A DNA stretch of 64,000 nt from the NCBI RefSeq assembly GCF_002157685.2, contig NZ_AP026738.1:186001-250000 (forward strand), read 5' to 3'. Both the position numbers and the translations under genes were made by a program. Each line of letters starts with the position of its first letter. Position 1 is the first letter of the stretch. The notes under the pieces are model-generated. The model ran no database searches, was not told the DNA's origin, and saw only the letters and a program-made list of their open reading frames with translations. The DNA comes from Comamonas thiooxydans. GTDB lineage: Bacteria > Pseudomonadota > Gammaproteobacteria > Burkholderiales > Burkholderiaceae_C. Shown one piece after another: positions 1 through 64,000 of this stretch.

Positions 1-1956
1 GTCGTGGTCGAGAACGTGGAGCGCTACATCGAGCAGGGCCACAGCCCGCAGGAGGCGGCCCATCTGGCCATGAAGGAGGTCTCCGGGCCCATCATCGCCA
101 TCGCCCTGGTGCTGTGCGCGGTCTTCGTGCCCATGGCCTTTCTCAGCGGCGTCACGGGCCAGTTCTATCAGCAATTCGCGGTGACCATCGCCATCTCCAC
201 GGTGATCTCGGCCATCAACTCGCTGACCCTGTCGCCGGCACTGGCGGCCAGGCTGCTGCAGCCGCACGGCGCACCGCGCGATGCGCTGGCGCGTGTCATC
301 GACAAGGGCCTGGGCTGGCTCTTCCGGCCCTTCAACCGCTTCTTCGATCGCAGCGCCCACGGCTACCAGAACTCGGTGGGGCATTCGCTGCGCCGCCGGG
401 GCCTGGTGTTTGCGGTCTATGCGGCGCTGCTGGCCGGCACCGCCGTGCTGTTCCAGGCCGTGCCTGGCGGCTTCATCCCCATGCAGGACAAGCTCTACCT
501 GTTTGCCGGCGCCAAGCTGCCCGAAGGCGCGTCGCTGAACCGCACCGACGCGGTCACGCGCCAGATGGTGGAGACGGCCAAAAGCGTGGATGGCGTGGAC
601 ATGGTCGCCGCCTTCGCGGGCTTCAATGCGCTGCAGTCCACGACCACGCCCAATCTGACGAGCTCCTACATCATGCTCAAGCCCTTCGGCGAGCGCACGC
701 GCAGCGCCGAGGCCATCAATGCCGAGCTGGGTGCCAAGTTCGCGCATATCGAGGGCGGCTTTGCCTATGCACTGATGCCGCCGCCCATCCAGGGCCTGGG
801 CAACGGCTCGGGCTACTCGCTGTTCCTGCAGGACCGCGCGGGCCTGGGCTACGCGGCGCTGCAGCAGGCGCTGCAGGCCTTCCAGGCCGAGATCGCCAAA
901 ACACCGGGCATGACCTACCCGGTCAGCAGCTACCAGTCCAACATCCCGCAGCTGGAAGTGAAGGTGGACCGCACCAAGGCCAAGGCCCAGGGCGTGGCAC
1001 TGACCGACCTGTTCCAGACGCTGCAGGCCTATCTGGGCTCGGTCTACGTCAACGACTTCAACGCTTTCGGCCGCGTCTGGCGTGTGATGCTCCAGGCCGA
1101 TGCGGACCACCGCCAGGCCGTGGAGGATATCGGCCGGCTGCGCACGCGCAATGCGCGCGGCGAGATGGTGCCCATAGGCTCCATGGTCACCGTGGTGCCC
1201 AGCTTCGGCCCCGACCCGGTGCTGCGCTACAACGGCTTTCCCGCGGCCGACCTGATCGGCGACTCCGACCCGCGCGTGCTGTCCTCGGGCGAGGTGCTGG
1301 CCAAGCTCCAGGAGATCGCGCAGCGCACGCTGCCGCGCGGCATCGAGCTGGCCTGGACCGACCTGAGCTACCAGCAGGTGGAGCAGAGCAACGCCGCGGC
1401 CGTGGTCTTCGCCATCGCCGTGATGCTGGTCTTCCTGGTGCTGGCCGCGCTCTACGAAAGCTGGACGCTGCCGCTGGCCGTGATCCTCATCGTGCCCGTG
1501 TGCATTTGCGCGGCGCTGTTCGGTGTCTGGCTGGCGGGGGGCGACAACAATGTCTTCGTGCAGGTGGGCCTGGTGGTGCTGATGGGGCTGGCCTGCAAGA
1601 ACGCCATCCTGATCGTGGAGTTCGCACGCGAGCTGGAGCTGCGCGGCGTGGGCATCGTCGATGCCGCGCTGCAGGCCTGCCGCCTGCGGCTGCGCCCCAT
1701 CGTCATGACCTCGATCGCCTTCATCGCGGGCGCCGTGCCCTTGCTGATCGGCAGCGGCGCCGGCAGCGAGGTACGCGCGGCCACGGGCGTGACGGTGTTC
1801 TCGGGCATGCTGGGCGTAACCCTGTTCGGCCTCTTCCTCACGCCGGTGTTCTACGTCACGCTGCGCCGCCTGTCGGGCCGGTCGCTGGCGACCCGCACGC
1901 CAGCCCATCCTGCTTCACCTGTTTCACCTGCATCCCTGGAGGGCAGCCATGTCTGA
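1..1956 (+). CDS. RND multidrug efflux permease, C-terminal part (HAE1 family, MexF-like)
   Basis: Inner-membrane proton/drug antiporter of a tripartite efflux pump. The reading frame is open from the first base, so the gene begins outside the window; 651 of about 1050 residues are visible. The fragment opens in the conserved VVVENVER segment of transmembrane helix 4 and keeps the FYQQFAVTIAISTVISAINS stretch of helices 5-6, the periplasmic porter loops and the last helix bundle (roughly residues 460-625). The sequence resembles MexF/OqxB-type pumps from memory; the substrate cannot be told. It overlaps the outer-membrane factor gene by 8 bp, so the two are co-translated. The membrane-fusion protein gene should lie just upstream. 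Confidence 0.93.
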   Translation, partial: VVVENVERYIEQGHSPQEAAHLAMKEVSGPIIAIALVLCAVFVPMAFLSGVTGQFYQQFAVTIAISTVISAINSLTLSPALAARLLQPHGAPRDALARVIDKGLGWLFRPFNRFFDRSAHGYQNSVGHSLRRRGLVFAVYAALLAGTAVLFQAVPGGFIPMQDKLYLFAGAKLPEGASLNRTDAVTRQMVETAKSVDGVDMVAAFAGFNALQSTTTPNLTSSYIMLKPFGERTRSAEAINAELGAKFAHIEGGFAYALMPPPIQGLGNGSGYSLFLQDRAGLGYAALQQALQAFQAEIAKTPGMTYPVSSYQSNIPQLEVKVDRTKAKAQGVALTDLFQTLQAYLGSVYVNDFNAFGRVWRVMLQADADHRQAVEDIGRLRTRNARGEMVPIGSMVTVVPSFGPDPVLRYNGFPAADLIGDSDPRVLSSGEVLAKLQEIAQRTLPRGIELAWTDLSYQQVEQSNAAAVVFAIAVMLVFLVLAALYESWTLPLAVILIVPVCICAALFGVWLAGGDNNVFVQVGLVVLMGLACKNAILIVEFARELELRGVGIVDAALQACRLRLRPIVMTSIAFIAGAVPLLIGSGAGSEVRAATGVTVFSGMLGVTLFGLFLTPVFYVTLRRLSGRSLATRTPAHPASPVSPASLEGSHV

Positions 1957-3421
1957 GATCTGCAAACCCTTGCGCCGGCATGCTCTGGCATATGCCATGG
2001 CGAGCCTTGCGACCCTGCTTGCAGGCTGCGCCGTCGGTCCCGATTTCCGCGCGCCCGAGTTGCCCGCGGCCGGCGCGCAGTTCGCGCGGGCCGAGCCGTT
2101 TGCAGTCCCGCAGCAGGCATCCCCCGAGACCGGGTCCGATGTCGCGTTCTGGCGCCAGTTCCAGGATGTGCAACTCACGCAGCTGGTCGAGCAGGCCCTG
2201 CGGGCCAATCAGGATCTGCGCGGTGCACTGGCGCGGCTGGATGCGGCCCAGGCCCTGCTACTCGAAAGCCGTCTTGATCAACTCCCCACGCTCACCCTGT
2301 CGGGCCAGGCGCTGCAGCAAAGACTCAGCGAAAACCAGGCCATGGGCGGGCCGCGCAGCCAGCGCAGCTACAGCGCCGGCATCAACGCGAGCTGGGAGCT
2401 GGACCTGTTCGGTCGCGTGCGCCGCAGCATCGAGGCCGGCAGCGCCGACCTGCGCGCCAGTGCCGCCGATCTGGCTGCGCTGCAGGTCGCCATTGCGGCT
2501 CAGGTCGCGACCAGCTACGCCGACCTGCGTGGCTGGCAACAGCGCCTGCAGCTGGCCGAGGCCAATGCTGCCAATCAGCAGGACACGCTGCGCCTGGTAC
2601 AGCTGCGGCTGGCGCATGGCAGCGGCACCGACTTCGACCTGGCGCGCGCCCAGGCGCAGCTGGAGACTACGCGCTCGCGTATTCCGGCACTGCAGGCCCG
2701 GATCGCCGTGGCCCAGCACCGGCTGGCCGTGCTCACCGGCCAGGTGCCCGAGGCTCTGATCGCGGCGCTGGATGCGCCGACCGCGTTGCCGCAGTTGCCA
2801 GAGACCATCGCTCCCGGAACGCCCGCCGAGCTGTTGCGCCGTCGCCCCGATGTGGCCGCCGCCGAGGCGCGTCTGCATGCGGCCACGGCACGGGTGGGCG
2901 TGGCCACGGCCGAGCTGTTCCCGCGCCTGTCGCTGGGCGGTCTGCTGGGAAGCTCCGCTCTCAGCACGGGCGCGCTGTTCGAGGCCGGCAGCGCCAGCCG
3001 CAGCGTGTTCCTGGGCGTGGACTGGTCTTTCCTCGACGTGGGCCGCGTGCGTGCACGCATCGCTGCCAGCGAGGCCGGCGCCCAGGTCGCGCTGGCCCAG
3101 TACCAGCAAAGCGTGCTGCTGGCGCTGGAGGACACCGAGAACGCCCTGGTGGGCCTGGCGCGCACCCGCACCGAGGACGCCCATCTGGCCCAGGCCGCCG
3201 AGCAGCGCGCACGGGCCGAGCATCTCGCGCAGCGCCGCTACCGCCTGGGCAGCGTGGGCCTGTACGAGGTGCTGGACGCGCAGCGCGACCTCTATGCGGC
3301 CCAGGACGCAGCGGCCGACAGCCGCGTGCGCGGCCTGCGTGCCGCCGTGGCGCTGTATCAGGCGCTGGCTGGCGGCTGGGAGGGACAGCCACCGGCCAGG
3401 CCTATGATGGCGTTGCAATGA
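1949..3421 (+). CDS. RND efflux outer-membrane factor lipoprotein (NodT/OprM family)
   Basis: TolC-like channel that completes the efflux pump of the preceding permease. The 490-residue protein has a lipoprotein signal ending in LLAGC (lipidated Cys27), followed by the AVGPDF start common to NodT-family channels, and two outer-membrane-efflux repeats, about residues 70-270 and 290-470. The conserved LLRRRPDVAAAEARL segment begins the second repeat and GLYEVLDAQRDLY lies near the C-terminus. The ATG sits inside the end of the permease gene and its stop shares ATGA with alkB. Alternatives within the family (OprM, OprN, OprJ) cannot be separated by eye. Confidence 0.93.
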   Translation: MSEICKPLRRHALAYAMASLATLLAGCAVGPDFRAPELPAAGAQFARAEPFAVPQQASPETGSDVAFWRQFQDVQLTQLVEQALRANQDLRGALARLDAAQALLLESRLDQLPTLTLSGQALQQRLSENQAMGGPRSQRSYSAGINASWELDLFGRVRRSIEAGSADLRASAADLAALQVAIAAQVATSYADLRGWQQRLQLAEANAANQQDTLRLVQLRLAHGSGTDFDLARAQAQLETTRSRIPALQARIAVAQHRLAVLTGQVPEALIAALDAPTALPQLPETIAPGTPAELLRRRPDVAAAEARLHAATARVGVATAELFPRLSLGGLLGSSALSTGALFEAGSASRSVFLGVDWSFLDVGRVRARIAASEAGAQVALAQYQQSVLLALEDTENALVGLARTRTEDAHLAQAAEQRARAEHLAQRRYRLGSVGLYEVLDAQRDLYAAQDAAADSRVRGLRAAVALYQALAGGWEGQPPARPMMALQ

Positions 3422-4092
3422 CGCTTTCGCTGTTTCCTGACGAACCCCTGCCCGCCGAAATCATTGATGACGGTGCCGTGCTGCTGCGCGGCTTTGCGGC
3501 AGCCGAGGAGCAGCGCTGGGTGGCCGAAGTGACGGCCTTGCAGACACGGGCCGCATTTCGCACCATGCAGGTGCCCGGCGGCAAGTTCATGTCGGTGGCG
3601 ATCAGCAACGCCGGCGGCTGGGGCTGGATTTCGGATCTGCAGGGCTATCGCTACAGCGCCGTCGATCCGCAGACCGGCAAGCCCTGGCCCGCCATTCCGG
3701 CTTTTCTGGGCGAGCAGGCCGCCAGGGCTGCGGCGCTGGCCGGCTATCCGGGTTTTGCACCCGATGCCTGCCTGATCAACCGCTATCAGCCGGGCGCGCG
3801 CATGGGCTTGCACCGCGACCAGGACGAGCATGACTTTGCTGCGCCCATCGTCTCGGTCTCGCTGGGCCTGGCTTGCAGCTTTCTCTGGGGCGGGCTGACG
3901 CGCCAGAATCCCACCCGGCGCCTTGCGCTCACCCATGGCGATGTGCTGGTCTGGGGCGGGCCTTCGCGTCTGGTGTTTCATGGTGTCGCCCCGCTCAAGC
4001 CGGGCCAGCACCCGCTGCTTGGCAATGAGCGCTGGAATCTGACGTTCCGCATGGCCAAGGCTCGCTACCCGGCAGGCCAGCCATCGGAATAG
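3418..4092 (+). CDS. alkB: AlkB alpha-ketoglutarate-dependent DNA/RNA repair dioxygenase
   Basis: Removes alkyl groups from N1-methyladenine and N3-methylcytosine by Fe(II)/2-oxoglutarate-dependent oxidation. The 224-residue protein matches E. coli AlkB in length. The iron triad is visible as His132-x-Asp134 (GLHRDQDE) and His188 (VFHGV), and the 2-oxoglutarate arginines as Arg205 and Arg211 in NERWNLTFR. The HGDVLVWGGPSRL strand is also typical. The start is fixed by an ATGA overlap with the outer-membrane factor gene. Translational coupling of a DNA-repair enzyme to an efflux operon is probably positional rather than functional. No Ada-type box was seen. Confidence 0.95.
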   Translation: MTLSLFPDEPLPAEIIDDGAVLLRGFAAAEEQRWVAEVTALQTRAAFRTMQVPGGKFMSVAISNAGGWGWISDLQGYRYSAVDPQTGKPWPAIPAFLGEQAARAAALAGYPGFAPDACLINRYQPGARMGLHRDQDEHDFAAPIVSVSLGLACSFLWGGLTRQNPTRRLALTHGDVLVWGGPSRLVFHGVAPLKPGQHPLLGNERWNLTFRMAKARYPAGQPSE

Positions 4093-4144
4093 GCGCTGGC
4101 GGCAGGGCAATGCCCGGCTGCCCGGCAAAGCCTGCCAGCTTTCC

Positions 4145-4150
4145 TACAAT
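4145..4150 (+). promoter_or_regulatory. Putative -10 box giving a leaderless or near-leaderless metH mRNA
   Basis: TACAAT lies nine bases before the ATG at 4159. A start site about 7 bases downstream of the box would fall at the start codon. There is no purine-rich ribosome binding site between the box and the ATG. No convincing -35 is seen. The leaderless reading is inference. Confidence 0.45.
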
Positions 4151-4158
4151 GGCGGTCT

Positions 4159-5235
4159 ATGAGCCAGTCGCACCCCACCCCCGCCTACACCCGAGCCCAG
4201 GAGCTGCCCGCAACGCTTGCCAAGCGCCTCGTCATTCTTGACGGCGCGATGGGCACCATGATTCAGCGTTTCAAGCTGGGCGAGGCTCAGTATCGCGGCG
4301 AGGGCTATGCCGGTGCCGATGCTGCGGGCGAGCGCTTCAAGGACTTTGCCCATGACGTCAAGGGCAACAACGAGCTGCTGTCGCTGACCCGTCCCGACGT
4401 GATTCGCGACATCCATGAGAAATACCTGGCTGCCGGCGCCGATCTGATCGAGACCAATACCTTTGGTGCGACCACGATTGCGCAGGAGGACTACCACATG
4501 GCCGATCTGGCCTATGAGATGAACCTCAAGAGCGCCCAGCTGGCGCGTGCGGCCTGCGACAAGTACAGCACGCCCGATCACAAGCGCTATGTGGCCGGCG
4601 CCCTGGGCCCCACGCCCAAGACAGCCTCCATCAGCCCCGATGTGAACGACCCTGCCGCGCGCAACATCACCTTCGAGCAGCTGCGCCAGGCCTATCTGGA
4701 GCAGACGCTGGCGCTGATCGAAGGCGGTGCCGACGTGATCCTGGTCGAGACCATCTTCGACACCCTCAACGCCAAGGCCGCGCTGTTTGCCGTGGACGAA
4801 GCCTTCGAGCAGACCGGCGAGCGCCTGCCCATCATGATCAGCGGCACGGTGACCGATGCCTCGGGTCGCATTCTGAGCGGACAGACCGTGACGGCCTTCT
4901 GGCACAGCGTGCGCCATAGCAACCCGCTGTCCGTGGGTCTGAACTGCGCCCTGGGCGCCACGCTGATGCGTCCCTATGTGCAGGAGCTGGCCAAGGCGGC
5001 TCCCGACACCTTCATCAGCTGCTACCCCAATGCCGGCCTGCCCAACCCCATGAGCGACACCGGCTTTGACGAAACGCCCGAGATCACCAGCCGTCTGGTA
5101 CACGAGTTCGCGGCCGAAGGCCTGGTCAATATCGTGGGCGGCTGCTGCGGCACCACGCCCGACCATATCGGTGCCATTGCCAAGGCCGTGCAGGCCACGA
5201 CCACGCGCAAGCTGTTCTACCCGGCCGAAGCCTGA
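4159..5235 (+). CDS. metH: Methionine synthase, homocysteine-binding half (split MetH, N-terminal domain)
   Basis: Homocysteine S-methyltransferase module of cobalamin-dependent methionine synthase. The 358 residues align end to end with the first domain of E. coli Met[11 protein letters not shown] at the start, [30 protein letters not shown] and [16 protein letters not shown]. The three zinc cysteines are Cys263 (GLNCALG) and Cys329-Cys330 (GGCCGTTP). The protein stops exactly where the folate domain would begin, so the folate, cobalamin and reactivation domains must be on another polypeptide. No such gene follows here. A split MetH is familiar in Burkholderiales; a stand-alone methyltransferase is the less likely alternative. 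No cobalamin riboswitch is visible in the 66-bp upstream gap. Confidence 0.9.
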
Positions 5236-5384
5236 TTCCGCCCGGAATGGTTCGCCCCTGGCGCGATCCGGGCATCCCTGATGCTTGAGCCACAAGCGCT
5301 GACAGCTCTTTTTTCGATGCTTGTCCGCAGGGCACGGGCACAATGGCCTGATTCCGGCTTTGCTGCCCCAGCACCGACGATCGC

Positions 5385-6530
5385 ATGACTGCACCACTGC
5401 AACCCGTTGCTCCCGTACTGCCCGTGTCCGTGCCCACGGGTCAGGCGGCTGTGCAGGTCGGCAATGTGGTGGCGGCCGCTGTCTCAGGTCTTCCCGCAGC
5501 GCAGCAACCGCCTGTCGCTCAAACTGCGCCCCCGGCGACCAGCGTCGTGCAGTGGTCGCCGCAAACCTTGCAGAACCTCAAGCTCCAGGCCTTTGAGCAT
5601 CTGATTGCGCAGCTGGCACTGCAGGTGCAGGCCCAGCCCGGTGCACCTGCGGCAAGCTGGCCTAGCCAGGGCCTGCCAGCGGCCGTGCAGCAGTTTGTGC
5701 AAAGCCTGCTCGCGCAGGTTCAGGTCAGCCTGCAGGGACAGGCCCAGCCCTTGCAGCTGCTGGCCGGCCAGCAAGGATCGGTTGCGCTGATGCAGGCCTT
5801 GGCGCAGGCCGCGGCGTCTGGGGCGCAGCCGCCCAGCTCGGCCTTGCAGACGGCGACGGCCCTGTCGCCCACGGCGGCCGTGGCGCTGGAGCAGGCACAG
5901 CAGGGCATGGCTGCAACCGCTGCTGGTGGCGTTGCCGCACCGCGTCTGCCCCAGCTGCAGAACTGGCTGGTGCAGCAAGGCACGCTGGTAACGCCGCAAG
6001 GCGAGCGCAGCTTTTCCCTGACATTGCAGGTCCCCGCCGCCTGGGCGCAGGCTGTGGGCGCGGCAAGCATCCCGACAGCCCAGGGAACGGTGACGGCCCT
6101 GCGCCTGCCCATGGCGGATCCGGGTGTCTTGAGCAGCGGCCCTCTGGCCCTGGTGGTGCAGCCGCAGTCGTCGGCTGCAACTACCACACTTGCCACCAGC
6201 GCATTGCTGTGGCTGGAGCTGCAGCCCGTCACGGCGAGCGCCGCTCAGACGACGCCGGCGCAGATGGCCGGTTTGCCCCTGGCCCTGCCCGCACCGGCGC
6301 TGGCGCAGGAAGTGCAGCAACTGCTGCAGAACAAGGCCGATCCCTGGCTGATGATGGCGGCGGCCCAGGCTGCCAATGCCCTGCCTGTGCCGCGCCGCAA
6401 TAGCGAGCACCGTTCGCATTTGTGCATGACCGAAGGCTGTCAGTACCAGGGCCTGGCCCCCTGCGCCCAGCCGTTCTGCAGCGAGATGAACCGCATCTGG
6501 GCTGCATCCGGCGTAGCGCGCAGCGGCTGA
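5385..6530 (+). CDS. Unrecognised Ala/Gln/Pro-rich protein with a C-terminal four-cysteine tail
   Basis: I do not recognise this 381-residue protein. The first 150 residues are low-complexity Ala/Gln/Val/Pro, with no signal peptide and no clear membrane helix. Residues about 185-290 look more ordered (QNWLVQQGTLVTPQGERSF, LLWLELQPV), faintly like the flagellar hook-length protein FliK. The final 45 residues change character: they are rich in Arg/His and hold four cysteines spaced C-x4-C-x7-C-x4-C (HLCMTEGC ... APCAQPFC), a plausible zinc site. A domain-exporter or cytoplasmic adaptor role cannot be distinguished. It stands alone, 149 bp after metH. Codon use matches its neighbours, so it looks like a real resident gene. 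Confidence 0.7.
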   Translation: MTAPLQPVAPVLPVSVPTGQAAVQVGNVVAAAVSGLPAAQQPPVAQTAPPATSVVQWSPQTLQNLKLQAFEHLIAQLALQVQAQPGAPAASWPSQGLPAAVQQFVQSLLAQVQVSLQGQAQPLQLLAGQQGSVALMQALAQAAASGAQPPSSALQTATALSPTAAVALEQAQQGMAATAAGGVAAPRLPQLQNWLVQQGTLVTPQGERSFSLTLQVPAAWAQAVGAASIPTAQGTVTALRLPMADPGVLSSGPLALVVQPQSSAATTTLATSALLWLELQPVTASAAQTTPAQMAGLPLALPAPALAQEVQQLLQNKADPWLMMAAAQAANALPVPRRNSEHRSHLCMTEGCQYQGLAPCAQPFCSEMNRIWAASGVARSG

Positions 6531-6588
6531 ACCAAGCTGACGCTGGGCTGGACTCTGCCAAGTCCCCACTTTCATAATGCGTTTCGTT

Positions 6589-6607
6589 GCCTGCTTTTTG
6601 AGCAGGC
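6589..6607 (+). terminator. Weak stem-loop after the Ala/Gln-rich gene
   Basis: GCCTGCT and AGCAGGC form a perfect 7-bp stem around a TTTTG loop. No run of T follows, so termination is doubtful. The rest of the 258-bp gap before the porin holds nothing else clear except the porin ribosome binding site. Confidence 0.3.
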
Positions 6608-6788
6608 TTCTCGGGTCGGAATTGGCAGCCCCGCTGCCAGCCATGTTCCGGCTGTCTTCAGTGCATCAGGCAGTGCCTGACTGCCTGTCATCGCCTCATC
6701 TCACAGGTCTTCGACCTTCTCTGTCTTCTGCTGTGCCAAGGGCTGGCTGCGGGGGCAGTGACTTCACAATTCAAGGAGAACCACCGGC

Positions 6789-7784
6789 ATGCGCTTGCGT
6801 ACTGGCATTGCTTGTTCCACATGTTTCACTCTTTTGTCTGCCGCGCTGCCTGCGGCGGCCCAGTCGTCCAGCGTCAGCATTGGCGGTCTGATCGACGGCG
6901 GCATCTATCGCGGCTTTGATGGCACGGCCCAGGCCGGCACGATCCAGCGCAGCAATCTGGCCATTGCAGGCTGGGAAGACCTGGGCGGAGGCCTCAAGGC
7001 CACCTTCCGTCTGAGCGCACGTTTCGATATCGATACCGGGCGTCTGGAGGATCAGGGCAGCAAGCCGTTCTGGCATGACGAGTCCACGGTGGGCTTGCAG
7101 GGCGGCTTTGGCCACCTGCGCCTGGGGCGCGCCCTGTCGGCCATGTGGTCGCAGGACTGGAAGTTCGACCCCTGGGCCAATTTCAACCGCATTTCCTCGC
7201 CGGCCTGGTATCAGTGGCACTACCTCACGCCTACCGATCGCTACAGCAACAACGGCACAGCCGAGTATGGGCGCATGGCCAATGGCATCTTCTATGACTC
7301 GCCCACGGCGGCCGGCTTCACCCTGCATCTGAGCACCTCGCCGGAGCGCACCGAGGTGCCGCTGACCTTGCGCCGTGAGGGGCGTGGCTATTCGGCCTCT
7401 CTCAACTACGACTCTGACAGCCTGAGCGGTATGCTGGCCTTCGAGCGCAACGGCAGCGGTGACAAAGACACTTTCGTGGCTGGCAAATACCGCTTTGGCG
7501 CAGCCTCCGTGATGGCCGCCTGGGACTATTCGCGCGTGGCCCAGACGGCACTCTCGGCCAAGGCCCTGACGCTGGGTGCCACCTACCAGATGGGGCAGAC
7601 CACCCTGAAGGCCGGCTATGGCCGCCAGCGCATGCAGGAGCAGACCAATCATTTCTACTCCCTGGGCGCCGACTATGCGCTGTCCAAGCGCACCACGCTC
7701 TATGCCAGCCTGGGGCGCAAGAGCTACGAGTACGGTGCGGACTCGGGGACTTCGTTCGGCGTGGGCATGGCGCACGCTTTCTGA
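6789..7784 (+). CDS. Gram-negative porin (Burkholderiales general porin family)
   Basis: Outer-membrane diffusion channel. The 331-residue precursor has a signal peptide of about 24 residues (basic start, hydrophobic core, AAAQ cleavage), then SSVSIGGLIDGGIYRG, the usual first beta strand of this family. A pattern of alternating amphipathic strands runs to a terminal phenylalanine (GVGMAHAF), the recognition signal for BAM assembly. It keeps GFGHLRLGR, the strand before the constriction loop. AAGGAGAA precedes the ATG by 8 bases and a strong terminator follows, so it is a single-gene unit. Ion preference cannot be inferred. Confidence 0.9.
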   Translation: MRLRTGIACSTCFTLLSAALPAAAQSSSVSIGGLIDGGIYRGFDGTAQAGTIQRSNLAIAGWEDLGGGLKATFRLSARFDIDTGRLEDQGSKPFWHDESTVGLQGGFGHLRLGRALSAMWSQDWKFDPWANFNRISSPAWYQWHYLTPTDRYSNNGTAEYGRMANGIFYDSPTAAGFTLHLSTSPERTEVPLTLRREGRGYSASLNYDSDSLSGMLAFERNGSGDKDTFVAGKYRFGAASVMAAWDYSRVAQTALSAKALTLGATYQMGQTTLKAGYGRQRMQEQTNHFYSLGADYALSKRTTLYASLGRKSYEYGADSGTSFGVGMAHAF

Positions 7785-7804
7785 ACCCCAGCCTCCCGCC
7801 CTCC

Positions 7805-7830
7805 AGCCGCAGCCTTGCTGCGGCTTTTTT
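7805..7830 (+). terminator. Rho-independent terminator of the porin gene
   Basis: AGCCGCAGC and GCTGCGGCT form a perfect 9-bp stem around a CTT loop, followed directly by six T. It lies 20 bp past the porin stop codon. Confidence 0.9.
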
Positions 7831-8248
7831 GCGCCCGGTGCGAATGTCCAACAAGAGTTGAGGGAATTAAATCCGCCAGTTTGGGGTGTTTGTCCGCCTT
7901 TGCACGGGTGGCAGAGCACCGTTTTTGACCCTTATTCAGGCCTTGTCCGGGTAAAAATCGCCAAAAACCGTGTTTTTTGCCGATATCTACGCTCTTTCTC
8001 GTTGAAATCCAAGGTCTGAATCTGGGGCATTGCGCTGAATTGAGCGCACAAGGGCGGCAGTTGACGGAAGTTATGGTGGGCTGTTTCGAATGCGCGCTGA
8101 AAATCCGTCAAATGCATTGAAATTGCGCTCAAAAATAGCGCTTCTTGCTGCAACTGTTTGGAGGCGAACTATTTGCATGTGGGCTCTGTAAATCCTTGAT
8201 TTTTTTGCCCAAAATGCGCGGCATTCCCCCGATTGAGGAGAGACCGCG
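7831..8248. other. AT-richer intergenic region upstream of bioB with several inverted repeats
   Basis: No convincing gene. The region is visibly less GC-rich than its surroundings and holds four inverted repeats: ATCGCCAAAAAC with GTTTTTTGCCGAT (7957-7984), TGCGCT with AGCGCA (8031-8048), TTGACGGA with TCCGTCAA 35 bp apart (8061-8111), and GCGCT with AGCGC (8125-8141). GAGGAGA (8236-8242) is the bioB ribosome binding site. No recognisable BirA operator was found. It may be a long regulatory region or hold a small RNA. Confidence 0.4.
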
Positions 8249-9319
8249 ATGTCCTATTCCGTGCCCGAGCAAGACAACCCAGTGCGCGCCGCCGACGCAC
8301 AGCAAGCCGCCTGCGGCAGCCAGACCATGCACTGGCATGCGCCGGCCAAGCCCGTCGCGGCCGCTCAAGCCCAGCGCTGGCCTGTGGAGGCAGTGCAGTC
8401 CTTGCTGGACCTGCCTTTTCTTGACTTGTTGCACCGTGCCCAGAGCGTGCATCGCGAGAACTGGCCTGCGGGCGAGATCGAACTGGCGACCCTGCTGTCC
8501 GTCAAGACCGGCGGCTGCCCCGAGAACTGCGGCTACTGCCCGCAGTCAGCCGAGTTCGATACGGGCGTGAAGGCCGAGAAGCTGATGAGCGTGGAGGAAG
8601 TCACCCGCGCCGCCAAGGCGGCCCAGGATGCCGGAGCCACCCGCTTTTGCATGGGGGCTGCCTGGCGCGCGCCCAAGGACCGCGATATCGAGAAGATGAA
8701 CGAGCTGATCGGTGCCGTGAAGGGGCTGGGCATGCAGACCTGTGCCACGCTGGGCATGTTGCAGCCGCACCAGGCGGCATCGCTGCGCGATGCGGGTCTC
8801 GACTACTACAACCACAACCTCGACACCGCGCCCGAGTACTACAAGGATGTGGTCAGCACGCGCCAGTACCAGGATAGGCTGGACACGCTGGCGGCCGTGC
8901 GCGATGCAGGCATCAGCGTGTGCTGCGGCGGCATCATCGGCATGGGCGAGACCGAGGTCCACCGTGCCGGCCTGATTGCCCAGCTCGCGAACATGGAGCC
9001 CTATCCCGAGTCCGTACCCATCAACAGCCTGGTGCCCGTGCCCGGCACGCCGCTGGCCGACAGCGAGCCGGTGGATCCGCTGGACTTCGTTCGTGTGATC
9101 GCCGTGGCGCGGATCACCATGCCCAAGGCCCGCGTGCGCCTGTCGGCGGGCCGCCAGCAACTGGGCGAGGCCGTGCAGACCCTGTGCTTCATGGCGGGAG
9201 CCAATTCCATCTTCTACGGCGACAAGCTGCTGGTGACCGGCAATCCCGATGTGGAGGCCGATATCACCTTGATGCGCAAGCTGGGCCTCAAGGGCCTGGG
9301 GGCATCGGCCGCGAGCTGA
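8249..9319 (+). CDS. bioB: Biotin synthase
   Basis: Radical-SAM enzyme that inserts sulfur into dethiobiotin, the last step of biotin synthesis. In the 356-residue protein, Cys90-x3-Cys94-x2-Cys97 ([13 protein letters not shown]) binds the [4Fe-4S] cluster. The [13 protein letters not shown] and [10 protein letters not shown] segments and the C-terminal cluster-ligand region are all present. The first 45 residues are an extension beyond the E. coli enzyme, common in this family of bacteria. It begins the bio operon; the 131-bp gap to bioA carries a small hairpin, so downstream expression may be attenuated. Confidence 0.97.
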
Positions 9320-9331
9320 TCCCTGATTCTT

Positions 9332-9351
9332 CCCCGGCCATCGCACCGGGG
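9332..9351 (+). terminator. Short hairpin between bioB and bioA (possible attenuator)
   Basis: CCCCGG and CCGGGG form a 6-bp stem with an 8-base loop, followed by CTTTCTC, which has too few T for strong termination. It may lower read-through into bioA. Confidence 0.35.
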
Positions 9352-9450
9352 CTTTCTCATTGCAAATTGCATGGCCCTGCCTCCGGTGCAGGCCAGGCCG
9401 CGCTGCGCCTGCGTTTTGACAAGGCGGGTGATTCGCCTCAGGAGTTTTTG

Positions 9451-10794
9451 ATGGAACACAGTCTTGCCAGCCGCAGCGTGCGCCATGTCTGGCACCCTTG
9501 TACCCAGATGAAGCGGCACGAAGCCGCGCCGCCGATTGCCATCGACCACGCCGCCGGGCCCTGGCTGGTGGACACCGAGGGTCGCCGTTATCTCGACGGC
9601 ATCAGTTCCTGGTGGGTCAATCTGTTCGGTCACTCGCATCCGCATATCCGGGCGGCGCTGACCGAGCAGTTGCAGAAGCTCGATCATGTGATGCTGGCCG
9701 GCTTCACCCATGCCCCCGTGGTCGAGCTGTCCGAGCGCCTGGCCGGCCTGACCGGCCTGGGCCATGCGTTCTACGGCAGCGACGGCGCTTCGGCCACCGA
9801 GATCGCGCTGAAGATGAGTGCCCATTACTGGCGCAACCAGGGGCATTCTGCCAAGCACCGCTTCGTGGGCCTGGCCGGCGGCTACCACGGCGAGACCGTA
9901 GGCGCGCTGTCGGTCACCGATATTGCGCTGTTTCGCGATGCCTATGGCCCTCTGGTGCGTCTGTCGGCCACGGTGCCCAGCCCCGATGCCCGTCAGGCCC
10001 GGCCTGGCGAAACCGCTGCCGATGTGGCGCGCCGCGCAGCACAGGGCCTGGAGTCCTGGTTGCAAGCCCATCACCAGGAGACTGCTGCCCTGATTCTGGA
10101 GCCGCTGGTGCAGTGCGCCGCCGGCATGGCCATGCACGATGTCGAATATCTGCGTCTGGCACGGGCGCTGTGCGACCGTTATTCGGTGCATCTGGTGGTG
10201 GACGAGATCGCCGTGGGCTTTGGCCGTACCGGCAGTCTGTTTGCCCACCAGCAGGCCGGCATCAGGCCGGACTTCATCTGTCTGTCCAAGGGTTTGACCG
10301 GCGGCACTCTGCCCTTGTCTGCCGTGCTGACGACTGATGAGGTCTATGCCGCTTTTTACGACGACGATGCCGCCCGCGGCTTTCTGCACTCGCATTCCTA
10401 TACCGGAAACCCGCTGGCCTGCCGCGCTGCCGTGGCCACGCTGGAGCTGTTCGAGCAGCTGGACCAGCTGGCCGCCAATCGGCAGCTGGCCCTGAAAATC
10501 AGTGCTGCATTCGCCGGGCTGAATGTTCACCCCCGCGTCAGCAACGCGCGCCAGCAGGGAATGATCTGGGCCTGGGACATCGATACCGCCTTGCCGGACT
10601 TTGCACAGCGCTACCACCAGGCGGCGCTGGATCTCGGTCTGCTGCTGCGCCCCATTGGGCGCACGCTGTACTGCATGCCGCCCTATGTGCTCGACGATGC
10701 CGACATCGCCCACCTGGGTCAGGCCGCGCTGGCCGCGCTGAACACCACTTTGCAGCAGGAAGCGCAGCTTTGCGCGCAGAAGGGAAAAGCATGA
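9451..10794 (+). CDS. bioA: Adenosylmethionine-8-amino-7-oxononanoate aminotransferase
   Basis: Converts 7-keto-8-aminopelargonate to 7,8-diaminopelargonate using S-adenosylmethionine as amino donor. The 447-residue class III aminotransferase keeps SSWWVNLFGH near residue 52 (substrate pocket), YGSDGASATE, Asp251 in DEIAVGFGRTG and the PLP lysine Lys280 in CLSKGLTGG. The ATG at 9451 was chosen because CAGGAG precedes it and family homology begins there; the frame is open well upstream. Its stop overlaps bioD as ATGA. Confidence 0.96.
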   Translation: MEHSLASRSVRHVWHPCTQMKRHEAAPPIAIDHAAGPWLVDTEGRRYLDGISSWWVNLFGHSHPHIRAALTEQLQKLDHVMLAGFTHAPVVELSERLAGLTGLGHAFYGSDGASATEIALKMSAHYWRNQGHSAKHRFVGLAGGYHGETVGALSVTDIALFRDAYGPLVRLSATVPSPDARQARPGETAADVARRAAQGLESWLQAHHQETAALILEPLVQCAAGMAMHDVEYLRLARALCDRYSVHLVVDEIAVGFGRTGSLFAHQQAGIRPDFICLSKGLTGGTLPLSAVLTTDEVYAAFYDDDAARGFLHSHSYTGNPLACRAAVATLELFEQLDQLAANRQLALKISAAFAGLNVHPRVSNARQQGMIWAWDIDTALPDFAQRYHQAALDLGLLLRPIGRTLYCMPPYVLDDADIAHLGQAALAALNTTLQQEAQLCAQKGKA

Positions 10795-11474
10795 TCGGCT
10801 GTTTCGTCACGGGCACCGATACCGGTGTGGGCAAGACCCTGGCCAGCTGTGCGCTGCTGCATGCACTGGCAGGCCATCATCCGCGCGTGGTGGGCATGAA
10901 GGCCGTAGCTGCCGGGGCCGATCCCGACGGGCAGGGCGGCTGGGTCAACGAGGACACGGTGGCCTTGCGCGCGGCCTCCACGCTGGCCGTTCGGCCAGCG
11001 CTGGACAATCCTGTGCTGCTGCCCGACCCCATGTCGCCGCACATCGCTGCCCGGCGCGCGGGCGTGGAGGTGACGCTGGCGCCGATTCTCGACGCCTACC
11101 GGCAATTGGCCGCCCAGGCTGATGCCGTGGTGGTCGAGGGGGCGGGTGGCTGGCGCGTGCCGCTGTCCGAGAGTCTGTGCATTGCCGATCTGGCCGTGGC
11201 GCTGCAGCTGCCGGTGGTGCTGGTGGTCGGAGTCAAGCTCGGCTGTCTGAACCACGCGGTGCTGACCGCAGAGGCGATTCGCACCGCCGGCTTGCCGCTG
11301 GCAGGCTGGGTGGCCAGCCGTGTGGAGCCGCAGATGCTGGTGCCCGAGGAAAACATGGACTGGCTGCGCAACCAGCTGGGAAGGCTTGGCGCGCCGCTGC
11401 TGGCCGATATTCCGTGGCAGGCCACTCCCGATCCTCGCCTGACCAGTTTCTCTTTGCCCAAGGAATGGCAATGA
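10791..11474 (+). CDS. bioD: Dethiobiotin synthetase
   Basis: ATP-dependent closure of the ureido ring, forming dethiobiotin from diaminopelargonate and CO2. The 227-residue protein starts [16 protein letters not shown], the modified P-loop with Lys15 and Thr16. [12 protein letters not shown] is the second family signature. The ATG overlaps the bioA stop (ATGA), and its own stop overlaps bioF in the same way, so the three genes are translationally coupled. Confidence 0.96.
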
Positions 11475-12667
11475 CGGCATCTTCCAATTTCTGGCTGCAG
11501 GATATTCCACGGCAGCTGGCAGCACTCGACGCGGCCGCGCTGCGCCGTACCCGTCGTACCGTGGCGCCCCTGCAAGGCGCGCGCATCCTGGTCGACGGGC
11601 AGCCCATGCTGCAGTTCTGCAGCAACGACTATCTGGGGCTGGCACAGCACCCAGCCCTGGTCGAGGCTGCCTGCGCCGGCGCGCGGGATTTCGGTGTGGG
11701 CGCGGGCGGCTCTCCAATGGTCAACGGCCATAGTGCGGCCAATGCCGCGCTGGAGGAGGAGCTGGCCCGCTTTGTGCAATTGCCCCGTGCGCTTTACTTC
11801 TATGCCGGGTTTGCTACCAACGCCAGCATCATTCCGGCGCTGGTGGGGGCGGGCGACGCCATTTTCTCTGACGCTCTGAACCACGCCAGCCTGATCGACG
11901 GCTGTCGCCTGTCGCGTGCCCAGATCCACCGTTTCGAACATGGCGACCTGGCCGCATTGGAGCGACTGCTGGCGGCTTGCACTGCGCAGCGCAAGCTGGT
12001 GGTGAGCGATGCCGTCTTCAGCATGGACGGCAATGTGGCAGATATTGCGGGGCTGCTGGCCCTGTGCGAGCGCTACGACGCGCTGCTGCTGCTGGACGAT
12101 GCCCACGGTTTTGGCGTACTCGGCCCGCAAGGCCGTGGCAGCCTGGCGGCTGCGGGGCTGACAGGGGCCAAGGCCTCGCCGCGTGTGCTTTACATGGCCA
12201 CGCTGAGCAAGGCGGCCGGCGTGTCGGGGGCCTTTGTTGCTGGACATGCGTTGCTGATCGAATGGCTGCTGCAAAAAACGCGCAGCTACACCTTTGCGAC
12301 TGCTGCCCCTGCGATGTTGGCGCGCGCATTGCAAACCAGTCTGCAGCTGATTGAGGAGCAGAACGCCTTGCGCGAGCAGCTGCAGGCCCGTATTGCACAG
12401 CTGCGTGCGGGGCTGCAGCCTTTGTTGCAGGGCAAGGGCTGGCGGCTTTTGCCATCGGACACGGCCGTGCAGGCACTGGTGGTGGGCGGAAATGACGCTG
12501 CGCTGAGCCTTATGGAGGGGCTGCGCCGCCATGGCCTGTGGGTGCCGGCGATCCGTCCTCCCACCGTGCCCGTGGGCACGGCTCGGCTGCGTATCGCCTT
12601 GTCGGCGCTGCATACCGAGGCCGATGTGAAGCAACTGCTGGCAGCGTTGCAGGAGCTTGCCGGCTGA
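11471..12667 (+). CDS. bioF: 8-amino-7-oxononanoate synthase
   Basis: PLP enzyme joining L-alanine and pimeloyl-ACP/CoA, the first committed ring-precursor step of biotin synthesis. The 398-residue alpha-oxoamine synthase has [35 protein letters not shown] (residues 209-218) and the PLP lysine Lys247 in ATLSKAAG. The start is set by ATGA overlap with bioD. It closes the operon, 42 bp from the convergent MocR gene. bioC and bioH are not in this window. Confidence 0.96.
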
Positions 12668-12709
12668 GGCCTGGCGGGTGGCTGTTTTGCGCTGCCGCGT
12701 CGGTCGCTG

Positions 12710-14191
12710 TCAGTGGCATAGCGCCTGCAGCACCTGCGCCAGCTTTCTGGCAGCGACCTCCAGTTCATGCGGTGTGTGAGCGGCAAATCCCATGAGGAAG
12801 CCCGCCTTGCGCTGGCTCGATGCATGCAACTGCGTCAGCCCGAGCAGGTCGATGCCTGCTCTGCGAGCGCAATCCACCGCGGCGCTCTCGGAAATGTCGC
12901 GAATCAAGGTACACGGCATCTGCATGCCGCCCGCAGGCACCCGCGGCTCCAGAAAATCCTCCAGGTGCTCGCACACCAGCCGCGCCAGCACGTCACGCCG
13001 CTCGGCATAGACGGCGCGCATGGTACGCACATGCGCTCCCAGGTGCCCGCCTTCGATGAACCGTGCCAGCGTCAATTGCGCAATGGGTGCGCTGTGTCCA
13101 TCCAGCAAGGTCCGCGCCACCGTCATGGGGGCAACCAGCGAAGCCGGCAGCACCATATAGCCTATGCGTAGCCCAGGGAACATCGACTTGGTGAATGTGC
13201 CGACATAGATCGTGCGCTCGTGCTGATCCAGCCCTTGCACGCAGGCCGTGGGCTTGCCGGCGTAGTGAAATTCGCTGTCGTAGTCATCTTCGATGATCCA
13301 CGCCTGCTCCTGCTGCGCCCAGGCTATGGCGGCCAGCCGGCGATCCAGAGCCAGCGTGGTGCCCGTCGGGAATTGGTGGGATGGCGTCAGGAACACCGCC
13401 TTGGCGCACGGCATGGTCTGCAATAGATCCACCTGCATGCCATCGGCATCCAGCGGCACGGGCACACATTCCAGCCCCGCCGCATCGAAGGCTTTGCGTG
13501 CGCCGTGATACACCGGGTCTTCGATGAAGATGCGATCACCGGCATCGAGCAGTACGTTGGCGCACAGGGTCAGAGCCTGTTGCGAACTGGTCAGCACCAG
13601 CACGCGTTCAGGTGTGGCGCGCGCGCCGCGCTCCAGGTTCACATAGGCGGCAATGGCCTGGCGCAAAGCCTTGGTGCCCTGTGGCGGACTGTGCAGCAGA
13701 GCCTGGGTGCCGTGCTCCTTGAGCACCTGCCGCTGCAACCGCTCCCAGGTCTGAAGCGGGAAGTTGCGTGTCTCAGGCACACCGGGCGCAAAAGCGCGTG
13801 GCGCGAGGAAATCACGCAGGCCACCGCCCGCGAACATGGCTGCGCCGCGTTGGCTCAAACGCAGGGCGGGAGCGCGCGCCAAAGGACTTTGCATCAGGCC
13901 GCGCCCCGGAAGGCGCTGCACCTGCTCGGACACAAAGCTGCCGCTGCCCGTGCGTCGTTCGATAAAGCCTTCGGCATGCAACTGGCCATAGGCGGCCTCC
14001 ACCGTATCGCGCGAGACACCCAACGATTGGGCCAGGGCTCGCGATGCCGGCAGGCGCCGGCCCACGTCCAGCGCGCCATCGAGGATCAGGTGCCGTATGG
14101 CCCGCTGGATGCGGGCATGCAGCGGCAAGGCGCCATGAGCGGGGTCGCCGATCCAGGCTTTGACAGATTCGAGTTGGGCGTGCTTGAACAA
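12710..14191 (-). CDS. MocR/PdxR-family transcriptional regulator (GntR DNA-binding domain plus aminotransferase-like domain)
   Basis: The 493-residue protein joins a winged helix (about residues 20-88, with RLPASRALAQSLGVSRDTV) by a linker to a class I aminotransferase fold. The fold keeps the PLP lysine, Lys335 in GTFTKSMFPG, and the EDDYDSEF motif (301-308), so it should bind PLP and use it as a sensor or effector anchor. It lies divergent to the BenE-type permease with 108 bp between, the usual layout for MocR and its target. A 12-bp palindrome lies in that gap. The target is most likely the permease-yggS pair. The effector is unknown; PLP itself is a reasonable guess for a PdxR-like member. 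Confidence 0.92.
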   Translation of the reverse strand: MFKHAQLESVKAWIGDPAHGALPLHARIQRAIRHLILDGALDVGRRLPASRALAQSLGVSRDTVEAAYGQLHAEGFIERRTGSGSFVSEQVQRLPGRGLMQSPLARAPALRLSQRGAAMFAGGGLRDFLAPRAFAPGVPETRNFPLQTWERLQRQVLKEHGTQALLHSPPQGTKALRQAIAAYVNLERGARATPERVLVLTSSQQALTLCANVLLDAGDRIFIEDPVYHGARKAFDAAGLECVPVPLDADGMQVDLLQTMPCAKAVFLTPSHQFPTGTTLALDRRLAAIAWAQQEQAWIIEDDYDSEFHYAGKPTACVQGLDQHERTIYVGTFTKSMFPGLRIGYMVLPASLVAPMTVARTLLDGHSAPIAQLTLARFIEGGHLGAHVRTMRAVYAERRDVLARLVCEHLEDFLEPRVPAGGMQMPCTLIRDISESAAVDCARRAGIDLLGLTQLHASSQRKAGFLMGFAAHTPHELEVAARKLAQVLQALCH

Positions 14192-14256
14192 ATGGTCTGT
14201 ATTCCTGCAAAAAAGTGGCTGGCAGTATCAGGCCATTTTGATTCTATAAATCTGCT

Positions 14257-14268
14257 ACCCCATGGGGT
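14257..14268. promoter_or_regulatory. Perfect 12-bp palindrome in the mocR-permease gap (candidate operator)
   Basis: ACCCCATGGGGT lies about 5 bases after a TATAAA-like -10 box (14245-14250) on the plus strand, hence at the likely transcription start of the permease gene. That is a repressor-type position. Assignment to MocR is inference. Confidence 0.4.
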
Positions 14269-14299
14269 CAGTCACTTTTCCGGGAGCCCTTGCAAGACC

Positions 14300-15529
14300 A
14301 TGTCAACCACCCACTCGCCTTCCTCTCTTCGCTGGAACGATCTCACACATCCCGTCGTGGCAGGCCTGATCTCGGTCATCGTCAACTACGGCGGTACCTT
14401 CATCCTTGTGTTCCAGGCCGCCAAGGTGGCGGGCCTCGGCCCGGAGCTGACGGCCTCCTGGGTATGGTCGATTTCGATTGGCGTAGGGGTGACAGGTCTG
14501 CTGCTGAGCTGGGTGACGCGCGAGCCCGTCATCACGGCTTGGTCCACGCCTGCAGCGGCCTTTCTTGTGACTGCCCTGGCGAGCACGCCCTACGCCGAAG
14601 CAGTGGGGGCCTACCTGGTCTCGGCGCTGGCTTTCGTGGTGCTGGGGCTGTCGGGATATTTCGAACGCGTCATCCGGCTGATCCCTGCCGGCATTGCAGC
14701 CGGACTGCTCGCGGGCATCCTGCTGCAATTCGGCATCAAGGCGTTTGGTGGCATGAGCGTCGATCCCATGCTGGCAGGCCTGCTGATCGCGACCTATGTG
14801 GTGCTCAAACGGATTTCGGCACGCTATGCCGTCGTCGGCATCCTGGTGCTGGGGCTGGCCTTTTTGCTGTCGCAGAATCGGGTCGACCTGTCAGGGCTGA
14901 AGTTGCAGCTTGCCGCCCCGGTGTTCACCAGGCCGGAGTTCTCGCCCAATGCCCTGCTCAGCGTCGCGCTGCCGCTGTTTCTCATCACGCTGACCGGCCA
15001 GTACATGCCCGGCATGCTGGTGCTGCGCAACGATGGCTTCAAGACCAGCGCCAATCCCATCGTCACGATCACGGGTCTGGGCTCGCTGTTGATGGCTCCG
15101 TTTGGTTCGCACGCGTTCAACATCGCCGCGATCACGGCCGCCATCGCCACGGGCCGGGAGGCGCACGAAGATCCTTCCCGGCGCTGGATTGCCGGCGTTG
15201 CTGCTGGCGTGTGCTACATCCTGGTCGGCGTGTTCGGAGTGACGCTGGCAGCGGTCTTCATGGCCTTTCCCGCCACCTTCATCACCACGCTGGCGGGCCT
15301 CGCCCTGCTGGGAACCATCGGCGCCAGCCTGGCCACGGCCCTGGCGGATGCCAAGGTGCGCGAGGCCGCGCTGATCACCTTCCTGGCCGCCGCCGCCAAC
15401 ATCACGCTGCTGGGCATTGGCGGCGCCTTCTGGGGCCTGGTCATAGGGCTGCTCGCCTATGCGGTCCTCAACGGCCGGATGCCGTGGAGTGCACAGCCGG
15501 GCGCGATAGCCGCCATGAAACAAGGATGA
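14300..15529 (+). CDS. BenE/YdcO-family membrane transporter
   Basis: Secondary transporter of the benzoate:H+ symporter family. The 409-residue protein has about 12 hydrophobic segments and the family hallmarks WSTPAAAFLVTALA and the central PLFLITLTGQYMPGMLVLR. The ATG at 14300 follows GGGAGCC; the frame is open further upstream but homology starts here. It runs into yggS with only a few bases between, and faces a MocR regulator. No benzoate-degradation genes are near. The PLP-flavoured neighbours suggest a substrate linked to vitamin B6 or an amine instead; this is inference. Confidence 0.85.
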   Translation: MSTTHSPSSLRWNDLTHPVVAGLISVIVNYGGTFILVFQAAKVAGLGPELTASWVWSISIGVGVTGLLLSWVTREPVITAWSTPAAAFLVTALASTPYAEAVGAYLVSALAFVVLGLSGYFERVIRLIPAGIAAGLLAGILLQFGIKAFGGMSVDPMLAGLLIATYVVLKRISARYAVVGILVLGLAFLLSQNRVDLSGLKLQLAAPVFTRPEFSPNALLSVALPLFLITLTGQYMPGMLVLRNDGFKTSANPIVTITGLGSLLMAPFGSHAFNIAAITAAIATGREAHEDPSRRWIAGVAAGVCYILVGVFGVTLAAVFMAFPATFITTLAGLALLGTIGASLATALADAKVREAALITFLAAAANITLLGIGGAFWGLVIGLLAYAVLNGRMPWSAQPGAIAAMKQG

Positions 15530-15533
15530 GGTG

Positions 15534-16358
15534 ATGCCCATGACTTCAGAAACCCCGACCCGTCACGATCAACATGGCCTGTACCCCGAGGCCGGCACGG
15601 TAGAGGACTTCCGCCGCAACCTCGCCACCGTTCAGGAGCGCATTGCAGCTGCCTGCCAGCGCGTGGGGCGTGATCCAGCCAGCGTGCGCTTGCTGCCCGT
15701 CAGCAAGACCAAGCCGCAAGCCAGCCTGCGTCTGGCCTATGCAGCGGGCTGCCGCCTGTTGGGCGAGAACAAGGTACAGGAAGCGTTTGGAAAATGGGAG
15801 TCCATGCAGGACCTGGCCGACCTGCGCTGGTCGGTCATCGGCCACCTGCAGACCAACAAGGCCAGGCTGGTGGCTCGCTTTGCCAGCGAGTTCCAGGCAC
15901 TGGACAGCCTGCGTGTGGCCGAGGCGCTGGACAGGCGCCTGCAGGCTGAAGGGCGGTCGCTGGACGTGTTCGTTCAGGTCAATACCTCGGGTGAGGCCAG
16001 CAAATATGGCTTGAGTCCTGAGGATGTGCCGGGTTTCATCCGGCAGCTGCCGGTGTTTTCCGCGTTGCGCGTGCGTGGTCTGATGACTCTGGCCCTGTTT
16101 TCCGCCGAGACCGAACGGGTGCGCCGGTGCTTCATCCTCCTGCGCGAGCTGCGTGATCAGTTGCGGCAAGGCGTACCTGCGGGCATCGAGCTGGATGCTC
16201 TGTCGATGGGGATGTCCGGGGATTTCGAGATTGCCATCGAGGAGGGCGCTACCGTGGTGCGCGTGGGACAGGCCATCTTCGGCGCGCGTCCGTTACCCGA
16301 TAGCTATTACTGGCCAACGCGCTCTGATCCGCAGACGCCGGAATCCGTTACCGATTGA
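15534..16358 (+). CDS. YggS/PROSC-family PLP-binding protein
   Basis: PLP homeostasis protein with an alanine-racemase-like TIM barrel but no known catalytic activity. The 274 residues show LLPVSKTKP (PLP lysine), LLGENKVQEA, WSVIGHLQTNKAR, VNTSGEASKYG and the C-terminal SMGMSGDFEIAIEEGATVVRVG phosphate-binding signature. It is about 40 residues longer than E. coli YggS, with a 20-residue N-terminal extension and a Ser/Thr/Pro tail. ATG 15534 is preferred over GTG 15531 and ATG 15540 because AAGGA sits 7 bases before it. Placement after a MocR-linked permease rather than beside proC suggests a specialised or second copy. Confidence 0.9.
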   Translation: MPMTSETPTRHDQHGLYPEAGTVEDFRRNLATVQERIAAACQRVGRDPASVRLLPVSKTKPQASLRLAYAAGCRLLGENKVQEAFGKWESMQDLADLRWSVIGHLQTNKARLVARFASEFQALDSLRVAEALDRRLQAEGRSLDVFVQVNTSGEASKYGLSPEDVPGFIRQLPVFSALRVRGLMTLALFSAETERVRRCFILLRELRDQLRQGVPAGIELDALSMGMSGDFEIAIEEGATVVRVGQAIFGARPLPDSYYWPTRSDPQTPESVTD

Positions 16359-16576
16359 CATGGCATCGGCGCAATCGCAGGTGGCTTGTGCCCGCGCGGT
16401 GCGTTGCGGCCGTAGCAAGCCGGCCAATCTGCCGCCAAGTCCTGCGGGCGCTGTGCCATGCCAGGCAAACGTAATGCGCGCTTTTTGCCGCTGAAACCGG
16501 GTATTGGCGCGCTGCAGAGTTCTCTTGAGCTGATTGATGCCCGTCAGTTTTCTTTTACATCCCACCGGAGCATTGC

Positions 16577-17776
16577 ATGCTGCAAACCGATTCCCATCTG
16601 ATGAGGGCATACGCCCGCCAGCCTGTTTCTTTTGTGCGCGGTCGCGGTGCCCGCCTCTGGGACGAGCAGGGGGTGGAATACCTGGACGCCATCGCCGGCG
16701 TGGCTGTCACCAGCCTGGGTCATGCCCACCCGGAGATCGCCGCCGTCATGGCCGAGCAAGCCGCGACGCTGCTGCACACCTCCAACGTGTTCCGTATCGA
16801 CTGGCAAGAGCAGCTTGGCGAGCGCTTATGCGTGCTCGCCGGCATGGAAAAGGTGTTCTTCTGCAATTCGGGTGCCGAGGCCAATGAGACGGCTCTCAAG
16901 CTCGCCCGCTTGCACGGGCATCGCAAGCAGGTGGCTCAGCCGCAAATTCTTGTGATGGAGAACGCTTTTCATGGCCGCACGCTGGCGACGCTCGCCGCCA
17001 CGGGCAACGCGGCCAAGCAACAGGGCTTCGAGCCGCAGATGCCCGGCTTTGTGCGCGTGCCCTATGACGACATTGATGCGGTGCGCCGAGCGGCTCAGGA
17101 AGTACCCGGTATCGTCGCCGTGCTGGTCGAGCCCGTGCAGGGCGAAGGCGGCATCCGTGTCGCCAGTCCCGGCTACCTGCGCGCCCTGCGCGAGCTCTGC
17201 GACAGCCAGGGCTGGCTGCTGATGCTCGACGAGATACAGACCGGCCTGGGCCGCACAGGGGCCTGGTTCGCGCACCGGCACGCCGGTATCGCGCCCGATG
17301 TGATGACCCTCGCCAAAGCATTGGGCAACGGTGTTCCCATTGGCGCCTGTCTGGCGCGTGGCACCGCTGCGAACCTGTTCTCTGCCGGCCAGCACGGCTC
17401 CACCTTCGGTGGCAATCCGCTGGCATGCCGCGTTGCCTGCGCCGTGCTCGACATCATGGAAAGAGACGGTATTGCGCAGCGGGCAGCCCTGCTTGGCGAG
17501 CGCCTGCTGGCCGGGCTGCGGCTGGCTCTGGGAGGACACCCGGGTGTGCAGGCCATCCGAGGTCTGGGGCTGATGGCTGGGATCGAGTTGAACCGGAACT
17601 GCCAGGAGCTGGTCGGCCGCGCGCTGGTCGAACAGCGATTGCTGATTACCGTGACCCGTGAACGCACGATCCGGCTGTTGCCTCCGCTGATCTGCGACGA
17701 GGCACAGATTGACGACATCGTTGCCAGAGTCGCCAGCCTGTGCCTGGACAGTGCACCAAGTCGCCACGCTGTTTAG
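16577..17776 (+). CDS. argD: Acetylornithine/succinyldiaminopimelate-type aminotransferase
   Basis: Class III PLP aminotransferase of arginine synthesis (N-acetylornithine with 2-oxoglutarate), possibly also acting on succinyl-diaminopimelate. The 399-residue length matches ArgD. Motifs: FFCNSGAEANETALKLAR (residues 94-111), FHGRTLATLAATG, LVEPVQGEGG, LDEIQTGLGRTG and the PLP lysine Lys247 in TLAKALGNG. CCGGAG precedes the ATG. The 218-bp gap before it holds no gene and no clear terminator. Specificity for ornithine, GABA or another amine cannot be settled by eye; ArgD is the best fit. Confidence 0.85.
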   Translation: MLQTDSHLMRAYARQPVSFVRGRGARLWDEQGVEYLDAIAGVAVTSLGHAHPEIAAVMAEQAATLLHTSNVFRIDWQEQLGERLCVLAGMEKVFFCNSGAEANETALKLARLHGHRKQVAQPQILVMENAFHGRTLATLAATGNAAKQQGFEPQMPGFVRVPYDDIDAVRRAAQEVPGIVAVLVEPVQGEGGIRVASPGYLRALRELCDSQGWLLMLDEIQTGLGRTGAWFAHRHAGIAPDVMTLAKALGNGVPIGACLARGTAANLFSAGQHGSTFGGNPLACRVACAVLDIMERDGIAQRAALLGERLLAGLRLALGGHPGVQAIRGLGLMAGIELNRNCQELVGRALVEQRLLITVTRERTIRLLPPLICDEAQIDDIVARVASLCLDSAPSRHAV

Positions 17777-17883
17777 CTGCCGGTGCTTGAGCGCTGTGGC
17801 CGAAGTCGTCGCAGGTTCGGCGCCGCATTTCGGACTCTGATGCGCTGTCCTGCCTGCCTGGATCGCGTCGGGAGCAGGCCGGT

Positions 17884-18990
17884 CTACCTGCCCGCACCCT
17901 CCACCTGCTTGGGCACGCGGGGAGCCACGGCACACATCAGCTCGTAGCCCAGTGTGCCGGCAGCAGCGGCTACCTCGTCGATGGGCAGCACGGCGCCATT
18001 GCTGGCGCGACCCCAGAGCGTGACCTCGCTGCCCAGTCTGGCCTTGGGAACGGGGGTCAGATCCACGGCCATCATGTCCATGCTGACGCGGCCCAGCGTG
18101 CGGGTGCGCACACCGTCGACCAGCACGGGCGTACCCGTGGGGCAGACGCGCGGGTAGCCGTCCGCATAGCCGCAGGCCACCACGCCCAGGCGCAGCGGTC
18201 CGTCGCACTGAAAGCGCGAGCCGTAGCCCACGGTGTCGCCGGCATGCAGCTCCTGTGTGCCGATGATTTTTGACGACAGCGTCATGGTTGGCTCAAGACC
18301 CCAATGAGCCGCATCATGGGTGGGAAAGTCTGGCGAGCTGCCGTAGAGCACGATGCCGGGGCGCACCCAGTCGCAGCGCACATTGTTTTCATCACCGTGC
18401 AGCAAGGTGGCTGCGCTGTTGCTGACGCTGCGCTCGCCGGGCAGGTCCAGCGTGGTTTCGTGAAAGACCCTGAGCTGGTGATCCATGCCATGGTCCACAT
18501 CGGCATCGCTGAAGTGGGTCATGAACGAGATCTCGTCGACCTGGGGCAACGCGTTCAGTCGCGCATAAGCCGCACGAAAACGCTCGGGTGTAAAGCCCAG
18601 CCGGTTCATGCCGCTGTTCATCTTGAGGAAAACTCGGTGGCCGACCTGGGTCTTGTGGGCGGCCAGCCAGTCGATCTGCTCGTCGCAGTGCACGGCATGC
18701 CAGATACCGAGGCGCGAGCAGATTTCCAGGTCGCGCAGCTCGAACACGCCTTCGAGCAGCAGGATGGGGCCGCGCCAGCCCAGATTGCGCACGCGCTGGG
18801 CCTCATCGAGGTCCAGCATGGCAAAACCGTCCGTCGCTCGCAACCCTTCAAACACGTTCTCGATACCGTGGCCATAAGCGTTGGCTTTGATCACGGACCA
18901 CAATTTGGCATCAGGGACGGCTTGCCGTACCCGCTCCAGATTGTGGCGAACGGCTTCGGGATGGATGGTGGCAGTAATGGGACGAGGCAT
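17884..18990 (-). CDS. alr: Alanine racemase
   Basis: PLP enzyme interconverting L- and D-alanine for peptidoglycan. In the 368-residue protein, Lys35 in SVIKANAYGHG binds PLP and Tyr256 in VGYGSRF is the opposing catalytic base. MNSGMNRLGF and RVSMDMMAVDLT are standard. ATG 18990 is chosen; a TTG four codons upstream (19002) is also open. It is convergent with argD and divergent from lplT. It could be the catabolic paralogue dadX, but no D-amino-acid dehydrogenase gene adjoins it. Confidence 0.93.
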   Translation of the reverse strand: MPRPITATIHPEAVRHNLERVRQAVPDAKLWSVIKANAYGHGIENVFEGLRATDGFAMLDLDEAQRVRNLGWRGPILLLEGVFELRDLEICSRLGIWHAVHCDEQIDWLAAHKTQVGHRVFLKMNSGMNRLGFTPERFRAAYARLNALPQVDEISFMTHFSDADVDHGMDHQLRVFHETTLDLPGERSVSNSAATLLHGDENNVRCDWVRPGIVLYGSSPDFPTHDAAHWGLEPTMTLSSKIIGTQELHAGDTVGYGSRFQCDGPLRLGVVACGYADGYPRVCPTGTPVLVDGVRTRTLGRVSMDMMAVDLTPVPKARLGSEVTLWGRASNGAVLPIDEVAAAAGTLGYELMCAVAPRVPKQVEGAGR

Positions 18991-19123
18991 GGTTTTTCTC
19001 AATCAGACCAGTGGGATTCTGGCACTGTCAGCCGGAGCCTGCGTGATATAACCGCCAGTCACTTGCCATGGGGTCTAATATTTCCTTGGCATCGGTCCGT
19101 CCGGTGCCAGTTACAGCTAATTC

Positions 19124-20425
19124 ATGAAGCGCGGTTTCTACACCATCATGTCAGCGCAGTTTTTCAGCTCGCTGGCAGACAACGCCTTGTTTGTGACCGC
19201 TGTAGAGCTGTTGCGTGCCAATGGTGCCCCCGAGTGGCAACGTGCTGCCCTGGTGCCCATGTTCGCCCTGTTCTATGTGGTCCTGGCCCCCTTTGTCGGA
19301 GCCTTTGCGGACGCCTTGCCCAAGGGCAAGGTCATGTTCATCAGCAATGCCATCAAGGTGATCGGTTGTCTGATGATGCTCTTCGGCCACCATCCCTTGA
19401 TCGCCTACGCCGTCATCGGGCTGGGCGCGGCCGCCTATTCGCCGGCCAAGTACGGCATCCTGACCGAGCTGCTGCCGGCCTCCCAACTGGTCAAGGCCAA
19501 TGGCTGGATTGAGGGGCTGACCATCACCTCCATCATTCTGGGCGTGCTGGTGGGCGGCCAGCTGGTGGGGCCGACCATTTCCCAGCATCTGCTGGGCTTT
19601 GACTTCCCGTATTTCAATACCGGCGTGGACACCCCTGCCGAGGCCGCGATTGCCCTGCTGATCCTGATCTACGTCATTGCGGCCTGGTTCAATCTGCACA
19701 TTCCGCTGACGGGCGTGGCCATGCGCCCGCTGCGCGAAGACCCGAACAAGAGCCTGCTTGCCAATCTGCTGGGCCTGCTGCCTGACTTCTGGCAGTGCAG
19801 CAAGCGCCTGTGGGCCGACAAGCTGGGCCAGATTTCTCTGTCCACCACCACGCTGTTCTGGGGGGCGTCGGGCAATTTGCGCTATATCGTGCTGGCCTGG
19901 GGGGCCGCTGCCCTGGGTTACAGCACCACCCAGGCCTCGGCTCTGGTGGGGGTGGTGGCAATAGGTACGGCCGTCGGTGCGGTGCTGGCATCCATGCGCA
20001 TGCGCCTGGACAACGCCACGCGTGTGATCCCCCTGGGCGTGCTCATGGGCCTGCTCGTGGTCTGCATGATCTTCATCGACAATCTCTGGGTGGCCGTGCC
20101 CTTCCTCATTCTGCTGGGCGGTCTGGGCGGTTTTCTGGTCGTGCCCATGAATGCGCTGCTGCAGCATCGCGGCCACAATCTCATGGGCGCGGGTCGCTCG
20201 ATTGCGGTGCAGAACTTCAACGAGCAACTGGCCATTCTGGCCATGGGTGGTTTCTACAGCCTGTCCACCAAAATGGGATTGACTGCCTTCGGTGCGATCA
20301 CGGTCTTCGGTCTGCTGGTTGCCGCTAGCATGGTGCTGATCGGCATTTGGCACTGGAATAATTGCAGAAGGCACCCGGCAGAGGTTGAGAAACTGCTGGA
20401 AGTCGCCCGCCGCGACTGCCATTGA
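19124..20425 (+). CDS. lplT: Lysophospholipid transporter LplT (MFS)
   Basis: Inner-membrane flippase-type transporter for lysophospholipid recycling. The 433-residue protein begins MKRGFYTIMSAQFFSSLADNA, the LplT signature, and shows about 12 hydrophobic segments with AYSPAKYGILTELLP and LVKANGWIEGLTI. In enterobacteria lplT is fused or adjacent to aas; here no acyltransferase gene adjoins it. It lies divergent to alr with a 133-bp gap. No good ribosome binding site is visible before the ATG. Confidence 0.9.
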   Translation: MKRGFYTIMSAQFFSSLADNALFVTAVELLRANGAPEWQRAALVPMFALFYVVLAPFVGAFADALPKGKVMFISNAIKVIGCLMMLFGHHPLIAYAVIGLGAAAYSPAKYGILTELLPASQLVKANGWIEGLTITSIILGVLVGGQLVGPTISQHLLGFDFPYFNTGVDTPAEAAIALLILIYVIAAWFNLHIPLTGVAMRPLREDPNKSLLANLLGLLPDFWQCSKRLWADKLGQISLSTTTLFWGASGNLRYIVLAWGAAALGYSTTQASALVGVVAIGTAVGAVLASMRMRLDNATRVIPLGVLMGLLVVCMIFIDNLWVAVPFLILLGGLGGFLVVPMNALLQHRGHNLMGAGRSIAVQNFNEQLAILAMGGFYSLSTKMGLTAFGAITVFGLLVAASMVLIGIWHWNNCRRHPAEVEKLLEVARRDCH

Positions 20426-20469
20426 AGCTCTGCAGCTGGCGCCGACAAGCTGCATTCACTACACGATCA

Positions 20470-20511
20470 ATAGCTTCTAACGCTTGCAGAGCAAACGTTA
20501 GAAGCCTTTTT
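20470..20511 (+). repeat. Repeat family A, copy 1; also a rho-independent terminator after lplT
   Basis: ATAGCTTCTAACGCTTG opens an inverted repeat. CTTCTAACG (20474-20482) pairs with CGTTAGAAG (20496-20504), and TTGC with GCAA inside it. CC and six T follow. The T run ends one base before the ATG of the next gene. The left arm matches the other family A elements in this window. Confidence 0.8.
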
Positions 20512-20512
20512 T

Positions 20513-21397
20513 ATGCATAGTCCACTGCCTGTATTTGCGCTGTTGCTCAATGCCCTGATCTGGGGTTTGTCATGGTGGCCGTTTCGTCTCATGCATGAGG
20601 CCGGGCTGCATCCGCTGTGGGCCACGGCAGCGATGTATGCACTGGTGCTGGCCGGTCTGCTGGCGCTGCGTCCCGCCAGCCTCAGGCAGGCCTGGCAATA
20701 CCCGGTGCTCCTGCTGCTGGCTGCCAGCTCGGGCCTGAACAACGTTGCCTTCAACTGGGCCGTGACCGTGGGCGACGTGGTGCGCGTCATCCTGCTGTTC
20801 TATCTCATGCCGGCCTGGGCGGTGCTGCTGGCCTGGAAGCTGCTGGGCGAAAAGCCCACTCCCATGGCGCTGCTGCGCCTGTTGCTGGCCTTTGGCGGTG
20901 TGGTGCTGGTGTTGCTGCCCGCCGATGCCTCCCTCTCCGGGCTGTTTGCCGGTCTCACCGTGGCAGATGCGCTGGCCGTGTTCGGCGGCTTCATGTTTGC
21001 GCTGACCAATGTGTTGCTGCGCCGCTTTCAAGGCATTCCGGCCCAGGCCCGCATGCTGGCCATGTTTGCCGGCTGCATGAGCATGGGCCTGCTGACTGCC
21101 TTGACCGCCAGCAGCCTGGGCGTGGTGCCAGGCTTTCCGGCCTTCGACAGCAACTGGGCCCTGGTGGCACTGGGCCTGGCCGTGCTGCTCATGCTGGGCA
21201 ACTGGGCCCTGCAATTCGGTGCCGCCCATCTGCCTTCGGGCGTGACCTCGGTGGTCATGCTCAGCGAAGTGGTGTTTGCCAGCGTCTCCTCGGTGCTGAT
21301 CGCCCATGAGGCGCTTTCGGCGCGCACGCTGGCCGGCGGCGCCCTCATCATGGGCGCGGCATTGCTGGCGTCTCTGGGCCGAAGAAGGCAGGCCTGA
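20513..21397 (+). CDS. EamA/DMT-family transporter
   Basis: Ten-helix drug/metabolite transporter of 294 residues with two EamA repeats (about 8-135 and 150-285). FNWAVTVGDVVRVILLFYLMPAWAVLLAWKLLGEKP ends the first repeat and LPSGVTSVVMLSEVVFASVSSVLI lies in the second. The substrate is unknown; family members export amino acids or other metabolites. The first ATG follows the T run of a terminator hairpin with no ribosome binding site, so translation is leaderless or starts at an internal ATG such as Met25. The stop is followed by a remnant of repeat family B from the opposite gene. Confidence 0.85.
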   Translation: MHSPLPVFALLLNALIWGLSWWPFRLMHEAGLHPLWATAAMYALVLAGLLALRPASLRQAWQYPVLLLLAASSGLNNVAFNWAVTVGDVVRVILLFYLMPAWAVLLAWKLLGEKPTPMALLRLLLAFGGVVLVLLPADASLSGLFAGLTVADALAVFGGFMFALTNVLLRRFQGIPAQARMLAMFAGCMSMGLLTALTASSLGVVPGFPAFDSNWALVALGLAVLLMLGNWALQFGAAHLPSGVTSVVMLSEVVFASVSSVLIAHEALSARTLAGGALIMGAALLASLGRRRQA

Positions 21398-21431
21398 ACA
21401 GGCGCCAATCAAGTCCAGAGAGTCCGAACCA

Positions 21432-21497
21432 GCCGCGCCGCAGCAAGGGCATCGCCCCCTTCCAGGAGGGAGGCGCACAGCGCCTCAGGGGGTCATC
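21432..21497 (-). repeat. Repeat family B, copy 1 (directly after the amiS stop codon)
   Basis: On the minus strand the sequence reads CCCCCTGAGGCGCTGTGCG, then CCTCCC, then GGGGGCGATGCCC and a GC-rich tail. It begins at the TGA of the AmiS gene. It matches the element at 52701-52830 in base order and in its position just after a stop codon. Confidence 0.6.
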
Positions 21498-22008
21498 CCA
21501 ATTTTCCCGCCAGGATCAGGTATCCGGGTACCCAGCCCGTGAGTACGCCTTGGGCAATGCACAGCCAGCCCGTGGGGCGCTCAATGCTTTTCCTCAGGGC
21601 CAGCAGTGCAAAGAACAAGGCCCAGAGCACGGCCCAGGCGGCCCAGTTGACGCCCATCCACCAGTCCAGCCCCGAGCTGGCGCTGGTCAGCGTATCCAGG
21701 GCCACGGGAATGGCGGTGATCGCCACGAACAGGCTGAACCAGCCCAGACCGCGGCCGTCGGCACCGCTGAAGCGATTGAAAGCCACCCAGAGATAGGTGA
21801 AGGCGAACAGCAGGGTCAATGCGCCGCTCTTGACCGATGCCGCGTCGGCCGCCGGGCCGAAGATGCTGGCCAGGCCAATACATAGAGACACCACACCGGT
21901 GAAGATATTGATGACCCAGATTTCCTTGTCGGCAATCTTGCCCAGCATCCACAGGCCGTTGAGAAACAACACCGCACCCACATAAAACAGCGACAAACCC
22001 AACCACAT
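21493..22008 (-). CDS. AmiS/UreI-family urea or short-amide channel
   Basis: The 171-residue membrane protein has six hydrophobic segments and starts MWLGLSLFYVGAVLFLNGLWML, typical of the AmiS/UreI family. Family members are urea channels (UreI of Helicobacter) or aliphatic-amide transporters (AmiS). The conserved WGVNWAAW-like stretch is present as WWMGVNWAAWAVLW. AAGGAG lies before the ATG at 22008; the frame is open upstream without homology. No amidase or urease gene adjoins it. It is transcribed in the same direction as the regulator at 22124-23299, 115 bp downstream of it. Confidence 0.85.
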   Translation of the reverse strand: MWLGLSLFYVGAVLFLNGLWMLGKIADKEIWVINIFTGVVSLCIGLASIFGPAADAASVKSGALTLLFAFTYLWVAFNRFSGADGRGLGWFSLFVAITAIPVALDTLTSASSGLDWWMGVNWAAWAVLWALFFALLALRKSIERPTGWLCIAQGVLTGWVPGYLILAGKLG

Positions 22009-22123
22009 ACACACTCCTTGGCTGCAGGCCGGTGCAGCGCGGCGAGGATTGTGGGGCCGTGCGGGGCGGGGCGGAACCCTGGGCGAACGCAAAAGAGTCT
22101 TGCGCCATGGGTCGGGAATGGGC

Positions 22124-23299
22124 TCAGAAACCCTCGTCCCGACCGCCGCGCAGGCGGCGGTACAGCGTGCCGCGCGAGATGCCCAGGGCACGCGCGGCCT
22201 GGGAGACATTGCCGCCATGCAGGTCCAGCGTCTCCCTGATCAGCTGCACGCTGTGCTCGCGCAACGTCGCCAGGGGTTGTGCCTCGACGACGGGCGCTGC
22301 TTCGGGGGCTGCAGGGCTGGCCTGGTCTTCCGCGCTGCTGATGTCTAGGTGCGAGCCAAGGCCGTGCGAGGCTTGCAGGTGCGCCTGCATCCAGACGCCC
22401 AGGCCGCTGGCCAGGCGCAGCGGCGCGGGGCCGGGCTGGCTGCTCAGTTGCAGCAAGTGCGACAGATCATGGCCCAGCAGCTCCTGCGCGCTGCACGCTG
22501 CATGTACGGGCTGGCCGATGAGCTGGGCGGCGGTGCCGTTCATCCAGGCAACGCTGCCATCGGCAGCCACCCCCATCAGCGCCTGTAGCGGGGTGTGCAG
22601 CAGTGCTGGCGTTACCTGAAAGCGCAGTACCAGATGCTCGTGCGACTGCGCCTGCAGCAAGGTGTTTTCGATGGTCGTGGCGTACATGCCGACCACGGGG
22701 CTGGCGTCGAAGCTGAAATGCTGCTCCTCCACCATCAGATTGAGCACCCCGGCCAGGCGACCGTGCACATCGCGTATGGGGGCTGCTGCGCAGCGGAAGG
22801 CGTGCAGTTCGTCGAAATAATGCTCGCCGTTGGTGACGGTGCAGGCCTGGCCGGTGGCGGCAACGATGCCCGGTGCGTTCGTGCCCATGGCCTGCTCGGA
22901 CATATTCAGGCCGACCCGCTCGTCACGGGGCCGCATGGATGCGGGGGAGACATGGAGCACGATGCCCTTGTCGTCGGTCAGCATCACGCGCGTGCCGGTG
23001 CCCGCTAACGCCTGCTCCAGGGTCGGCAGCTCGTGCTGCAATGCCTGCAGCAGTCCGCGGCAGCGCTCCTGCGTGGCATGCAGCCGGCTGGGGCTGACCG
23101 GAGCCAGAGCCAGCCGCCGTCCATTGCAGTGCTGGCGCTGGCTGCGCAGCCAGGACTGGATGACCGCCTCGCTGACCAGGCCCGAGGGGCGTATGCCGGC
23201 CTCGAAGAACTGGCGGCGAGCCTGCAAGGCCCGCTCTGCCCCGGTGCTCGAGAAGCACTGCTGTAGCGCGTCCATCGCGCGTGGCTCATCAACGTTCAT
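22124..23299 (-). CDS. AcoR-like regulator: GAF, PAS-like and Fis-type HTH, no AAA+ domain
   Basis: The 391-residue regulator has an AcoR-type N-terminal region with a GAF domain (about residues 60-225; VMLTDDKGIVLHV, LNMSEQAMGTNAPGIVAATGQACTVTNGEHY), a PAS-like segment (about 235-325) and a C-terminal Fis-type helix-turn-helix (GGNVSQAARALGISRGTLYRRL). The AAA+ module of sigma-54 activators is absent: there is no Walker A and no GAFTGA. It therefore cannot drive sigma-54 polymerase in the usual way. It is divergent from the ethanol dehydrogenase gene, and a TGTTCC-N5-GGAACA site lies between them, so that gene is the probable target. ATG 23299 is chosen; the frame is open to 23422. Confidence 0.85.
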   Translation of the reverse strand: MNVDEPRAMDALQQCFSSTGAERALQARRQFFEAGIRPSGLVSEAVIQSWLRSQRQHCNGRRLALAPVSPSRLHATQERCRGLLQALQHELPTLEQALAGTGTRVMLTDDKGIVLHVSPASMRPRDERVGLNMSEQAMGTNAPGIVAATGQACTVTNGEHYFDELHAFRCAAAPIRDVHGRLAGVLNLMVEEQHFSFDASPVVGMYATTIENTLLQAQSHEHLVLRFQVTPALLHTPLQALMGVAADGSVAWMNGTAAQLIGQPVHAACSAQELLGHDLSHLLQLSSQPGPAPLRLASGLGVWMQAHLQASHGLGSHLDISSAEDQASPAAPEAAPVVEAQPLATLREHSVQLIRETLDLHGGNVSQAARALGISRGTLYRRLRGGRDEGF

Positions 23300-23333
23300 G
23301 TCATGTCCAGGCTGTCCGCAGGAGCGGTCAATG

Positions 23334-23350
23334 TGTTCCGCAATGGAACA
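23334..23350. promoter_or_regulatory. Perfect inverted repeat TGTTCC-N5-GGAACA (candidate regulator site)
   Basis: Arms of six bases separated by GCAAT, 87 bp before the ethanol dehydrogenase ATG and 35 bp before the regulator ATG. Such dyads are typical targets of Fis-type HTH activators. No GG-N10-GC sigma-54 core was found between it and the dehydrogenase gene. Confidence 0.6.
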
Positions 23351-23436
23351 GTTCGAGCCTGGGGAAATCCCGATCATGAAGAAAAACAGGCGATACACCA
23401 TGCTTTGCGGCATAGAAATCACAACAGGAGACCTCG

Positions 23437-25563
23437 ATGGAACGGCTGATCGACAACTCTCATGGACGGCCCGGTCGCATGGCCTGGATGCTGGCCGCCT
23501 GCCTGGGCAGCGCAGCGGCTTTCGCGCAAGCCGATCCTGCAGCGCAGGCTGCGGCCGCCGTGCAGCGCGTCGATGGCGCTTTCATCCGCGCCAATGCAGC
23601 CAAGACGCCTGACTGGCCCACCACCGGCGTGGACTATGCCGAGACCCGCTACAGCCGCCTCGATCAGATCAATGCCGCCAACGTCAAGGACCTGGGCCTG
23701 GCATGGTCGTACAACCTTGAATCCACGCGTGGCGTGGAGGCCACGCCTGTCGTCGTGGACGGCATCATGTACGTCAGCGCCTCGTGGAGCGTCGTGCACG
23801 CCATCGACACCCGTACCGGCCAGAGGATCTGGACCTATGACCCGCAGATCGACCGCAGCACCGGCTTCAAGGGGTGCTGCGACGTCGTCAACCGCGGCGT
23901 GGCGCTGTGGAAGGGCAAGGTCTATGTGGGTGCGTGGGACGGCCGCCTGATCGCGCTGGACGCGGCCACCGGCAAGGAGGTCTGGCACAAGAATACCTTC
24001 GAGGGGCAAAAGGGCTCGCTGACCATTACTGGCGCGCCGCGCGTGTTCAAGGGCAAGGTCATCATCGGCAACGGCGGCGCCGAATATGGCGTGCGCGGCT
24101 ACATCACGGCCTATGACGCCGAGACCGGCGAGCAGAAATGGCGCTGGTTCAGCGTGCCCGGCGATCCGTCCAAACCCTTCGAGGACGAGTCCATGAAGCG
24201 CGCCGCCAAGACCTGGGACCCCAGCGGAAAATGGTGGGAAGCCGGTGGCGGCGGCACCATGTGGGACAGCATGACCTTCGATGCAGAGCTCAACACCATG
24301 TATGTGGGCACGGGCAACGGCTCGCCCTGGTCGCACAAGGTGCGCAGCCCCAAGGGCGGCGACAACCTGTATCTGGCCTCCATCGTGGCCCTGGACCCCG
24401 ACACCGGCAAATACAAGTGGCACTACCAGGAAACACCGGGTGACAACTGGGACTACACCTCCACCCAGCCCATGATCCTGGCCGACATCAAGATCGCCGG
24501 CAAGCCGCGCAAGGTCATATTGCATGCGCCCAAGAACGGTTTCTTCTTCGTGCTCGATCGCACCAACGGCAAGTTCATTTCGGCCAAGAACTTCGTGCCC
24601 GTGAACTGGGCCAGCGGCTACGACAAGAACGGCAAGCCCATGAACATTGCCGCGGCACGCGACGGCAGCAAGCCCCATGACGCGGTTCCCGGCCCTTATG
24701 GCGCGCACAACTGGCACCCCATGTCTTTCAACCCCCAGACGGGTCTGGTGTATCTGCCTGCGCAGAACGTGCCCGTCAATCTGATGGACGACAAGAAGTG
24801 GGAGTTCAACCAGGCCGGACCGGGCAAGCCCCAGTCGGGCACCGGCTGGAACACGGCCAAGTTCTTCAATGCCGAGCCGCCCAAGAGCAAGCCCTTTGGC
24901 CGCCTGCTAGCCTGGGACCCCGTTGCGCAAAAGGCCGCCTGGAGCGTGGAGCATGTCTCGCCCTGGAACGGCGGTACGCTGACCACAGCGGGCAATGTGG
25001 TGTTCCAGGGCACGGCGGACGGCCGCCTCGTGGCCTATAACGCGACCAGCGGCGAAAAGCTGTGGGAAACGCCCACGGGCACTGGCGTGGTGGCCGCGCC
25101 CAGCACCTATATGGTGGACGGCAAGCAGTATGTCTCGGTGGCTGTGGGCTGGGGCGGTGTCTACGGCCTGGCTGCGCGCGCCACCGAGCGCCAGGGGCCG
25201 GGCACGGTCTATACCTTCGTCGTGGGCGGCAAGGCCAAGATGCCGGAATTCGTGGCCCAGCGCGCGGGCCAGCTGCTGCAGGGCGTGAAGTACGACTCTG
25301 CCAAGGTCGAGGCCGGCACCATGCTGTACGTGGCCAACTGCGTTTTCTGCCACGGCGTGCCGGGCGTGGACCGCGGCGGCAACATTCCCAATCTGGGCTA
25401 TATGGATGCAAGCTATATCGAGAACCTGCCCAGCTTCGTCTTCAAGGGCCCGGCCATGGCGCGCGGCATGCCGGATTTCACGGGCAAGCTGTCGGGCGAT
25501 GACGTGGAGTCCATCAAGGCCTTCATCCAGGGCACGGCGGACGCCATCCGGCCCAAGCCCTGA
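23437..25563 (+). CDS. qheDH: Quinohaemoprotein ethanol dehydrogenase, type I (PQQ and haem c)
   Basis: Periplasmic enzyme oxidising primary alcohols to aldehydes and passing electrons through its own haem c. The 708-residue precursor has a signal peptide of about 31 residues (AAFAQ). An eight-bladed PQQ propeller follows (about 50-590), with the vicinal disulfide Cys147-Cys148 next to PQQ and repeated W-motifs such as GRLIALDAATGKEVW. A C-terminal cytochrome c domain has Cys635-x2-Cys638-His639 and a likely Met ligand in GMPDF. From memory it is nearly identical to the crystallised Comamonas testosteroni enzyme. ACAGGAGA precedes the ATG. PQQ synthesis genes are not in the window. Confidence 0.97.
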   Translation: MERLIDNSHGRPGRMAWMLAACLGSAAAFAQADPAAQAAAAVQRVDGAFIRANAAKTPDWPTTGVDYAETRYSRLDQINAANVKDLGLAWSYNLESTRGVEATPVVVDGIMYVSASWSVVHAIDTRTGQRIWTYDPQIDRSTGFKGCCDVVNRGVALWKGKVYVGAWDGRLIALDAATGKEVWHKNTFEGQKGSLTITGAPRVFKGKVIIGNGGAEYGVRGYITAYDAETGEQKWRWFSVPGDPSKPFEDESMKRAAKTWDPSGKWWEAGGGGTMWDSMTFDAELNTMYVGTGNGSPWSHKVRSPKGGDNLYLASIVALDPDTGKYKWHYQETPGDNWDYTSTQPMILADIKIAGKPRKVILHAPKNGFFFVLDRTNGKFISAKNFVPVNWASGYDKNGKPMNIAAARDGSKPHDAVPGPYGAHNWHPMSFNPQTGLVYLPAQNVPVNLMDDKKWEFNQAGPGKPQSGTGWNTAKFFNAEPPKSKPFGRLLAWDPVAQKAAWSVEHVSPWNGGTLTTAGNVVFQGTADGRLVAYNATSGEKLWETPTGTGVVAAPSTYMVDGKQYVSVAVGWGGVYGLAARATERQGPGTVYTFVVGGKAKMPEFVAQRAGQLLQGVKYDSAKVEAGTMLYVANCVFCHGVPGVDRGGNIPNLGYMDASYIENLPSFVFKGPAMARGMPDFTGKLSGDDVESIKAFIQGTADAIRPKP

Positions 25564-25583
25564 AGCCTGCACTTCGCCACGCC

Positions 25584-25620
25584 GGGCCGCCGGTGCGTCC
25601 GAGCCACGCACCGGCGGCCC
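25584..25620 (+). other. Perfect 15-bp stem-loop between ethanol and aldehyde dehydrogenase genes
   Basis: GGGCCGCCGGTGCGT and ACGCACCGGCGGCCC pair without mismatch around a 7-base loop. No T run follows, so it is more likely an mRNA-stabilising or processing hairpin than a terminator. Confidence 0.8.
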
Positions 25621-25667
25621 CAGATCGCAAACCTCTTCTTTTGACTCGATACCAAGGAAATAGCCTC

Positions 25668-27098
25668 ATGCAAGATCATCTGCAGTTCTATATCGACGGC
25701 CAATGGGTGAATCCGGTCAGCCCGCGCAGCTTGGAGGTCATCAATCCCTCCAACGAGCAAGCCATCGCCCGCATCAGCATGGGCTCGGCCGCCGACGTGG
25801 ACAAGGCCGTGGCCGCCGCGCGTCGCGCCTTCGAGAGCTACTCGCGCACCAGCCGCGAAGAGCGCCTGGCCCTGCTGGCCAAGGTGCTGGAGGTCTACCA
25901 GCGCCGCTACGGCGACTTTGTGCAGACCATCTCGCAGGAGATGGGGGCGCCGCTGTGGCTGTCCAAGGCGGCACAGGCGGCGATGGGCGTGGCCCATCTG
26001 GGCTCCACCATCGAAGTCCTCAAGAACTTCGCCTTCGAACATGTGCAGGGCAGCACGGCCGTCGTGCATGAGCCCGTGGGCGTGGTCGGCATGATCACGC
26101 CCTGGAACTGGCCCATCAACCAGATCATGTGCAAGGTCGCCCCGGCCCTGGCCGCTGGCTGCACCATGGTGCTCAAGCCCTCGGAGGTTGCTCCGCTCAA
26201 TGCCCTGCTCGTGGCCGAGGTACTGCACGAGGCGGGCGTGCCGCCCGGCGTCTTCAACCTCGTCAACGGCGACGGCCCGGGCGTGGGCGAGGCCATGTCC
26301 TCCCACCCCGGCATAGACATGATGACCTTCACCGGCTCCACGCGCGCGGGCATTGCCGTGGCCAAGGCCGCGGCCGACAGCGTCAAGCGTGTGGCCCAGG
26401 AACTGGGCGGCAAGTCCGCCAACATCGTGCTGGATGACGCCAACCTGCAAAAGGCCGTGACCCAGGGCGTGCAGGCGGTGCTGATGAACTCGGGCCAGAG
26501 CTGCAATGCGCCCACGCGCATGTTCGTGCCGCGCGCCCTGCATGGGCAGGCCGTGGAGATCGCCCATAGCGTCGCCGCAGCAGCGACCGTGGCCGATGCG
26601 CTGGCCGAGGGCATGCACATGGGCCCTGTGGTCAGCGAGGCGCAATGGGGCAAGATCCAGGCCCTGATCCGCAAGGGCATTGAAGAGGGCGCGACCCTGG
26701 TGGCAGGCGGTACAGGCCGCCCCGAGGGGCTGGCCCGGGGCTACTTTGTCAAACCCACGGTGTTTGCCGACGTGAGCAATGACATGACCATCGCGCGCGA
26801 GGAAATCTTCGGTCCCGTGCTGGTGATGATTCCCTACGATGACGAGGAAGACGCCATCCGCATGGCCAACGACACGGTGTACGGCCTCTCGGGCTATGTG
26901 CAATCGGGCAGCCTGGAGCGTGCGCGCCGCGTGGCCGCGCGCCTGCGCACAGGCATGGTCCACCTCAACGGTGCGGGGCCTGACTTCAATGCGCCGTTCG
27001 GCGGCTACAAGCAGTCAGGCAATGGCCGTGAATGGGGCGAGCACGGTTTCCGCGATTTCCTGGAAACCAAGGCCGTCATGGGCTACGGCGAGGCCTGA
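25668..27098 (+). CDS. NAD(P)-dependent aldehyde dehydrogenase
   Basis: Oxidises an aldehyde to the acid. The 476-residue protein has PWNWPINQIMCKVAPALAAGCTMVLKPSE (cofactor fold), FTGSTRAG, Glu245 in QELGGKSAN and the nucleophile Cys279 in NSGQSCNAPTRM. The C-terminal PFGGYKQSGNGREWGEHG is intact. ATG 25668 follows AAGGAA; the frame is open upstream. It lies 104 bp after the ethanol dehydrogenase, with a large hairpin between, and probably removes the aldehyde made by it, though the two act in different compartments. Confidence 0.92.
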   Translation: MQDHLQFYIDGQWVNPVSPRSLEVINPSNEQAIARISMGSAADVDKAVAAARRAFESYSRTSREERLALLAKVLEVYQRRYGDFVQTISQEMGAPLWLSKAAQAAMGVAHLGSTIEVLKNFAFEHVQGSTAVVHEPVGVVGMITPWNWPINQIMCKVAPALAAGCTMVLKPSEVAPLNALLVAEVLHEAGVPPGVFNLVNGDGPGVGEAMSSHPGIDMMTFTGSTRAGIAVAKAAADSVKRVAQELGGKSANIVLDDANLQKAVTQGVQAVLMNSGQSCNAPTRMFVPRALHGQAVEIAHSVAAAATVADALAEGMHMGPVVSEAQWGKIQALIRKGIEEGATLVAGGTGRPEGLARGYFVKPTVFADVSNDMTIAREEIFGPVLVMIPYDDEEDAIRMANDTVYGLSGYVQSGSLERARRVAARLRTGMVHLNGAGPDFNAPFGGYKQSGNGREWGEHGFRDFLETKAVMGYGEA

Positions 27099-27111
27099 TC
27101 TGTTCAAAATC

Positions 27112-27155
27112 AATAGCTGCCAACGCCCGTATGATGGGCATTGGTGGCTATTTTT
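27112..27155. repeat. Repeat family A, copy 2; bidirectional terminator between convergent genes
   Basis: AATAGCTGCCAACGCCC (27112-27128) pairs with GGGCATTGGTGGCTATT (27136-27152) around a 7-base loop, with two G-T pairs and one mismatch. A T run follows on the plus strand and AATAG precedes. It serves the aldehyde dehydrogenase gene and the ProQ-domain gene, whose stop codon lies at its edge. Confidence 0.8.
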
Positions 27156-27906
27156 ATTGAATATTCTGCTGGCGGCGACGCGCGCGTTCCAGCTGCTGGG
27201 CGACCTGGCGAGGATTCATGCCGTACATCTCGGCGAACTCCTGCTCCGAAGTCTGGCCGCTGAGCTGGAAGGAGCGCAGCAGCGCCTCGTCCTTGGCGGT
27301 GCGGGCATCGGCCTCGGCCAGCGCATCGGCCACCAGGGCATTGGTCTTTTCGTCACGGCCCTGCACGCGCTCGGCATATTCCTCGCGCGTGAGACCGGAG
27401 GCTTCGTAGCCGACGACGATGCGGTTGCGCAGCTTGGGCGTCAGGTCTTCCTGCGTGCGCTGCTGGCGGCGGCGGAAGACTTCGATCAGCGCGTGGTGCA
27501 CATGCTCGGGCAGTGTGGCTTCCACGGGCTGGCCGCTCAGGTCATGGCGCTGCTGGCCGCTGGCCATGGCGGCCAGATAGCGACCGGAGCGGGTGTGCTG
27601 CTGCAGAGCGCTCTTGAGCGCGTCCTTGTCCAGCTCCGGGTGGGCGGCCAGCAGGTCTTCAAAAATGCCGCGCTTGAAGGGCAGCAATTGCTCGCCGAAC
27701 AGGGCCGGGTGCCACTGCGCCAGCTGCTCCAGCAAGGGGTGTTGCGGGCGTGCGGCCTGCGGGGCGGCTTTGGCTGCAGGAGCGGGGTTCTGGCGGCCAC
27801 GGCCGCCACGGCGCGAGCGTGAGCCGGGCTGCGAGTCCTGCACGCTGTGCTGCGATGCCGCTTGCGAGGCTTTCTGCTCTTGTGATTCAGACACGATTTC
27901 AGTCAT
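27154..27906 (-). CDS. ProQ/FinO-domain RNA-binding protein
   Basis: RNA chaperone candidate of 250 residues. Residues 1-55 are a flexible, basic region with a Arg/Gly cluster (SRSRRGGRGR). The ProQ/FinO fold runs about 55-165: HPLLEQLAQWHPALFGEQLLPFKRGIFEDLLA, then ALKSALQQHTRSGRYLAAMASGQQRHDLSGQPVE. The C-terminal part is charged and helical and ends in MNPRQVAQQLERARRR. Family members bind structured sRNAs and mRNA 3' ends. ATG 27906 is chosen from the start of normal composition. The gene ends in the repeat-derived terminator. Confidence 0.88.
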   Translation of the reverse strand: MTEIVSESQEQKASQAASQHSVQDSQPGSRSRRGGRGRQNPAPAAKAAPQAARPQHPLLEQLAQWHPALFGEQLLPFKRGIFEDLLAAHPELDKDALKSALQQHTRSGRYLAAMASGQQRHDLSGQPVEATLPEHVHHALIEVFRRRQQRTQEDLTPKLRNRIVVGYEASGLTREEYAERVQGRDEKTNALVADALAEADARTAKDEALLRSFQLSGQTSEQEFAEMYGMNPRQVAQQLERARRRQQNIQ

Positions 27907-27982
27907 GGCAAAGCCCGTGGGCCTGGGAAAACAAAACCCCCAATCATGCCAGCATTGCAAACTGCAGTGGCATGCGGGGGTG

Positions 27983-29236
27983 TCAGCCGGTGGCCAGCGC
28001 CTGATCCAGCAGCTCCACCCAGTGCATGACCGGGACCTCGGTGCCGTTTTGCAGATGGACGATGCAGCCCATATTGGCCGAGAGAATCGCTGCGGGTTTT
28101 TCGGGGGCGAACGGCTCGTCCAGCGCGGCGATCTTGCGGTCACGCAACTGGTGCGAGATTTCGGGCTGCAGCACCGAGTAGGTACCTGCAGAGCCGCAGC
28201 ACAGATGGGATTCGGTGCGCGCTACGCGCAGATCGAACCCTAGCTCGCGCAGGCCCGCTTCCACGCCGCCGCGCAGTTTCTGCCCATGCTGCAGCGTGCA
28301 GGGCGGGTGATAGGCCACGGGAGCCCGTGGCGCCGTGATGCGGTTCCTGAGCTTGTCCACCAGCTCGGGCAGCATGTCGGGCAGCAGTTCGCTGAGGTCG
28401 CGCGTCAGGGCGCTGATGCGCGCGGCCTTGTCGGCGTATTGCGGCTCCAGCCGCAGCAGATGACCGTATTCCTTGACGGTGACGCCACATCCCGAGGCGT
28501 TCATCACGATCGCCTCGACCTCGCCGCGCTCGACAAGCGGCCACCAGGCGTCAATATTGGCGCGCATCTGGGCCTTGCCGCCGTCCTGATCGTTGAGGTG
28601 GAACTTCACCGCGCCGCAGCAACCGGCCTTGTCGGCAATCACGGTCTGCACGCCCACGGCATCCAGCACGCGGGCTGTGGCGTAGTTGATGCGGGGCATC
28701 ATGGCTGGTTGCACGCAGCCTGCCAGCAGCAGCACCTTGCGCGCATGCTCGCGCACGGGCCAGGCCCCGGCATCCTGGGCAGCCGGAATTTTTTCGCCCA
28801 GGGACTCCGGCAGCAGGCCTTTCACGGCGCGGCCCAGCTTCAGCGCGGGGGCGAACAGCGGGGAATTCATGCCCTCCTTGAGCAGCCAGCGCTGCAGCCT
28901 CTCGCCCGTGGGGCGTTCGACTTGTTCATCGACGATCTTGCGGCCGATATCGACCAGATGGCCGTACTGCACGCCGCTGGGGCAGGTGGATTCGCAGTTG
29001 CGGCAGGTCAGGCAGCGGTCCAGGTGCAGTTGCGTGGCCCGCGTGGGTGTTTGTCCTTCCAGCACCTGCTTGATCAGATAGATGCGGCCGCGCGGGCCGT
29101 CCAGCTCATCGCCCAGCGTCTGGTAGGTGGGGCAGGTGGCGGTGCAAAAACCGCAATGCACGCATTTGCGCAAGATGGCTTCGGCTTCCTGGCCTTCTGG
29201 CGTGGCACGGTATTCGGGCGCGAGATTGGTTTGCAT
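27983..29236 (-). CDS. glcF: Glycolate oxidase iron-sulfur subunit GlcF
   Basis: Electron-transfer subunit of membrane-associated glycolate oxidase, turning glycolate to glyoxylate. The 417-residue protein binds two [4Fe-4S] clusters through Cys25/28/31/35 (KCVHCGFCTATCP) and Cys75/78/81/85 (RCLTCRNCESTCP). Two CCG domains follow (LLAGCVQPAM; CCGAVKFHL; YHPPCTLQHGQ; CCGSAGTYSVLQ). It lies 18 bp after glcE. AAGGAC precedes the ATG. Confidence 0.95.
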   Translation of the reverse strand: MQTNLAPEYRATPEGQEAEAILRKCVHCGFCTATCPTYQTLGDELDGPRGRIYLIKQVLEGQTPTRATQLHLDRCLTCRNCESTCPSGVQYGHLVDIGRKIVDEQVERPTGERLQRWLLKEGMNSPLFAPALKLGRAVKGLLPESLGEKIPAAQDAGAWPVREHARKVLLLAGCVQPAMMPRINYATARVLDAVGVQTVIADKAGCCGAVKFHLNDQDGGKAQMRANIDAWWPLVERGEVEAIVMNASGCGVTVKEYGHLLRLEPQYADKAARISALTRDLSELLPDMLPELVDKLRNRITAPRAPVAYHPPCTLQHGQKLRGGVEAGLRELGFDLRVARTESHLCCGSAGTYSVLQPEISHQLRDRKIAALDEPFAPEKPAAILSANMGCIVHLQNGTEVPVMHWVELLDQALATG

Positions 29237-29254
29237 GGGGTGCTGTCCTTGTTC

Positions 29255-30403
29255 TTACCAATGCGCCGAGAGACGGCCCACATTGAGAATGCCGGCGGGG
29301 TCGAATGCCTGCTTGAGCCGGGCATGCAGCTGTGCCGATGTGCGGCCTGCCGGGCTGGCCTGTGCATGAACATCAAGATCGCTGTTGGCGCTTGTCTGAT
29401 TGGCGCCTTCAGCTCTGAAAAGAGAAGCGGACCCGCCGGCTGCCTGCGCGAGTTGCTGCAAGGCTGCGGCGGCCGAACGCGGGGCCTGCACCCAGCGCTG
29501 GGCGCCATGCCAGTCGATGAACGGGCCTGCTGCACCTTGCGGCAATGGCAGCGGCGCCGTGGTCGCGGGAACGGACAGACGCCACAGACAATGATCGGCA
29601 GCGCGCTGCTGGAACCAGGGCAGGCTCAGATCGCGGCTGGCGCTCCAGTCGGCGGCAACGGCATCGTTGTCCAGCCGCTCGCCGCCTAGGCGCAGCGTGG
29701 CTGCCTGAACGGCGGCGCGGGCGCCGCGCAGTCGCAGATACAGCGTGCCCTTGCCGTCTTCTTCCAGCCAGTTGCTGGCATTGAGCGGCAGAGGCTGGCC
29801 GCCCCAGTGATTGAGCCAGTCCAGCGCCTGCTCCTGGCTGCAGCCCTCAAAGCGCAGCGTGGCTTCGGCCGGAGCCACGGGCAGGACCTTGAGGCTGACC
29901 TCGGTGATCAGGCCCAGCGTGCCCCAACTGCCCGCCATCAGGCGCGAGACGTCATAGCCGGCCACATTCTTCATGACCTGGCCGCCGTAGCGCAGCAGCT
30001 CGCCCTGGCCGTTGATCATCTCCAGGCCCAGCACGAAATCGCGCACTGCGCCCACGCTGGCACGCGACGGGCCGGACAGGCCTGCGGCGACCATGCCGCC
30101 CACGGTGCTGGCGGCGCCGAAGTGCGGCGGCTCGAAAGCCAGGCACTGGCCCTGGCTGGCCAGCGTCGCCTCCAGCTCGGCCAGCGGCGTGCCGGCGCGA
30201 ACGGTCACCACCAGCTCGCTGGGCTCGTAGCTGGCGATACCGCTGAGCGCGCGCGTGGACAGCGGCTCGCCCTGCAGACGCAGGCCGTAGAAGTCCTTGC
30301 TGCCACCGCCGCAGATGCGCAGCGGGGTCTTGTCACTGGCAGCGGCGCGAATGCGCTCGCCGAGCTGATTGATTTGGCTGGTGGCTGAATCCATGGCCTG
30401 CAT
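29255..30403 (-). CDS. glcE: Glycolate oxidase FAD-binding subunit GlcE
   Basis: FAD-linked subunit of glycolate oxidase. The 382 residues show the PCMH-type FAD fold at the N-terminus: PLRICGGGSKDFYG, YEPSELVVTVRAGTPLAELEATL, FGAASTVGGMVAAGLSGPSR and VMKNVAGYDVSRLMAGSWGTLGLITEVSLKV. ATG 30403 is used; ATG 30394 is also possible and neither has a strong ribosome binding site. The larger FAD subunit gene glcD is not upstream; the ammonium transporter terminator is there instead. Confidence 0.93.
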   Translation of the reverse strand: MQAMDSATSQINQLGERIRAAASDKTPLRICGGGSKDFYGLRLQGEPLSTRALSGIASYEPSELVVTVRAGTPLAELEATLASQGQCLAFEPPHFGAASTVGGMVAAGLSGPSRASVGAVRDFVLGLEMINGQGELLRYGGQVMKNVAGYDVSRLMAGSWGTLGLITEVSLKVLPVAPAEATLRFEGCSQEQALDWLNHWGGQPLPLNASNWLEEDGKGTLYLRLRGARAAVQAATLRLGGERLDNDAVAADWSASRDLSLPWFQQRAADHCLWRLSVPATTAPLPLPQGAAGPFIDWHGAQRWVQAPRSAAAALQQLAQAAGGSASLFRAEGANQTSANSDLDVHAQASPAGRTSAQLHARLKQAFDPAGILNVGRLSAHW

Positions 30404-30467
30404 GGTAGCCGGGGCGCCCCCTGGGCAGGAAGGCCTGGTCTTTGATTTTTTTGAAAAGCAGGCGTGA

Positions 30468-30499
30468 ATAAAAAAGCCCCGCAGCTTGCACTGCGGGGC
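30468..30499 (-). terminator. Rho-independent terminator of the amtB operon
   Basis: GCCCCGCAG (30476-30484) pairs with CTGCGGGGC (30491-30499), a perfect 9-bp stem with a 6-base loop. Read on the minus strand it is followed by TTTTTTATTC. It lies 37 bp after the amtB stop. Confidence 0.92.
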
Positions 30500-30535
30500 A
30501 ACGTAATGAAACTGAACTTGCGAAGAGCCTGCCGC

Positions 30536-31888
30536 TTAGCGGGTGTAGGCCACCTCACCATGGGAAGTGATGTCCAGACCCTGGCGTTCGGACTCTTCCG
30601 AGACACGCAGACCCACGGTCAGATCGGCAATCTTGTAGGCCACGAAGGAGACCACGCCGGACCAGACGATGGTCACCAGCACGCTCTCGACCTGCACCCA
30701 CAGCTGATGCGCCATGTTGTAGCCCTCGGGCTCGATACCGCCCAGGCCCTTGGCGCAGAACACGCCGGTCAGGATGGCACCCAGGATACCGCCGACGCCG
30801 TGGACGCCGAACACGTCGCAGACGTCGTCAACCTTGAGCAGGCGCTTGAGACCGGAGACGCCCCAGAAGCACAGGGGGCCTGCGATGATGCCCATGACGA
30901 TGGAGCCCATGGGGCCGACGAAACCGGCGGCGGGCGTGATGGTCACCAGACCGGCCACGGCACCCGAGGCAGCGCCCAGCATGGAGGCCTTGCCACGCAG
31001 CAGCGCTTCGGCCACGATCCAGGAGATGGCAGCAGCGCCGGTCGCGAGGATGGTGTTGATGAAGGCCAGGCCGGCAGCGCCGTTGGCGGCACCGGCAGAG
31101 CCGGCGTTGAAGCCGAACCAGCCCACCCACAGCAGCGAAGCGCCCACCATGGTCAGCGTCAGGCTGTGAGGAGGCAGGGCTTCCTTGCCGAAGCCGATGC
31201 GCTTGCCCAGCATGTAGGCACCCACCAGACCGGCCACGGCGGCGTTGATGTGCACCACGGTGCCGCCCGCGAAGTCCAGCGCGCCATCGGCACCCAGCAG
31301 ACCGCCACCCCACACCATGTGGGCCATGGGGATGTAGCTGAAGGTGAACCACAGCACGGAGAACACGATCACGGCCGCGAACTTGATGCGCTCGGCGAAC
31401 GCTCCCACGATCAGCGCCACGGTGATGGCGGCGAAGGTGGACTGGAAGGCCACGAACACATATTCGGGGATGGTCTTGAGCATGGACGACAGCGTGTCAG
31501 GCGTGATGCCCATGAGGAACAGCTTGTCGAATCCCGCGAAGAACTTGCCCTCGCCGCCAAAGGCCAGCGAGTAGCCGTAGATGGCCCACAGCACGGTGAT
31601 CAGCGAAAAGATCACGAAGACCTGGGCCAGCACGGACAGCATGTTCTTGCTGCGCACCAGGCCGCCGTAGAACAGTGCCAGCCCGGGGATGACCATCAGG
31701 ATCACCAGCATGGTCGAGGTCAGCATCCAGGCGGTGTCACCGGCGCTCAGGGTGGGAACGGCCTCGGCCGCTGCTTCGGCCACAGGCGCTGCTGCGGCGG
31801 CAGCCGTTGCAGCTTCCTGGGCAAAGCCGGTGACGCCGGCAGCCAGCAGGCCCAGTCCCAGGCCTGCGCTCAATAGTTTCTTGATCAT
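30536..31888 (-). CDS. amtB: Ammonium transporter AmtB
   Basis: Eleven-helix inner-membrane ammonium channel. The 450-residue precursor has a signal-like N-terminus (to FAQEA) and an Ala/Glu-rich leader, then DTAWMLTSTMLVILMVIPGLALFYGG, the Amt signature. AGGTVVHINAAVAGLVGAY and FGVHGVGGILGAILTGVF carry the paired pore histidines. It is the last gene of torF-glnK-amtB, so its activity should be blocked by GlnK when nitrogen is plentiful. ATG 31888 is chosen; a TTG five codons upstream is open. Confidence 0.96.
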   Translation of the reverse strand: MIKKLLSAGLGLGLLAAGVTGFAQEAATAAAAAAPVAEAAAEAVPTLSAGDTAWMLTSTMLVILMVIPGLALFYGGLVRSKNMLSVLAQVFVIFSLITVLWAIYGYSLAFGGEGKFFAGFDKLFLMGITPDTLSSMLKTIPEYVFVAFQSTFAAITVALIVGAFAERIKFAAVIVFSVLWFTFSYIPMAHMVWGGGLLGADGALDFAGGTVVHINAAVAGLVGAYMLGKRIGFGKEALPPHSLTLTMVGASLLWVGWFGFNAGSAGAANGAAGLAFINTILATGAAAISWIVAEALLRGKASMLGAASGAVAGLVTITPAAGFVGPMGSIVMGIIAGPLCFWGVSGLKRLLKVDDVCDVFGVHGVGGILGAILTGVFCAKGLGGIEPEGYNMAHQLWVQVESVLVTIVWSGVVSFVAYKIADLTVGLRVSEESERQGLDITSHGEVAYTR

Positions 31889-31927
31889 GGCAATCTTTCT
31901 CAAAACGGTTCCAGAGAGACTGGGCCT

Positions 31928-33036
<1,109 letters not shown>

Positions 33037-33091
33037 TCAGGGTTCCTCCGGTTTGAAAATTTCGTGGCAAAAATCTCGGATGAACTGTCAA

Positions 33092-33107
33092 AGCACAGAC
33101 CGTGCCA
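33092..33107 (-). promoter_or_regulatory. Sigma-54 promoter of torF-glnK-amtB
   Basis: On the minus strand TGGCACGGTCTGTGCT has the invariant GG and GC separated by 10 bases (consensus TGGCAC-N5-TTGCW, one mismatch in TTGC). It ends 55 bp before the torF ATG. Fits nitrogen control of P-II and Amt genes. Confidence 0.82.
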
Positions 33108-33249
33108 GTCTCTTTTAGCGCGATGGCCCCGCCTGTTTCCCATGCCCTGAAAGCAGGGGCCGGGCCAGAGGCGCCCGGTACAAAAAGCTACGAATTTTCA
33201 CAATCACTGTGCGCAACTTTCGCCACCCCGACCATGGTCCGCATGTATT

Positions 33250-33324
33250 GCACCAATGCGGTGCGTTTTTGGCATGCACCGCCATGGCTCTGCTTTTTCC
33301 GGGCTTTTTGCACCAATCAGGGGA
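33250..33324. promoter_or_regulatory. NtrC enhancer (upstream activating sites)
   Basis: GCACC-AATGC-GGTGC at 33250-33264 is a perfect NtrC dyad. Degenerate copies follow at 33276-33290 (GCACC-N5-GGCTC) and 33310-33324 (GCACC-N5-GGGGA). They stand about 145-230 bp upstream of the sigma-54 promoter, the usual enhancer distance. The rest of the 375-bp gap (33037-33411) holds nothing else clear except the sulfatase terminator. Confidence 0.8.
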
Positions 33325-33363
33325 CTGAGGGAGTGAGTACGTGCTCCCTGCTTGGGCGCCGGC

Positions 33364-33396
33364 AAAGAAAAAGCCCATCGACTGGGCGATGGGCTT
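33364..33396 (-). terminator. Terminator of the sulfatase operon
   Basis: AAGCCCATCG (33371-33380) pairs with CGATGGGCTT (33387-33396), a perfect 10-bp stem. Read on the minus strand a TTTTTCTTT tract follows. Confidence 0.9.
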
Positions 33397-33411
33397 GGGG
33401 TCGGCTGCAAT

Positions 33412-34740
33412 TCAGAAGCTGGCCTGGGGCAGGTCTGCCTTGGTGAATACCAGCGAAACCTTGGCTTCCTGCGGAATCGGCGGCAAGTCCTGATTCCACA
33501 GCTCCCAGGCACTGCGCAGCTCGGCCAGCTTCCGGGGCTCACGGTCACGCAGATTGGCGCGCTCGCGTGGGTCGTTGCCGATGTGGAACAGGTACTCGAT
33601 GCCCTCGATCTGCAGATATTTCCAGTCGCCGCGTATCAAGGCCTTTTGCTCGCGGTGCTTCATGCGCCAGGCCAGGTCGCGCCCGGGCATCCAGCTTTGA
33701 TCCTGCATCAGGGGCAGCAGGCTGATGCCGTCCAGCGGATAGTCGGCATGCGCGACTACGCCCGCTGCAGCCAGGAAGGTGGCCGACCAGTCCATGGTCA
33801 GGCTGGGCGTGTCGCAGACGGCACCGGCCGTCATGCGCGCCGGCCAGCGTGCCAGCAAAGGCACGCGGATGCCGCCTTCGAGCAGGTCCATCTTCTGGCC
33901 CACGAAAGGCCAGGTATTGGAGAAGCGCTCGCCGCCGTTGTCGCTGGTGAAGACGATGAGCGTGTTCTCGCTCATGCCTTTTTCCTCCAGCGCATCCAGC
34001 AGCCAGCCTATGCCTTCGTCCATGTGATGGATCATGCGCTGATAGGTGTCTATGGAGCCGCCGTCGATATGCTTGCCCATGCCTTGCAGGCGTTCGGACT
34101 CGGCGCGGTCCTCGCGCGTCAGCCAGGGCCAGTGCGGCGCGCTGTAGTGCAGCGAGAGGTAGAAGGGCTGCTCGGCCGTCTGGCGCTTGACGAAGTCCAC
34201 GGCGCGGCGGCTCAGCAGATCGGTCAGGTAGCCGTCTTCGGTGTGCGGCTCCTCGTTGTGCCAGAAGTCGGGACGCCCGCGCGGGTCGCAGTGGGCGAAG
34301 TAGTCGGCGCCGCCGGCATGAAAGCCGTAGAACTCCTCGTAGCCCGACAGGCGCGGGCCGAAATGCGGGGGGTAGCCCAGATGCCATTTGCCGACCAGGG
34401 CCGTGGCGTAGCCTGCATCGCGCAGCAGCGAGGCCACCGTGGGGTGATCGGGCGGCAGGCCCAGCACCTTGTCGCCATGCACGCTGGCGATGGGCTCTTC
34501 GGCTGCACCGCGCAGGCGATACTGCCAGCGGCCCGTGGCCAGCGCAAAGCGCGTGGGCGAGCACACCGAGGAGTTGGAGTAACCGCGCGTGAAGCGCAGG
34601 CCCTGGGCCGCCATGGCGTCCAGGCGCGGCGAGACGTCGGTGGCGTTGTTGTGCGCATCGCGCGCACCGGTGCAGCCCAGGTCGGCATAGCCGAGGTCAT
34701 CGGCCAGGATGAAGATCAGATTGGGGCGGGAGTCGGTCAT
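33412..34740 (-). CDS. Cys-type sulfatase, apparently cytoplasmic
   Basis: Sulfate-ester hydrolase of the alkaline-phosphatase superfamily. In the 442-residue protein Asp14-Asp15 (FILADDLGYAD) bind the metal. Cys60 in SVCSPTR fits the C-x-P-x-R motif whose cysteine is converted to formylglycine. HLGYP and FTSDNGG supply further metal and substrate residues. There is no signal peptide before the first motif, unlike many sulfatases, so the substrate should be imported first. ATG 34740 is used; a TTG seven codons upstream is open. Two Bug binding proteins lie upstream in the same direction, beyond a repeat. Natural substrate unknown. Confidence 0.9.
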   Translation of the reverse strand: MTDSRPNLIFILADDLGYADLGCTGARDAHNNATDVSPRLDAMAAQGLRFTRGYSNSSVCSPTRFALATGRWQYRLRGAAEEPIASVHGDKVLGLPPDHPTVASLLRDAGYATALVGKWHLGYPPHFGPRLSGYEEFYGFHAGGADYFAHCDPRGRPDFWHNEEPHTEDGYLTDLLSRRAVDFVKRQTAEQPFYLSLHYSAPHWPWLTREDRAESERLQGMGKHIDGGSIDTYQRMIHHMDEGIGWLLDALEEKGMSENTLIVFTSDNGGERFSNTWPFVGQKMDLLEGGIRVPLLARWPARMTAGAVCDTPSLTMDWSATFLAAAGVVAHADYPLDGISLLPLMQDQSWMPGRDLAWRMKHREQKALIRGDWKYLQIEGIEYLFHIGNDPRERANLRDREPRKLAELRSAWELWNQDLPPIPQEAKVSLVFTKADLPQASF

Positions 34741-34767
34741 GGGAGAACGGGGAACATTCAAAAACAG

Positions 34768-34845
34768 GAGCTTCTATCGCTTGTTATGAAAAGATTTTGA
34801 ATAGATTTGATGCTGAAAATGTCTGATGGCAAGCGATAAATGCTC
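34768..34845. repeat. Repeat family A, copy 3 (long-spacer form)
   Basis: GAGCTTCTATCGCTTG (34768-34783) and CAAGCGATAAATGCTC (34830-34845) are inverted with two mismatches, separated by 46 bases. It fills most of the gap between the sulfatase gene and the Bug gene before it. Confidence 0.65.
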
Positions 34846-34853
34846 CTCAAATA

Positions 34854-35852
34854 TCAGGGCTTGAAGCCCGAGCGCTGCACCACGGGAGCCCATTGCGCGC
34901 GGTAGGCCTTGAGCATTTTTTCCGTGTCCTGCGCGCTGCTGACCACGGGCACCAGGTTGGAGGCGGCGAACTTGTGCTGCGTGTCGGCTTCCTTCATCAC
35001 CTCCTGCACCAGCTGCGACAGGCGCTGCACCGTGGCCGGCGCCATGCTCTGCGGGGCGAACAAGGTGTTCCAGCCCGTGCCGATCAGGTTCACGCCCAGC
35101 TCCTTGAGCGTGGGAATGCCGGGCGCCATGGTGCTGCGGCGCTCGCCCGAGGTGGCCAGCACGCGCAGCTTGCCTGCTTCGTGCTGGGCAATCTGCGTGT
35201 CGAAAGTGTCCACGGCGATGGGGATCTGCCCGCCCATCAGATCGGTGAGCAGCGGGCCCGAGCCCTTGTAGCCCACGACCTCGACCGGCACCTTGGCGGC
35301 CTCGCCCAGCATCAGCGCGAAAAAGTGCGGCAGGCTGCCCGTGGCCGGCACGCCGAAATTGGCCTGCTGCGGATTGGCCTTGAGCCAGGCCAGCAGGTGC
35401 GGCAGCTCCTTCACGGGCACGGCGCTGGCCACGGCCAGACCGAACTCGTAGCGGTTGACCTCGCTGATGGGGCGGAAGTCCTTTTCCGGCTCGTAGCCGG
35501 AGTCCGGGAACACCAGCGGCGCCACCACCATCACGGCAGGATTGGCCAGCAGCACGGCGGGCTGGGAGGCGGGTGCGTTCTTCACGTACTGGGCCGACAG
35601 GCGGCCGCCCGCGCCGGGTTTGTTTTCCACGATCACCGGGCTGCCCAGCCGGGCCTGCAGCCGGTCGGCCACGATGCGCGCCACGCGGTCGGTGGCGCCA
35701 CCGGGCGGATAGCCGACCACCATACGCAGCGGTGTCTTGTTGGGAAACAGGGCATGGGCCTCCTGGGCCTGCAGCGCGCCGCTGCCCAGCAATCCTGCGC
35801 TCAGGCCTAGCCCCGCCGCGAGCTTGCCGAAGATTCTTCTTTGCATCGTCAT
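34854..35852 (-). CDS. Bug-family tripartite tricarboxylate transporter substrate-binding protein
   Basis: Periplasmic binding protein of 332 residues with a signal peptide of about 30 residues (GALQAQEA). Bug signatures: PLRMVVGYPPGGATDRVARIVAD near residue 40, VIVENKPGAGG, and VEVVGYKGSGPLLTDLMGGQIPIAVDT. Bug proteins usually bind carboxylates or other small acids. No TctA/TctB membrane genes are near, so it is an orphan. ACATG after CAGGAGAG fixes the start at 35852. It follows another Bug gene by 123 bp and precedes the sulfatase. Confidence 0.93.
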   Translation of the reverse strand: MTMQRRIFGKLAAGLGLSAGLLGSGALQAQEAHALFPNKTPLRMVVGYPPGGATDRVARIVADRLQARLGSPVIVENKPGAGGRLSAQYVKNAPASQPAVLLANPAVMVVAPLVFPDSGYEPEKDFRPISEVNRYEFGLAVASAVPVKELPHLLAWLKANPQQANFGVPATGSLPHFFALMLGEAAKVPVEVVGYKGSGPLLTDLMGGQIPIAVDTFDTQIAQHEAGKLRVLATSGERRSTMAPGIPTLKELGVNLIGTGWNTLFAPQSMAPATVQRLSQLVQEVMKEADTQHKFAASNLVPVVSSAQDTEKMLKAYRAQWAPVVQRSGFKP

Positions 35853-35975
35853 GTCTCTCCTGGTCTGTGACCCGAGCCGAGGGCTCACGCCATTTCTGAT
35901 TGAAAAGCGGGCAGTGTAGGTGCGTGCCGGCACCGGCCTGAACCGCTCGGATGGCCGGCGTCCGGGCCTGCGGAC

Positions 35976-36947
35976 TCAATCGGGTTTCAGATTGATCTTG
36001 CGAGCCAGCGCTTCCCATTTGTCGGAGATCTCGCGCACCCTGGCCTGGGCCTGCTCGGGACTGCTGCCCACCATCTCGATATCCACGGCCTTCACCCGTT
36101 CCTGCTGCTGCGGCGAGCGTATGGCGGCATCCATGGCTGCGAGAAAGCGCTTCTGGATCTCGGCAGGAACGCCCTTGGGAGCCGCCAGCAGCAGCCAGTA
36201 GGTGCCGTCGAAGTCGGGGTAGCCCGACTCGGCAATCGTGGGCAATGTCGGCAGCAGGGGCGAGCGCGTGCGCCCCGTGGTGGCCAGTGCGGTGACCCGG
36301 CCGCTCTGGATCTGGGGCAGCACCGTGGGGGCGGCCAGGAAGCCGCAGTCCACCTGACCGCCCATCAGATCCTGCATGGCCGGTGCCGGCCCCTTGTAGG
36401 GCACATGCACCATCTTCACGCCGGTGCCCGACAGCAGGGACTCCATGACCAGATGGCCGGGCGAGCCCGCGCCGCCGGTGGCATAGGTCAGCTCGCGCGC
36501 CTTGGCGGCTTCCAGCATGTCCTTGACGGACTTGAAGCCGAGGCCGGGGTTGCAGATCAGGGTCTGGGAGAACCTGGCGGCGGCGTTGAGCACCACGATG
36601 GCGTCGCTGGAGTAACCGATGTTCTTGTAGATATGCTTGTTGACGGTGAGCACCGGGTCCATGGCCCACAGCCAGGTGTAGCCGTCGGCTGGAGCTCGGG
36701 CGACCTCGGCCGCCCCGATATTGCCGTTGGCCCCGGCCCGGTTTTCCACGATCACGGCCTGGCCTAGCGCCTTTTGCACGGCCGCCGCCAGCGGACGCAC
36801 GGCGATGTCGGAAGGGCCTGCGGGCGGTGTGGGAACGATGATGCGTATGGGCTTGGCGGGCCAGCTGTCGGCCGCATGAGCTGCCGTGAGCAGCGCGGCG
36901 GTCGCCAGCCCGGCCAGAGCGCTGCGGGCGATACGGGTGCAAGGCAT
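35976..36947 (-). CDS. Bug-family substrate-binding protein
   Basis: Second orphan Bug protein, 323 residues, signal peptide to about residue 25 (AAHAAD). KPIRIIVPTPPAGPSDIAVRPLA, AVIVENRAGANGNIGA and VHVPYKGPAPAMQDLMGGQVDCGF are the family signatures. CAGGAGAC precedes ATG 36947. It is the first gene of the run with the second Bug and the sulfatase, and faces the MarR gene across a 92-bp gap with a clear dyad. The two Bug proteins differ widely, so they probably bind different ligands. Confidence 0.93.
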   Translation of the reverse strand: MPCTRIARSALAGLATAALLTAAHAADSWPAKPIRIIVPTPPAGPSDIAVRPLAAAVQKALGQAVIVENRAGANGNIGAAEVARAPADGYTWLWAMDPVLTVNKHIYKNIGYSSDAIVVLNAAARFSQTLICNPGLGFKSVKDMLEAAKARELTYATGGAGSPGHLVMESLLSGTGVKMVHVPYKGPAPAMQDLMGGQVDCGFLAAPTVLPQIQSGRVTALATTGRTRSPLLPTLPTIAESGYPDFDGTYWLLLAAPKGVPAEIQKRFLAAMDAAIRSPQQQERVKAVDIEMVGSSPEQAQARVREISDKWEALARKINLKPD

Positions 36948-36993
36948 GGTGTCTCCTGTCGTTTTCTTTGGAGCCACTGTAAGCAGTGACTCG

Positions 36994-37014
36994 ATAATGG
37001 ATCTAATCCATCAT
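36994..37014. promoter_or_regulatory. Candidate MarR operator
   Basis: ATGGAT-CTA-ATCCAT (36997-37011) is a perfect 6-bp dyad with extra flanking symmetry, 26 bp before the marR ATG. A second dyad, CACTG-N4-CAGTG, lies at 36975-36988. Confidence 0.6.
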
Positions 37015-37039
37015 TCCTAGAGAAAACCCACAAAGACCC

Positions 37040-37588
37040 ATGACCAAGGCGCAGTGCCACCCCTGGCGGCAACCGTCCGAGCTGGACGATCTGTTCCTCT
37101 ACCATCTGGCCCGTCTGATGAGCTCGGCCGGAACCATGGTGGTGCGCCTGTGCGAGGGCGGCTTCGGCATCACCCGGCGCGAGTGGCGCATGATAGGACT
37201 GCTGGCCACCAAGGGCGCCATGCAGCCGTCCGGGCTCGCAGAGCTGGCACAGCTCGATCGCACGCGCACCTCGCGCACCATCTCCGCGTTGATTGCCAAG
37301 GGGCTGCTGCACAAGCAGGGTATGGCCGGCGACGGGCGCCAGGCCATGGTGCAGCTGACGGCCGCCGGGCTGGCGCTGCACGCCCAGCTGTTTCCGCAGA
37401 TACAGGCGATCAATCAGGAGCTGCTCGGCGACGTCAGCGATGCCGAGCTTGAGGTGTTGTCGCAGGTCTTCGAGCGTGTGCGCACCAGGGCGGCGCTCAT
37501 GCAGGAGCAGGGCAGCTTTCCCAAGGCCGAGCGCCGTCGTGGCCGGGCCGCGGGCAAACAGCCGGCCCGTGACGACGCCGCCAGCTGA
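37040..37588 (+). CDS. MarR-family transcriptional regulator
   Basis: The 182-residue regulator has the MarR winged helix: ITRREWRMIGLLATKGAMQPSGLAELAQLDRTRTSRTISALIAKGLLHKQG, then the wing GDGRQAMVQLTAAG (about 45-120). A basic C-terminal tail (RRRGRAAGKQ) is extra. It is divergent from the Bug-Bug-sulfatase genes and probably represses them, lifting on binding an aromatic or acidic ligand. The regulatory link is inference from layout. Confidence 0.92.
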   Translation: MTKAQCHPWRQPSELDDLFLYHLARLMSSAGTMVVRLCEGGFGITRREWRMIGLLATKGAMQPSGLAELAQLDRTRTSRTISALIAKGLLHKQGMAGDGRQAMVQLTAAGLALHAQLFPQIQAINQELLGDVSDAELEVLSQVFERVRTRAALMQEQGSFPKAERRRGRAAGKQPARDDAAS

Positions 37589-37672
37589 CGGCCTGTGCAC
37601 ATCCCTATTGCCTGTTTGAGCCGCTGGCGCATACGCTAGGCCCTACAGTCCGGCTTGAAGGGGAGGGGCGTG

Positions 37673-39211
37673 ATGGGTCTGGCTCTGGTTCAAAGTCGTG
37701 CCTTGCTGGGCCTGCAGGCACCGGCCGTCACGGTGGAGGTTCATCTGGCCAACGGCCTGCCTTCGTTCACCCTGGTGGGCCTGGCGGATGTGGAGGTCAA
37801 GGAGGCGCGAGAGCGCGTGCGCGCGGCCATCGTCAATGCGGGGCTGGAGTTCCCGAACAACCAGCGCATCACTGTCAACCTGGCTCCGGCGGATCTGCCC
37901 AAGGACTCAGGTCGCTTTGACCTGCCGATAGCGCTGGGTATTCTGGCGGCCAGCGGGCAGATCGATGCACAGCGGCTCGCCGATTATGAGTTTGCAGGAG
38001 AGCTGTCCCTGACAGGTGCCCTGCGCCCGGTACGCGGGGCCCTGGCGACGGCACTGGCCCTGCAGCGTCAGCAACAGCGCGTGCGGCTGGTGCTGCCGCC
38101 GGACAGTGCGCAGGAGGCCGCCTTTGTGCCGGCTATCGAAGTCTTCGGCGCTGCGCATCTGCTGGATGTGGTCAGGCAGTTCATCGCCCATGACGCCACC
38201 CTGTCGGAGCAGGGCGATGGCGTGGAGGGCTGGCAGCGGGTGCACTCCAGACCTGCTGAAGCCTCTTTGCAGTCGCTGGATCTGCGCGAGGTGCGCGGTC
38301 AGATGCAGGCCAAGCGTGCTCTTGAAATTGCAGCTGCCGGCGCACATGGCGTGCTGATGATCGGCCCTCCGGGTTCGGGGAAATCCATGCTGGCCCAGCG
38401 CTTTGCGGGCTTGCTGCCTGGCATGACCGATGAGGAAGCGCTCGAAGCCGCAGCCATTGCCAGCCTCAGCGGTCGTTTCACGCCGCAGTTGTGGCGTCAG
38501 CGGCCGTTTGCCGCTCCCCATCACACGGCCAGCTCCATCGCGCTGGTCGGCGGCGGCTCTCCGCCCCGGCCTGGCGAAATCTCCTATGCCCATTGCGGGG
38601 CGCTGTTTCTCGACGAGTTGCCCGAGTTCGCGCGCAGCGCCCTGGAGGCCCTGCGCGAGCCGCTGGAGACCGGGCGCATCACCATCGTGCGGGCCGTGCA
38701 GAGGGCGGAGTTTCCGGCCCGTTTCCAGCTGGTGGCAGCCATGAACCCCTGTCCCTGCGGCTACTGGGGCTCGCGCGTGAGGGCCTGCCGCTGCTCGCCT
38801 GATCAGGTGGCACGTTATCAGGCTCGTATCAGCGGACCCTTGCTGGACCGTATCGATCTGCATGTTGAGGTGGCGGCACTGTCGCCCGAGGAGCTGCTGG
38901 CAGCGCCCGAAGGGGAGAGCAGCGCTGCCGTGCAGCAACGTGTGAGTGCCGCCAGAGACAAGGCCTTGCAACGCCAGGGCCTGCCCAATCATCAGTTGCA
39001 GGGGGTGCAGCTCGACACGCATCTGCAGCTGGAGCCCGAGGCGCTGACCTTCGCGCACAAGGCTGCAGCGCGCCTTGGCTGGTCGGCGCGCGGCACGCAC
39101 CGGGCCTTGAAGGTGGCGCGAACCATTGCCGATCTGGCGGACTCGGATGCCATCACGCAAGCCCATCTGGCCGAGGCATTGCAATACCGCCGCGCGCTGA
39201 TGCAGCCGTGA
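37673..39211 (+). CDS. comM: ComM/YifB-family AAA+ ATPase (Mg-chelatase-like)
   Basis: Hexameric helicase-type ATPase that promotes branch migration in natural transformation. The 512 residues hold an N-terminal Lon-like ChlI domain (MGLALVQSRALLG, VGLADVEVKEARERVRAAI), Walker A GPPGSGKS at 231-238, Walker B LFLDELPEF, the zinc-like NPCPCGYWG-x-RACRCSP segment and a C-terminal helical domain ending QYRR. ATG 37673 follows GGGGAGGGG. Standing alone, it suggests the strain may take up DNA, but the gene is widespread in non-competent bacteria. Confidence 0.93.
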   Translation: MGLALVQSRALLGLQAPAVTVEVHLANGLPSFTLVGLADVEVKEARERVRAAIVNAGLEFPNNQRITVNLAPADLPKDSGRFDLPIALGILAASGQIDAQRLADYEFAGELSLTGALRPVRGALATALALQRQQQRVRLVLPPDSAQEAAFVPAIEVFGAAHLLDVVRQFIAHDATLSEQGDGVEGWQRVHSRPAEASLQSLDLREVRGQMQAKRALEIAAAGAHGVLMIGPPGSGKSMLAQRFAGLLPGMTDEEALEAAAIASLSGRFTPQLWRQRPFAAPHHTASSIALVGGGSPPRPGEISYAHCGALFLDELPEFARSALEALREPLETGRITIVRAVQRAEFPARFQLVAAMNPCPCGYWGSRVRACRCSPDQVARYQARISGPLLDRIDLHVEVAALSPEELLAAPEGESSAAVQQRVSAARDKALQRQGLPNHQLQGVQLDTHLQLEPEALTFAHKAAARLGWSARGTHRALKVARTIADLADSDAITQAHLAEALQYRRALMQP

Positions 39212-39224
39212 TGTCCTGCCGCCC

Positions 39225-40154
39225 TCAGGCGGCAAGAGCCAGCGCCACGGGCTGTGCCTGTGTGGCATGTGGATGGACACCCAGTACCTGCGCAAATGCA
39301 TGCAGTGCCGGCGACCAGCCTTGTACGGCAGCAGTCACAAAACAGGTGTCGACAAAGGCCAGCTCCTGTCCGCTCTTGCCTGGCAGAGTCATCCAGTGCA
39401 CACCAAAGCGCTGCTGCTGGGCTTCGACCAGCGAGCGCGACAGCAGCGCATAGCCCATACCGGCCGCCACGCAGCCGAGGATGGTGTCCAGCATGCCCAG
39501 CTCCATGATGCGTACCGCCGTCACACCCATAGAGGCCATCAGCAGCTCGATCCGCTGGCGGTAACTGCAGCCCTGGCGAAAGGCCAGAAACACGGAGCTG
39601 CTGAACTCTGCGGCGGTGGGGAAACGCGTCAGCGGCTGTCCGCTGACCAGCACCAGCTCTTCACGAAATACCGGCCAGGATTGCAGCTCGTTTTGTGGGG
39701 CTGCACCGTTGATGAAGGCACAGTCGATGCGACCGGCAGCCAGCTCCATCAGCAATGCGGCGCTGGGCTGGGCGTCCAGCTCCAGGTCGATACCCGGATG
39801 CTGCCTGCGCAACTCGGCCAGCAGTGGCGGCAGACGCAGTGCGGCCGTGGTTTCCATCGAGCCTATGCGCAAGGCGCCTTTGACCTGGCCGGCTGCAAAT
39901 TGCGGGGTTTGCAGCATGGCCAGCACCTGGTCATGCGACTGCAGCATCTGCCGCGCAGACTCCAGCAGCGTACGCCCGGCCGGAGTGGGAAAGACCGGGT
40001 TGGCCCGCATCAGCAGCTGAACGCCTGCTTCGTCCTCGAGCTTTTTGATATGGGCCGTGACATTGGATTGCACGGTGTGCAGCCGCTGGGCAGCGGCGCC
40101 AAAGCTGCCGCTTTCGCAGACGGCTTCGAACATGCGCAGGGATTTGAGTTGCAT
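39225..40154 (-). CDS. LysR-family transcriptional regulator
   Basis: The 309-residue regulator starts with the LysR winged helix (MQLKSLRMFEAVCESGSFGAAAQRLHTVQSNVTAHIKKLEDEAGVQLL) and continues with the effector-binding domain (about 90-295). ATG 40154 is chosen over TTG 40166. It is divergent from the MFS transporter gene, which it probably controls. Effector unknown. Confidence 0.92.
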   Translation of the reverse strand: MQLKSLRMFEAVCESGSFGAAAQRLHTVQSNVTAHIKKLEDEAGVQLLMRANPVFPTPAGRTLLESARQMLQSHDQVLAMLQTPQFAAGQVKGALRIGSMETTAALRLPPLLAELRRQHPGIDLELDAQPSAALLMELAAGRIDCAFINGAAPQNELQSWPVFREELVLVSGQPLTRFPTAAEFSSSVFLAFRQGCSYRQRIELLMASMGVTAVRIMELGMLDTILGCVAAGMGYALLSRSLVEAQQQRFGVHWMTLPGKSGQELAFVDTCFVTAAVQGWSPALHAFAQVLGVHPHATQAQPVALALAA

Positions 40155-40199
40155 AGACGGCTCCAATATCTTGAATTGAGATGCAAGTCATCATTTTGA

Positions 40200-40214
40200 A
40201 TCATTGGACATGAT
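40200..40214. promoter_or_regulatory. Candidate LysR box
   Basis: ATCAT-TGGAC-ATGAT, a T-N11-A type dyad in the 110-bp gap between the LysR and MFS genes. Confidence 0.45.
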
Positions 40215-40264
40215 CGAGTCGCAGCGTTTAGGCTTGATGCCAATTTCCCTCCGGAACCCGAGCT

Positions 40265-41446
40265 GTGATCGAACGCAAAGAACTTCCCCTGCTGTTGACC
40301 GGCTTCATGGCCACCCTGAGCGGCGTCGGCCTGGCTCGTTTCGCCTATACCGCGCTGATGCCGCAGATGGTGCATGCGGGCTGGTTCAGCGGCGAGCAGG
40401 TGGCTTATCTGGGCGCAGCCAATCTGCTGGGCTATCTGATCGGCGCCCTGATCGCAGCGCCGCTGGCCGAGCGCATGGGTGCGCTGCGCGTGCTGGTGAT
40501 CTGCTGGGTGGCCGTGATGCTCAGCTTTGCGGGCTGCAGCCTGCCCCAGCCCATGGCCCTGTTCTTTGTCTGGCGGCTGATCTCGGGCATTGCCGGGGCC
40601 GCGTTGATGGTGCTGGGCCCGTCGGTGGCCATGGCTGCAGCCGCGCCGCAGCGCCGTGCCACGCTGGGTCCGCTGATGTTCTGCGGCATTGGCGTGGGTG
40701 CCTTGCTGGCCGCCACCCTGGTGCCCATGTTTGCGCGCAGCAGCCTGAGCGCCGTCTGGTGGGCGCTGACGGCGCTGTCTGCGCTGGCGCTTTACAGCGG
40801 CTGGCATGCTGCGCGCCGGATCCAGCTGCATGCGCCGGTGGCGGTCCAGCCCACGGCGACGGCCGCAACCTCCGGCGCAACCCCGTGGAGCCTGGCGGTG
40901 GTTCTGGTGCTGGTCGCCTATGCCTGCGACGCCTTCGGCTTTGTGCCGCACACCGTGTTCTGGGTGGACTACCTGGATCGCGAGCTGCAACTGGGCGGCG
41001 CCTATGCATCGACGCAATGGGCATTCTTCGGGCTTGGAGCGATGGTCGGGCCGCTGTGTGCGGCCTACTGTGCCACGCGCTGGGGCTGGTGGGGTACGAC
41101 CACGGGCGCCTATGCTGTCAAGGCCGTGGCCATCGGCCTGCCGCTGGCCTGGGCCGGTTTCGGCGGTCATGCGCTGTCGGGCTTTCTGGTGGGGGCGCTG
41201 TCGCCAGGCATGGCGGCCATCACCTCGGGCTATCTGATGCAGCTGATCGGCCCCGGCCAGCACAAGAAAATGTGGGGCTATGCCACGGCGGCGTTTGCGC
41301 TGTTGCAGGCCAGCTCCGGCTATCTGATGGCATTCGTCTACGCCAGCAGCGGCAGCTATCGCCAGCTGTTCGTGCTGGGCTGCGCGGCGCTGGGCCTGGG
41401 GGCGCTGCTGGTGGCTTCAAGCCGCCTGGCCCGCACTGCGCAATGA
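40265..41446 (+). CDS. YbfB/YjiJ-family MFS transporter
   Basis: Twelve-helix major facilitator of 393 residues. [19 protein letters not shown] and [24 protein letters not shown] are typical of the YbfB/YjiJ family. It starts at GTG 40265. Helices are clear throughout, with a cytoplasmic break near residue 195. Substrate unknown. Control by the divergent LysR is likely. The nitronate monooxygenase gene follows by 34 bp and may be co-transcribed. Confidence 0.88.
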
Positions 41447-41480
41447 TCAGGATCGAGATGTGACAACCGGGAGACGCACG

Positions 41481-42548
41481 ATGAGCAAACTACCTTTGTG
41501 GATGACAGGCCTGGGCCTGCAGCATCCCATCATTCAGGCCCCGATGGCCGGGACCTCGACCCCGCAGCTGGCAGCTGCCGTGAGCAATGCATCGGCCCTG
41601 GGCTCGGTCGGCATAGGCGCCTATGGCCTTGAGCAGGCACGTCAGCACATCGAGCAGACGCGTGCGCTGACCGACCGTCCTTTCAACGTCAACCTCTTCT
41701 GTCATCGTGCACCGGCAGCAGATGCAGAGCGCGAAGCACAGTGGCTGCGCTATCTGGCGCCGGAGTTCGAGCGCTACGGCGCGTCCGCGCCGCCGGGCCT
41801 GCGCTGCATCTACGAGTCCGCGCAGGGCAATGCGCGATTGCAGGCCATGGTGCTGGAGCTGCGTCCCGCCGTGGTGAGCTTTCATTTCGGCCTGCCGGAG
41901 CAGAGCTTTGTCGATGCCTTGCGCGCCGCCGGCATCACCATGCTGGCCTGCGCCACCAGTCTCGATGAGGCGCGCCAGATCGAGCAGGCCGGGGTGGATG
42001 TGATCGTGGCCCAGGGCATGGAGGCGGGCGGTCATCGCGGCGCCTTCGTGCCAGAGCAGGACACTCTGATGGGGACTTTGGCGCTGGTGCGGCTGCTGGC
42101 GCGCGAGTCCCGCCTGCCCGTGGTCGCCGCAGGCGGCATCATGGACGGTGCCGGCATTGCTGCCGCTTTGCAGTTGGGAGCCTGTGCCGCGCAGATGGGT
42201 ACGGCCTTCATCCTCTGCCCCGAGTCCGCAGCCAGCCCGGCCTACCGCGCCGAGCTGCAAAGCGATAGCGCGCAGCACACGGCCATCACCGCGGCCATTT
42301 CCGGGCGTCCTGCGCGCGGCATGTTCAACCGTCTGCACCAGCTGGGACGAGACTATGCGGGAGCACTGCCCGCCTATCCCATGGTGTATGACGCGGGCAA
42401 GGCGCTGCACCAGGCAGCCAGCGCGCAAGGCAGCAGCGACTATGCCGCGCACTGGGCCGGTCAGGGCGCACCGCTGGCTCGCGCCATGCCCGCAGCCGAA
42501 CTCGTGCGCACGCTGGCGCAGGAGCTGGAGCAGGCGGAGCACGCCTGA
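41481..42548 (+). CDS. Nitronate monooxygenase (2-nitropropane dioxygenase family)
   Basis: FMN-dependent oxidation of propionate-3-nitronate or alkyl nitronates. The 355-residue TIM barrel has [30 protein letters not shown] at the N-terminus, the catalytic histidine in [40 protein letters not shown] for FMN phosphate and the C-terminal [17 protein letters not shown] precedes ATG 41481; a GTG seven codons upstream is open. Could also be a related flavin-dependent enoyl reductase, but the GGHRG motif favours NMO. Confidence 0.9.
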
Positions 42549-42596
42549 CCGGGCTTGAGCGGATATGCGGTGCGCCTGGAGCAAGCATCTGATTTG

Positions 42597-42675
42597 ATAG
42601 CTGTCATCGCTTGTAATGCTTCAAATATGGATTGTTTGCGCCAAGATTTGAATACTGACTTGCGATGACTGCTAT
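42597..42675. repeat. Repeat family A, copy 4 (long-spacer form)
   Basis: ATAGCTGTCATCGCTTG (42597-42613) is inverted against CTTGCGATGACTGCTAT (42659-42675), with three mismatches. It lies between the convergent nitronate monooxygenase and CoA-synthetase genes. Confidence 0.7.
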
Positions 42676-42679
42676 GGTT

Positions 42680-44485
42680 TCAGCTGTTGCAGCGAATGAC
42701 CGATGCATCCTTTGACGCGAACAGACGTCGCACCGCATCGGCGCGCCGCGTTAGCACCGCGCGCTGGTTGACGTAGCCCTTGTCGGTGATCTCTCCGGCC
42801 TCCGCATCCGGCGGATCGGCCAGGACCAGCGCGCAGCCGGGGCTTTGCGAGCTGCCCGCGCCTGCGTTGCGCTGCTCATGCATCACGCGGCGCAGCGCCT
42901 GTGCCAGGGCTTCGGGGGCGGCAGCGCCCGCAGGCGTGGCAAATACCAGCAGGCCCAGCTCGTCACGGTCGTGGCCTGCGATGACGATGTCCTGCACCCA
43001 TGGCGCCAGGCGCGACACCAGTTCCACGCGCAGCGTTCCCACCGAGACCCAGGTGCCGCTGGAGAGCTTGAAATCCTCGGCCACGCGGCCGTTGAAGATG
43101 ACGCCGCGCTCGGGCCGCAGCTCGTCCACGACGAAGCCGGCGTCGCCTATGCGGTAATAGCCTTCCTCGTCGAAGGCCGCAGCCGTTTCGCGCGGTGCGT
43201 CGCGGTAGCCGGGGAACACCGACACGCCCTTGACACGCATTTCCTGCTTGCTGCCGTTGGGCACGAACTTGAGCTCCAGCCCGGGCAGCGGCGCACCTAT
43301 GCAGCCTGCGCCGTCGAGTTGCCAGTGGGCCGAGGTGATCGCGGGCGAGGTCTCGGTGCAACCCCAGGACGTGGTCAGCCACAGGGGGCGGCCCGGGCGC
43401 ACGCGCTGGGCCACCGCCTCCAGCCGCTTCCAGGTCGAGGGGGCCAGAGCCGCAGCCGCGTAGAAGGCCAGGCGAAGGCGCGAGAGCATGTCCGCCGCCA
43501 GCGTGTCGTCGGCCTCCATCAGCGGCAGCACCATGTCGAAGCCGCGCGGCACGTTGAACCACAGCGTGGGCCGAACTTCACGCAGATTGCGCACCGTCTT
43601 CTCGATCAGACCCGGTGCGGGCCGGCCCTCGTCGATGTAAAGCGTGCCGCCGTGTGCCATTACCAGATGCAGGTTGTGGTTGCCGCCGAAGGTGTGGCTC
43701 CAGGGCAGCCAGTCCACGAGCACGGGCTTTTCCTGCTCCAGGAAGCGCCAGGTCTGCGCCATTTGCTGCTGGTTGGCGCACAGCATGCGGTGGGTGTTGA
43801 TGACGACCTTGGGCGTTCCTGTGGAGCCCGAGGTCAGCAGGTATTTGGCATGCGTGTCGGGCGCGATGCCCTCATAGGCGGTGCGCACGGCGGCCGTCTC
43901 GGGTCTGGCCATGAGCGCCTGGAAATCCAGCCCGCCGGGCCAGTGCTGTGCATGCGCGCTGAAGACGCAGGGCACGCGGGTTTCGCAGGCCGCCAGCGCC
44001 GGTCCGTACACGCGCGCGTCCGATGCGTAGATCAGCGCAGGCTGCAGTGCCTGAAGCATCTGGCGCAGCCGTCCGAAGTCGCGCGCCGTGCGCGAGTAGG
44101 CACTGGACAGCGAGCAGGCTGCCCGGCCCACGTGCATGGCGGCCAGCATCAGCACCGCGTGATCTATGGCGTTGTCCGACAATATGACCACCGGGCCGGA
44201 CTGCAGATCCAGGTCCAGCAACCCCTGGGCTGAGCGCCCCACGGCCTCGCGCAGCTCGCTCCAGTTCAGCTGGCGCCAGCCACTGCCGTCGGGCGTGCGC
44301 TCGGCCAGGGCCGGCGCCTCGGGGGTCTCGCGCGCCCAGCGTTCCAGCCACTCGCCCACGCAACGTGCATAGGGCTTGAGCGCCACGGGTGATCGCAGCA
44401 CGAAGCTGCCGTCGTCGGAATCGATGCGCAGGCTGCACGGCGGGGCGACCTGCTGCGGGTCGGACAGGAAGTCTATGGCTTGCAT
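42680..44485 (-). CDS. Feruloyl-CoA-synthase-like acyl-CoA synthetase
   Basis: ATP-dependent acid:CoA ligase of 601 residues in the ANL family. YLLTSGSTGTPKVVINTH is the P-loop, WGCTETSPA the A5 motif, YRIGDAGFV A7, and FKLSSGTWVSVGTLR with the C-terminal GEITDKGYVNQRAVLTRR are typical of feruloyl-CoA synthase. No feruloyl-CoA hydratase-lyase or vanillin dehydrogenase is near; instead it closes the BKACE-binding protein-dehydrogenase run. The true substrate may be an acid made or used by that pathway. GGAGG precedes ATG 44485. Confidence 0.88.
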   Translation of the reverse strand: MQAIDFLSDPQQVAPPCSLRIDSDDGSFVLRSPVALKPYARCVGEWLERWARETPEAPALAERTPDGSGWRQLNWSELREAVGRSAQGLLDLDLQSGPVVILSDNAIDHAVLMLAAMHVGRAACSLSSAYSRTARDFGRLRQMLQALQPALIYASDARVYGPALAACETRVPCVFSAHAQHWPGGLDFQALMARPETAAVRTAYEGIAPDTHAKYLLTSGSTGTPKVVINTHRMLCANQQQMAQTWRFLEQEKPVLVDWLPWSHTFGGNHNLHLVMAHGGTLYIDEGRPAPGLIEKTVRNLREVRPTLWFNVPRGFDMVLPLMEADDTLAADMLSRLRLAFYAAAALAPSTWKRLEAVAQRVRPGRPLWLTTSWGCTETSPAITSAHWQLDGAGCIGAPLPGLELKFVPNGSKQEMRVKGVSVFPGYRDAPRETAAAFDEEGYYRIGDAGFVVDELRPERGVIFNGRVAEDFKLSSGTWVSVGTLRVELVSRLAPWVQDIVIAGHDRDELGLLVFATPAGAAAPEALAQALRRVMHEQRNAGAGSSQSPGCALVLADPPDAEAGEITDKGYVNQRAVLTRRADAVRRLFASKDASVIRCNS

Positions 44486-44505
44486 GCATGCTCCTCCATG
44501 TGGGC

Positions 44506-45453
44506 TCAGAACAGCGAGCCCTGGGCCTTGGCCCGTATCAGGTCGGTCAGCAGTTCGTCGCGCGTGCGCTCCAGCTCCTCCTCGCGACGCATGCCGCGCG
44601 CCTCGGCCACGCCCTGCACCACACTGTCCTTGAGCGCCGCTGTCATGGCCGGATTGCCAAGATCGCGCCACCAGCTTTCGATGGGGCCGCCCAGGTGCTC
44701 CAGCAGATGCTGCATGCCGCCCTGTCCGCCAGACAGATGCAGGTTCATGAATGGCCCCATCAGCGCCCAGCGCAGGCCGGGGCCGTGGGCGATGGCCGTG
44801 TCAATGTCGCTGACGCTGGCTACCCCCTGGTCAACGAGGTGAAAGGCCTCGCGCCACAGCGCGGCCTGCAGGCGGTTGGCGATGTGGCCAGCGATCTCGC
44901 GCCGCACATGAATGGGGCGCTTGCCCAGCGCTGCGTAGAAGTCCATGGCACGCTGGATGCTGTCTGGCGAGGTGGCATCGCCACCACCCACTTCCACCAG
45001 CGGGATCAGGTGCGGCGGATTGAAGGGATGACCCAGAACCACGCGCTGCGGCGTCTTGCAGCGTACCTGCATACCGCTGACCGGCAGACCCGAGCTGCTG
45101 CTGGCCAGCAGTACCTGCGGCGGCGTGGCCGCGTCCATGCGCGCATAGAGGTCAGCCTTGAAGTCGGCGCGCTCGGGGCCGCTTTCCTGCACGAAGTCGC
45201 AGCCGTCCAGCGCACGCTCAAGTTCGGCGTCGAAGCGCAGGCGTTCGGGCGATGCTCCATCCGCCAGCCCCATGCGTTGCATGGTCGGCCAGTGGCGCTG
45301 CACCGCTTCGCGCAGGCGCTGCTCGGCGCCGGGTGCGGGATCGGTGGCCGTCACATCCAGGCCGCGCGCCAGGAAGAACGCAGCCCAGCTGGCACCGATC
45401 ACGCCGGTGCCGACCACGGCCACGTGCCGTATCGCGGGTGCGGCCGCGCTCAT
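44506..45453 (-). CDS. 3-hydroxyacyl-CoA dehydrogenase-family protein, carnitine 3-dehydrogenase-like
   Basis: NAD-dependent oxidation of a beta-hydroxy acid to a beta-keto acid. The 315 residues show a Rossmann start VAVVGTGVIGASWAAFFLARG, DFVQESGPERADFK, SSSSGLPVSGMQ, LGHPFNPPHLIPLVEV and the helical domain with IANRLQAALWREAFHLVDQGVAS and GPGLRWALMGPF. It resembles CdhA of Pseudomonas carnitine catabolism from memory. The start is fixed by an ATGA overlap with the binding-protein gene. BKACE two genes upstream would cleave its product. Confidence 0.87.
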   Translation of the reverse strand: MSAAAPAIRHVAVVGTGVIGASWAAFFLARGLDVTATDPAPGAEQRLREAVQRHWPTMQRMGLADGASPERLRFDAELERALDGCDFVQESGPERADFKADLYARMDAATPPQVLLASSSSGLPVSGMQVRCKTPQRVVLGHPFNPPHLIPLVEVGGGDATSPDSIQRAMDFYAALGKRPIHVRREIAGHIANRLQAALWREAFHLVDQGVASVSDIDTAIAHGPGLRWALMGPFMNLHLSGGQGGMQHLLEHLGGPIESWWRDLGNPAMTAALKDSVVQGVAEARGMRREEELERTRDELLTDLIRAKAQGSLF

Positions 45454-46658
45454 GATGTCTTCCATTGCGCGCAGCGTGTCTCGGCGCGTGTGGTCCAGGC
45501 GGCTTCGCCACGGATGGTTTCGACCACCTTGTAGTAGTCCCAGGGCTCTCTGGATTCGGCTGGCGTCTTCACCTGCATCAGATGCATGTCATGCACCATC
45601 AGGCCGTCGGCGCGCAGCCAGCCGTCCTTGACGAACATGTCGTTGAAACGGGTCTTCCTGAGCTGTTCCATCACCTTGGTGCCATCGTCCGTGCCCGCGG
45701 CCTGCACGGCCTTGAGGTACTGCAGCGTGGCGGAGTAGTCGCCCGCATGGAAGGAGGTGGGCATGCGCTTGTGCTTGTCGAAGAAGCGCCGCGCCCATGC
45801 GCTGGCCTCGGGGCTCTGGTTCCAGTACCAGCTGTCGGTGAGATACATGCCCTGTGCCGTCTTCAGGCCCAGGGCGTGCACGTCTTGAATGGTGATGATC
45901 ATGCCCGCCAGCTTCATCTTCTGCGCCAGTCCGAATTCCGCCGCCGATTTGATGGCGTTGACCGTGTCGCCGCCCGCGTTGGCCAGGGCCAGTACATCGG
46001 GTTTGGCCGCCAGAGCCTGCAGCATGAAGGACGAGAAGTCGCTGGCGCCCAGCGGGTGCTTGACCGCCCCGGCCACGTTGCCGCCGCCGGCTTCGAGCAC
46101 CTTGGCAGCATCGGCCTGAAGCGCATTGCCGAAGGCATAGTCGGCCGTCACGAAGAACCAGCGCTTGCCGCCGCTCTTGAGCACGGCGCTGGCCGTTCCG
46201 CGAGCCATGGCCACTGTGTCGTAGGCATACATGACCGTGTAGGGCGAGCACTGCTCGTTGGTGAGGCTGGAAGCACCCGAGCCGACCACGAAATAGGGCT
46301 TGCGCTTATCGCGCGCCACGCCCGCCATGGCAATGGCCGCGCCCGAGTTCACGCCGCCGATCAGCATGTCGAAGCGTTCCACGTCGAACCATTGGCGCGC
46401 CTTGGCGGCGGCGATGTCGGCCTTGTTCTGGTGGTCTGCCGCCACCAGCTCGATCTTCTTGCCGTTGATGGCGCCGCCCATGTCGGCGATGGCCATGCGT
46501 ATGGCCTCTGCGCCAGCCGGTCCGTCGTAGTCGCGGTACACGCCCGACATGTCGCTGATGAAGCCTATGCGTATCACATCGTCCGAAATCTGAGCTGCTG
46601 CCGTGGCCGCGCCGGCCAGCGTCACGGCGCCGGCCAGGGCCTTGCATGCGAAGTTCAT
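45450..46658 (-). CDS. LivK-type ABC transporter substrate-binding protein (orphan)
   Basis: Periplasmic binding protein of 402 residues with a signal peptide of about 22 residues (ATAAAQ). It has IRIGFISDMSGVYRDYDGPAGAEAIRMAI, VAADHQNKADIAAAKARQWFD and the two-lobed type I fold. No permease or ATPase genes adjoin it, so it must share a transporter encoded elsewhere. GAGGAGA precedes the ATG. It stands between BKACE and the dehydrogenase, so its ligand is probably the beta-hydroxy acid substrate of the pathway. Confidence 0.9.
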   Translation of the reverse strand: MNFACKALAGAVTLAGAATAAAQISDDVIRIGFISDMSGVYRDYDGPAGAEAIRMAIADMGGAINGKKIELVAADHQNKADIAAAKARQWFDVERFDMLIGGVNSGAAIAMAGVARDKRKPYFVVGSGASSLTNEQCSPYTVMYAYDTVAMARGTASAVLKSGGKRWFFVTADYAFGNALQADAAKVLEAGGGNVAGAVKHPLGASDFSSFMLQALAAKPDVLALANAGGDTVNAIKSAAEFGLAQKMKLAGMIITIQDVHALGLKTAQGMYLTDSWYWNQSPEASAWARRFFDKHKRMPTSFHAGDYSATLQYLKAVQAAGTDDGTKVMEQLRKTRFNDMFVKDGWLRADGLMVHDMHLMQVKTPAESREPWDYYKVVETIRGEAAWTTRAETRCAQWKTS

Positions 46659-46706
46659 GATGCTGTCTCCTCGTTGTTTTGCGAACTGAGCTGCGCCGTG
46701 CGCGGC

Positions 46707-47645
46707 TCAGGCCGCCTGTGCCATGGCGGCGGGCGCGAACGCGGGCAGCGGCGAGCCGCCGCGTTGCAGTCCCATGATCTGACGTGCTTCCTCGGGCGTG
46801 GCGGGCTCCATGTCGAGCTCGCGGATCAGCCGCACGATGCGCTCGGTCAGCTGAACATTGGTGGCCAGCTCGCCCTGGCGGTAGTAGAGGTTGTCCTCCA
46901 GACCCACACGCGCATGGCCGCCCAGCAGCAGCGCAGCCACATTGGCCTCCAGCTGCGAGGGCCCGATGCCGCTGACGCAGAAGATGCTGTTGGCGGGCAG
47001 AACGTCCACCATCTGCTGCAGGTAGCGCGGCGAGAACGGCATGGCGTTCTGGAAGTTGCGGTGGACATTCATCACCAGGTTGATGAAGTGCGGGGCTGCA
47101 TCGTGGTCTTCCTCGATCAGCGTCGTCACGTCCTGCAGGATATGGGTGTGGGCGAAGACTTCCCATTCTGGCTTGATGCCGCGCGCCTTCATGCCTACGG
47201 CCAGCTCGCGGCCCCGCGACAGCGGCGTGTCCATGAGGATCTCGCGCCCGCCGAAGCTCAGGTTCAGAGTGGTCGCATCCAGCGTGCACATCTCGGCGCC
47301 TGCATCCATGCCCTTGATGCGTTCCTCCCAGGCGATTTCCCAGCGCCCGCCCTGCAGCTCGCGCACCATGTCGCCGTGCACGCCGCCGCCCGTGGAGTTG
47401 TTGATCACGATGTCGCAGCCCGCAGCGCGGATGCGGGTGTTGATGTCGCGGTAGATGTCGGCATTGCAGGTGGCACCGTCGTCGGGCCGGCGCGCATGGA
47501 TGGCCGCCACGCTGGCGCCCGCATTGCAGCAGCGCACCACGTCTTCAGCGATCTCGTCCGGCTGGGTGGGGAGATGGGGGTTCTGCGATTTGTGGGCCAT
47601 GCCTCCAGTGGGGGCAATGGTCACGATCACCTTGCGCTTGCTCAT
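46707..47645 (-). CDS. Beta-keto acid cleavage enzyme (BKACE, 3-keto-5-aminohexanoate cleavage family)
   Basis: Zn-dependent TIM barrel that condenses a beta-keto acid with acetyl-CoA, giving acetoacetate and a new acyl-CoA. The 312 residues show VIVTIAPTGGMAHKSQNP at the start, the metal ligands in AAIHARRPDDGA, NNSTGGG, and the C-terminal GGHARVGLEDNLYY. The family includes Kce of lysine fermentation and the dehydrocarnitine cleavage enzyme. The carnitine-dehydrogenase-like neighbour points to a carnitine-like beta-hydroxy acid. CAGGAGA precedes the ATG. It is the first gene of the run, facing the Crp/Fnr regulator. Confidence 0.92.
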   Translation of the reverse strand: MSKRKVIVTIAPTGGMAHKSQNPHLPTQPDEIAEDVVRCCNAGASVAAIHARRPDDGATCNADIYRDINTRIRAAGCDIVINNSTGGGVHGDMVRELQGGRWEIAWEERIKGMDAGAEMCTLDATTLNLSFGGREILMDTPLSRGRELAVGMKARGIKPEWEVFAHTHILQDVTTLIEEDHDAAPHFINLVMNVHRNFQNAMPFSPRYLQQMVDVLPANSIFCVSGIGPSQLEANVAALLLGGHARVGLEDNLYYRQGELATNVQLTERIVRLIRELDMEPATPEEARQIMGLQRGGSPLPAFAPAAMAQAA

Positions 47646-47745
47646 GGCGTCTCCTGATGCGTGGGGTTGGGTCGTCAGCTATTATTTTTTTCACCCCCGC
47701 ATGAATCAGTCGTTGCGATGACATTTGACCTCGGGGTAAGTACGC

Positions 47746-47761
47746 AAGGAGCTTCACCATC
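47746..47761 (+). promoter_or_regulatory. Strong ribosome binding site placed before an ATC codon
   Basis: AAGGAG at 47746-47751 is followed by seven bases and then ATC at 47759, in frame with the Crp/Fnr gene. The spacing is ideal for a start codon, but no ATG, GTG or TTG occurs in this frame before 47852. Confidence 0.7.
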
Positions 47762-47851
47762 GCCCGCCATCACCGCTCAACGACCGCGGCCCGTCCCACC
47801 CTCGATGAACTGCTGTCCGGCTCTGCCTGGTTTCCCGCGCTCGACCTTGCC

Positions 47852-48481
47852 GTGCGCGAACGCGTGCGTGCCGAGATGCGCGAGGTGGACCTGCCCGCGG
47901 GCACTGCGCTGTGCCGTATGGGAGATGAGCCCCGACACTGGTATGGCGCCATCGAAGGGCTGCTCAAATGGTCGGTGAGCAGCGCCGACGGTCGCTCGGT
48001 TACGCTGGGAGGTCTCTCGGTGGGCAGCTGGTTCGGCGAGGGAACGGTGCTGCGCGGAGTGGCGCGCACGGCGGACGTGATCGCGCTGCGCGACAGCCGC
48101 GTGGCCTTGATGCCTGCCGAGGTCTTCGAGTGGTTGCGCGGCAGCGAGCGCAGCTTCGAAGCCTTTTTGCTGCGTCAGATCAACGAGCGAATGCACTGGT
48201 TCCTGGGCAACTTCGCGGCCCACCATTTGCTCGATACCGACAGCCAGGTGGCGCGCGCGCTGGTGGGCCTGTTCCACTCATGGCTGCATCCGGGAAGCGA
48301 CCCGCGCCTTCGGGTGTCCCAGGAGGAGATCGCCAACCTCTCGGGCCTGTCGCGCCAGCGCTGCAACGCAGCGCTGCGGCGCCTGGCGGCGGCCGGCCAG
48401 ATAGAGATCGAATACGGCGGCATCACCGTCATCGACCTGCCGCGGCTGCGCACGCGTGTGCACGCTGCGGCGTCGTTCTAG
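47852..48481 (+). CDS. Crp/Fnr-family transcriptional regulator (start uncertain, probably 47759)
   Basis: From GTG 47852 the protein is 209 residues: a cyclic-nucleotide-type beta roll (LPAGTALCRMGDEPRHWYGAIEGLLKWSV, GSWFGEG), a dimer helix and a winged helix (VSQEEIANLSGLSRQRCNAALRRLAAAGQIEIEYGGITV). There are no Fnr cysteines. The frame stays open 31 codons upstream, and those residues (ARPTLDELLSGSAWFPALDLAV) look like the normal start of this family. A good ribosome binding site precedes an ATC codon there. The 47852 form would lack the first helix. It is divergent from the BKACE run and is its likely regulator. Confidence 0.85.
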   Translation: MRERVRAEMREVDLPAGTALCRMGDEPRHWYGAIEGLLKWSVSSADGRSVTLGGLSVGSWFGEGTVLRGVARTADVIALRDSRVALMPAEVFEWLRGSERSFEAFLLRQINERMHWFLGNFAAHHLLDTDSQVARALVGLFHSWLHPGSDPRLRVSQEEIANLSGLSRQRCNAALRRLAAAGQIEIEYGGITVIDLPRLRTRVHAAASF

Positions 48482-48500
48482 CGGCCAGATTCGCGCAGCC

Positions 48501-49406
48501 TCACATGCTCTCGCTGTGCTCATGGTAGGCAGCGATGGCGTCCATCAGTTCCTGCAGCTGGACCGATACCTGCTGTTCCTCGCGCACCAGCATATAGCGG
48601 GGGCGCACTGCCCAGGCGTCGGTCAGCGGCACGCGGCAGACGCGCGGCAGGCCGCGGTAGCGCTGGGCCACGGTCTCGGGCACCACGGCCACGCCCACGC
48701 CTGCCGCGACCATGCGGCACATCGAGTCGAAGCTGGAAAGCTGTATGCGCAGCTTCAGCGTGGTGCCCAGTTGCTGGCTCAGCCGATCCAGAAAAGTCTG
48801 CAGAGTGCTGCCACGGTGCATGCCCACAAAGCGCTCGTGCAGCACATCGGCAAAGGCCACGCTGCTCATGTCCGCCCAGCGCGCGGTGTCGGGGGTCACC
48901 AGCACCAGCCGGTCAGTGCTGAAATGCAGCACGCGCAGGCCGTACGTGTCCACCTCGCCGGCCACGATGCCCAGGTCGGCGCGGCCGTCGCGGATGTCGG
49001 TGGCAATGCCGGCATTGGGGCGCTCCTGCAGGTCCACGCTGATGTGTGGGTGCTGGGTGAGGTAGGCCGCAAGTATGTCGGGCATGAACTCCGTCACGGC
49101 CGTGGTGTTGGCGAATACGCGCACATGGCCGCGCAGGCCCGCGCCGTACTCCTGCAGGTCGGCTTGCAATTGCTGCGAATGCTGCAGCATGGCGCGCGCA
49201 TGGTGCAAAAAGGCCTCGCCGGGTGCCGACAGTTTTACCCCTCTAGCCTCTCGTATCAGCAAAGGCATGCCGGCCTGTTCCTCCAGTGCCCTGACACGTG
49301 CGCTGGTGGCTGCAAGCGATAGATGAGACTGTTCGGAAGCCCTTGTCAGGCTTCCTGTCTGTGCTATCAAAACAAAGAGTCTTAAATCCTTGAGATCGAA
49401 TTGCAT
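48501..49406 (-). CDS. LysR-family transcriptional regulator
   Basis: The 301-residue regulator has the standard helix-turn-helix (LKDLRLFVLIAQTGSLTRASEQSHLSLAATSARVRALEEQAGMPLLIRE) and a ligand domain (about 90-290). It faces the Bug-MaoC-acyl-CoA dehydrogenase run across 134 bp and is the likely activator of that catabolic operon. The ligand is presumably the dicarboxylate-like substrate or a CoA intermediate. Confidence 0.92.
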   Translation of the reverse strand: MQFDLKDLRLFVLIAQTGSLTRASEQSHLSLAATSARVRALEEQAGMPLLIREARGVKLSAPGEAFLHHARAMLQHSQQLQADLQEYGAGLRGHVRVFANTTAVTEFMPDILAAYLTQHPHISVDLQERPNAGIATDIRDGRADLGIVAGEVDTYGLRVLHFSTDRLVLVTPDTARWADMSSVAFADVLHERFVGMHRGSTLQTFLDRLSQQLGTTLKLRIQLSSFDSMCRMVAAGVGVAVVPETVAQRYRGLPRVCRVPLTDAWAVRPRYMLVREEQQVSVQLQELMDAIAAYHEHSESM

Positions 49407-49426
49407 AGCGGTTCATGGTTTATACC

Positions 49427-49464
49427 AATCAAGTCAAGGCTTCGGAAAAACAAAAGGCTTGATT
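49427..49464. promoter_or_regulatory. Inverted repeat in the LysR-Bug gap
   Basis: AATCAAG (49427-49433) and CTTGATT (49458-49464) are perfect inverted arms 24 bases apart, with further imperfect symmetry inside (TCAAGGCTT, AAGGCTTGA). A possible LysR site pair. Confidence 0.4.
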
Positions 49465-49540
49465 CCAATATCAGAGATTGTGCACAGAGCAGGTGCCAGC
49501 GAGCATAGGGCTATCAACCCCAAAAGAGGAGACAGTTGCC

Positions 49541-50554
49541 GTGCCAGTCCGATCCGCCCCGCCCTCCACTCCATCGGTGTCGCGCCGCAGCCTCTGTGCC
49601 GGCGCCCTGCTGACCCTGGGCCTGCCGACCTGGGCACAGGCCTCCTATCCCGCCCGCCCCATCGTGCTGGTGGTGCCCCAGGCAGCGGGCGGAACCAATG
49701 ACATCGTGGGCCGCATCGTGGCACAGAAATTGGGCGAGAAGCTGTCCGTGGGCACGGTGGTCGAGAACCGCCCCGGTGCGGGCGGCAACATCGGTACCCA
49801 GGCCGTGGCCAAGGCCGCCAGGGACGGCCATACATTGCTGATGACCATCAGCAGCAGCCAGGCCATCAATCCCGCGCTCTACAAGTCGCCGGGCTTCGAT
49901 CCCGTGGGCGACTTCACGCCGGTGAGCATGATCGGCGCCGTGCCCAATGTGCTGCTGGCCCATCCATCCTTTCCCGCACGGACCGTTCCCGAAATGCTGG
50001 CCCTGGCCAGGTCCAAGCCCGGCGAGTTGCAATATGCATCGGCAGGCAACGGTACGCTCAACCACCTGCTGGGCGAGATGCTTAACCAGATGGCCGGCGT
50101 GCAACTGCAGCATGTCCCCTACAAAGGCGTGGCGCCCGCACTTAACGATGTGCTGGGCGGGCAACTGCCGCTGCTGTTCGGCAGCCTGCCGTCCACGCTG
50201 CAGTACATCAAGTCGGGCAAATTGCGGGCACTGGCCGTCAGCAGCGCAGCACGTTCGCCCGTGCTGCCCGACGTGCCATCGCTGGGTGAGTTCGTGCCCG
50301 GCTACAACGGCACGCTGTGGATTGCCCTGTTCGCGCCGCGCGGCCTGCCGCCTGCGGTGATGAGCCGGCTGCGCGAAGGCATGCAGCAGGCCATGGCGGA
50401 CAAGGACATGCGCGCCCAGTTGCAGGCCCAGGGCGTGGAGCTTGCGGGCACGCCAGAGCGTCAAGTCACACCCGACGAGCTGGCTGCCGTCCTCAAGCAG
50501 GACATCTCCAAATGGGCGCAGATCGTGAAGACCTCCGGCGCCACGGTGAACTGA
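49541..50554 (+). CDS. Bug-family substrate-binding protein
   Basis: Periplasmic binding protein of 337 residues with a twin-arginine-like start (SRRSLCAGALLTLGLPTWAQA), then PIVLVVPQAAGGTNDIVGRIVAQ, VVENRPGAGGNIGTQA and LQHVPYKGVAPALNDVLGGQLPL. It begins at GTG 49541 after AGAGGAGA. An orphan without TctAB. First gene of the catabolic run, so its ligand is probably the carbon source of the pathway. Confidence 0.93.
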   Translation: MPVRSAPPSTPSVSRRSLCAGALLTLGLPTWAQASYPARPIVLVVPQAAGGTNDIVGRIVAQKLGEKLSVGTVVENRPGAGGNIGTQAVAKAARDGHTLLMTISSSQAINPALYKSPGFDPVGDFTPVSMIGAVPNVLLAHPSFPARTVPEMLALARSKPGELQYASAGNGTLNHLLGEMLNQMAGVQLQHVPYKGVAPALNDVLGGQLPLLFGSLPSTLQYIKSGKLRALAVSSAARSPVLPDVPSLGEFVPGYNGTLWIALFAPRGLPPAVMSRLREGMQQAMADKDMRAQLQAQGVELAGTPERQVTPDELAAVLKQDISKWAQIVKTSGATVN

Positions 50555-50576
50555 ATCCCTTCCAGCACTTCCGTCC

Positions 50577-51467
50577 ATGAACCCGAACACTGTCCAGATC
50601 GACGCAGCCGCCCTGACCAAGCTCCAGTCTTGGCAGGAGCGCAGCGAGACCATGTCCGACATCATCACCGCCGCTCCGCTGCGTGCCCTCTCGGCCACGC
50701 TGGATCGTGATGACCCGGTGCCTGAAGATGGCTCAGCCGTGCCTGCGCTGTGGCACTGGCTGTACTTTCTGCCGCATGCGCGCCAGAGCGAGATTGGTCC
50801 CGACGGGCATGCGAGGCGCGGTGGCTTTCTTCCGCCAGTGCCGCTGCCGCGCCGCATGTGGGCCGGCGGACGGCTGCGCTGGGAAGCGGGCAATCCGCTG
50901 CGCGTGGGGCAGCAGGTGCAGCGCGTCTCCACCATCCGCAGCGTGAAGCACAAGACCGGACGCTCGGGCGAGCTGCTGTTCGTGCTGGTCGAACACCGTT
51001 TCTCGAACCAGGACGGTTTGGCGCTGGTCGAGGAGCATGACATCGTCTACCGCGCCGCTGCCCAAGCGGGCGATCCCGCGTCCACGCCGCAGAAGCCACC
51101 GCTGGACGGCCAGCAAACCTGGTCCCGCACCATCGTTCCCGACGACGTGCTGCTGTTCCGTTACTCGGCGCTGACCTTCAACGGCCACCGCATCCACTAC
51201 GACCGTCAGTACGTGACCCAGGTCGAGGGCTACCCAGGCCTGATCGTGCATGGTCCGCTGATTGCCACGCTGCTGCTCGATCTGCTGCGCCGCCAGCTGC
51301 GGGGCGCCAGGGTGGTCGCGTTCGAATTCAGGGCCTTGAGGCCGACCTTCGACCTGCACCCTTTCAGCGTGCACGGCAAGCCGCGCGAGGACGGCAGGAC
51401 CATCGACCTGTGGGCACAGGACCACGAAGGGCTTCTGACCATGCAGGCCACGGCCACCGTGGCTTGA
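50577..51467 (+). CDS. MaoC/FAS1-type acyl-CoA hydratase (mesaconyl-C4-/itaconyl-CoA hydratase-like)
   Basis: Adds water across an enoyl-CoA double bond. The 296-residue protein has an N-terminal FAS1-type dehydratase half (HWLYFLPHARQSEIGPDGHARRGGFLPPVPLPRRMWAGGRLRW) and a C-terminal hot-dog half with the active-site pattern FNGHRIHYD and EGYPGLIVHGP. This architecture is that of mesaconyl-C4-CoA and itaconyl-CoA hydratases. A CoA-transferase and a CitE-type lyase in the same run match the itaconate pathway. It follows the Bug gene by 22 bp. Confidence 0.86.
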   Translation: MNPNTVQIDAAALTKLQSWQERSETMSDIITAAPLRALSATLDRDDPVPEDGSAVPALWHWLYFLPHARQSEIGPDGHARRGGFLPPVPLPRRMWAGGRLRWEAGNPLRVGQQVQRVSTIRSVKHKTGRSGELLFVLVEHRFSNQDGLALVEEHDIVYRAAAQAGDPASTPQKPPLDGQQTWSRTIVPDDVLLFRYSALTFNGHRIHYDRQYVTQVEGYPGLIVHGPLIATLLLDLLRRQLRGARVVAFEFRALRPTFDLHPFSVHGKPREDGRTIDLWAQDHEGLLTMQATATVA

Positions 51468-51479
51468 AGACTGAAACCC

Positions 51480-51518
51480 ATAGCTGATAGCGCTTGCTGG
51501 ACAAGCGTTTGTCGTCAG
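51480..51518. repeat. Repeat family A, copy 5
   Basis: ATAGCTGATAGCGCTTG, loop CTGGA, then CAAGCGTTTGTCGTCAG. The inner CGCTTG/CAAGCG pairs perfectly and the outer part only partly. It lies between the hydratase and acyl-CoA dehydrogenase genes, inside the operon. Confidence 0.7.
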
Positions 51519-51528
51519 AAGGCTTGAA

Positions 51529-52695
51529 ATGATCGAACACACGAGCTCCAACAACCACCACGAAATCCGCGATGCCATCCGCGCGCTGTGCGCCGAGTTT
51601 CCCGACGAGTATTTCCGCAAGATCGACGAACAGCGCGCCTATCCCGAGGCCTTCGTCAACGCGCTGACCCAGGCCGGCTGGCTGGCCGCGCTGATCCCGC
51701 AGGAGTACGGAGGCTCGGGCCTGGGCCTGACCGAGGCCAGCGTCATCATGGAGGAGATCAACCGCTGCGGCGGCAACTCGGGCGCCTGCCATGGCCAGAT
51801 GTACAACATGGGCACGCTGCTGCGCCATGGCTCCACGGCGCAGAAGGAGAAGTACCTGCCGCGCATCGCCTCGGGCGAATGGCGGCTGCAGTCCATGGGC
51901 GTGACCGAGCCGACCACGGGCACGGACACCACCAAGATCAAGACCAGCGCCGTGAAGAAGGACGGGCGCTACGTGGTCAATGGCCAGAAGGTCTGGATCA
52001 GTCGCATCCAGCACAGCGACTTCATGATCCTGCTGGCGCGCACCACGCCGCTGGCCGAGGTGAAGAAAAAGAGCGAGGGCATGTCCATCTTCATGGTCGA
52101 TCTGCGCGAGGCCGAGAAGAAGGGCATGACCGTGCGCCCCATTCTCAATATGGTCAACCACGAGACCAACGAGCTGTTCTTCGAGGATCTGGAGATCCCC
52201 GAGGAGAACCTGATCGGCGAGGAAGGCAAGGGCTTCAAGTACATCCTCGATGGCCTGAACGCCGAGCGCACGCTGATTGCGGCCGAGTGCATAGGCGACG
52301 GTTACTGGTTCCTGGACCGTGTGACCAACTACGTGCGCGACCGCCAGGTGTTCGGCCGCCCCATCGGCCAGAACCAGGGCGTGCAGTTCCCGATTGCCGA
52401 TGCCTTCATCGAGGTCGAGGCCGCCAATCTCATGCGCTGGAAGGCCTGTGAACTGTTCGATGCGAACCAGGCCATGGGCGCTCAAGCCAACATGGCCAAG
52501 TACCTGGCGGCCAAGGCCAGCTGGGAGGCCGCCAATGCCTGCATCCAGTTCCACGGCGGCTTCGGCTTTGCCTGCGAGTACGACGTGGAGCGCAAGTTCC
52601 GCGAGACCCGCCTCTATCAGGTGGCGCCGATCTCCACCAACCTGATCTATTCCTATGTGGCCGAGCACATCCTCGGGCTGCCCCGTTCCTTCTGA
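51529..52695 (+). CDS. Acyl-CoA dehydrogenase
   Basis: FAD enzyme introducing an alpha,beta double bond into an acyl-CoA. The 388 residues cover the three domains: MGVTEPTTGTDTTKIKT and YVVNGQKVWISR bind FAD, and AYDVERKFRETRL-like CEYDVERKFRETRLYQVAP ends the fold. The usual catalytic Glu in the IYEGT motif is absent (VAPIST there). Glu246 in GLNAERTLIAAE occupies the position used by isovaleryl-CoA dehydrogenase, which suggests a branched or long substrate. In this operon it may act on a methylsuccinyl-like CoA ester; that is inference. Confidence 0.9.
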   Translation: MIEHTSSNNHHEIRDAIRALCAEFPDEYFRKIDEQRAYPEAFVNALTQAGWLAALIPQEYGGSGLGLTEASVIMEEINRCGGNSGACHGQMYNMGTLLRHGSTAQKEKYLPRIASGEWRLQSMGVTEPTTGTDTTKIKTSAVKKDGRYVVNGQKVWISRIQHSDFMILLARTTPLAEVKKKSEGMSIFMVDLREAEKKGMTVRPILNMVNHETNELFFEDLEIPEENLIGEEGKGFKYILDGLNAERTLIAAECIGDGYWFLDRVTNYVRDRQVFGRPIGQNQGVQFPIADAFIEVEAANLMRWKACELFDANQAMGAQANMAKYLAAKASWEAANACIQFHGGFGFACEYDVERKFRETRLYQVAPISTNLIYSYVAEHILGLPRSF

Positions 52696-52700
52696 AATGA

Positions 52701-52830
52701 AGTACCCCCTGAGTCGCTACACGCCTTCCCGTTGCACGGCGCCCCCCAAGGGGGACGACACCCTCGGCGCGGGGCGGCGCGGCCGGCTCAGGCCCTTCCT
52801 CGGTGTCCCTGGTCTTTGGCCGCGCCAGTT
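52701..52830 (+). repeat. Repeat family B, copy 2
   Basis: CCCCCTGAGTCGCTACACG, CCTTCCC, then GGGGGACGACACCC, a GC-rich stretch and CCTTCCTCGGTGTCCCTGG. It begins 9 bp past the acyl-CoA dehydrogenase stop codon. CCCCC-AA-GGGGG inside can form a hairpin. It fills the 171-bp gap before the CoA-transferase gene and matches the element at 21432-21497 in order and placement. Confidence 0.65.
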
Positions 52831-52866
52831 GCACAGGCTAGCGCTGAAGCGCAATGGATTTTCAAG

Positions 52867-54063
52867 ATGAAAAAACAAAATCTTCGTCCACTGGACGGCA
52901 TCACCGTCGTTTCGCTGGAACATGCGGTGGCAGCACCGTTTTGCACGCGCCAGCTCGCCGACCTGGGCGCGCGCGTGATCAAGGTGGAGCGTCCGGGAAA
53001 TGGCGATTTCGCGCGCGGCTACGACCAGCGCGTCAACGGCCAATCCTCGCACTTCACCTGGATCAACCGCAGCAAGCAAAGCCTGGCGCTCGATCTCAAG
53101 CGGCCCGACGCACTCGAGGCGCTGATGCAACTGCTCGAAGGCGCTGACGTGCTGGTGCAGAACCTGGCACCCGGCGCTGCCGCGCGCATGGGGCTGTCCT
53201 GGGAGGTGCTGAAGGCCCACAACCCCAAGCTCATCGTCTGCGACATCAGCGGCTACGGTGCCGACGGCCCCTACCGCGACAAGAAGGCCTATGACCTGCT
53301 GATCCAGAGCGAGGCGGGGTTTCTCTCGGTCACGGGCACGCCCGAGGCGCCGTCCAAGGCCGGCATCTCGGTGGCCGACATCGCGGCTGGGATGTACGCC
53401 TACACCAATATTCTTTCGGCCCTGCTGCTGCGAGGCCGCACGGGCGAGGGCAGCCATATCGACGTCTCCATGCTGGAGGCGCTGGGCGAGTGGATGGGTT
53501 ACCCCATGTACTACGCCTTCGACGGCGCGCCGCCACCGCCGCGCACCGGCGCGTCGCACGCCAGCATCTACCCCTACGGACCCTTCGAGGCCGGTGACGG
53601 GGGCACGGTGATGCTGGGCCTGCAGAACGAACGCGAGTGGAAGATCTTCTGCGAGCAGGTGCTGCTGCAGCCCGCGCTGGCCGTTGATGCGCGCTTCGAC
53701 AGCAATGCGCAGCGCAACGCCCACCGCGAGGAGCTGCGCGCGCTGATCCTGGGTGTGTTCAACGCGCTGGATGCGGCCCAGGTCGTGCAGCGCCTGGATG
53801 CGGCCGGCATTGCCAATGCGCGCGTCAACGACATGGCGGGCCTGTGGAACCACCCCCAACTGGCCGCACGCCAGCGCTGGCGCAGCGTGGCCACGCCGGT
53901 CGGGCCGGTACAGGCGCTGCTACCGCCGGGCGCCAACAGCGCCTTTGACTACCGCATGGAGGCTGTGCCCTCCGTGGGCGAGCACAGCGAGGCCATTCTG
54001 GCCCATCTGGGCTGGTCGGCCGAGCGCATCCGCGCTCTGTACGCCGAAGAAGCGACCCTGTGA
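52867..54063 (+). CDS. Class III CoA-transferase (CaiB/BaiF family)
   Basis: Moves CoA between carboxylic acids through an aspartyl anhydride. The 398 residues begin with LDGITVVSLEHAVAAPFCTRQLADLGARVIKVERP, and the catalytic Asp143 lies in KKAYDLLIQSEAG. GSHIDVSMLEALGEWMGYP is typical. In the operon it would activate the free acid, with succinyl-CoA a likely donor, feeding the dehydrogenase, hydratase and lyase. ATG 52867; no strong ribosome binding site. Confidence 0.92.
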   Translation: MKKQNLRPLDGITVVSLEHAVAAPFCTRQLADLGARVIKVERPGNGDFARGYDQRVNGQSSHFTWINRSKQSLALDLKRPDALEALMQLLEGADVLVQNLAPGAAARMGLSWEVLKAHNPKLIVCDISGYGADGPYRDKKAYDLLIQSEAGFLSVTGTPEAPSKAGISVADIAAGMYAYTNILSALLLRGRTGEGSHIDVSMLEALGEWMGYPMYYAFDGAPPPPRTGASHASIYPYGPFEAGDGGTVMLGLQNEREWKIFCEQVLLQPALAVDARFDSNAQRNAHREELRALILGVFNALDAAQVVQRLDAAGIANARVNDMAGLWNHPQLAARQRWRSVATPVGPVQALLPPGANSAFDYRMEAVPSVGEHSEAILAHLGWSAERIRALYAEEATL

Positions 54064-54097
54064 AAGCTGTGCGCAGCGTATGCGCGGGAGTGATTCC

Positions 54098-55462
54098 ATG
54101 AAGAACGAGACCCAAGTGAGCATCCATCCGCTGGCCCGTTTCGCTGCCACACTGCGCTGGGACGACGTCCCCGCCGCCGTGCAGCGCCGCACCGAAGACC
54201 TCTGGGTGGACTGGTTCGGCTCCGTGCTCGCAGGCCAGGGCGCGCGCCCCGTGCAGAGCATCGCGCGCTTTGCGCTGTCCCAGGGACCGGCGCAAGGGCC
54301 TTGCGAGATCCTGGGCAGTGCCGCCACCACCTCGCCCATGATGGCGGCCCTGGCCAATGCCGCGGCCTCGCATGTGGCCGAGCAGGACGATGTGCACAAC
54401 GGCTCGGTCTTCCACCCGGCCGCCGTGGTCTTCCCGCCCGCGCTGGCCGTGGCCCAGAGCATCGGTGCCAGCGGCGCCCAACTCATGGCCGCCTGCGTGG
54501 CCGGCTACGAGGTCGGCATCCGCGTGGGCGAGTTCCTGGGCCGCAGCCACTACCGCATCTTCCACACCACGGCCACGGCCGGCACGCTGGCTGCTGCGGC
54601 CGCCGTGGGCCGCCTGCTGGGCCTCACGCCCGCGCAGATGCAGCATGCTTTCGGCTCGGCCGGCACGCAGTCGGCGGGGCTGTGGGAATTCCTGCGCACG
54701 GGCGCCGACAGCAAGCAACTGCACACGGCCCATGCAGCCGCCGCAGGCCTGATGTCGGCGTACCTGGCCAAAGACGGTTTCACGGGCGCGCAGGACATCT
54801 TCACCGGGCCGCAGGGCCTGGCGGCCGGCATGTCCACGGACGCCGATCCCACGCGCCTCACGGACGGCATAGGCTCCCGCTGGGCCACGGCCGAGACCTC
54901 GTTCAAGTGGCATGCCTCCTGCCGCCACACGCACCCGGCCGCCGACGCGCTGCTGCAGGTCATGCAGGACCACGGCCTGACTCCCGCCGACCTGGCCCAG
55001 GTCACCTGCCATGTGCATCAGGGCGCCATCGACGTGCTGGGCCCGGTGGTCAGGCCGAGCACTGTGCACCAGAGCAAGTTCTCCATGGGCACGGTGCTGG
55101 CGCTGGCGGCGCGTCACGGCCACGCGGGGCTGACGGAGTTTGACCGCGACTATCTGGCACAGGAAACCGTGGAGCTGCGCGACAAGGTGAGCATGGAGCT
55201 TGATGCCGAGGTCGACGCGGCCTATCCCCGGCGCTGGATCGGCAAGGTCAGCGTGCAGACCACGGATGGCCGTTTGCTCATGGGCCGTGTCGACGAACCC
55301 AAGGGCGACCCCGGCAACACGCTGTCGCGCGAGGAAATTACGGCCAAGGCGCTGCGGCTGATCGCCTATGGCGGAGCCCTGCAGGACGCTGCTGCGCAGG
55401 CTACCGTGGGGCGGCTGTGGCAGGTCGCGCAATGGCCGCGCGTGCAGCGCCTGCTGGACTGA
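54098..55462 (+). CDS. MmgE/PrpD-family protein (2-methylcitrate dehydratase / cis-aconitate decarboxylase-like)
   Basis: The 454-residue protein has the all-helical first domain and the alpha/beta second domain of the MmgE/PrpD family. ANAAASHVAEQDDVHNGSVFHPAAVV is the active-site segment, and FKWHASCRHTHPAADALL the second. Family members dehydrate 2-methylcitrate, isomerise or decarboxylate tricarboxylates (cis-aconitate decarboxylase gives itaconate). No prpB or prpC is near, so methylcitrate is unlikely. It may decarboxylate or dehydrate the imported acid. CGGGAG precedes ATG 54098. It starts 35 bp after the CoA-transferase. Confidence 0.9.
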   Translation: MKNETQVSIHPLARFAATLRWDDVPAAVQRRTEDLWVDWFGSVLAGQGARPVQSIARFALSQGPAQGPCEILGSAATTSPMMAALANAAASHVAEQDDVHNGSVFHPAAVVFPPALAVAQSIGASGAQLMAACVAGYEVGIRVGEFLGRSHYRIFHTTATAGTLAAAAAVGRLLGLTPAQMQHAFGSAGTQSAGLWEFLRTGADSKQLHTAHAAAAGLMSAYLAKDGFTGAQDIFTGPQGLAAGMSTDADPTRLTDGIGSRWATAETSFKWHASCRHTHPAADALLQVMQDHGLTPADLAQVTCHVHQGAIDVLGPVVRPSTVHQSKFSMGTVLALAARHGHAGLTEFDRDYLAQETVELRDKVSMELDAEVDAAYPRRWIGKVSVQTTDGRLLMGRVDEPKGDPGNTLSREEITAKALRLIAYGGALQDAAAQATVGRLWQVAQWPRVQRLLD

Positions 55463-55481
55463 GGCTGAGTTTTTCGCTTCC

Positions 55482-55499
55482 CGCCGGCCCCGGCCGGCG
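55482..55499. other. GC-rich hairpin between the MmgE/PrpD and Bug genes
   Basis: CGCCGGCC and GGCCGGCG pair perfectly around CC. No T run follows; likely an intercistronic stabilising or processing element. Confidence 0.55.
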
Positions 55500-55565
55500 A
55501 ATCCATGGGAAAGGCGCCGTCACAGAGCGCCTCCCGCTTTCACCCAAGTGCACAGGAGACAAACC

Positions 55566-56564
55566 ATGCAAAGCACAAACCCTTTCCGCCGCCGCCTCGT
55601 TTACGCGGCGGCCGCCGCCTGCGCGCTGGCGGCATGCGCCGGCGCCCAAGCCAGGTCCTGGCCGGAGAAGCCGGTTGTCCTCGTCGTGCCCTACAGCGCG
55701 GGCGGCCCCACCGACGTGGTGGCGCGCCTGCTGGCCGTGCCCATGGGCCAGGTGCTGGGCCAGAGCGTGCTGGTCGAGAACACCGTGGGTGCGGGCGGCA
55801 CCATCGCACCGGCCCGCGTGGCCAAGGCCAAGGCCGACGGCTACACCATCCTCATCCACCACATGGGCATGGCCACGGCGCCTGCGCTGTACAAGAAGCT
55901 GCCCTATGACCCGCTCAAGGACTTCGAGTACATCGGCCAGGTGCTGGACGTGCCCATGACCCTGCTGTCGCGCAAGGACTTCCCGGCCAACAACTTCGCC
56001 GAGCTGATGGACTACGTGAAGAAGAACCAGGACAAGGTCTCGCTGGCCAATGCAGGTATTGGCGCTGTCTCCCAGCTGTGCGGCATGCTGTTCATGCACC
56101 AGGCGGGCGTCAAGCTCACCACCGTGCCCTACAAGGGCGCAGGCCCGGCCATGAACGACCTCATGGGCGGCCAGGTGGACCTGCTGTGCGACCAGACCAC
56201 GCAGACCGTGCCCGTGATCAAGGACGGCCAGCGCGCCAAGGTCTTCGGCGTGACCACGCCCAAGCGCCTGTCCTCGCTGCCCGACATCCCCACGCTGGAC
56301 GAGCAGGGCCTCAAGGGCTTCGACGTCAAGGTCTGGCATGGCATGTACGCGCCCAAGGGCACGCCCAAGGAAGTGGTCATGGCCATCAACAAGGCGCTGA
56401 ACGTGGCCATCAAGGACGAGAACGTCAAAAAGCGCATCGCCGAACTCAGCTCCGACCTGGTCACGCCCGACAAGGCCACGCCGGAAGGCCTGCGCACCCA
56501 CCTGCAGGCCGAGGTCGCGCGCTGGGACAAGGTCATCAAGGCCGCAGGCGTCTCGGCCGAATAA
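55566..56564 (+). CDS. Bug-family substrate-binding protein
   Basis: Second Bug protein of this run, 332 residues, signal peptide to about residue 29 (AGAQARS). VVLVVPYSAGGPTDVVARLLAVPM, VLVENTVGAGGTIAPARVA and TTVPYKGAGPAMNDLMGGQVDLLCDQT are the signatures. CAGGAGA precedes the ATG. It lies between MmgE/PrpD and the CitE-type gene. Two distinct Bug proteins in one operon suggest two related ligands. Confidence 0.93.
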   Translation: MQSTNPFRRRLVYAAAAACALAACAGAQARSWPEKPVVLVVPYSAGGPTDVVARLLAVPMGQVLGQSVLVENTVGAGGTIAPARVAKAKADGYTILIHHMGMATAPALYKKLPYDPLKDFEYIGQVLDVPMTLLSRKDFPANNFAELMDYVKKNQDKVSLANAGIGAVSQLCGMLFMHQAGVKLTTVPYKGAGPAMNDLMGGQVDLLCDQTTQTVPVIKDGQRAKVFGVTTPKRLSSLPDIPTLDEQGLKGFDVKVWHGMYAPKGTPKEVVMAINKALNVAIKDENVKKRIAELSSDLVTPDKATPEGLRTHLQAEVARWDKVIKAAGVSAE

Positions 56565-56587
56565 ACCGCTCTCCCAAGGACATCCGC

Positions 56588-57460
56588 ATGCACGATCTGG
56601 CGCGACAGGCCACTTCCTTTCTCTTCGTCCCCGCCACGCGGCCCGAGCGCCTGGGCAAGGCCCTGGACAGCGGCGCCGACATGGTCATCGCCGACTGGGA
56701 GGACGCCGTGTCCCCGGCCGACAAGGACGGCGCCCGCCAGGCGCTGGCCCAGGCCGTGGAAGCGCTGGAAGGCGCGGAACGCGCACGCTTGCTGGTGCGC
56801 ATCAACGCCGAAGGCACACCCTGGCATGCCGAGGACCTGCGCGTGCTGGCGCAGCTGGTGGAGCAGGGCGTGGCCGGCGCCATGGTTGCCAAGGCCGAGC
56901 GTGCCCAGACCCTGCATGCGGTGGCCCGGGCTGCGGGGGCGCAAGCGGCCTTGCTGCCCCTGATCGAGAGCGTGGCCGGCCTGGACGCGGCCGATGCCCT
57001 GGCTGCCGCGCCCCAGGTGGTGCGACTGGCTTTCGGCCACCTGGACTTTCAGGTCGATGCGGGCATGGCCTGCGGCGAGGACGAAGAGGAGCTGCTGCCC
57101 ATGCGCATGGCCCTGGTCCTGGCCTCGCGCCGCTCCGGCATTGGCGCGGCCGTGGACGGCGTGACCGTGGATACGCGCAACCCCGAACGATTGGCATTGG
57201 ACGCGGCACGCGCCAGGCGCATGGGCTTTGGCGGCAAGCTGTGCATTCACCCGGCCCAGGTGCAGCCTCTGCACGCCGTCTTCGACCCCGACCCCGCCAC
57301 CGTGGCCCACGCGCAGCGCCTGCGCCAGGCGCTGGCTGAGGCGGGCGGCGGCGTCTGCGTGCTGGACGGCCGCATGGTCGATGCGCCCGTGCTCCACATG
57401 GCACAGCAGACGTTGGCTCGTCACGCCTGGGCACAGCAGCGCATGCATCGCAAGACATAG
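56588..57460 (+). CDS. CitE-like lyase (HpcH/HpaI aldolase/citrate lyase family)
   Basis: Cleaves a beta-hydroxyacyl-CoA such as citramalyl-, malyl- or citryl-CoA. The 290-residue TIM barrel shows SFLFVPATRPERLGKALDSGADMVIADWEDAVSP at the start (CoA and metal region), LLVRINAEGTPWHAEDL, the Mg-ligand glutamate in LLPLIESVAGL and the C-terminal GFGGKLCIHPAQVQPL. With the hydratase and CoA-transferase this gives the three steps of itaconate breakdown to pyruvate and acetyl-CoA. The exact substrate is not shown by sequence. Confidence 0.9.
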   Translation: MHDLARQATSFLFVPATRPERLGKALDSGADMVIADWEDAVSPADKDGARQALAQAVEALEGAERARLLVRINAEGTPWHAEDLRVLAQLVEQGVAGAMVAKAERAQTLHAVARAAGAQAALLPLIESVAGLDAADALAAAPQVVRLAFGHLDFQVDAGMACGEDEEELLPMRMALVLASRRSGIGAAVDGVTVDTRNPERLALDAARARRMGFGGKLCIHPAQVQPLHAVFDPDPATVAHAQRLRQALAEAGGGVCVLDGRMVDAPVLHMAQQTLARHAWAQQRMHRKT

Positions 57461-57531
57461 TCTTATCAGACGTTGCCGGGTGCCGCGGTTTGCGCCAGAT
57501 TCATGCTGCTTCAAGACACAAAGGAAAGAGC

Positions 57532-58389
57532 ATGAACCAGGCTTTGGTATGCGTGGTGACGGGGGCCAGCCGTGGCGTGGGCCGTGGCGTGGCGCTGGCG
57601 CTGGGCGCGGCGGGGGCCACCGTCTATGTCACCGGGCGCAGCGTGAAGGAGGGCGACTCGCCCTTGCCCGGCACGGTGGGAAGGACGGCTGCCGATGTGA
57701 CGGCTGCCGGCGGCAACGGCATTGCCGTGGCCTGTGACCATGGAGACGATGTTCAGGTGGCAGCGCTGTTCGAGCGCGTGCGTCGCGAGCATGGCCGGCT
57801 CGACATTCTGGTCAATTGTGCGATTGCGATTCCCGATCCGCTGACCGTGCCCGGCCCGTTCTGGCAAAAGCCGCTGGAGATGACCGGACTGCTCGATGTG
57901 GGACTGCGCTCCACCTACGTGGCCAGCCATTTCGCGGCCGGCCTGCTGATCGCTGCGCGCGGCCTGGTGGTCAATATCTCGTCGGCAGGCAGTCGCTGCT
58001 ATATGCATGGGCCGGCCTATGGAGCGGGCAAGGCCGGCACGGACAAGATGAGCTTCGACATGGCCCACGATTTCAAGCCTGCTGGCGTGAGTGTGGTTTC
58101 GCTCTGGCCCGGACTGGTCAGGACCGAACGTTCCGAACGCGTCTGCGCGGCCGAACCCGACAAGTACGGCGATAGCTTCGACAGCGCCGAAACGCCGCAA
58201 TTCATAGGCCGGGTGGTACTGGCCTTGCATGGCGATGCCGACTGCCTGGAAAAGCGCTCTGGCGGCGTGTTCTATACGGCCGAACTGGCCAGCCAGTATG
58301 GCGTTCAGGACATCGATGGCGCGCAGCCTGCGTCGCCGCGCGCCTATTTCGGCGCGCCACCGGAGTTCAGCCCGGTGGTGGTCGAATAA
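57532..58389 (+). CDS. Short-chain dehydrogenase/reductase
   Basis: NAD(P)-dependent oxidoreductase of 285 residues. The cofactor loop is TGASRGVG (10-17), NCAIAI replaces the usual NNAG, and the catalytic pair is Tyr163-x3-Lys167 (AYGAGKAG) after NISSAG. It resembles the DHRS1-like subgroup. AAGGAAA precedes ATG 57532. It follows the CitE gene by 71 bp and may be the last gene of the run. Substrate unknown. Confidence 0.88.
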   Translation: MNQALVCVVTGASRGVGRGVALALGAAGATVYVTGRSVKEGDSPLPGTVGRTAADVTAAGGNGIAVACDHGDDVQVAALFERVRREHGRLDILVNCAIAIPDPLTVPGPFWQKPLEMTGLLDVGLRSTYVASHFAAGLLIAARGLVVNISSAGSRCYMHGPAYGAGKAGTDKMSFDMAHDFKPAGVSVVSLWPGLVRTERSERVCAAEPDKYGDSFDSAETPQFIGRVVLALHGDADCLEKRSGGVFYTAELASQYGVQDIDGAQPASPRAYFGAPPEFSPVVVE

Positions 58390-58472
58390 GCCGGTGCGCG
58401 TGACAGCACGCAAGAGCAGGGCCGCCGTGGCGACTACACTGCGGCCTTCCTTGTTTTTGCTGTACCCGGTCC

Positions 58473-58901
58473 GTGTCTGCTTCTGTCTCCCTTTCCCGCC
58501 GCTGCTGTCTGCATTTCTCCTTTTCGCTGCCCCTGGCCCTGGGCTTGTCGGCTTGTGCCACGACCACTCCTGAACAAAGCCAGGACGAGCTGATCCAGCG
58601 CTTTTACGCGCTGATGGCGGCCGGTGATTTCGACACCTGCATTGCCCTGATCTCGGCACGCAATATTTCCAGCGGGCAACTGGCGAGTTTTGAGCAAAAG
58701 CTGCGCCGCATGTTGACAGGCGCTAAGGGAATGATCGACTCCAAGGGCGGCCTGGCCAAGGTGGAAGTGGTGGAAAGAAAAGTTTCCGAGGAGGAGCAGG
58801 TCATCAAGCTCAGGGTGCTGGTCAGCTATCGCAATGGCAGCACCCGCCGCGAGCGCATCAATCTGGTCCAGGAAGAAGGCGTCTGGAAAGTGCTGCTGTG
58901 A
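58473..58901 (+). CDS. Small putative lipoprotein with a DUF4878/NTF2-like fold
   Basis: The 142-residue protein starts at GTG 58473 and has a lipoprotein signal ending LGLSAC (Cys28). The mature part looks like an NTF2-like single domain: QDELIQRFYALMAAGDFDTCIALIS, then beta strands ending VQEEGVWKVLL. Function unknown. Its TGA overlaps the ATG of the next gene, so the two are co-translated and may act together in the envelope. Confidence 0.75.
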   Translation: MSASVSLSRRCCLHFSFSLPLALGLSACATTTPEQSQDELIQRFYALMAAGDFDTCIALISARNISSGQLASFEQKLRRMLTGAKGMIDSKGGLAKVEVVERKVSEEEQVIKLRVLVSYRNGSTRRERINLVQEEGVWKVLL

Positions 58902-59488
58902 TGCTTGCGCGGCTGACAATGGCCGCTGTGATCGCTGTGTGGGCCTGCTGTGATGGCCTGGCTTTTGCAATGCCGCCATTGCCGCCGCAGGCTGCTCCTG
59001 GCGATCTGATCTTTCGCCGGGGGACGGAAAACGTCAGCCACCTGGTGCAAGCCGTGGACCGTGGTGACTTCAGCCATGTGGGCATGCTGGTGGGACGGCC
59101 CGGTCAGTGGCAGGTGTTGCATGCCACACCGTCCGAGCGCCCGGGTCAGGCGGATGCCGTGGTGCTGGATTCGCTGGATTTTTTTCTGGACGCTCGGCGC
59201 GCCCAGGCCTATCGCCTGTATCAGGTCGCTTCCGACCCCGACACACGTGAGCGGGCCGTGGCCTGGGCCATGGCGCAGCAGGGCAAGCCGTTTCAGCTAC
59301 AGGGAGACGCGGAGGCTCTGTATTGCACCACGCTGGTCTGGCAGGCCTGGCAGCAAGGCGGTATGGATCTCGGGGTGGTGTTCACCAAGGTGGAGCTGCC
59401 GGTGCTCGGCGGGCGCTACCTGCTGCCCGGCCAGCTGCTGCACTCATCCCGCCTGCGCCCGCTGACGCCCTTGCTGTCCTTGCACTAG
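58901..59488 (+). CDS. YiiX/YebB-like NlpC/P60-family cysteine hydrolase
   Basis: The 195-residue protein has a signal peptide (AVIAVWACCDGLAFA) and the permuted papain-like fold of YiiX/YebB proteins: PGDLIFRRG, His59 in FSHVGMLVG, and the likely nucleophile Cys142 in ALYCTTLVWQAW. In this subgroup His precedes Cys. Members may cut peptides, amides or lipid thioesters; the substrate here is unknown. ATG 58901 is preferred to GTG 58898 because TGATG couples it to the lipoprotein gene. It ends 9 bp from the convergent livF. Confidence 0.85.
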   Translation: MLARLTMAAVIAVWACCDGLAFAMPPLPPQAAPGDLIFRRGTENVSHLVQAVDRGDFSHVGMLVGRPGQWQVLHATPSERPGQADAVVLDSLDFFLDARRAQAYRLYQVASDPDTRERAVAWAMAQQGKPFQLQGDAEALYCTTLVWQAWQQGGMDLGVVFTKVELPVLGGRYLLPGQLLHSSRLRPLTPLLSLH

Positions 59489-59497
59489 GCCCGGACT

Positions 59498-60268
59498 CTA
59501 CACGCCCAGATATTGCTGGCGCACGGCCTTGTCGCCAGCCAGCTCGACCATGCTGGCTGTGTGCACGATCTGGCCTTTTTCCAGCACATAGGCACGGTCG
59601 GCCACGACCTCGGCAAATGGCAGGTTCTGCTCGCTGAGCAAGATGCCTATGCCCTGCGCCTTGAGTTCGAGAATCGTGCGTGCCATCTGCTCGACGATCA
59701 GCGGAGCAACCCCCTCGGAGGGCTCGTCCAGCAGCACCAGACAGGGCTGGCCCATCAGCGTGCGGGCCACGCTCAGCATCTGCTGCTCGCCACCGCTCAT
59801 GCGCCCGCCCAGGCGGTCAGGCATCTCGCCCAGGTTGGGGAAAAGCGTAAACAGTTTTTCGGGCGTCCAGTGCGGAACGGCCTGGCCATCGGGCCAGCGG
59901 CGAGGCTTTTGCTTGCCGACCTCGAGGTTCTCCAGCACCGTCAGTTCGGTGAAGATGCGGCGATCCTCCGGTACATAGCCCAGGCCGCGCTGCGCGATCT
60001 GGTGCGAGGCCTTTTTTTCCATCGCCTCACCCATGAAGCGAATGCTGCCCTCCCGGCGCGGAACCAGGGCGGCAATGCTTTTGAGCGTGGTGGACTTGCC
60101 CGCGCCATTGCGCCCCATCAGCGCCACGACCTCGCCGCGTCCCACGGCCAGCGATACCTGATGCAGGATATGGGCCGCGCCATACCAGGCGTTGAGGCTC
60201 TGTACTTCAAGCAATTTCGGGCTCTGTCCCTTATCCATCAAGCGCTGGTTGCTATGCATTTGATTCAT
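59498..60268 (-). CDS. livF: Branched-chain amino acid-type ABC transporter ATPase LivF
   Basis: Second ATPase of the Liv-type importer, 256 residues. Walker A is GRNGAGKST (52-60), the ABC signature RMSGGEQQMLSVARTL, Walker B CLVLLDEPSEGVAP and the switch histidine is replaced by Gln in LLSEQNL, normal for LivF. The start is fixed by ATGA overlap with livG. Family homology starts only near residue 19; residues 5-18 appear to be encoded by a copy of repeat family A. The ligand may be an amino acid, urea or an aromatic acid. Confidence 0.93.
   Translation of the reverse strand: MNQMHSNQRLMDKGQSPKLLEVQSLNAWYGAAHILHQVSLAVGRGEVVALMGRNGAGKSTTLKSIAALVPRREGSIRFMGEAMEKKASHQIAQRGLGYVPEDRRIFTELTVLENLEVGKQKPRRWPDGQAVPHWTPEKLFTLFPNLGEMPDRLGGRMSGGEQQMLSVARTLMGQPCLVLLDEPSEGVAPLIVEQMARTILELKAQGIGILLSEQNLPFAEVVADRAYVLEKGQIVHTASMVELAGDKAVRQQYLGV
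60214..60255 (-). repeat. Repeat family A, copy 6, inside the livF coding start
   Basis: On the minus strand ATAGCAACCAGCGCTTGATG is followed by GATAAGGGACAGAGCCCG. It keeps ATAGC, AGCGCTTG and TGGA-AAG at the spacings of copy 5 (51480). It encodes roughly residues 5-18 of LivF. Confidence 0.5.
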
Positions 60269-61026
60269 TGCTGTTTTTCAAGAACGAGGCCGGTACCGAG
60301 GTAGGCCTGCTGCACGCGCGCGTCGTCGCGGATGGCTTGCGGCCTGCCTTCGGCCAGCAGCTGGCCGCGCACCAGCACGGCCACACGGTCGGCCTGACCG
60401 AAGACCACGTCCATGCTGTGCTCGGTAAACAGCACGCCCATGCGGCGCTGCTGCGCCAGCTGGCGCGTCAGCTGCATCAGCGCGACACGCTCGCCCGGGG
60501 CCATGCCGGCAGTGGGCTCGTCCATGAGCAGCAGCAGCGGATCATGGGCCAGCGCCATGGCCAGCTCCACTCGTTTCACATCGCCATAGGCCAGGGCGCT
60601 GCAGGGGCGATCGGCCTGAGCTGCCATGCCCACCTGCTCCAGCAGGGCCAGGGCGTCGGAACGCCGGTGGCTGGCGGCACGCGGCCACCAGCTGAAGATC
60701 CTGCGATCGGCCGACAGCAGAGTCATCTGCACGTTTTCCACCACGCTGAGCGAGGCAAAAGTCTGTGCAATCTGGAAGGTGCGTCCCACGCCCTTGCGCC
60801 AGATGGCGCGCGGCGGCAGGCCGGTGATGCTCTGGCCATTGAGCAGCACCTGGCCGCTGTCGGGCAGCAACTGGCCGCCGACCATATTGAAGGTGGTGCT
60901 CTTGCCGGCGCCGTTGGGGCCGATCAGGGCCAGCAGCTCGCCTGCCTGCAGATCGAATGAGACCTGCTGCACGGCCTTCACGCCGCCAAAGGCCTTGCTG
61001 ACGTTCTGTACCTGCAGCAGCTTCAT
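60265..61026 (-). CDS. livG: Branched-chain amino acid-type ABC transporter ATPase LivG
   Basis: First ATPase of the importer, 253 residues. Walker A is GPNGAGKST (36-44), VGRTFQIAQTFASLSVVENV is the Q-loop area, ALAYGDVKRVELAMAL the signature (atypical YGD for SGG) and LLLMDEPTAGMAPGE Walker B, with the switch histidine in TEHSMDVVF. Both ends overlap neighbours as ATGA. The non-canonical signature is common in LivG. Confidence 0.94.
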   Translation of the reverse strand: MKLLQVQNVSKAFGGVKAVQQVSFDLQAGELLALIGPNGAGKSTTFNMVGGQLLPDSGQVLLNGQSITGLPPRAIWRKGVGRTFQIAQTFASLSVVENVQMTLLSADRRIFSWWPRAASHRRSDALALLEQVGMAAQADRPCSALAYGDVKRVELAMALAHDPLLLLMDEPTAGMAPGERVALMQLTRQLAQQRRMGVLFTEHSMDVVFGQADRVAVLVRGQLLAEGRPQAIRDDARVQQAYLGTGLVLEKQQ

Positions 61027-62936
61027 GTCCTTGTTCCTGCTTTGTCCTTGGCGCTCACGCGCGACCACAGCAGCTGCGCATAGCCTGCAATGCCCTGCGG
61101 AGCCAGCAGCACCAGAATCAGCATGGTCGCCCCCATCAGCGCGCGCCAGTATTCGGTGTTGCGTGCCACGGTGTCGTGCAGCCAGGTAAAGGCTGCCGCG
61201 CCCACCACGGGGCCGGCCAGTGTCTGCACGCCGCCCAGCAGCACCATCACCAGCGCATCCACCGATTTGGTGACCGACATGGCGTCGGGGGCAACACCGC
61301 CCTTGCTGAAGGCAAACAGGGCTCCGGCCAGGCCGGCAAACAGCCCGGCGATCACGAATGCCATCCACTGCACGCGGCGCACGTCGATGCCGATCGCATC
61401 GGCCCGCAGCGCCGAGTCGCGCGATGCGCGCAGCGCATAGCCCAGAGGAGAAAACAGCAGGCGACGCAGCAGATAGATGCCCAGTGCGCAGATGCCCAGA
61501 GCCAGCCAGTAGAACGCCGGGCCCTGCGATGCCCATTCAGGGGGCCAGACGCCGGTCAGGCCATTGCTGCCGCCGGTGAAGTCATCCCACTGAAAGACGA
61601 TGGCCCAGCTGATCTGCGCAAACGCCAGCGTCAGCATGGTCAGATAGACGCCCGACAGCCGCACGCAGAACCAGCCATAGAGCAGGGCGCCGGCAGCCGC
61701 GACCAGAGGACCGAGCAGCAGTGCGGCTTCCATGGGAAGATCCAGCGCGCGCACCAGCAGGGCCGCACCGTAGGCACCGAGGCCGAAGTAGGCCGCGTGG
61801 CCGAAGGAGTGCATGCCGCCAGGTCCGAGTATGAAGTGCAGGCTGCTCGCAAACAGGGCCGCGACAAAGATATCGGCCAGCAGCACGGTGGCATAGCTGC
61901 CGCCTTCGGCGGCGCCTGCCGCGAGCGGCAGCAGCACCAGCGCGCCGAGCAGGCCCAGCCATGCGGCCGTTGCGCCGCGCCCCGAGCGGCGCAATGGCTG
62001 CTCGGGCTCGCCAGCGTTGCGTGCCAGTGCCTGGGGCTTGCCCAGAAGGCCCCAGGGCCGCCAGATCAGCACCACGGCCATGACCAGGAACTCCACCACC
62101 AGGGTGAGCTTGGAGAACGACAGCTCGAAGCCCGCGATCTCCTGCACGCCCAGCCAGATGCAGACGGCCTTGAGCTCCGCCACCAGCAATGCGGCCATGA
62201 AGGCGCCCGGTATGCTGCCCATGCCGCCGACCACGACCACCACAAATGCGGCGCCAATGGTGAGCATGTCCATCTCTAGGCTGGCGGGCTCGCGCGGCAG
62301 CTGCAGCGCGCCGCCCAGGCCTGCCAGCAGCGTACCCAATGCGAAGACGGCGGTGAACAGCCAGGCCTGGTTGACGCCCAGGGCGCCCACCATTTCGCGG
62401 TCCTGCGTGGCGGCACGCACCAGGGTGCCAAAGCGGGTTCTGGTCAGTAAAAGCGTCAGGCCCAGGAGGACGCAAGGGCCGACAGCTATCAAGAACAGAT
62501 CGTAAGTGGGGAACTGGCGGCCCAGAATCTCCACCGAGCCTTCAAGCCCTGCGGCACGCGGGCCGAACAGTTCCTCGGGGCCCCACAGCCATAGCGCCGC
62601 ATCCTTGATGACCAGTACCAGCGCAAACGTGGCCAGGAGCTGGAATAGCTCGGGCGCCTTGTAGATGCGGCGCAGAAGCAGTGTCTCGGTCAGTGCCCCC
62701 AGTGCGCCGCAGGCCAGCGGAGCCAGCAGCAGCGCGGGCCAGAAACCGATATGGGGCGAAAGCCGGTCCACGCTGCTGTAGGCGATGAAGGCGCCCAGCA
62801 TGTAGAACGAGCCATGGGCGAAGTTGATGGTGCGGGTGACACCGAAGATCAGCGACAGCCCGACCGAAACCAGAAACAGCGACGATGCGCTGGCCAGTCC
62901 GTTGAGCAACTGGGCCAGCAGGCCGGATGCACTCAT
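61023..62936 (-). CDS. Fused LivH-LivM permease of the Liv-type ABC importer
   Basis: One 637-residue chain holds both membrane subunits. The N-terminal half (about 1-300) is LivH: LNGLASASSLFLVSVGLSLIFGVTRTINFAHGSFYMLGAF and GALGVNQAWLFTAVFALGTLLAGLGGAL. A linker near 315-335 (ARNAGEPEQPLRRSGRG) joins the LivM half (about 340-637): LGPGGMHSFGHAAYFGLGAYGAALL and ALRASRDSALRADAIGIDVRRVQWMAFVIAGLFAGLAGALFA. Both halves keep the EAA-type loop. ATG 62936 follows GGAG. It overlaps livG by ATGA. An attenuator separates it from the binding-protein gene. Confidence 0.92.
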   Translation of the reverse strand: MSASGLLAQLLNGLASASSLFLVSVGLSLIFGVTRTINFAHGSFYMLGAFIAYSSVDRLSPHIGFWPALLLAPLACGALGALTETLLLRRIYKAPELFQLLATFALVLVIKDAALWLWGPEELFGPRAAGLEGSVEILGRQFPTYDLFLIAVGPCVLLGLTLLLTRTRFGTLVRAATQDREMVGALGVNQAWLFTAVFALGTLLAGLGGALQLPREPASLEMDMLTIGAAFVVVVVGGMGSIPGAFMAALLVAELKAVCIWLGVQEIAGFELSFSKLTLVVEFLVMAVVLIWRPWGLLGKPQALARNAGEPEQPLRRSGRGATAAWLGLLGALVLLPLAAGAAEGGSYATVLLADIFVAALFASSLHFILGPGGMHSFGHAAYFGLGAYGAALLVRALDLPMEAALLLGPLVAAAGALLYGWFCVRLSGVYLTMLTLAFAQISWAIVFQWDDFTGGSNGLTGVWPPEWASQGPAFYWLALGICALGIYLLRRLLFSPLGYALRASRDSALRADAIGIDVRRVQWMAFVIAGLFAGLAGALFAFSKGGVAPDAMSVTKSVDALVMVLLGGVQTLAGPVVGAAAFTWLHDTVARNTEYWRALMGATMLILVLLAPQGIAGYAQLLWSRVSAKDKAGTRT

Positions 62937-62977
62937 GCTGCGTAGCTCCTGAAGCTCGACATAGTGTTTTCGGAGAT

Positions 62978-63007
62978 GAAAAAGCCACCTGCTGCAGTGC
63001 AGGTGGC
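62978..63007 (-). terminator. Hairpin with T run between the binding-protein gene and the livHM gene
   Basis: GCCACCTGC (62984-62992) pairs with GCAGGTGGC (62999-63007), a perfect 9-bp stem with a 6-base loop. Read on the minus strand TTTTTC follows. Partial termination would keep binding protein in excess over permease. Confidence 0.85.
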
Positions 63008-63030
63008 CTGGCATTTTCGCCGAAGCGGAA

Positions 63031-64000
63031 TCAGTTCGCAGTCGCGGGGCGCAGCTTCTTCACTTCCTCGTCCGTGGGCTGGTAGTTCTTGCCGTCGGCA
63101 TAGTGGTAGTTGACCAGCACGCCGCGTCCCAGCTTCTCGTCATAGGCGGTCTTGCCGATATAGGCGCCCATGGTGGACTGGTTGTCCTGTGCCCGGTAGG
63201 TGATGGGGCCGAAAGGCGTGGAGACTTCCAGGCCCTTGAAGGCCGCAATCAGCTTTTCGGTGTCGGGGTCACCCTTGGTCTTGCGCAGGCCTGCGGCAAT
63301 CGACTGTATGGCGTTGTAGCCCACGATGGTGCCCAGGCGCGGGTAGTCCTTGAACCTGGCCTGATAGGCCTTGAGGAAGGCAGCATGCTCGGGGGTGTTG
63401 ATGGAATACCAGGGGTAGCCGGTCACGGTCCATCCGATAGGCGCTTCCTTCTTGAGCGGATCCAGGTATTCGGGCTCTGCCGTCAGCAGGCCCACGACTT
63501 CACGGCCCTTGAACAGGCCGCGTGTATTGCCTTCGCGCACGAACTTGCCCAGGTCGGTGGCGAACAGCACGTTGAAGATGGCATCGGGCTTGGCGTCAGC
63601 AAGCGCCTGCACGACGGAGCCGGCGTCGATCTTGCCCAGCGCAGGTGCCTGCTCGACCACAAACTCGATATCGGGCTGCCTGGCCTTCATCAGCGTCTTG
63701 AAGGTGGCAACAGCGGACTGGCCGTATTCGTAGTTGGGGTAGACGATGGCCCAGCGCTTCTTCTTGAGCTTGAGTGCTTCCTCCACCAGCATGGCGGTCT
63801 GCATATAGGTGGAGCCGCGCAGACGGTAGGTGTAGTGATTGCCGTCGGCCCAGACGATTTTGTCGGTCAGCGGCTCGGAGGCGAGGAAAAAGCGCTTTTT
63901 CTGCTTGGCGTAATCGGTCAGTGCCAGGCCCACATGCGAGAGAAAACTGCCCGTGAGCACATCGATCTTTTCGCGCGTGTAGAGCTCTTCGGCGGCACGC
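63031..64000 (-). CDS. Liv-type ABC transporter substrate-binding protein, N-terminus outside the window
   Basis: Periplasmic binding protein of the importer encoded downstream. The frame is open to the last base, so about 320 residues are visible and the signal peptide is missing. LTGSFLSHVGLALTDYAKQKKRFFLASEPLTDKIVW, AIVYPNYEYGQSAVATFKTLM and PRLGTIVGYNAIQSIAAGLRKTKGDPD follow the type I periplasmic-binding fold. RAQDNQSTMGAYIGK near the end is frequent in amide-, urea- or aromatic-binding members. Ligand not determined. Confidence 0.9.
   Translation of the reverse strand, partial: RAAEELYTREKIDVLTGSFLSHVGLALTDYAKQKKRFFLASEPLTDKIVWADGNHYTYRLRGSTYMQTAMLVEEALKLKKKRWAIVYPNYEYGQSAVATFKTLMKARQPDIEFVVEQAPALGKIDAGSVVQALADAKPDAIFNVLFATDLGKFVREGNTRGLFKGREVVGLLTAEPEYLDPLKKEAPIGWTVTGYPWYSINTPEHAAFLKAYQARFKDYPRLGTIVGYNAIQSIAAGLRKTKGDPDTEKLIAAFKGLEVSTPFGPITYRAQDNQSTMGAYIGKTAYDEKLGRGVLVNYHYADGKNYQPTDEEVKKLRPATAN

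Follow-up and report, generated by a model that had tools for sequence, protein, structure and literature searches.

A predicted itaconate/methylsuccinate catabolic operon of the Pseudomonas aeruginosa/Cupriavidus necator type, with candidate TTT-family uptake receptors, in Comamonas thiooxydans

Which acid could be degraded by the enzymes of a compact gene run in Comamonas thiooxydans, and how would it be taken up? The run lies within a 64,000-nucleotide stretch of the chromosome (the window), and a sequence-only reading had proposed it as an undescribed operon for itaconate-like C5-dicarboxylates. The nine genes named in that reading, including a divergent LysR gene, are all present as long open reading frames of the families proposed and in the order proposed, as judged from the reading frames and Pfam. 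Our analysis indicates that the locus very probably serves to catabolise itaconate and methylsuccinate, as an operon of the P. aeruginosa/C. necator type with candidate uptake receptors of the TTT family. The enzyme core is ordinary, and the uptake is a distinctive and testable variant; what had been an unknown operon can now be placed in a known pathway, with nearly gene-by-gene assignments.

The ich, mcd, ict, msi and ccl genes all lie on one strand, spanning 6.9 kb. They are predicted to encode an itaconyl-CoA/mesaconyl-C4-CoA hydratase of the FAS1_DH/MaoC type (Ich, 50577-51467, +), a (RS)-methylsuccinyl-C4-CoA dehydrogenase of the acyl-CoA dehydrogenase family (Mcd, 51529-52695, +), a class III succinyl-CoA:itaconate/(R)-methylsuccinate CoA-transferase (Ict, 52867-54063, +, Pfam CoA_transf_3), a (S)-(R)-methylsuccinate isomerase of the MmgE/PrpD family (Msi, 54098-55462, +) and a CitE-like (S)-citramalyl-CoA lyase (Ccl, 56588-57460, +). 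The start codons of the transferase and the lyase, as well as the GTG of the receptor gene bug1, were chosen by judgement. Over nearly their full length, the five proteins are 46.5% (Ich), 79.1% (Mcd), 70.3% (Ict), 59.6% (Msi) and 45.1% (Ccl) identical to those of P. aeruginosa PA7, where the orthologues are likewise clustered and preceded by a related LysR gene in divergent orientation. Assays of purified enzymes from the set Ich-Mcd-Ict-Msi-Ccl are in print for three species, P. aeruginosa, C. necator and Pa. xenovorans (Gonner et al., 2025, PMC12290011); according to that paper, which partly cites earlier work, each of the five functions has been assayed in at least one of the first two. 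The window holds all five genes together, as clusters of this type do, and for the five enzymes the combination that the sequence-only reading did not recognise is already in the literature.

Following the steps demonstrated in the homologues, Msi would convert (S)-methylsuccinate into (R)-methylsuccinate, and Ict would activate itaconate or (R)-methylsuccinate with CoA taken from succinyl-CoA. Mcd would then oxidize methylsuccinyl-C4-CoA to mesaconyl-C4-CoA, its electrons presumably passing to ETF, while Ich would turn itaconyl-CoA or mesaconyl-C4-CoA into (S)-citramalyl-CoA, which Ccl would split into acetyl-CoA and pyruvate. The homology to PA7 supports the earlier suggestion that transferase, hydratase and lyase perform itaconate-type steps, and the 79% match to PA7 Mcd supports the suggestion that the extra dehydrogenase hints at methylsuccinate. 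The dehydrogenase of the published cluster is a (RS)-methylsuccinyl-C4-CoA dehydrogenase by assay (PMC12290011); a methylsuccinyl-CoA dehydrogenase of the ethylmalonyl-CoA type was also considered for 51529-52695, and was set aside on the same match. As for the tricarboxylate substrate that had been envisaged, nothing at the locus favours it.

The MmgE/PrpD family includes the cis-aconitate decarboxylases, and the sequence-only reading had pointed to the member that makes itaconate. Could the cluster then degrade another branched or tricarboxylic acid, for example aconitate turned into itaconate by this protein? Its PDB matches do include true cis-aconitate decarboxylases at 3e-15 (6r6t, 3.8e-15), but B. 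subtilis 'IRG1' (1.2e-44), a label doubted in PMC12290011, and IDS epimerase (5.9e-35) score better, and the protein is not closer to the decarboxylases Irg1/CadA than to other MmgE/PrpD proteins. In the published cluster the MmgE/PrpD protein is a (S)-(R)-methylsuccinate isomerase by assay, and the orthologues are reported to show no activity on cis-/trans-aconitate or itaconate (PMC12290011). The seven residues of the mechanism proposed there (H88, E91, H102, Y148, H152, K202 and K266 in PA0881 numbering) are all kept in the window, and also in 95 of 95 related loci. Every isomerase gene found in that study is reported to stand beside an Mcd gene (PMC12290011), and the msi gene of the window shares its cluster with mcd. 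With 59.6% identity to Msi of the proven cluster, the seven residues, the weaker decarboxylase scores and orthologues inactive on aconitates, aconitate decarboxylation was rejected for this protein. The annotation '2-methylcitrate dehydratase' should accordingly read methylsuccinate isomerase, and the generic acyl-CoA dehydrogenase should read Mcd; the annotations to be corrected recur across Comamonas.

The divergence of Ich and Ccl, 45-47% identical to their PA7 counterparts, also speaks for a different acid. A shifted substrate is possible for these two enzymes, because their identities are far below those of Mcd and Ict. The sole PDB sequence matches of Ich are 8khg, 'Itaconyl-CoA hydratase' (the best, 2e-66), and 8huc, and the YSA-TFNGHRIHYD block of PA7 Ich is kept; we take the catalytic residues to lie within this active-site block. 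For Ccl, the top PDB matches are 9nzb and 8khl (1.5e-50). Its score against the NCBIfam equivalog NF038242 (RipC_Ccl) is 144.6 bits, short of the cut-off of 375, which was considered as a sign of another function. However, PA7 Ccl (155.6 bits) and the lyase of a related plasmid cluster (142.5 bits) also fall under this cut-off, and therefore the model does not cover this lyase variant. Mcd and Ict share 79% and 70% identity with enzymes whose substrates are methylsuccinate and its CoA ester. Given this, and the match of Msi to the isomerase, we regard degradation of another acid as highly improbable, and retain itaconate and methylsuccinate as the predicted substrates.

The grouping of these genes is more than chance, because the order hydratase-dehydrogenase-transferase-isomerase-Bug2-lyase is kept in 20/20 fetched loci of the same genus and all five enzymes co-occur in 68/80 Pseudomonas/Stutzerimonas loci. 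The former represent 20 of the 23 further same-genus genomes in which the hydratase was matched, G015, G026 and G033 being excluded for short contigs; the latter are the best 80 of 261 obtained with a PA0878-like query, and are biased to P. aeruginosa-like clusters. We also used 55 of the 67 match rows of the family (excluding the window's own, G006 and ten others with short contigs or in surplus) and five of 20 plasmid records. In these samples, Bug2, Bug1 and IctP were counted at 55%, 60% and 40% identity, respectively, within 9 kb of the isomerase gene. The LysR gene (at least 70%) adjoins the cluster in 5/20 same-genus loci, and Bug1 occurs in 2/20 same-genus, 4/55 family and 1/5 plasmid loci with the isomerase; both are non-constant members of the cluster in the genus. 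Among the 15 same-genus clusters without this LysR, eight were viewed upstream: seven show divergent genes that, judged by eye from the sequence, resemble SDR, MaoC or enoyl-CoA hydratase, and one shows nothing under the filter used.

The LysR-type regulator of the window (48501-49406, -, Pfam HTH_1 and LysR_substrate) is 44.3% identical to the one divergent from ich in PA7. It is probably an itaconate/methylsuccinate-responsive regulator of the cluster, and would activate the operon in response to itaconate or to some downstream ligand. Its gap to bug1 has no exact copy of the LysR-type consensus TTC-N9-GAA, and a degenerate TTC-N9-AAA box is found at 49438..49459 instead. In related loci, the exact box is present in 10/20 and 52/75 gaps between LysR and the first gene, against shuffle means of 0.46 and 2.05, an excess that is not to be read as a probability, because the shuffles preserved base composition alone and the loci are related. 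No promoter-like site was found in a scan of the locus, and four terminator-like sites were found versus 5.2 expected.

Where does the operon end? The sequence-only reading had counted a short-chain dehydrogenase/reductase (SDR, 57532-58389, +, Pfam adh_short) as part of the pathway run. It might indeed belong to the pathway, with itatartarate, citramalate or another hydroxylated C5 acid as a conceivable substrate: the gene lies on the same strand as ccl, 71 bp behind it and with no terminator-like site found in between, and it follows Ccl directly in the window and in all five fetched loci of other genomes with both genes, where it is 95-97% conserved. However, 5 of the 11 genomes carrying the SDR have no hydratase match, and in four of these five it stands beside livFGH with the cluster absent. 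At 60% identity or more, it is absent from the other 15 of the 20 same-genus clusters and from 55/55 family loci, an absence less firm than a presence because at most 40 candidates were scored per genome. A role in the pathway thus seems improbable; the SDR was rejected as an operon member and is judged to be an independent neighbour outside the unit.

The predicted uptake proteins differ in type from the system proven in Pseudomonas. No match to IctP, IctQ or IctM was found in the window at 1e-8, and none to Rdo; the absence of IctPQM does not disqualify the enzyme cluster, because C. necator is also without it (PMC12290011). Instead, the window encodes two periplasmic receptors of the TTT family, Bug1 (49541-50554, +) and Bug2 (55566-56564, +), with TctC domains scoring 225.7 and 223 bits. 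The receptor loop motif P-[FY]-x-A-G-G-x-x-D (PMC5812351) reads PYSAGGPTD in Bug2 and PQAAGGTND in Bug1, whose Q departs from it. Bug2 is 53% identical over 300 residues to BugD, whose crystals contained aspartate; like itaconate and methylsuccinate, aspartate is a succinate substituted at position 2. With five candidates scored per genome, at least three of 399 family genomes hold a match to BugD at 1e-115, the best being 62% identical, and there is no itaconate enzyme in the three surroundings fetched. Bug2 is probably a C5-dicarboxylate receptor, and Bug1 is a candidate for a second one.

The distribution of the receptors is also informative. Bug2 stands between msi and ccl in 20/20 same-genus clusters, and a relative (at least 55%) is near the isomerase gene in 21/55 family and 3/5 plasmid loci, always without IctP. 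The TRAP receptor IctP is found in 61/69 Pseudomonas/Stutzerimonas clusters, drawn from the best 80 of 261. Among 150 isomerase loci, Bug2 occurs in 44, IctP in 66 and both in none, a mutual exclusion that largely follows taxonomy, and 30/55 family loci have none of Bug2, Bug1 and IctP at the thresholds used. Alternatively, the enzymes may be as assigned and both Bug proteins may serve other substrates, such as aspartate or unrelated acids, having been placed here by chance. The genome has 130 TctC-family match rows, Bug1 is present in just two of the 20 same-genus clusters, and the closest solved relative of Bug2 held aspartate. Set against the invariable place of Bug2 in the genus and its recurrence in family and plasmid loci, never with IctP, such a coincidence is doubtful, with a real but minor chance of being correct.

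We lean towards Bug2, together with Bug1, as dedicated C5-dicarboxylate receptors that replace IctP in Comamonadaceae and relatives and borrow one TctBA channel shared by many pathways. Bug2, and probably Bug1, would bind C5-dicarboxylates in the periplasm and deliver them to TctA/TctB encoded elsewhere, as modelled on TphC with TpiBA in Comamonas. The genome has three TctA versus the 130 TctC-family rows, and the best candidate is a lone tctBA pair at about 969985-972000 of the chromosome, with no TctC-family gene adjoining; Bug2 probably works with such a distant TctBA. A literature search in one full-text library, with subscription journals mostly outside its coverage, found no description of an itaconate TTT receptor or a C5-dicarboxylate TTT family; the scheme, if true, would provide a first example of TTT-type uptake for itaconate/methylsuccinate. 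In Pseudomonas GD03944 (L055), an IctP gene occurs without Q and M; if the scheme is true, this gene would be a TRAP counterpart in which the same 'receptor only' logic has evolved. For betaproteobacteria without IctPQM, Bug2 is a named and cheaply testable uptake candidate, in a genome with few membrane partners.

Compared with known systems, the window shares the three chemical steps of itaconate breakdown with the Yersinia-type ict-ich-ccl genes (RipABC), which are described as convergent and lacking Mcd and Msi (PMC12290011); the window lyase is far under the RipC cut-off. The terephthalate uptake of Comamonas, TphC with TpiBA, also has a receptor gene in a catabolic operon and membrane genes elsewhere (PMC8556258), but its ligand is aromatic and it is not homologous as a pathway. 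In P. aeruginosa PA0877-PA0886, read in PA7 (L054), the divergent LysR, Ich, Mcd, Msi, Ict and Ccl are shared at 44-79% identity. Uptake there relies on the TRAP transporter IctPQM, encoded downstream, and a small gene, RdoPA (VOC), is interposed; the window has neither of these, has two Bug receptors and places Ict before Msi. P. putida KT2440, by contrast, is reported to be without the pathway (PMC9875883). C. necator E6A55_22575-22600, known here from the paper, has the same five enzymes and, as described there, one TTT receptor near the cluster (PMC12290011), compared with two inside it in the window; in C. metallidurans (L134) and Cupriavidus sp. (L137), a Bug2 relative (61-62%) lies on the opposite strand. 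The plasmid of Comamonadaceae bacterium OTU4NAUVB1 (CP099607.1, L135), which is without the SDR, carries all eight genes in the order LysR(-), Bug1, Ich, Mcd, Ict, Ccl, Bug2 and Msi, so that Msi comes last there and before Bug2 in the window.

All nine genes claimed in the sequence-only reading are present, and their families were verified with Pfam: a LysR gene (48501-49406, minus strand), then on the plus strand (49541-58389) Bug1, the hydratase Ich, the acyl-CoA dehydrogenase Mcd, the CoA-transferase Ict, the MmgE/PrpD isomerase Msi, Bug2, the lyase Ccl and an SDR. The gene spacing is operon-like, with successive gaps from Bug1 to Ccl of 22, 61, 171, 34, 103 and 23 bp, which depend on the start codons chosen in this analysis, and 71 bp between Ccl and the SDR. 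The genome, 5.91 Mb in one contig, was assigned to Comamonas because its nearest named proteins are Comamonas entries (91% identity for MmgE/PrpD). Upstream of the cluster (44506-48481) are a 3-hydroxyacyl-CoA dehydrogenase-family gene, a LivK-type receptor, BKACE and a Crp-type regulator, together resembling a carnitine-type catabolic set.

The operon had been proposed as undescribed, but its catabolic part belongs to an already known kind of cluster. As in the window, a divergent LysR (44.3% identity), Ich (46.5%), Mcd (79.1%), Msi (59.6%), Ict (70.3%) and Ccl (45.1%) are grouped in one locus of Pseudomonas aeruginosa PA7. In PDB sequence searches, the hydratase matched solely 8khg ('Itaconyl-CoA hydratase') and 8huc, while the top matches of the lyase were 9nzb and 8khl. 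According to the accessible part of the published assays on proteins from C. necator and P. aeruginosa, Ict favours (R)- over (S)-methylsuccinate and also accepts itaconate, the dehydrogenase converts both methylsuccinyl-CoA isomers to mesaconyl-C4-CoA, and the MmgE/PrpD protein acts as an (S)-(R)-methylsuccinate isomerase, inactive in those assays with itaconate, mesaconate, citraconate, aconitates and (R)-malate (PMC12290011). The isomerase mechanism residues named there (H88, E91, H102, Y148, H152, K202 and K266) are all seven conserved in the window protein and in 95/95 related loci. Outside these residues, the position aligned to PA0881 K208 is Lys in 73/95 and His in 22/95, and is His in the window isomerase and 20/20 same-genus loci. 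The dehydrogenase shares with the other aligned sequences (four in all) a GLNAER stretch, which we take to contain the catalytic Glu, like isovaleryl-CoA dehydrogenase.

The window lyase scored 144.6 bits against the RipC_Ccl model, under the 375-bit cut-off; PA7 Ccl likewise misses it (155.6 bits), and therefore the model cannot settle the function of the window lyase. Among the enzymes of the cluster, divergence is greatest in the hydratase and the lyase, and a substrate shift, if any, could hide in them. In one related genome (locus L042, about 5750-6715), the hydratase matches in two separate pieces (89 and 93%), which suggests a gene interrupted by an insertion or broken.

Between the divergent LysR and the first gene, exact TTC-N9-GAA occurs in 10/20 loci with LysR at least 55% alike (shuffle mean 0.46, largest 2) and in 52/75 with LysR 40-54% alike (mean 2.05, largest 6); the shuffles preserved base composition only and the loci are related, so the excess is not a probability. 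The window LysR/Bug1 gap has no exact box, just a one-mismatch form often reached by shuffles (mean 7.7/20). ItcR of Y. pseudotuberculosis, a LysR regulator of another cluster type, is itaconate-responsive (PMC11275114, accessible part). Such a LysR is absent beside the genes in 15/20 same-genus clusters, and regulation therefore varies within the genus. The insertion place of the cluster varies as well; upstream of ich in seven same-genus loci (L025, L026, L028, L034, L036, L041 and L042), back-to-back SDR-, MaoC-type hydratase- and enoyl-CoA hydratase-like genes replace LysR.

The SDR, formerly counted as an operon member, is better regarded as an independent neighbour. It was found in at least 11 of 61 relatives (own genome counted), five of these 11 without a hydratase match; in four of the five it adjoins livF-livG-livH, with C5 genes absent from the fetched stretches, and around the fifth copy the search gave no liv match. 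Since, in addition, it lies 3' of Ccl in only 5/20 same-genus clusters, just one section of the genus has the SDR joined to the C5 cluster. At 58473-59488, a small DUF4878 protein overlaps a papain-like amidase gene of the YaeF/YiiX type (C92) at its start, and the pair is kept next to the SDR in close relatives.

For uptake, the receptors encoded no more than 9 kb from each of 150 isomerase genes were counted (Bug2 at least 55%, IctP at least 40%, Bug1 at least 60% identity), covering 20 same-genus loci (from 20 of the 23 other genomes with a hydratase match), 55 of 67 family match rows, 69 Pseudomonas/Stutzerimonas loci, 5 of 20 plasmid records and one locus of another order; the Pseudomonas loci, from the best 80 of 261 to a PA0878-like query, are biased toward P. 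aeruginosa-like clusters. In that order, Bug2 relatives occur in 20/20, 21/55, 0/69, 3/5 and 0/1, IctP relatives in 0/20, 4/55, 61/69, 0/5 and 1/1, and neither these nor Bug1 in 0/20, 30/55, 8/69, 2/5 and 0/1. Bug2 and IctP are together in 0/150, and the 25 family clusters with all five genes have Bug2 in 14, IctP in 3 and neither in 8. The distribution of the two receptors mostly tracks taxonomy. IctM matches occur in only 3/69 Pseudomonas/Stutzerimonas loci. In Pseudomonas sp. GD03944 (L055, 15678-17479), a VOC/Rdo-like and then an acyl-CoA synthetase-like gene come after the one for an IctP-like receptor (72% identity to PA7), which has no IctQ or IctM match beside it and may be an orphan. 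On an Acinetobacter pittii plasmid (L138, NZ_CP135160.1), an isomerase relative (52%) adjoins an MFS transporter, which adds a third type of uptake gene next to the enzyme set; the opposite strand carries the dehydrogenase and the lyase, together with a portion of the hydratase.

Bug1 and Bug2 are 35% identical, and the closest other Bug to Bug2 within the genome reaches 50%. TctC-family matches in the genome fill 130 rows, of which at least two are the halves of a single gene and one covers just a short fragment. TctA has three matches, two of them strong; near one strong TctA and its TctB there is no TctC-family row (nearest 959840-960643). Aspartate, itaconate and methylsuccinate are alike as 2-substituted succinates, a chemical likeness rather than evidence of binding. 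Bug2 is 53% identical to BugD, whose crystal contained aspartate (PMC5812351, accessible part).

The full-text literature search, with subscription journals mostly outside it, returned no report of two TTT receptors within such an operon or of consistent IctP replacement. The uptake part is a candidate, unproven variant of the known cluster. In P. aeruginosa, IctPQM is necessary for growth on itaconate (PMC12599236), and the C. necator cluster has one TTT receptor close by, published without an assigned function in the accessible text (PMC12290011). Orphan receptors in large numbers are already known, C. testosteroni having 100 TctC against 2 TctA (table in PMC5812351), and the lone TctA/TctB pair of the window genome resembles TpiBA, the pair serving TphC (PMC8556258, accessible part).
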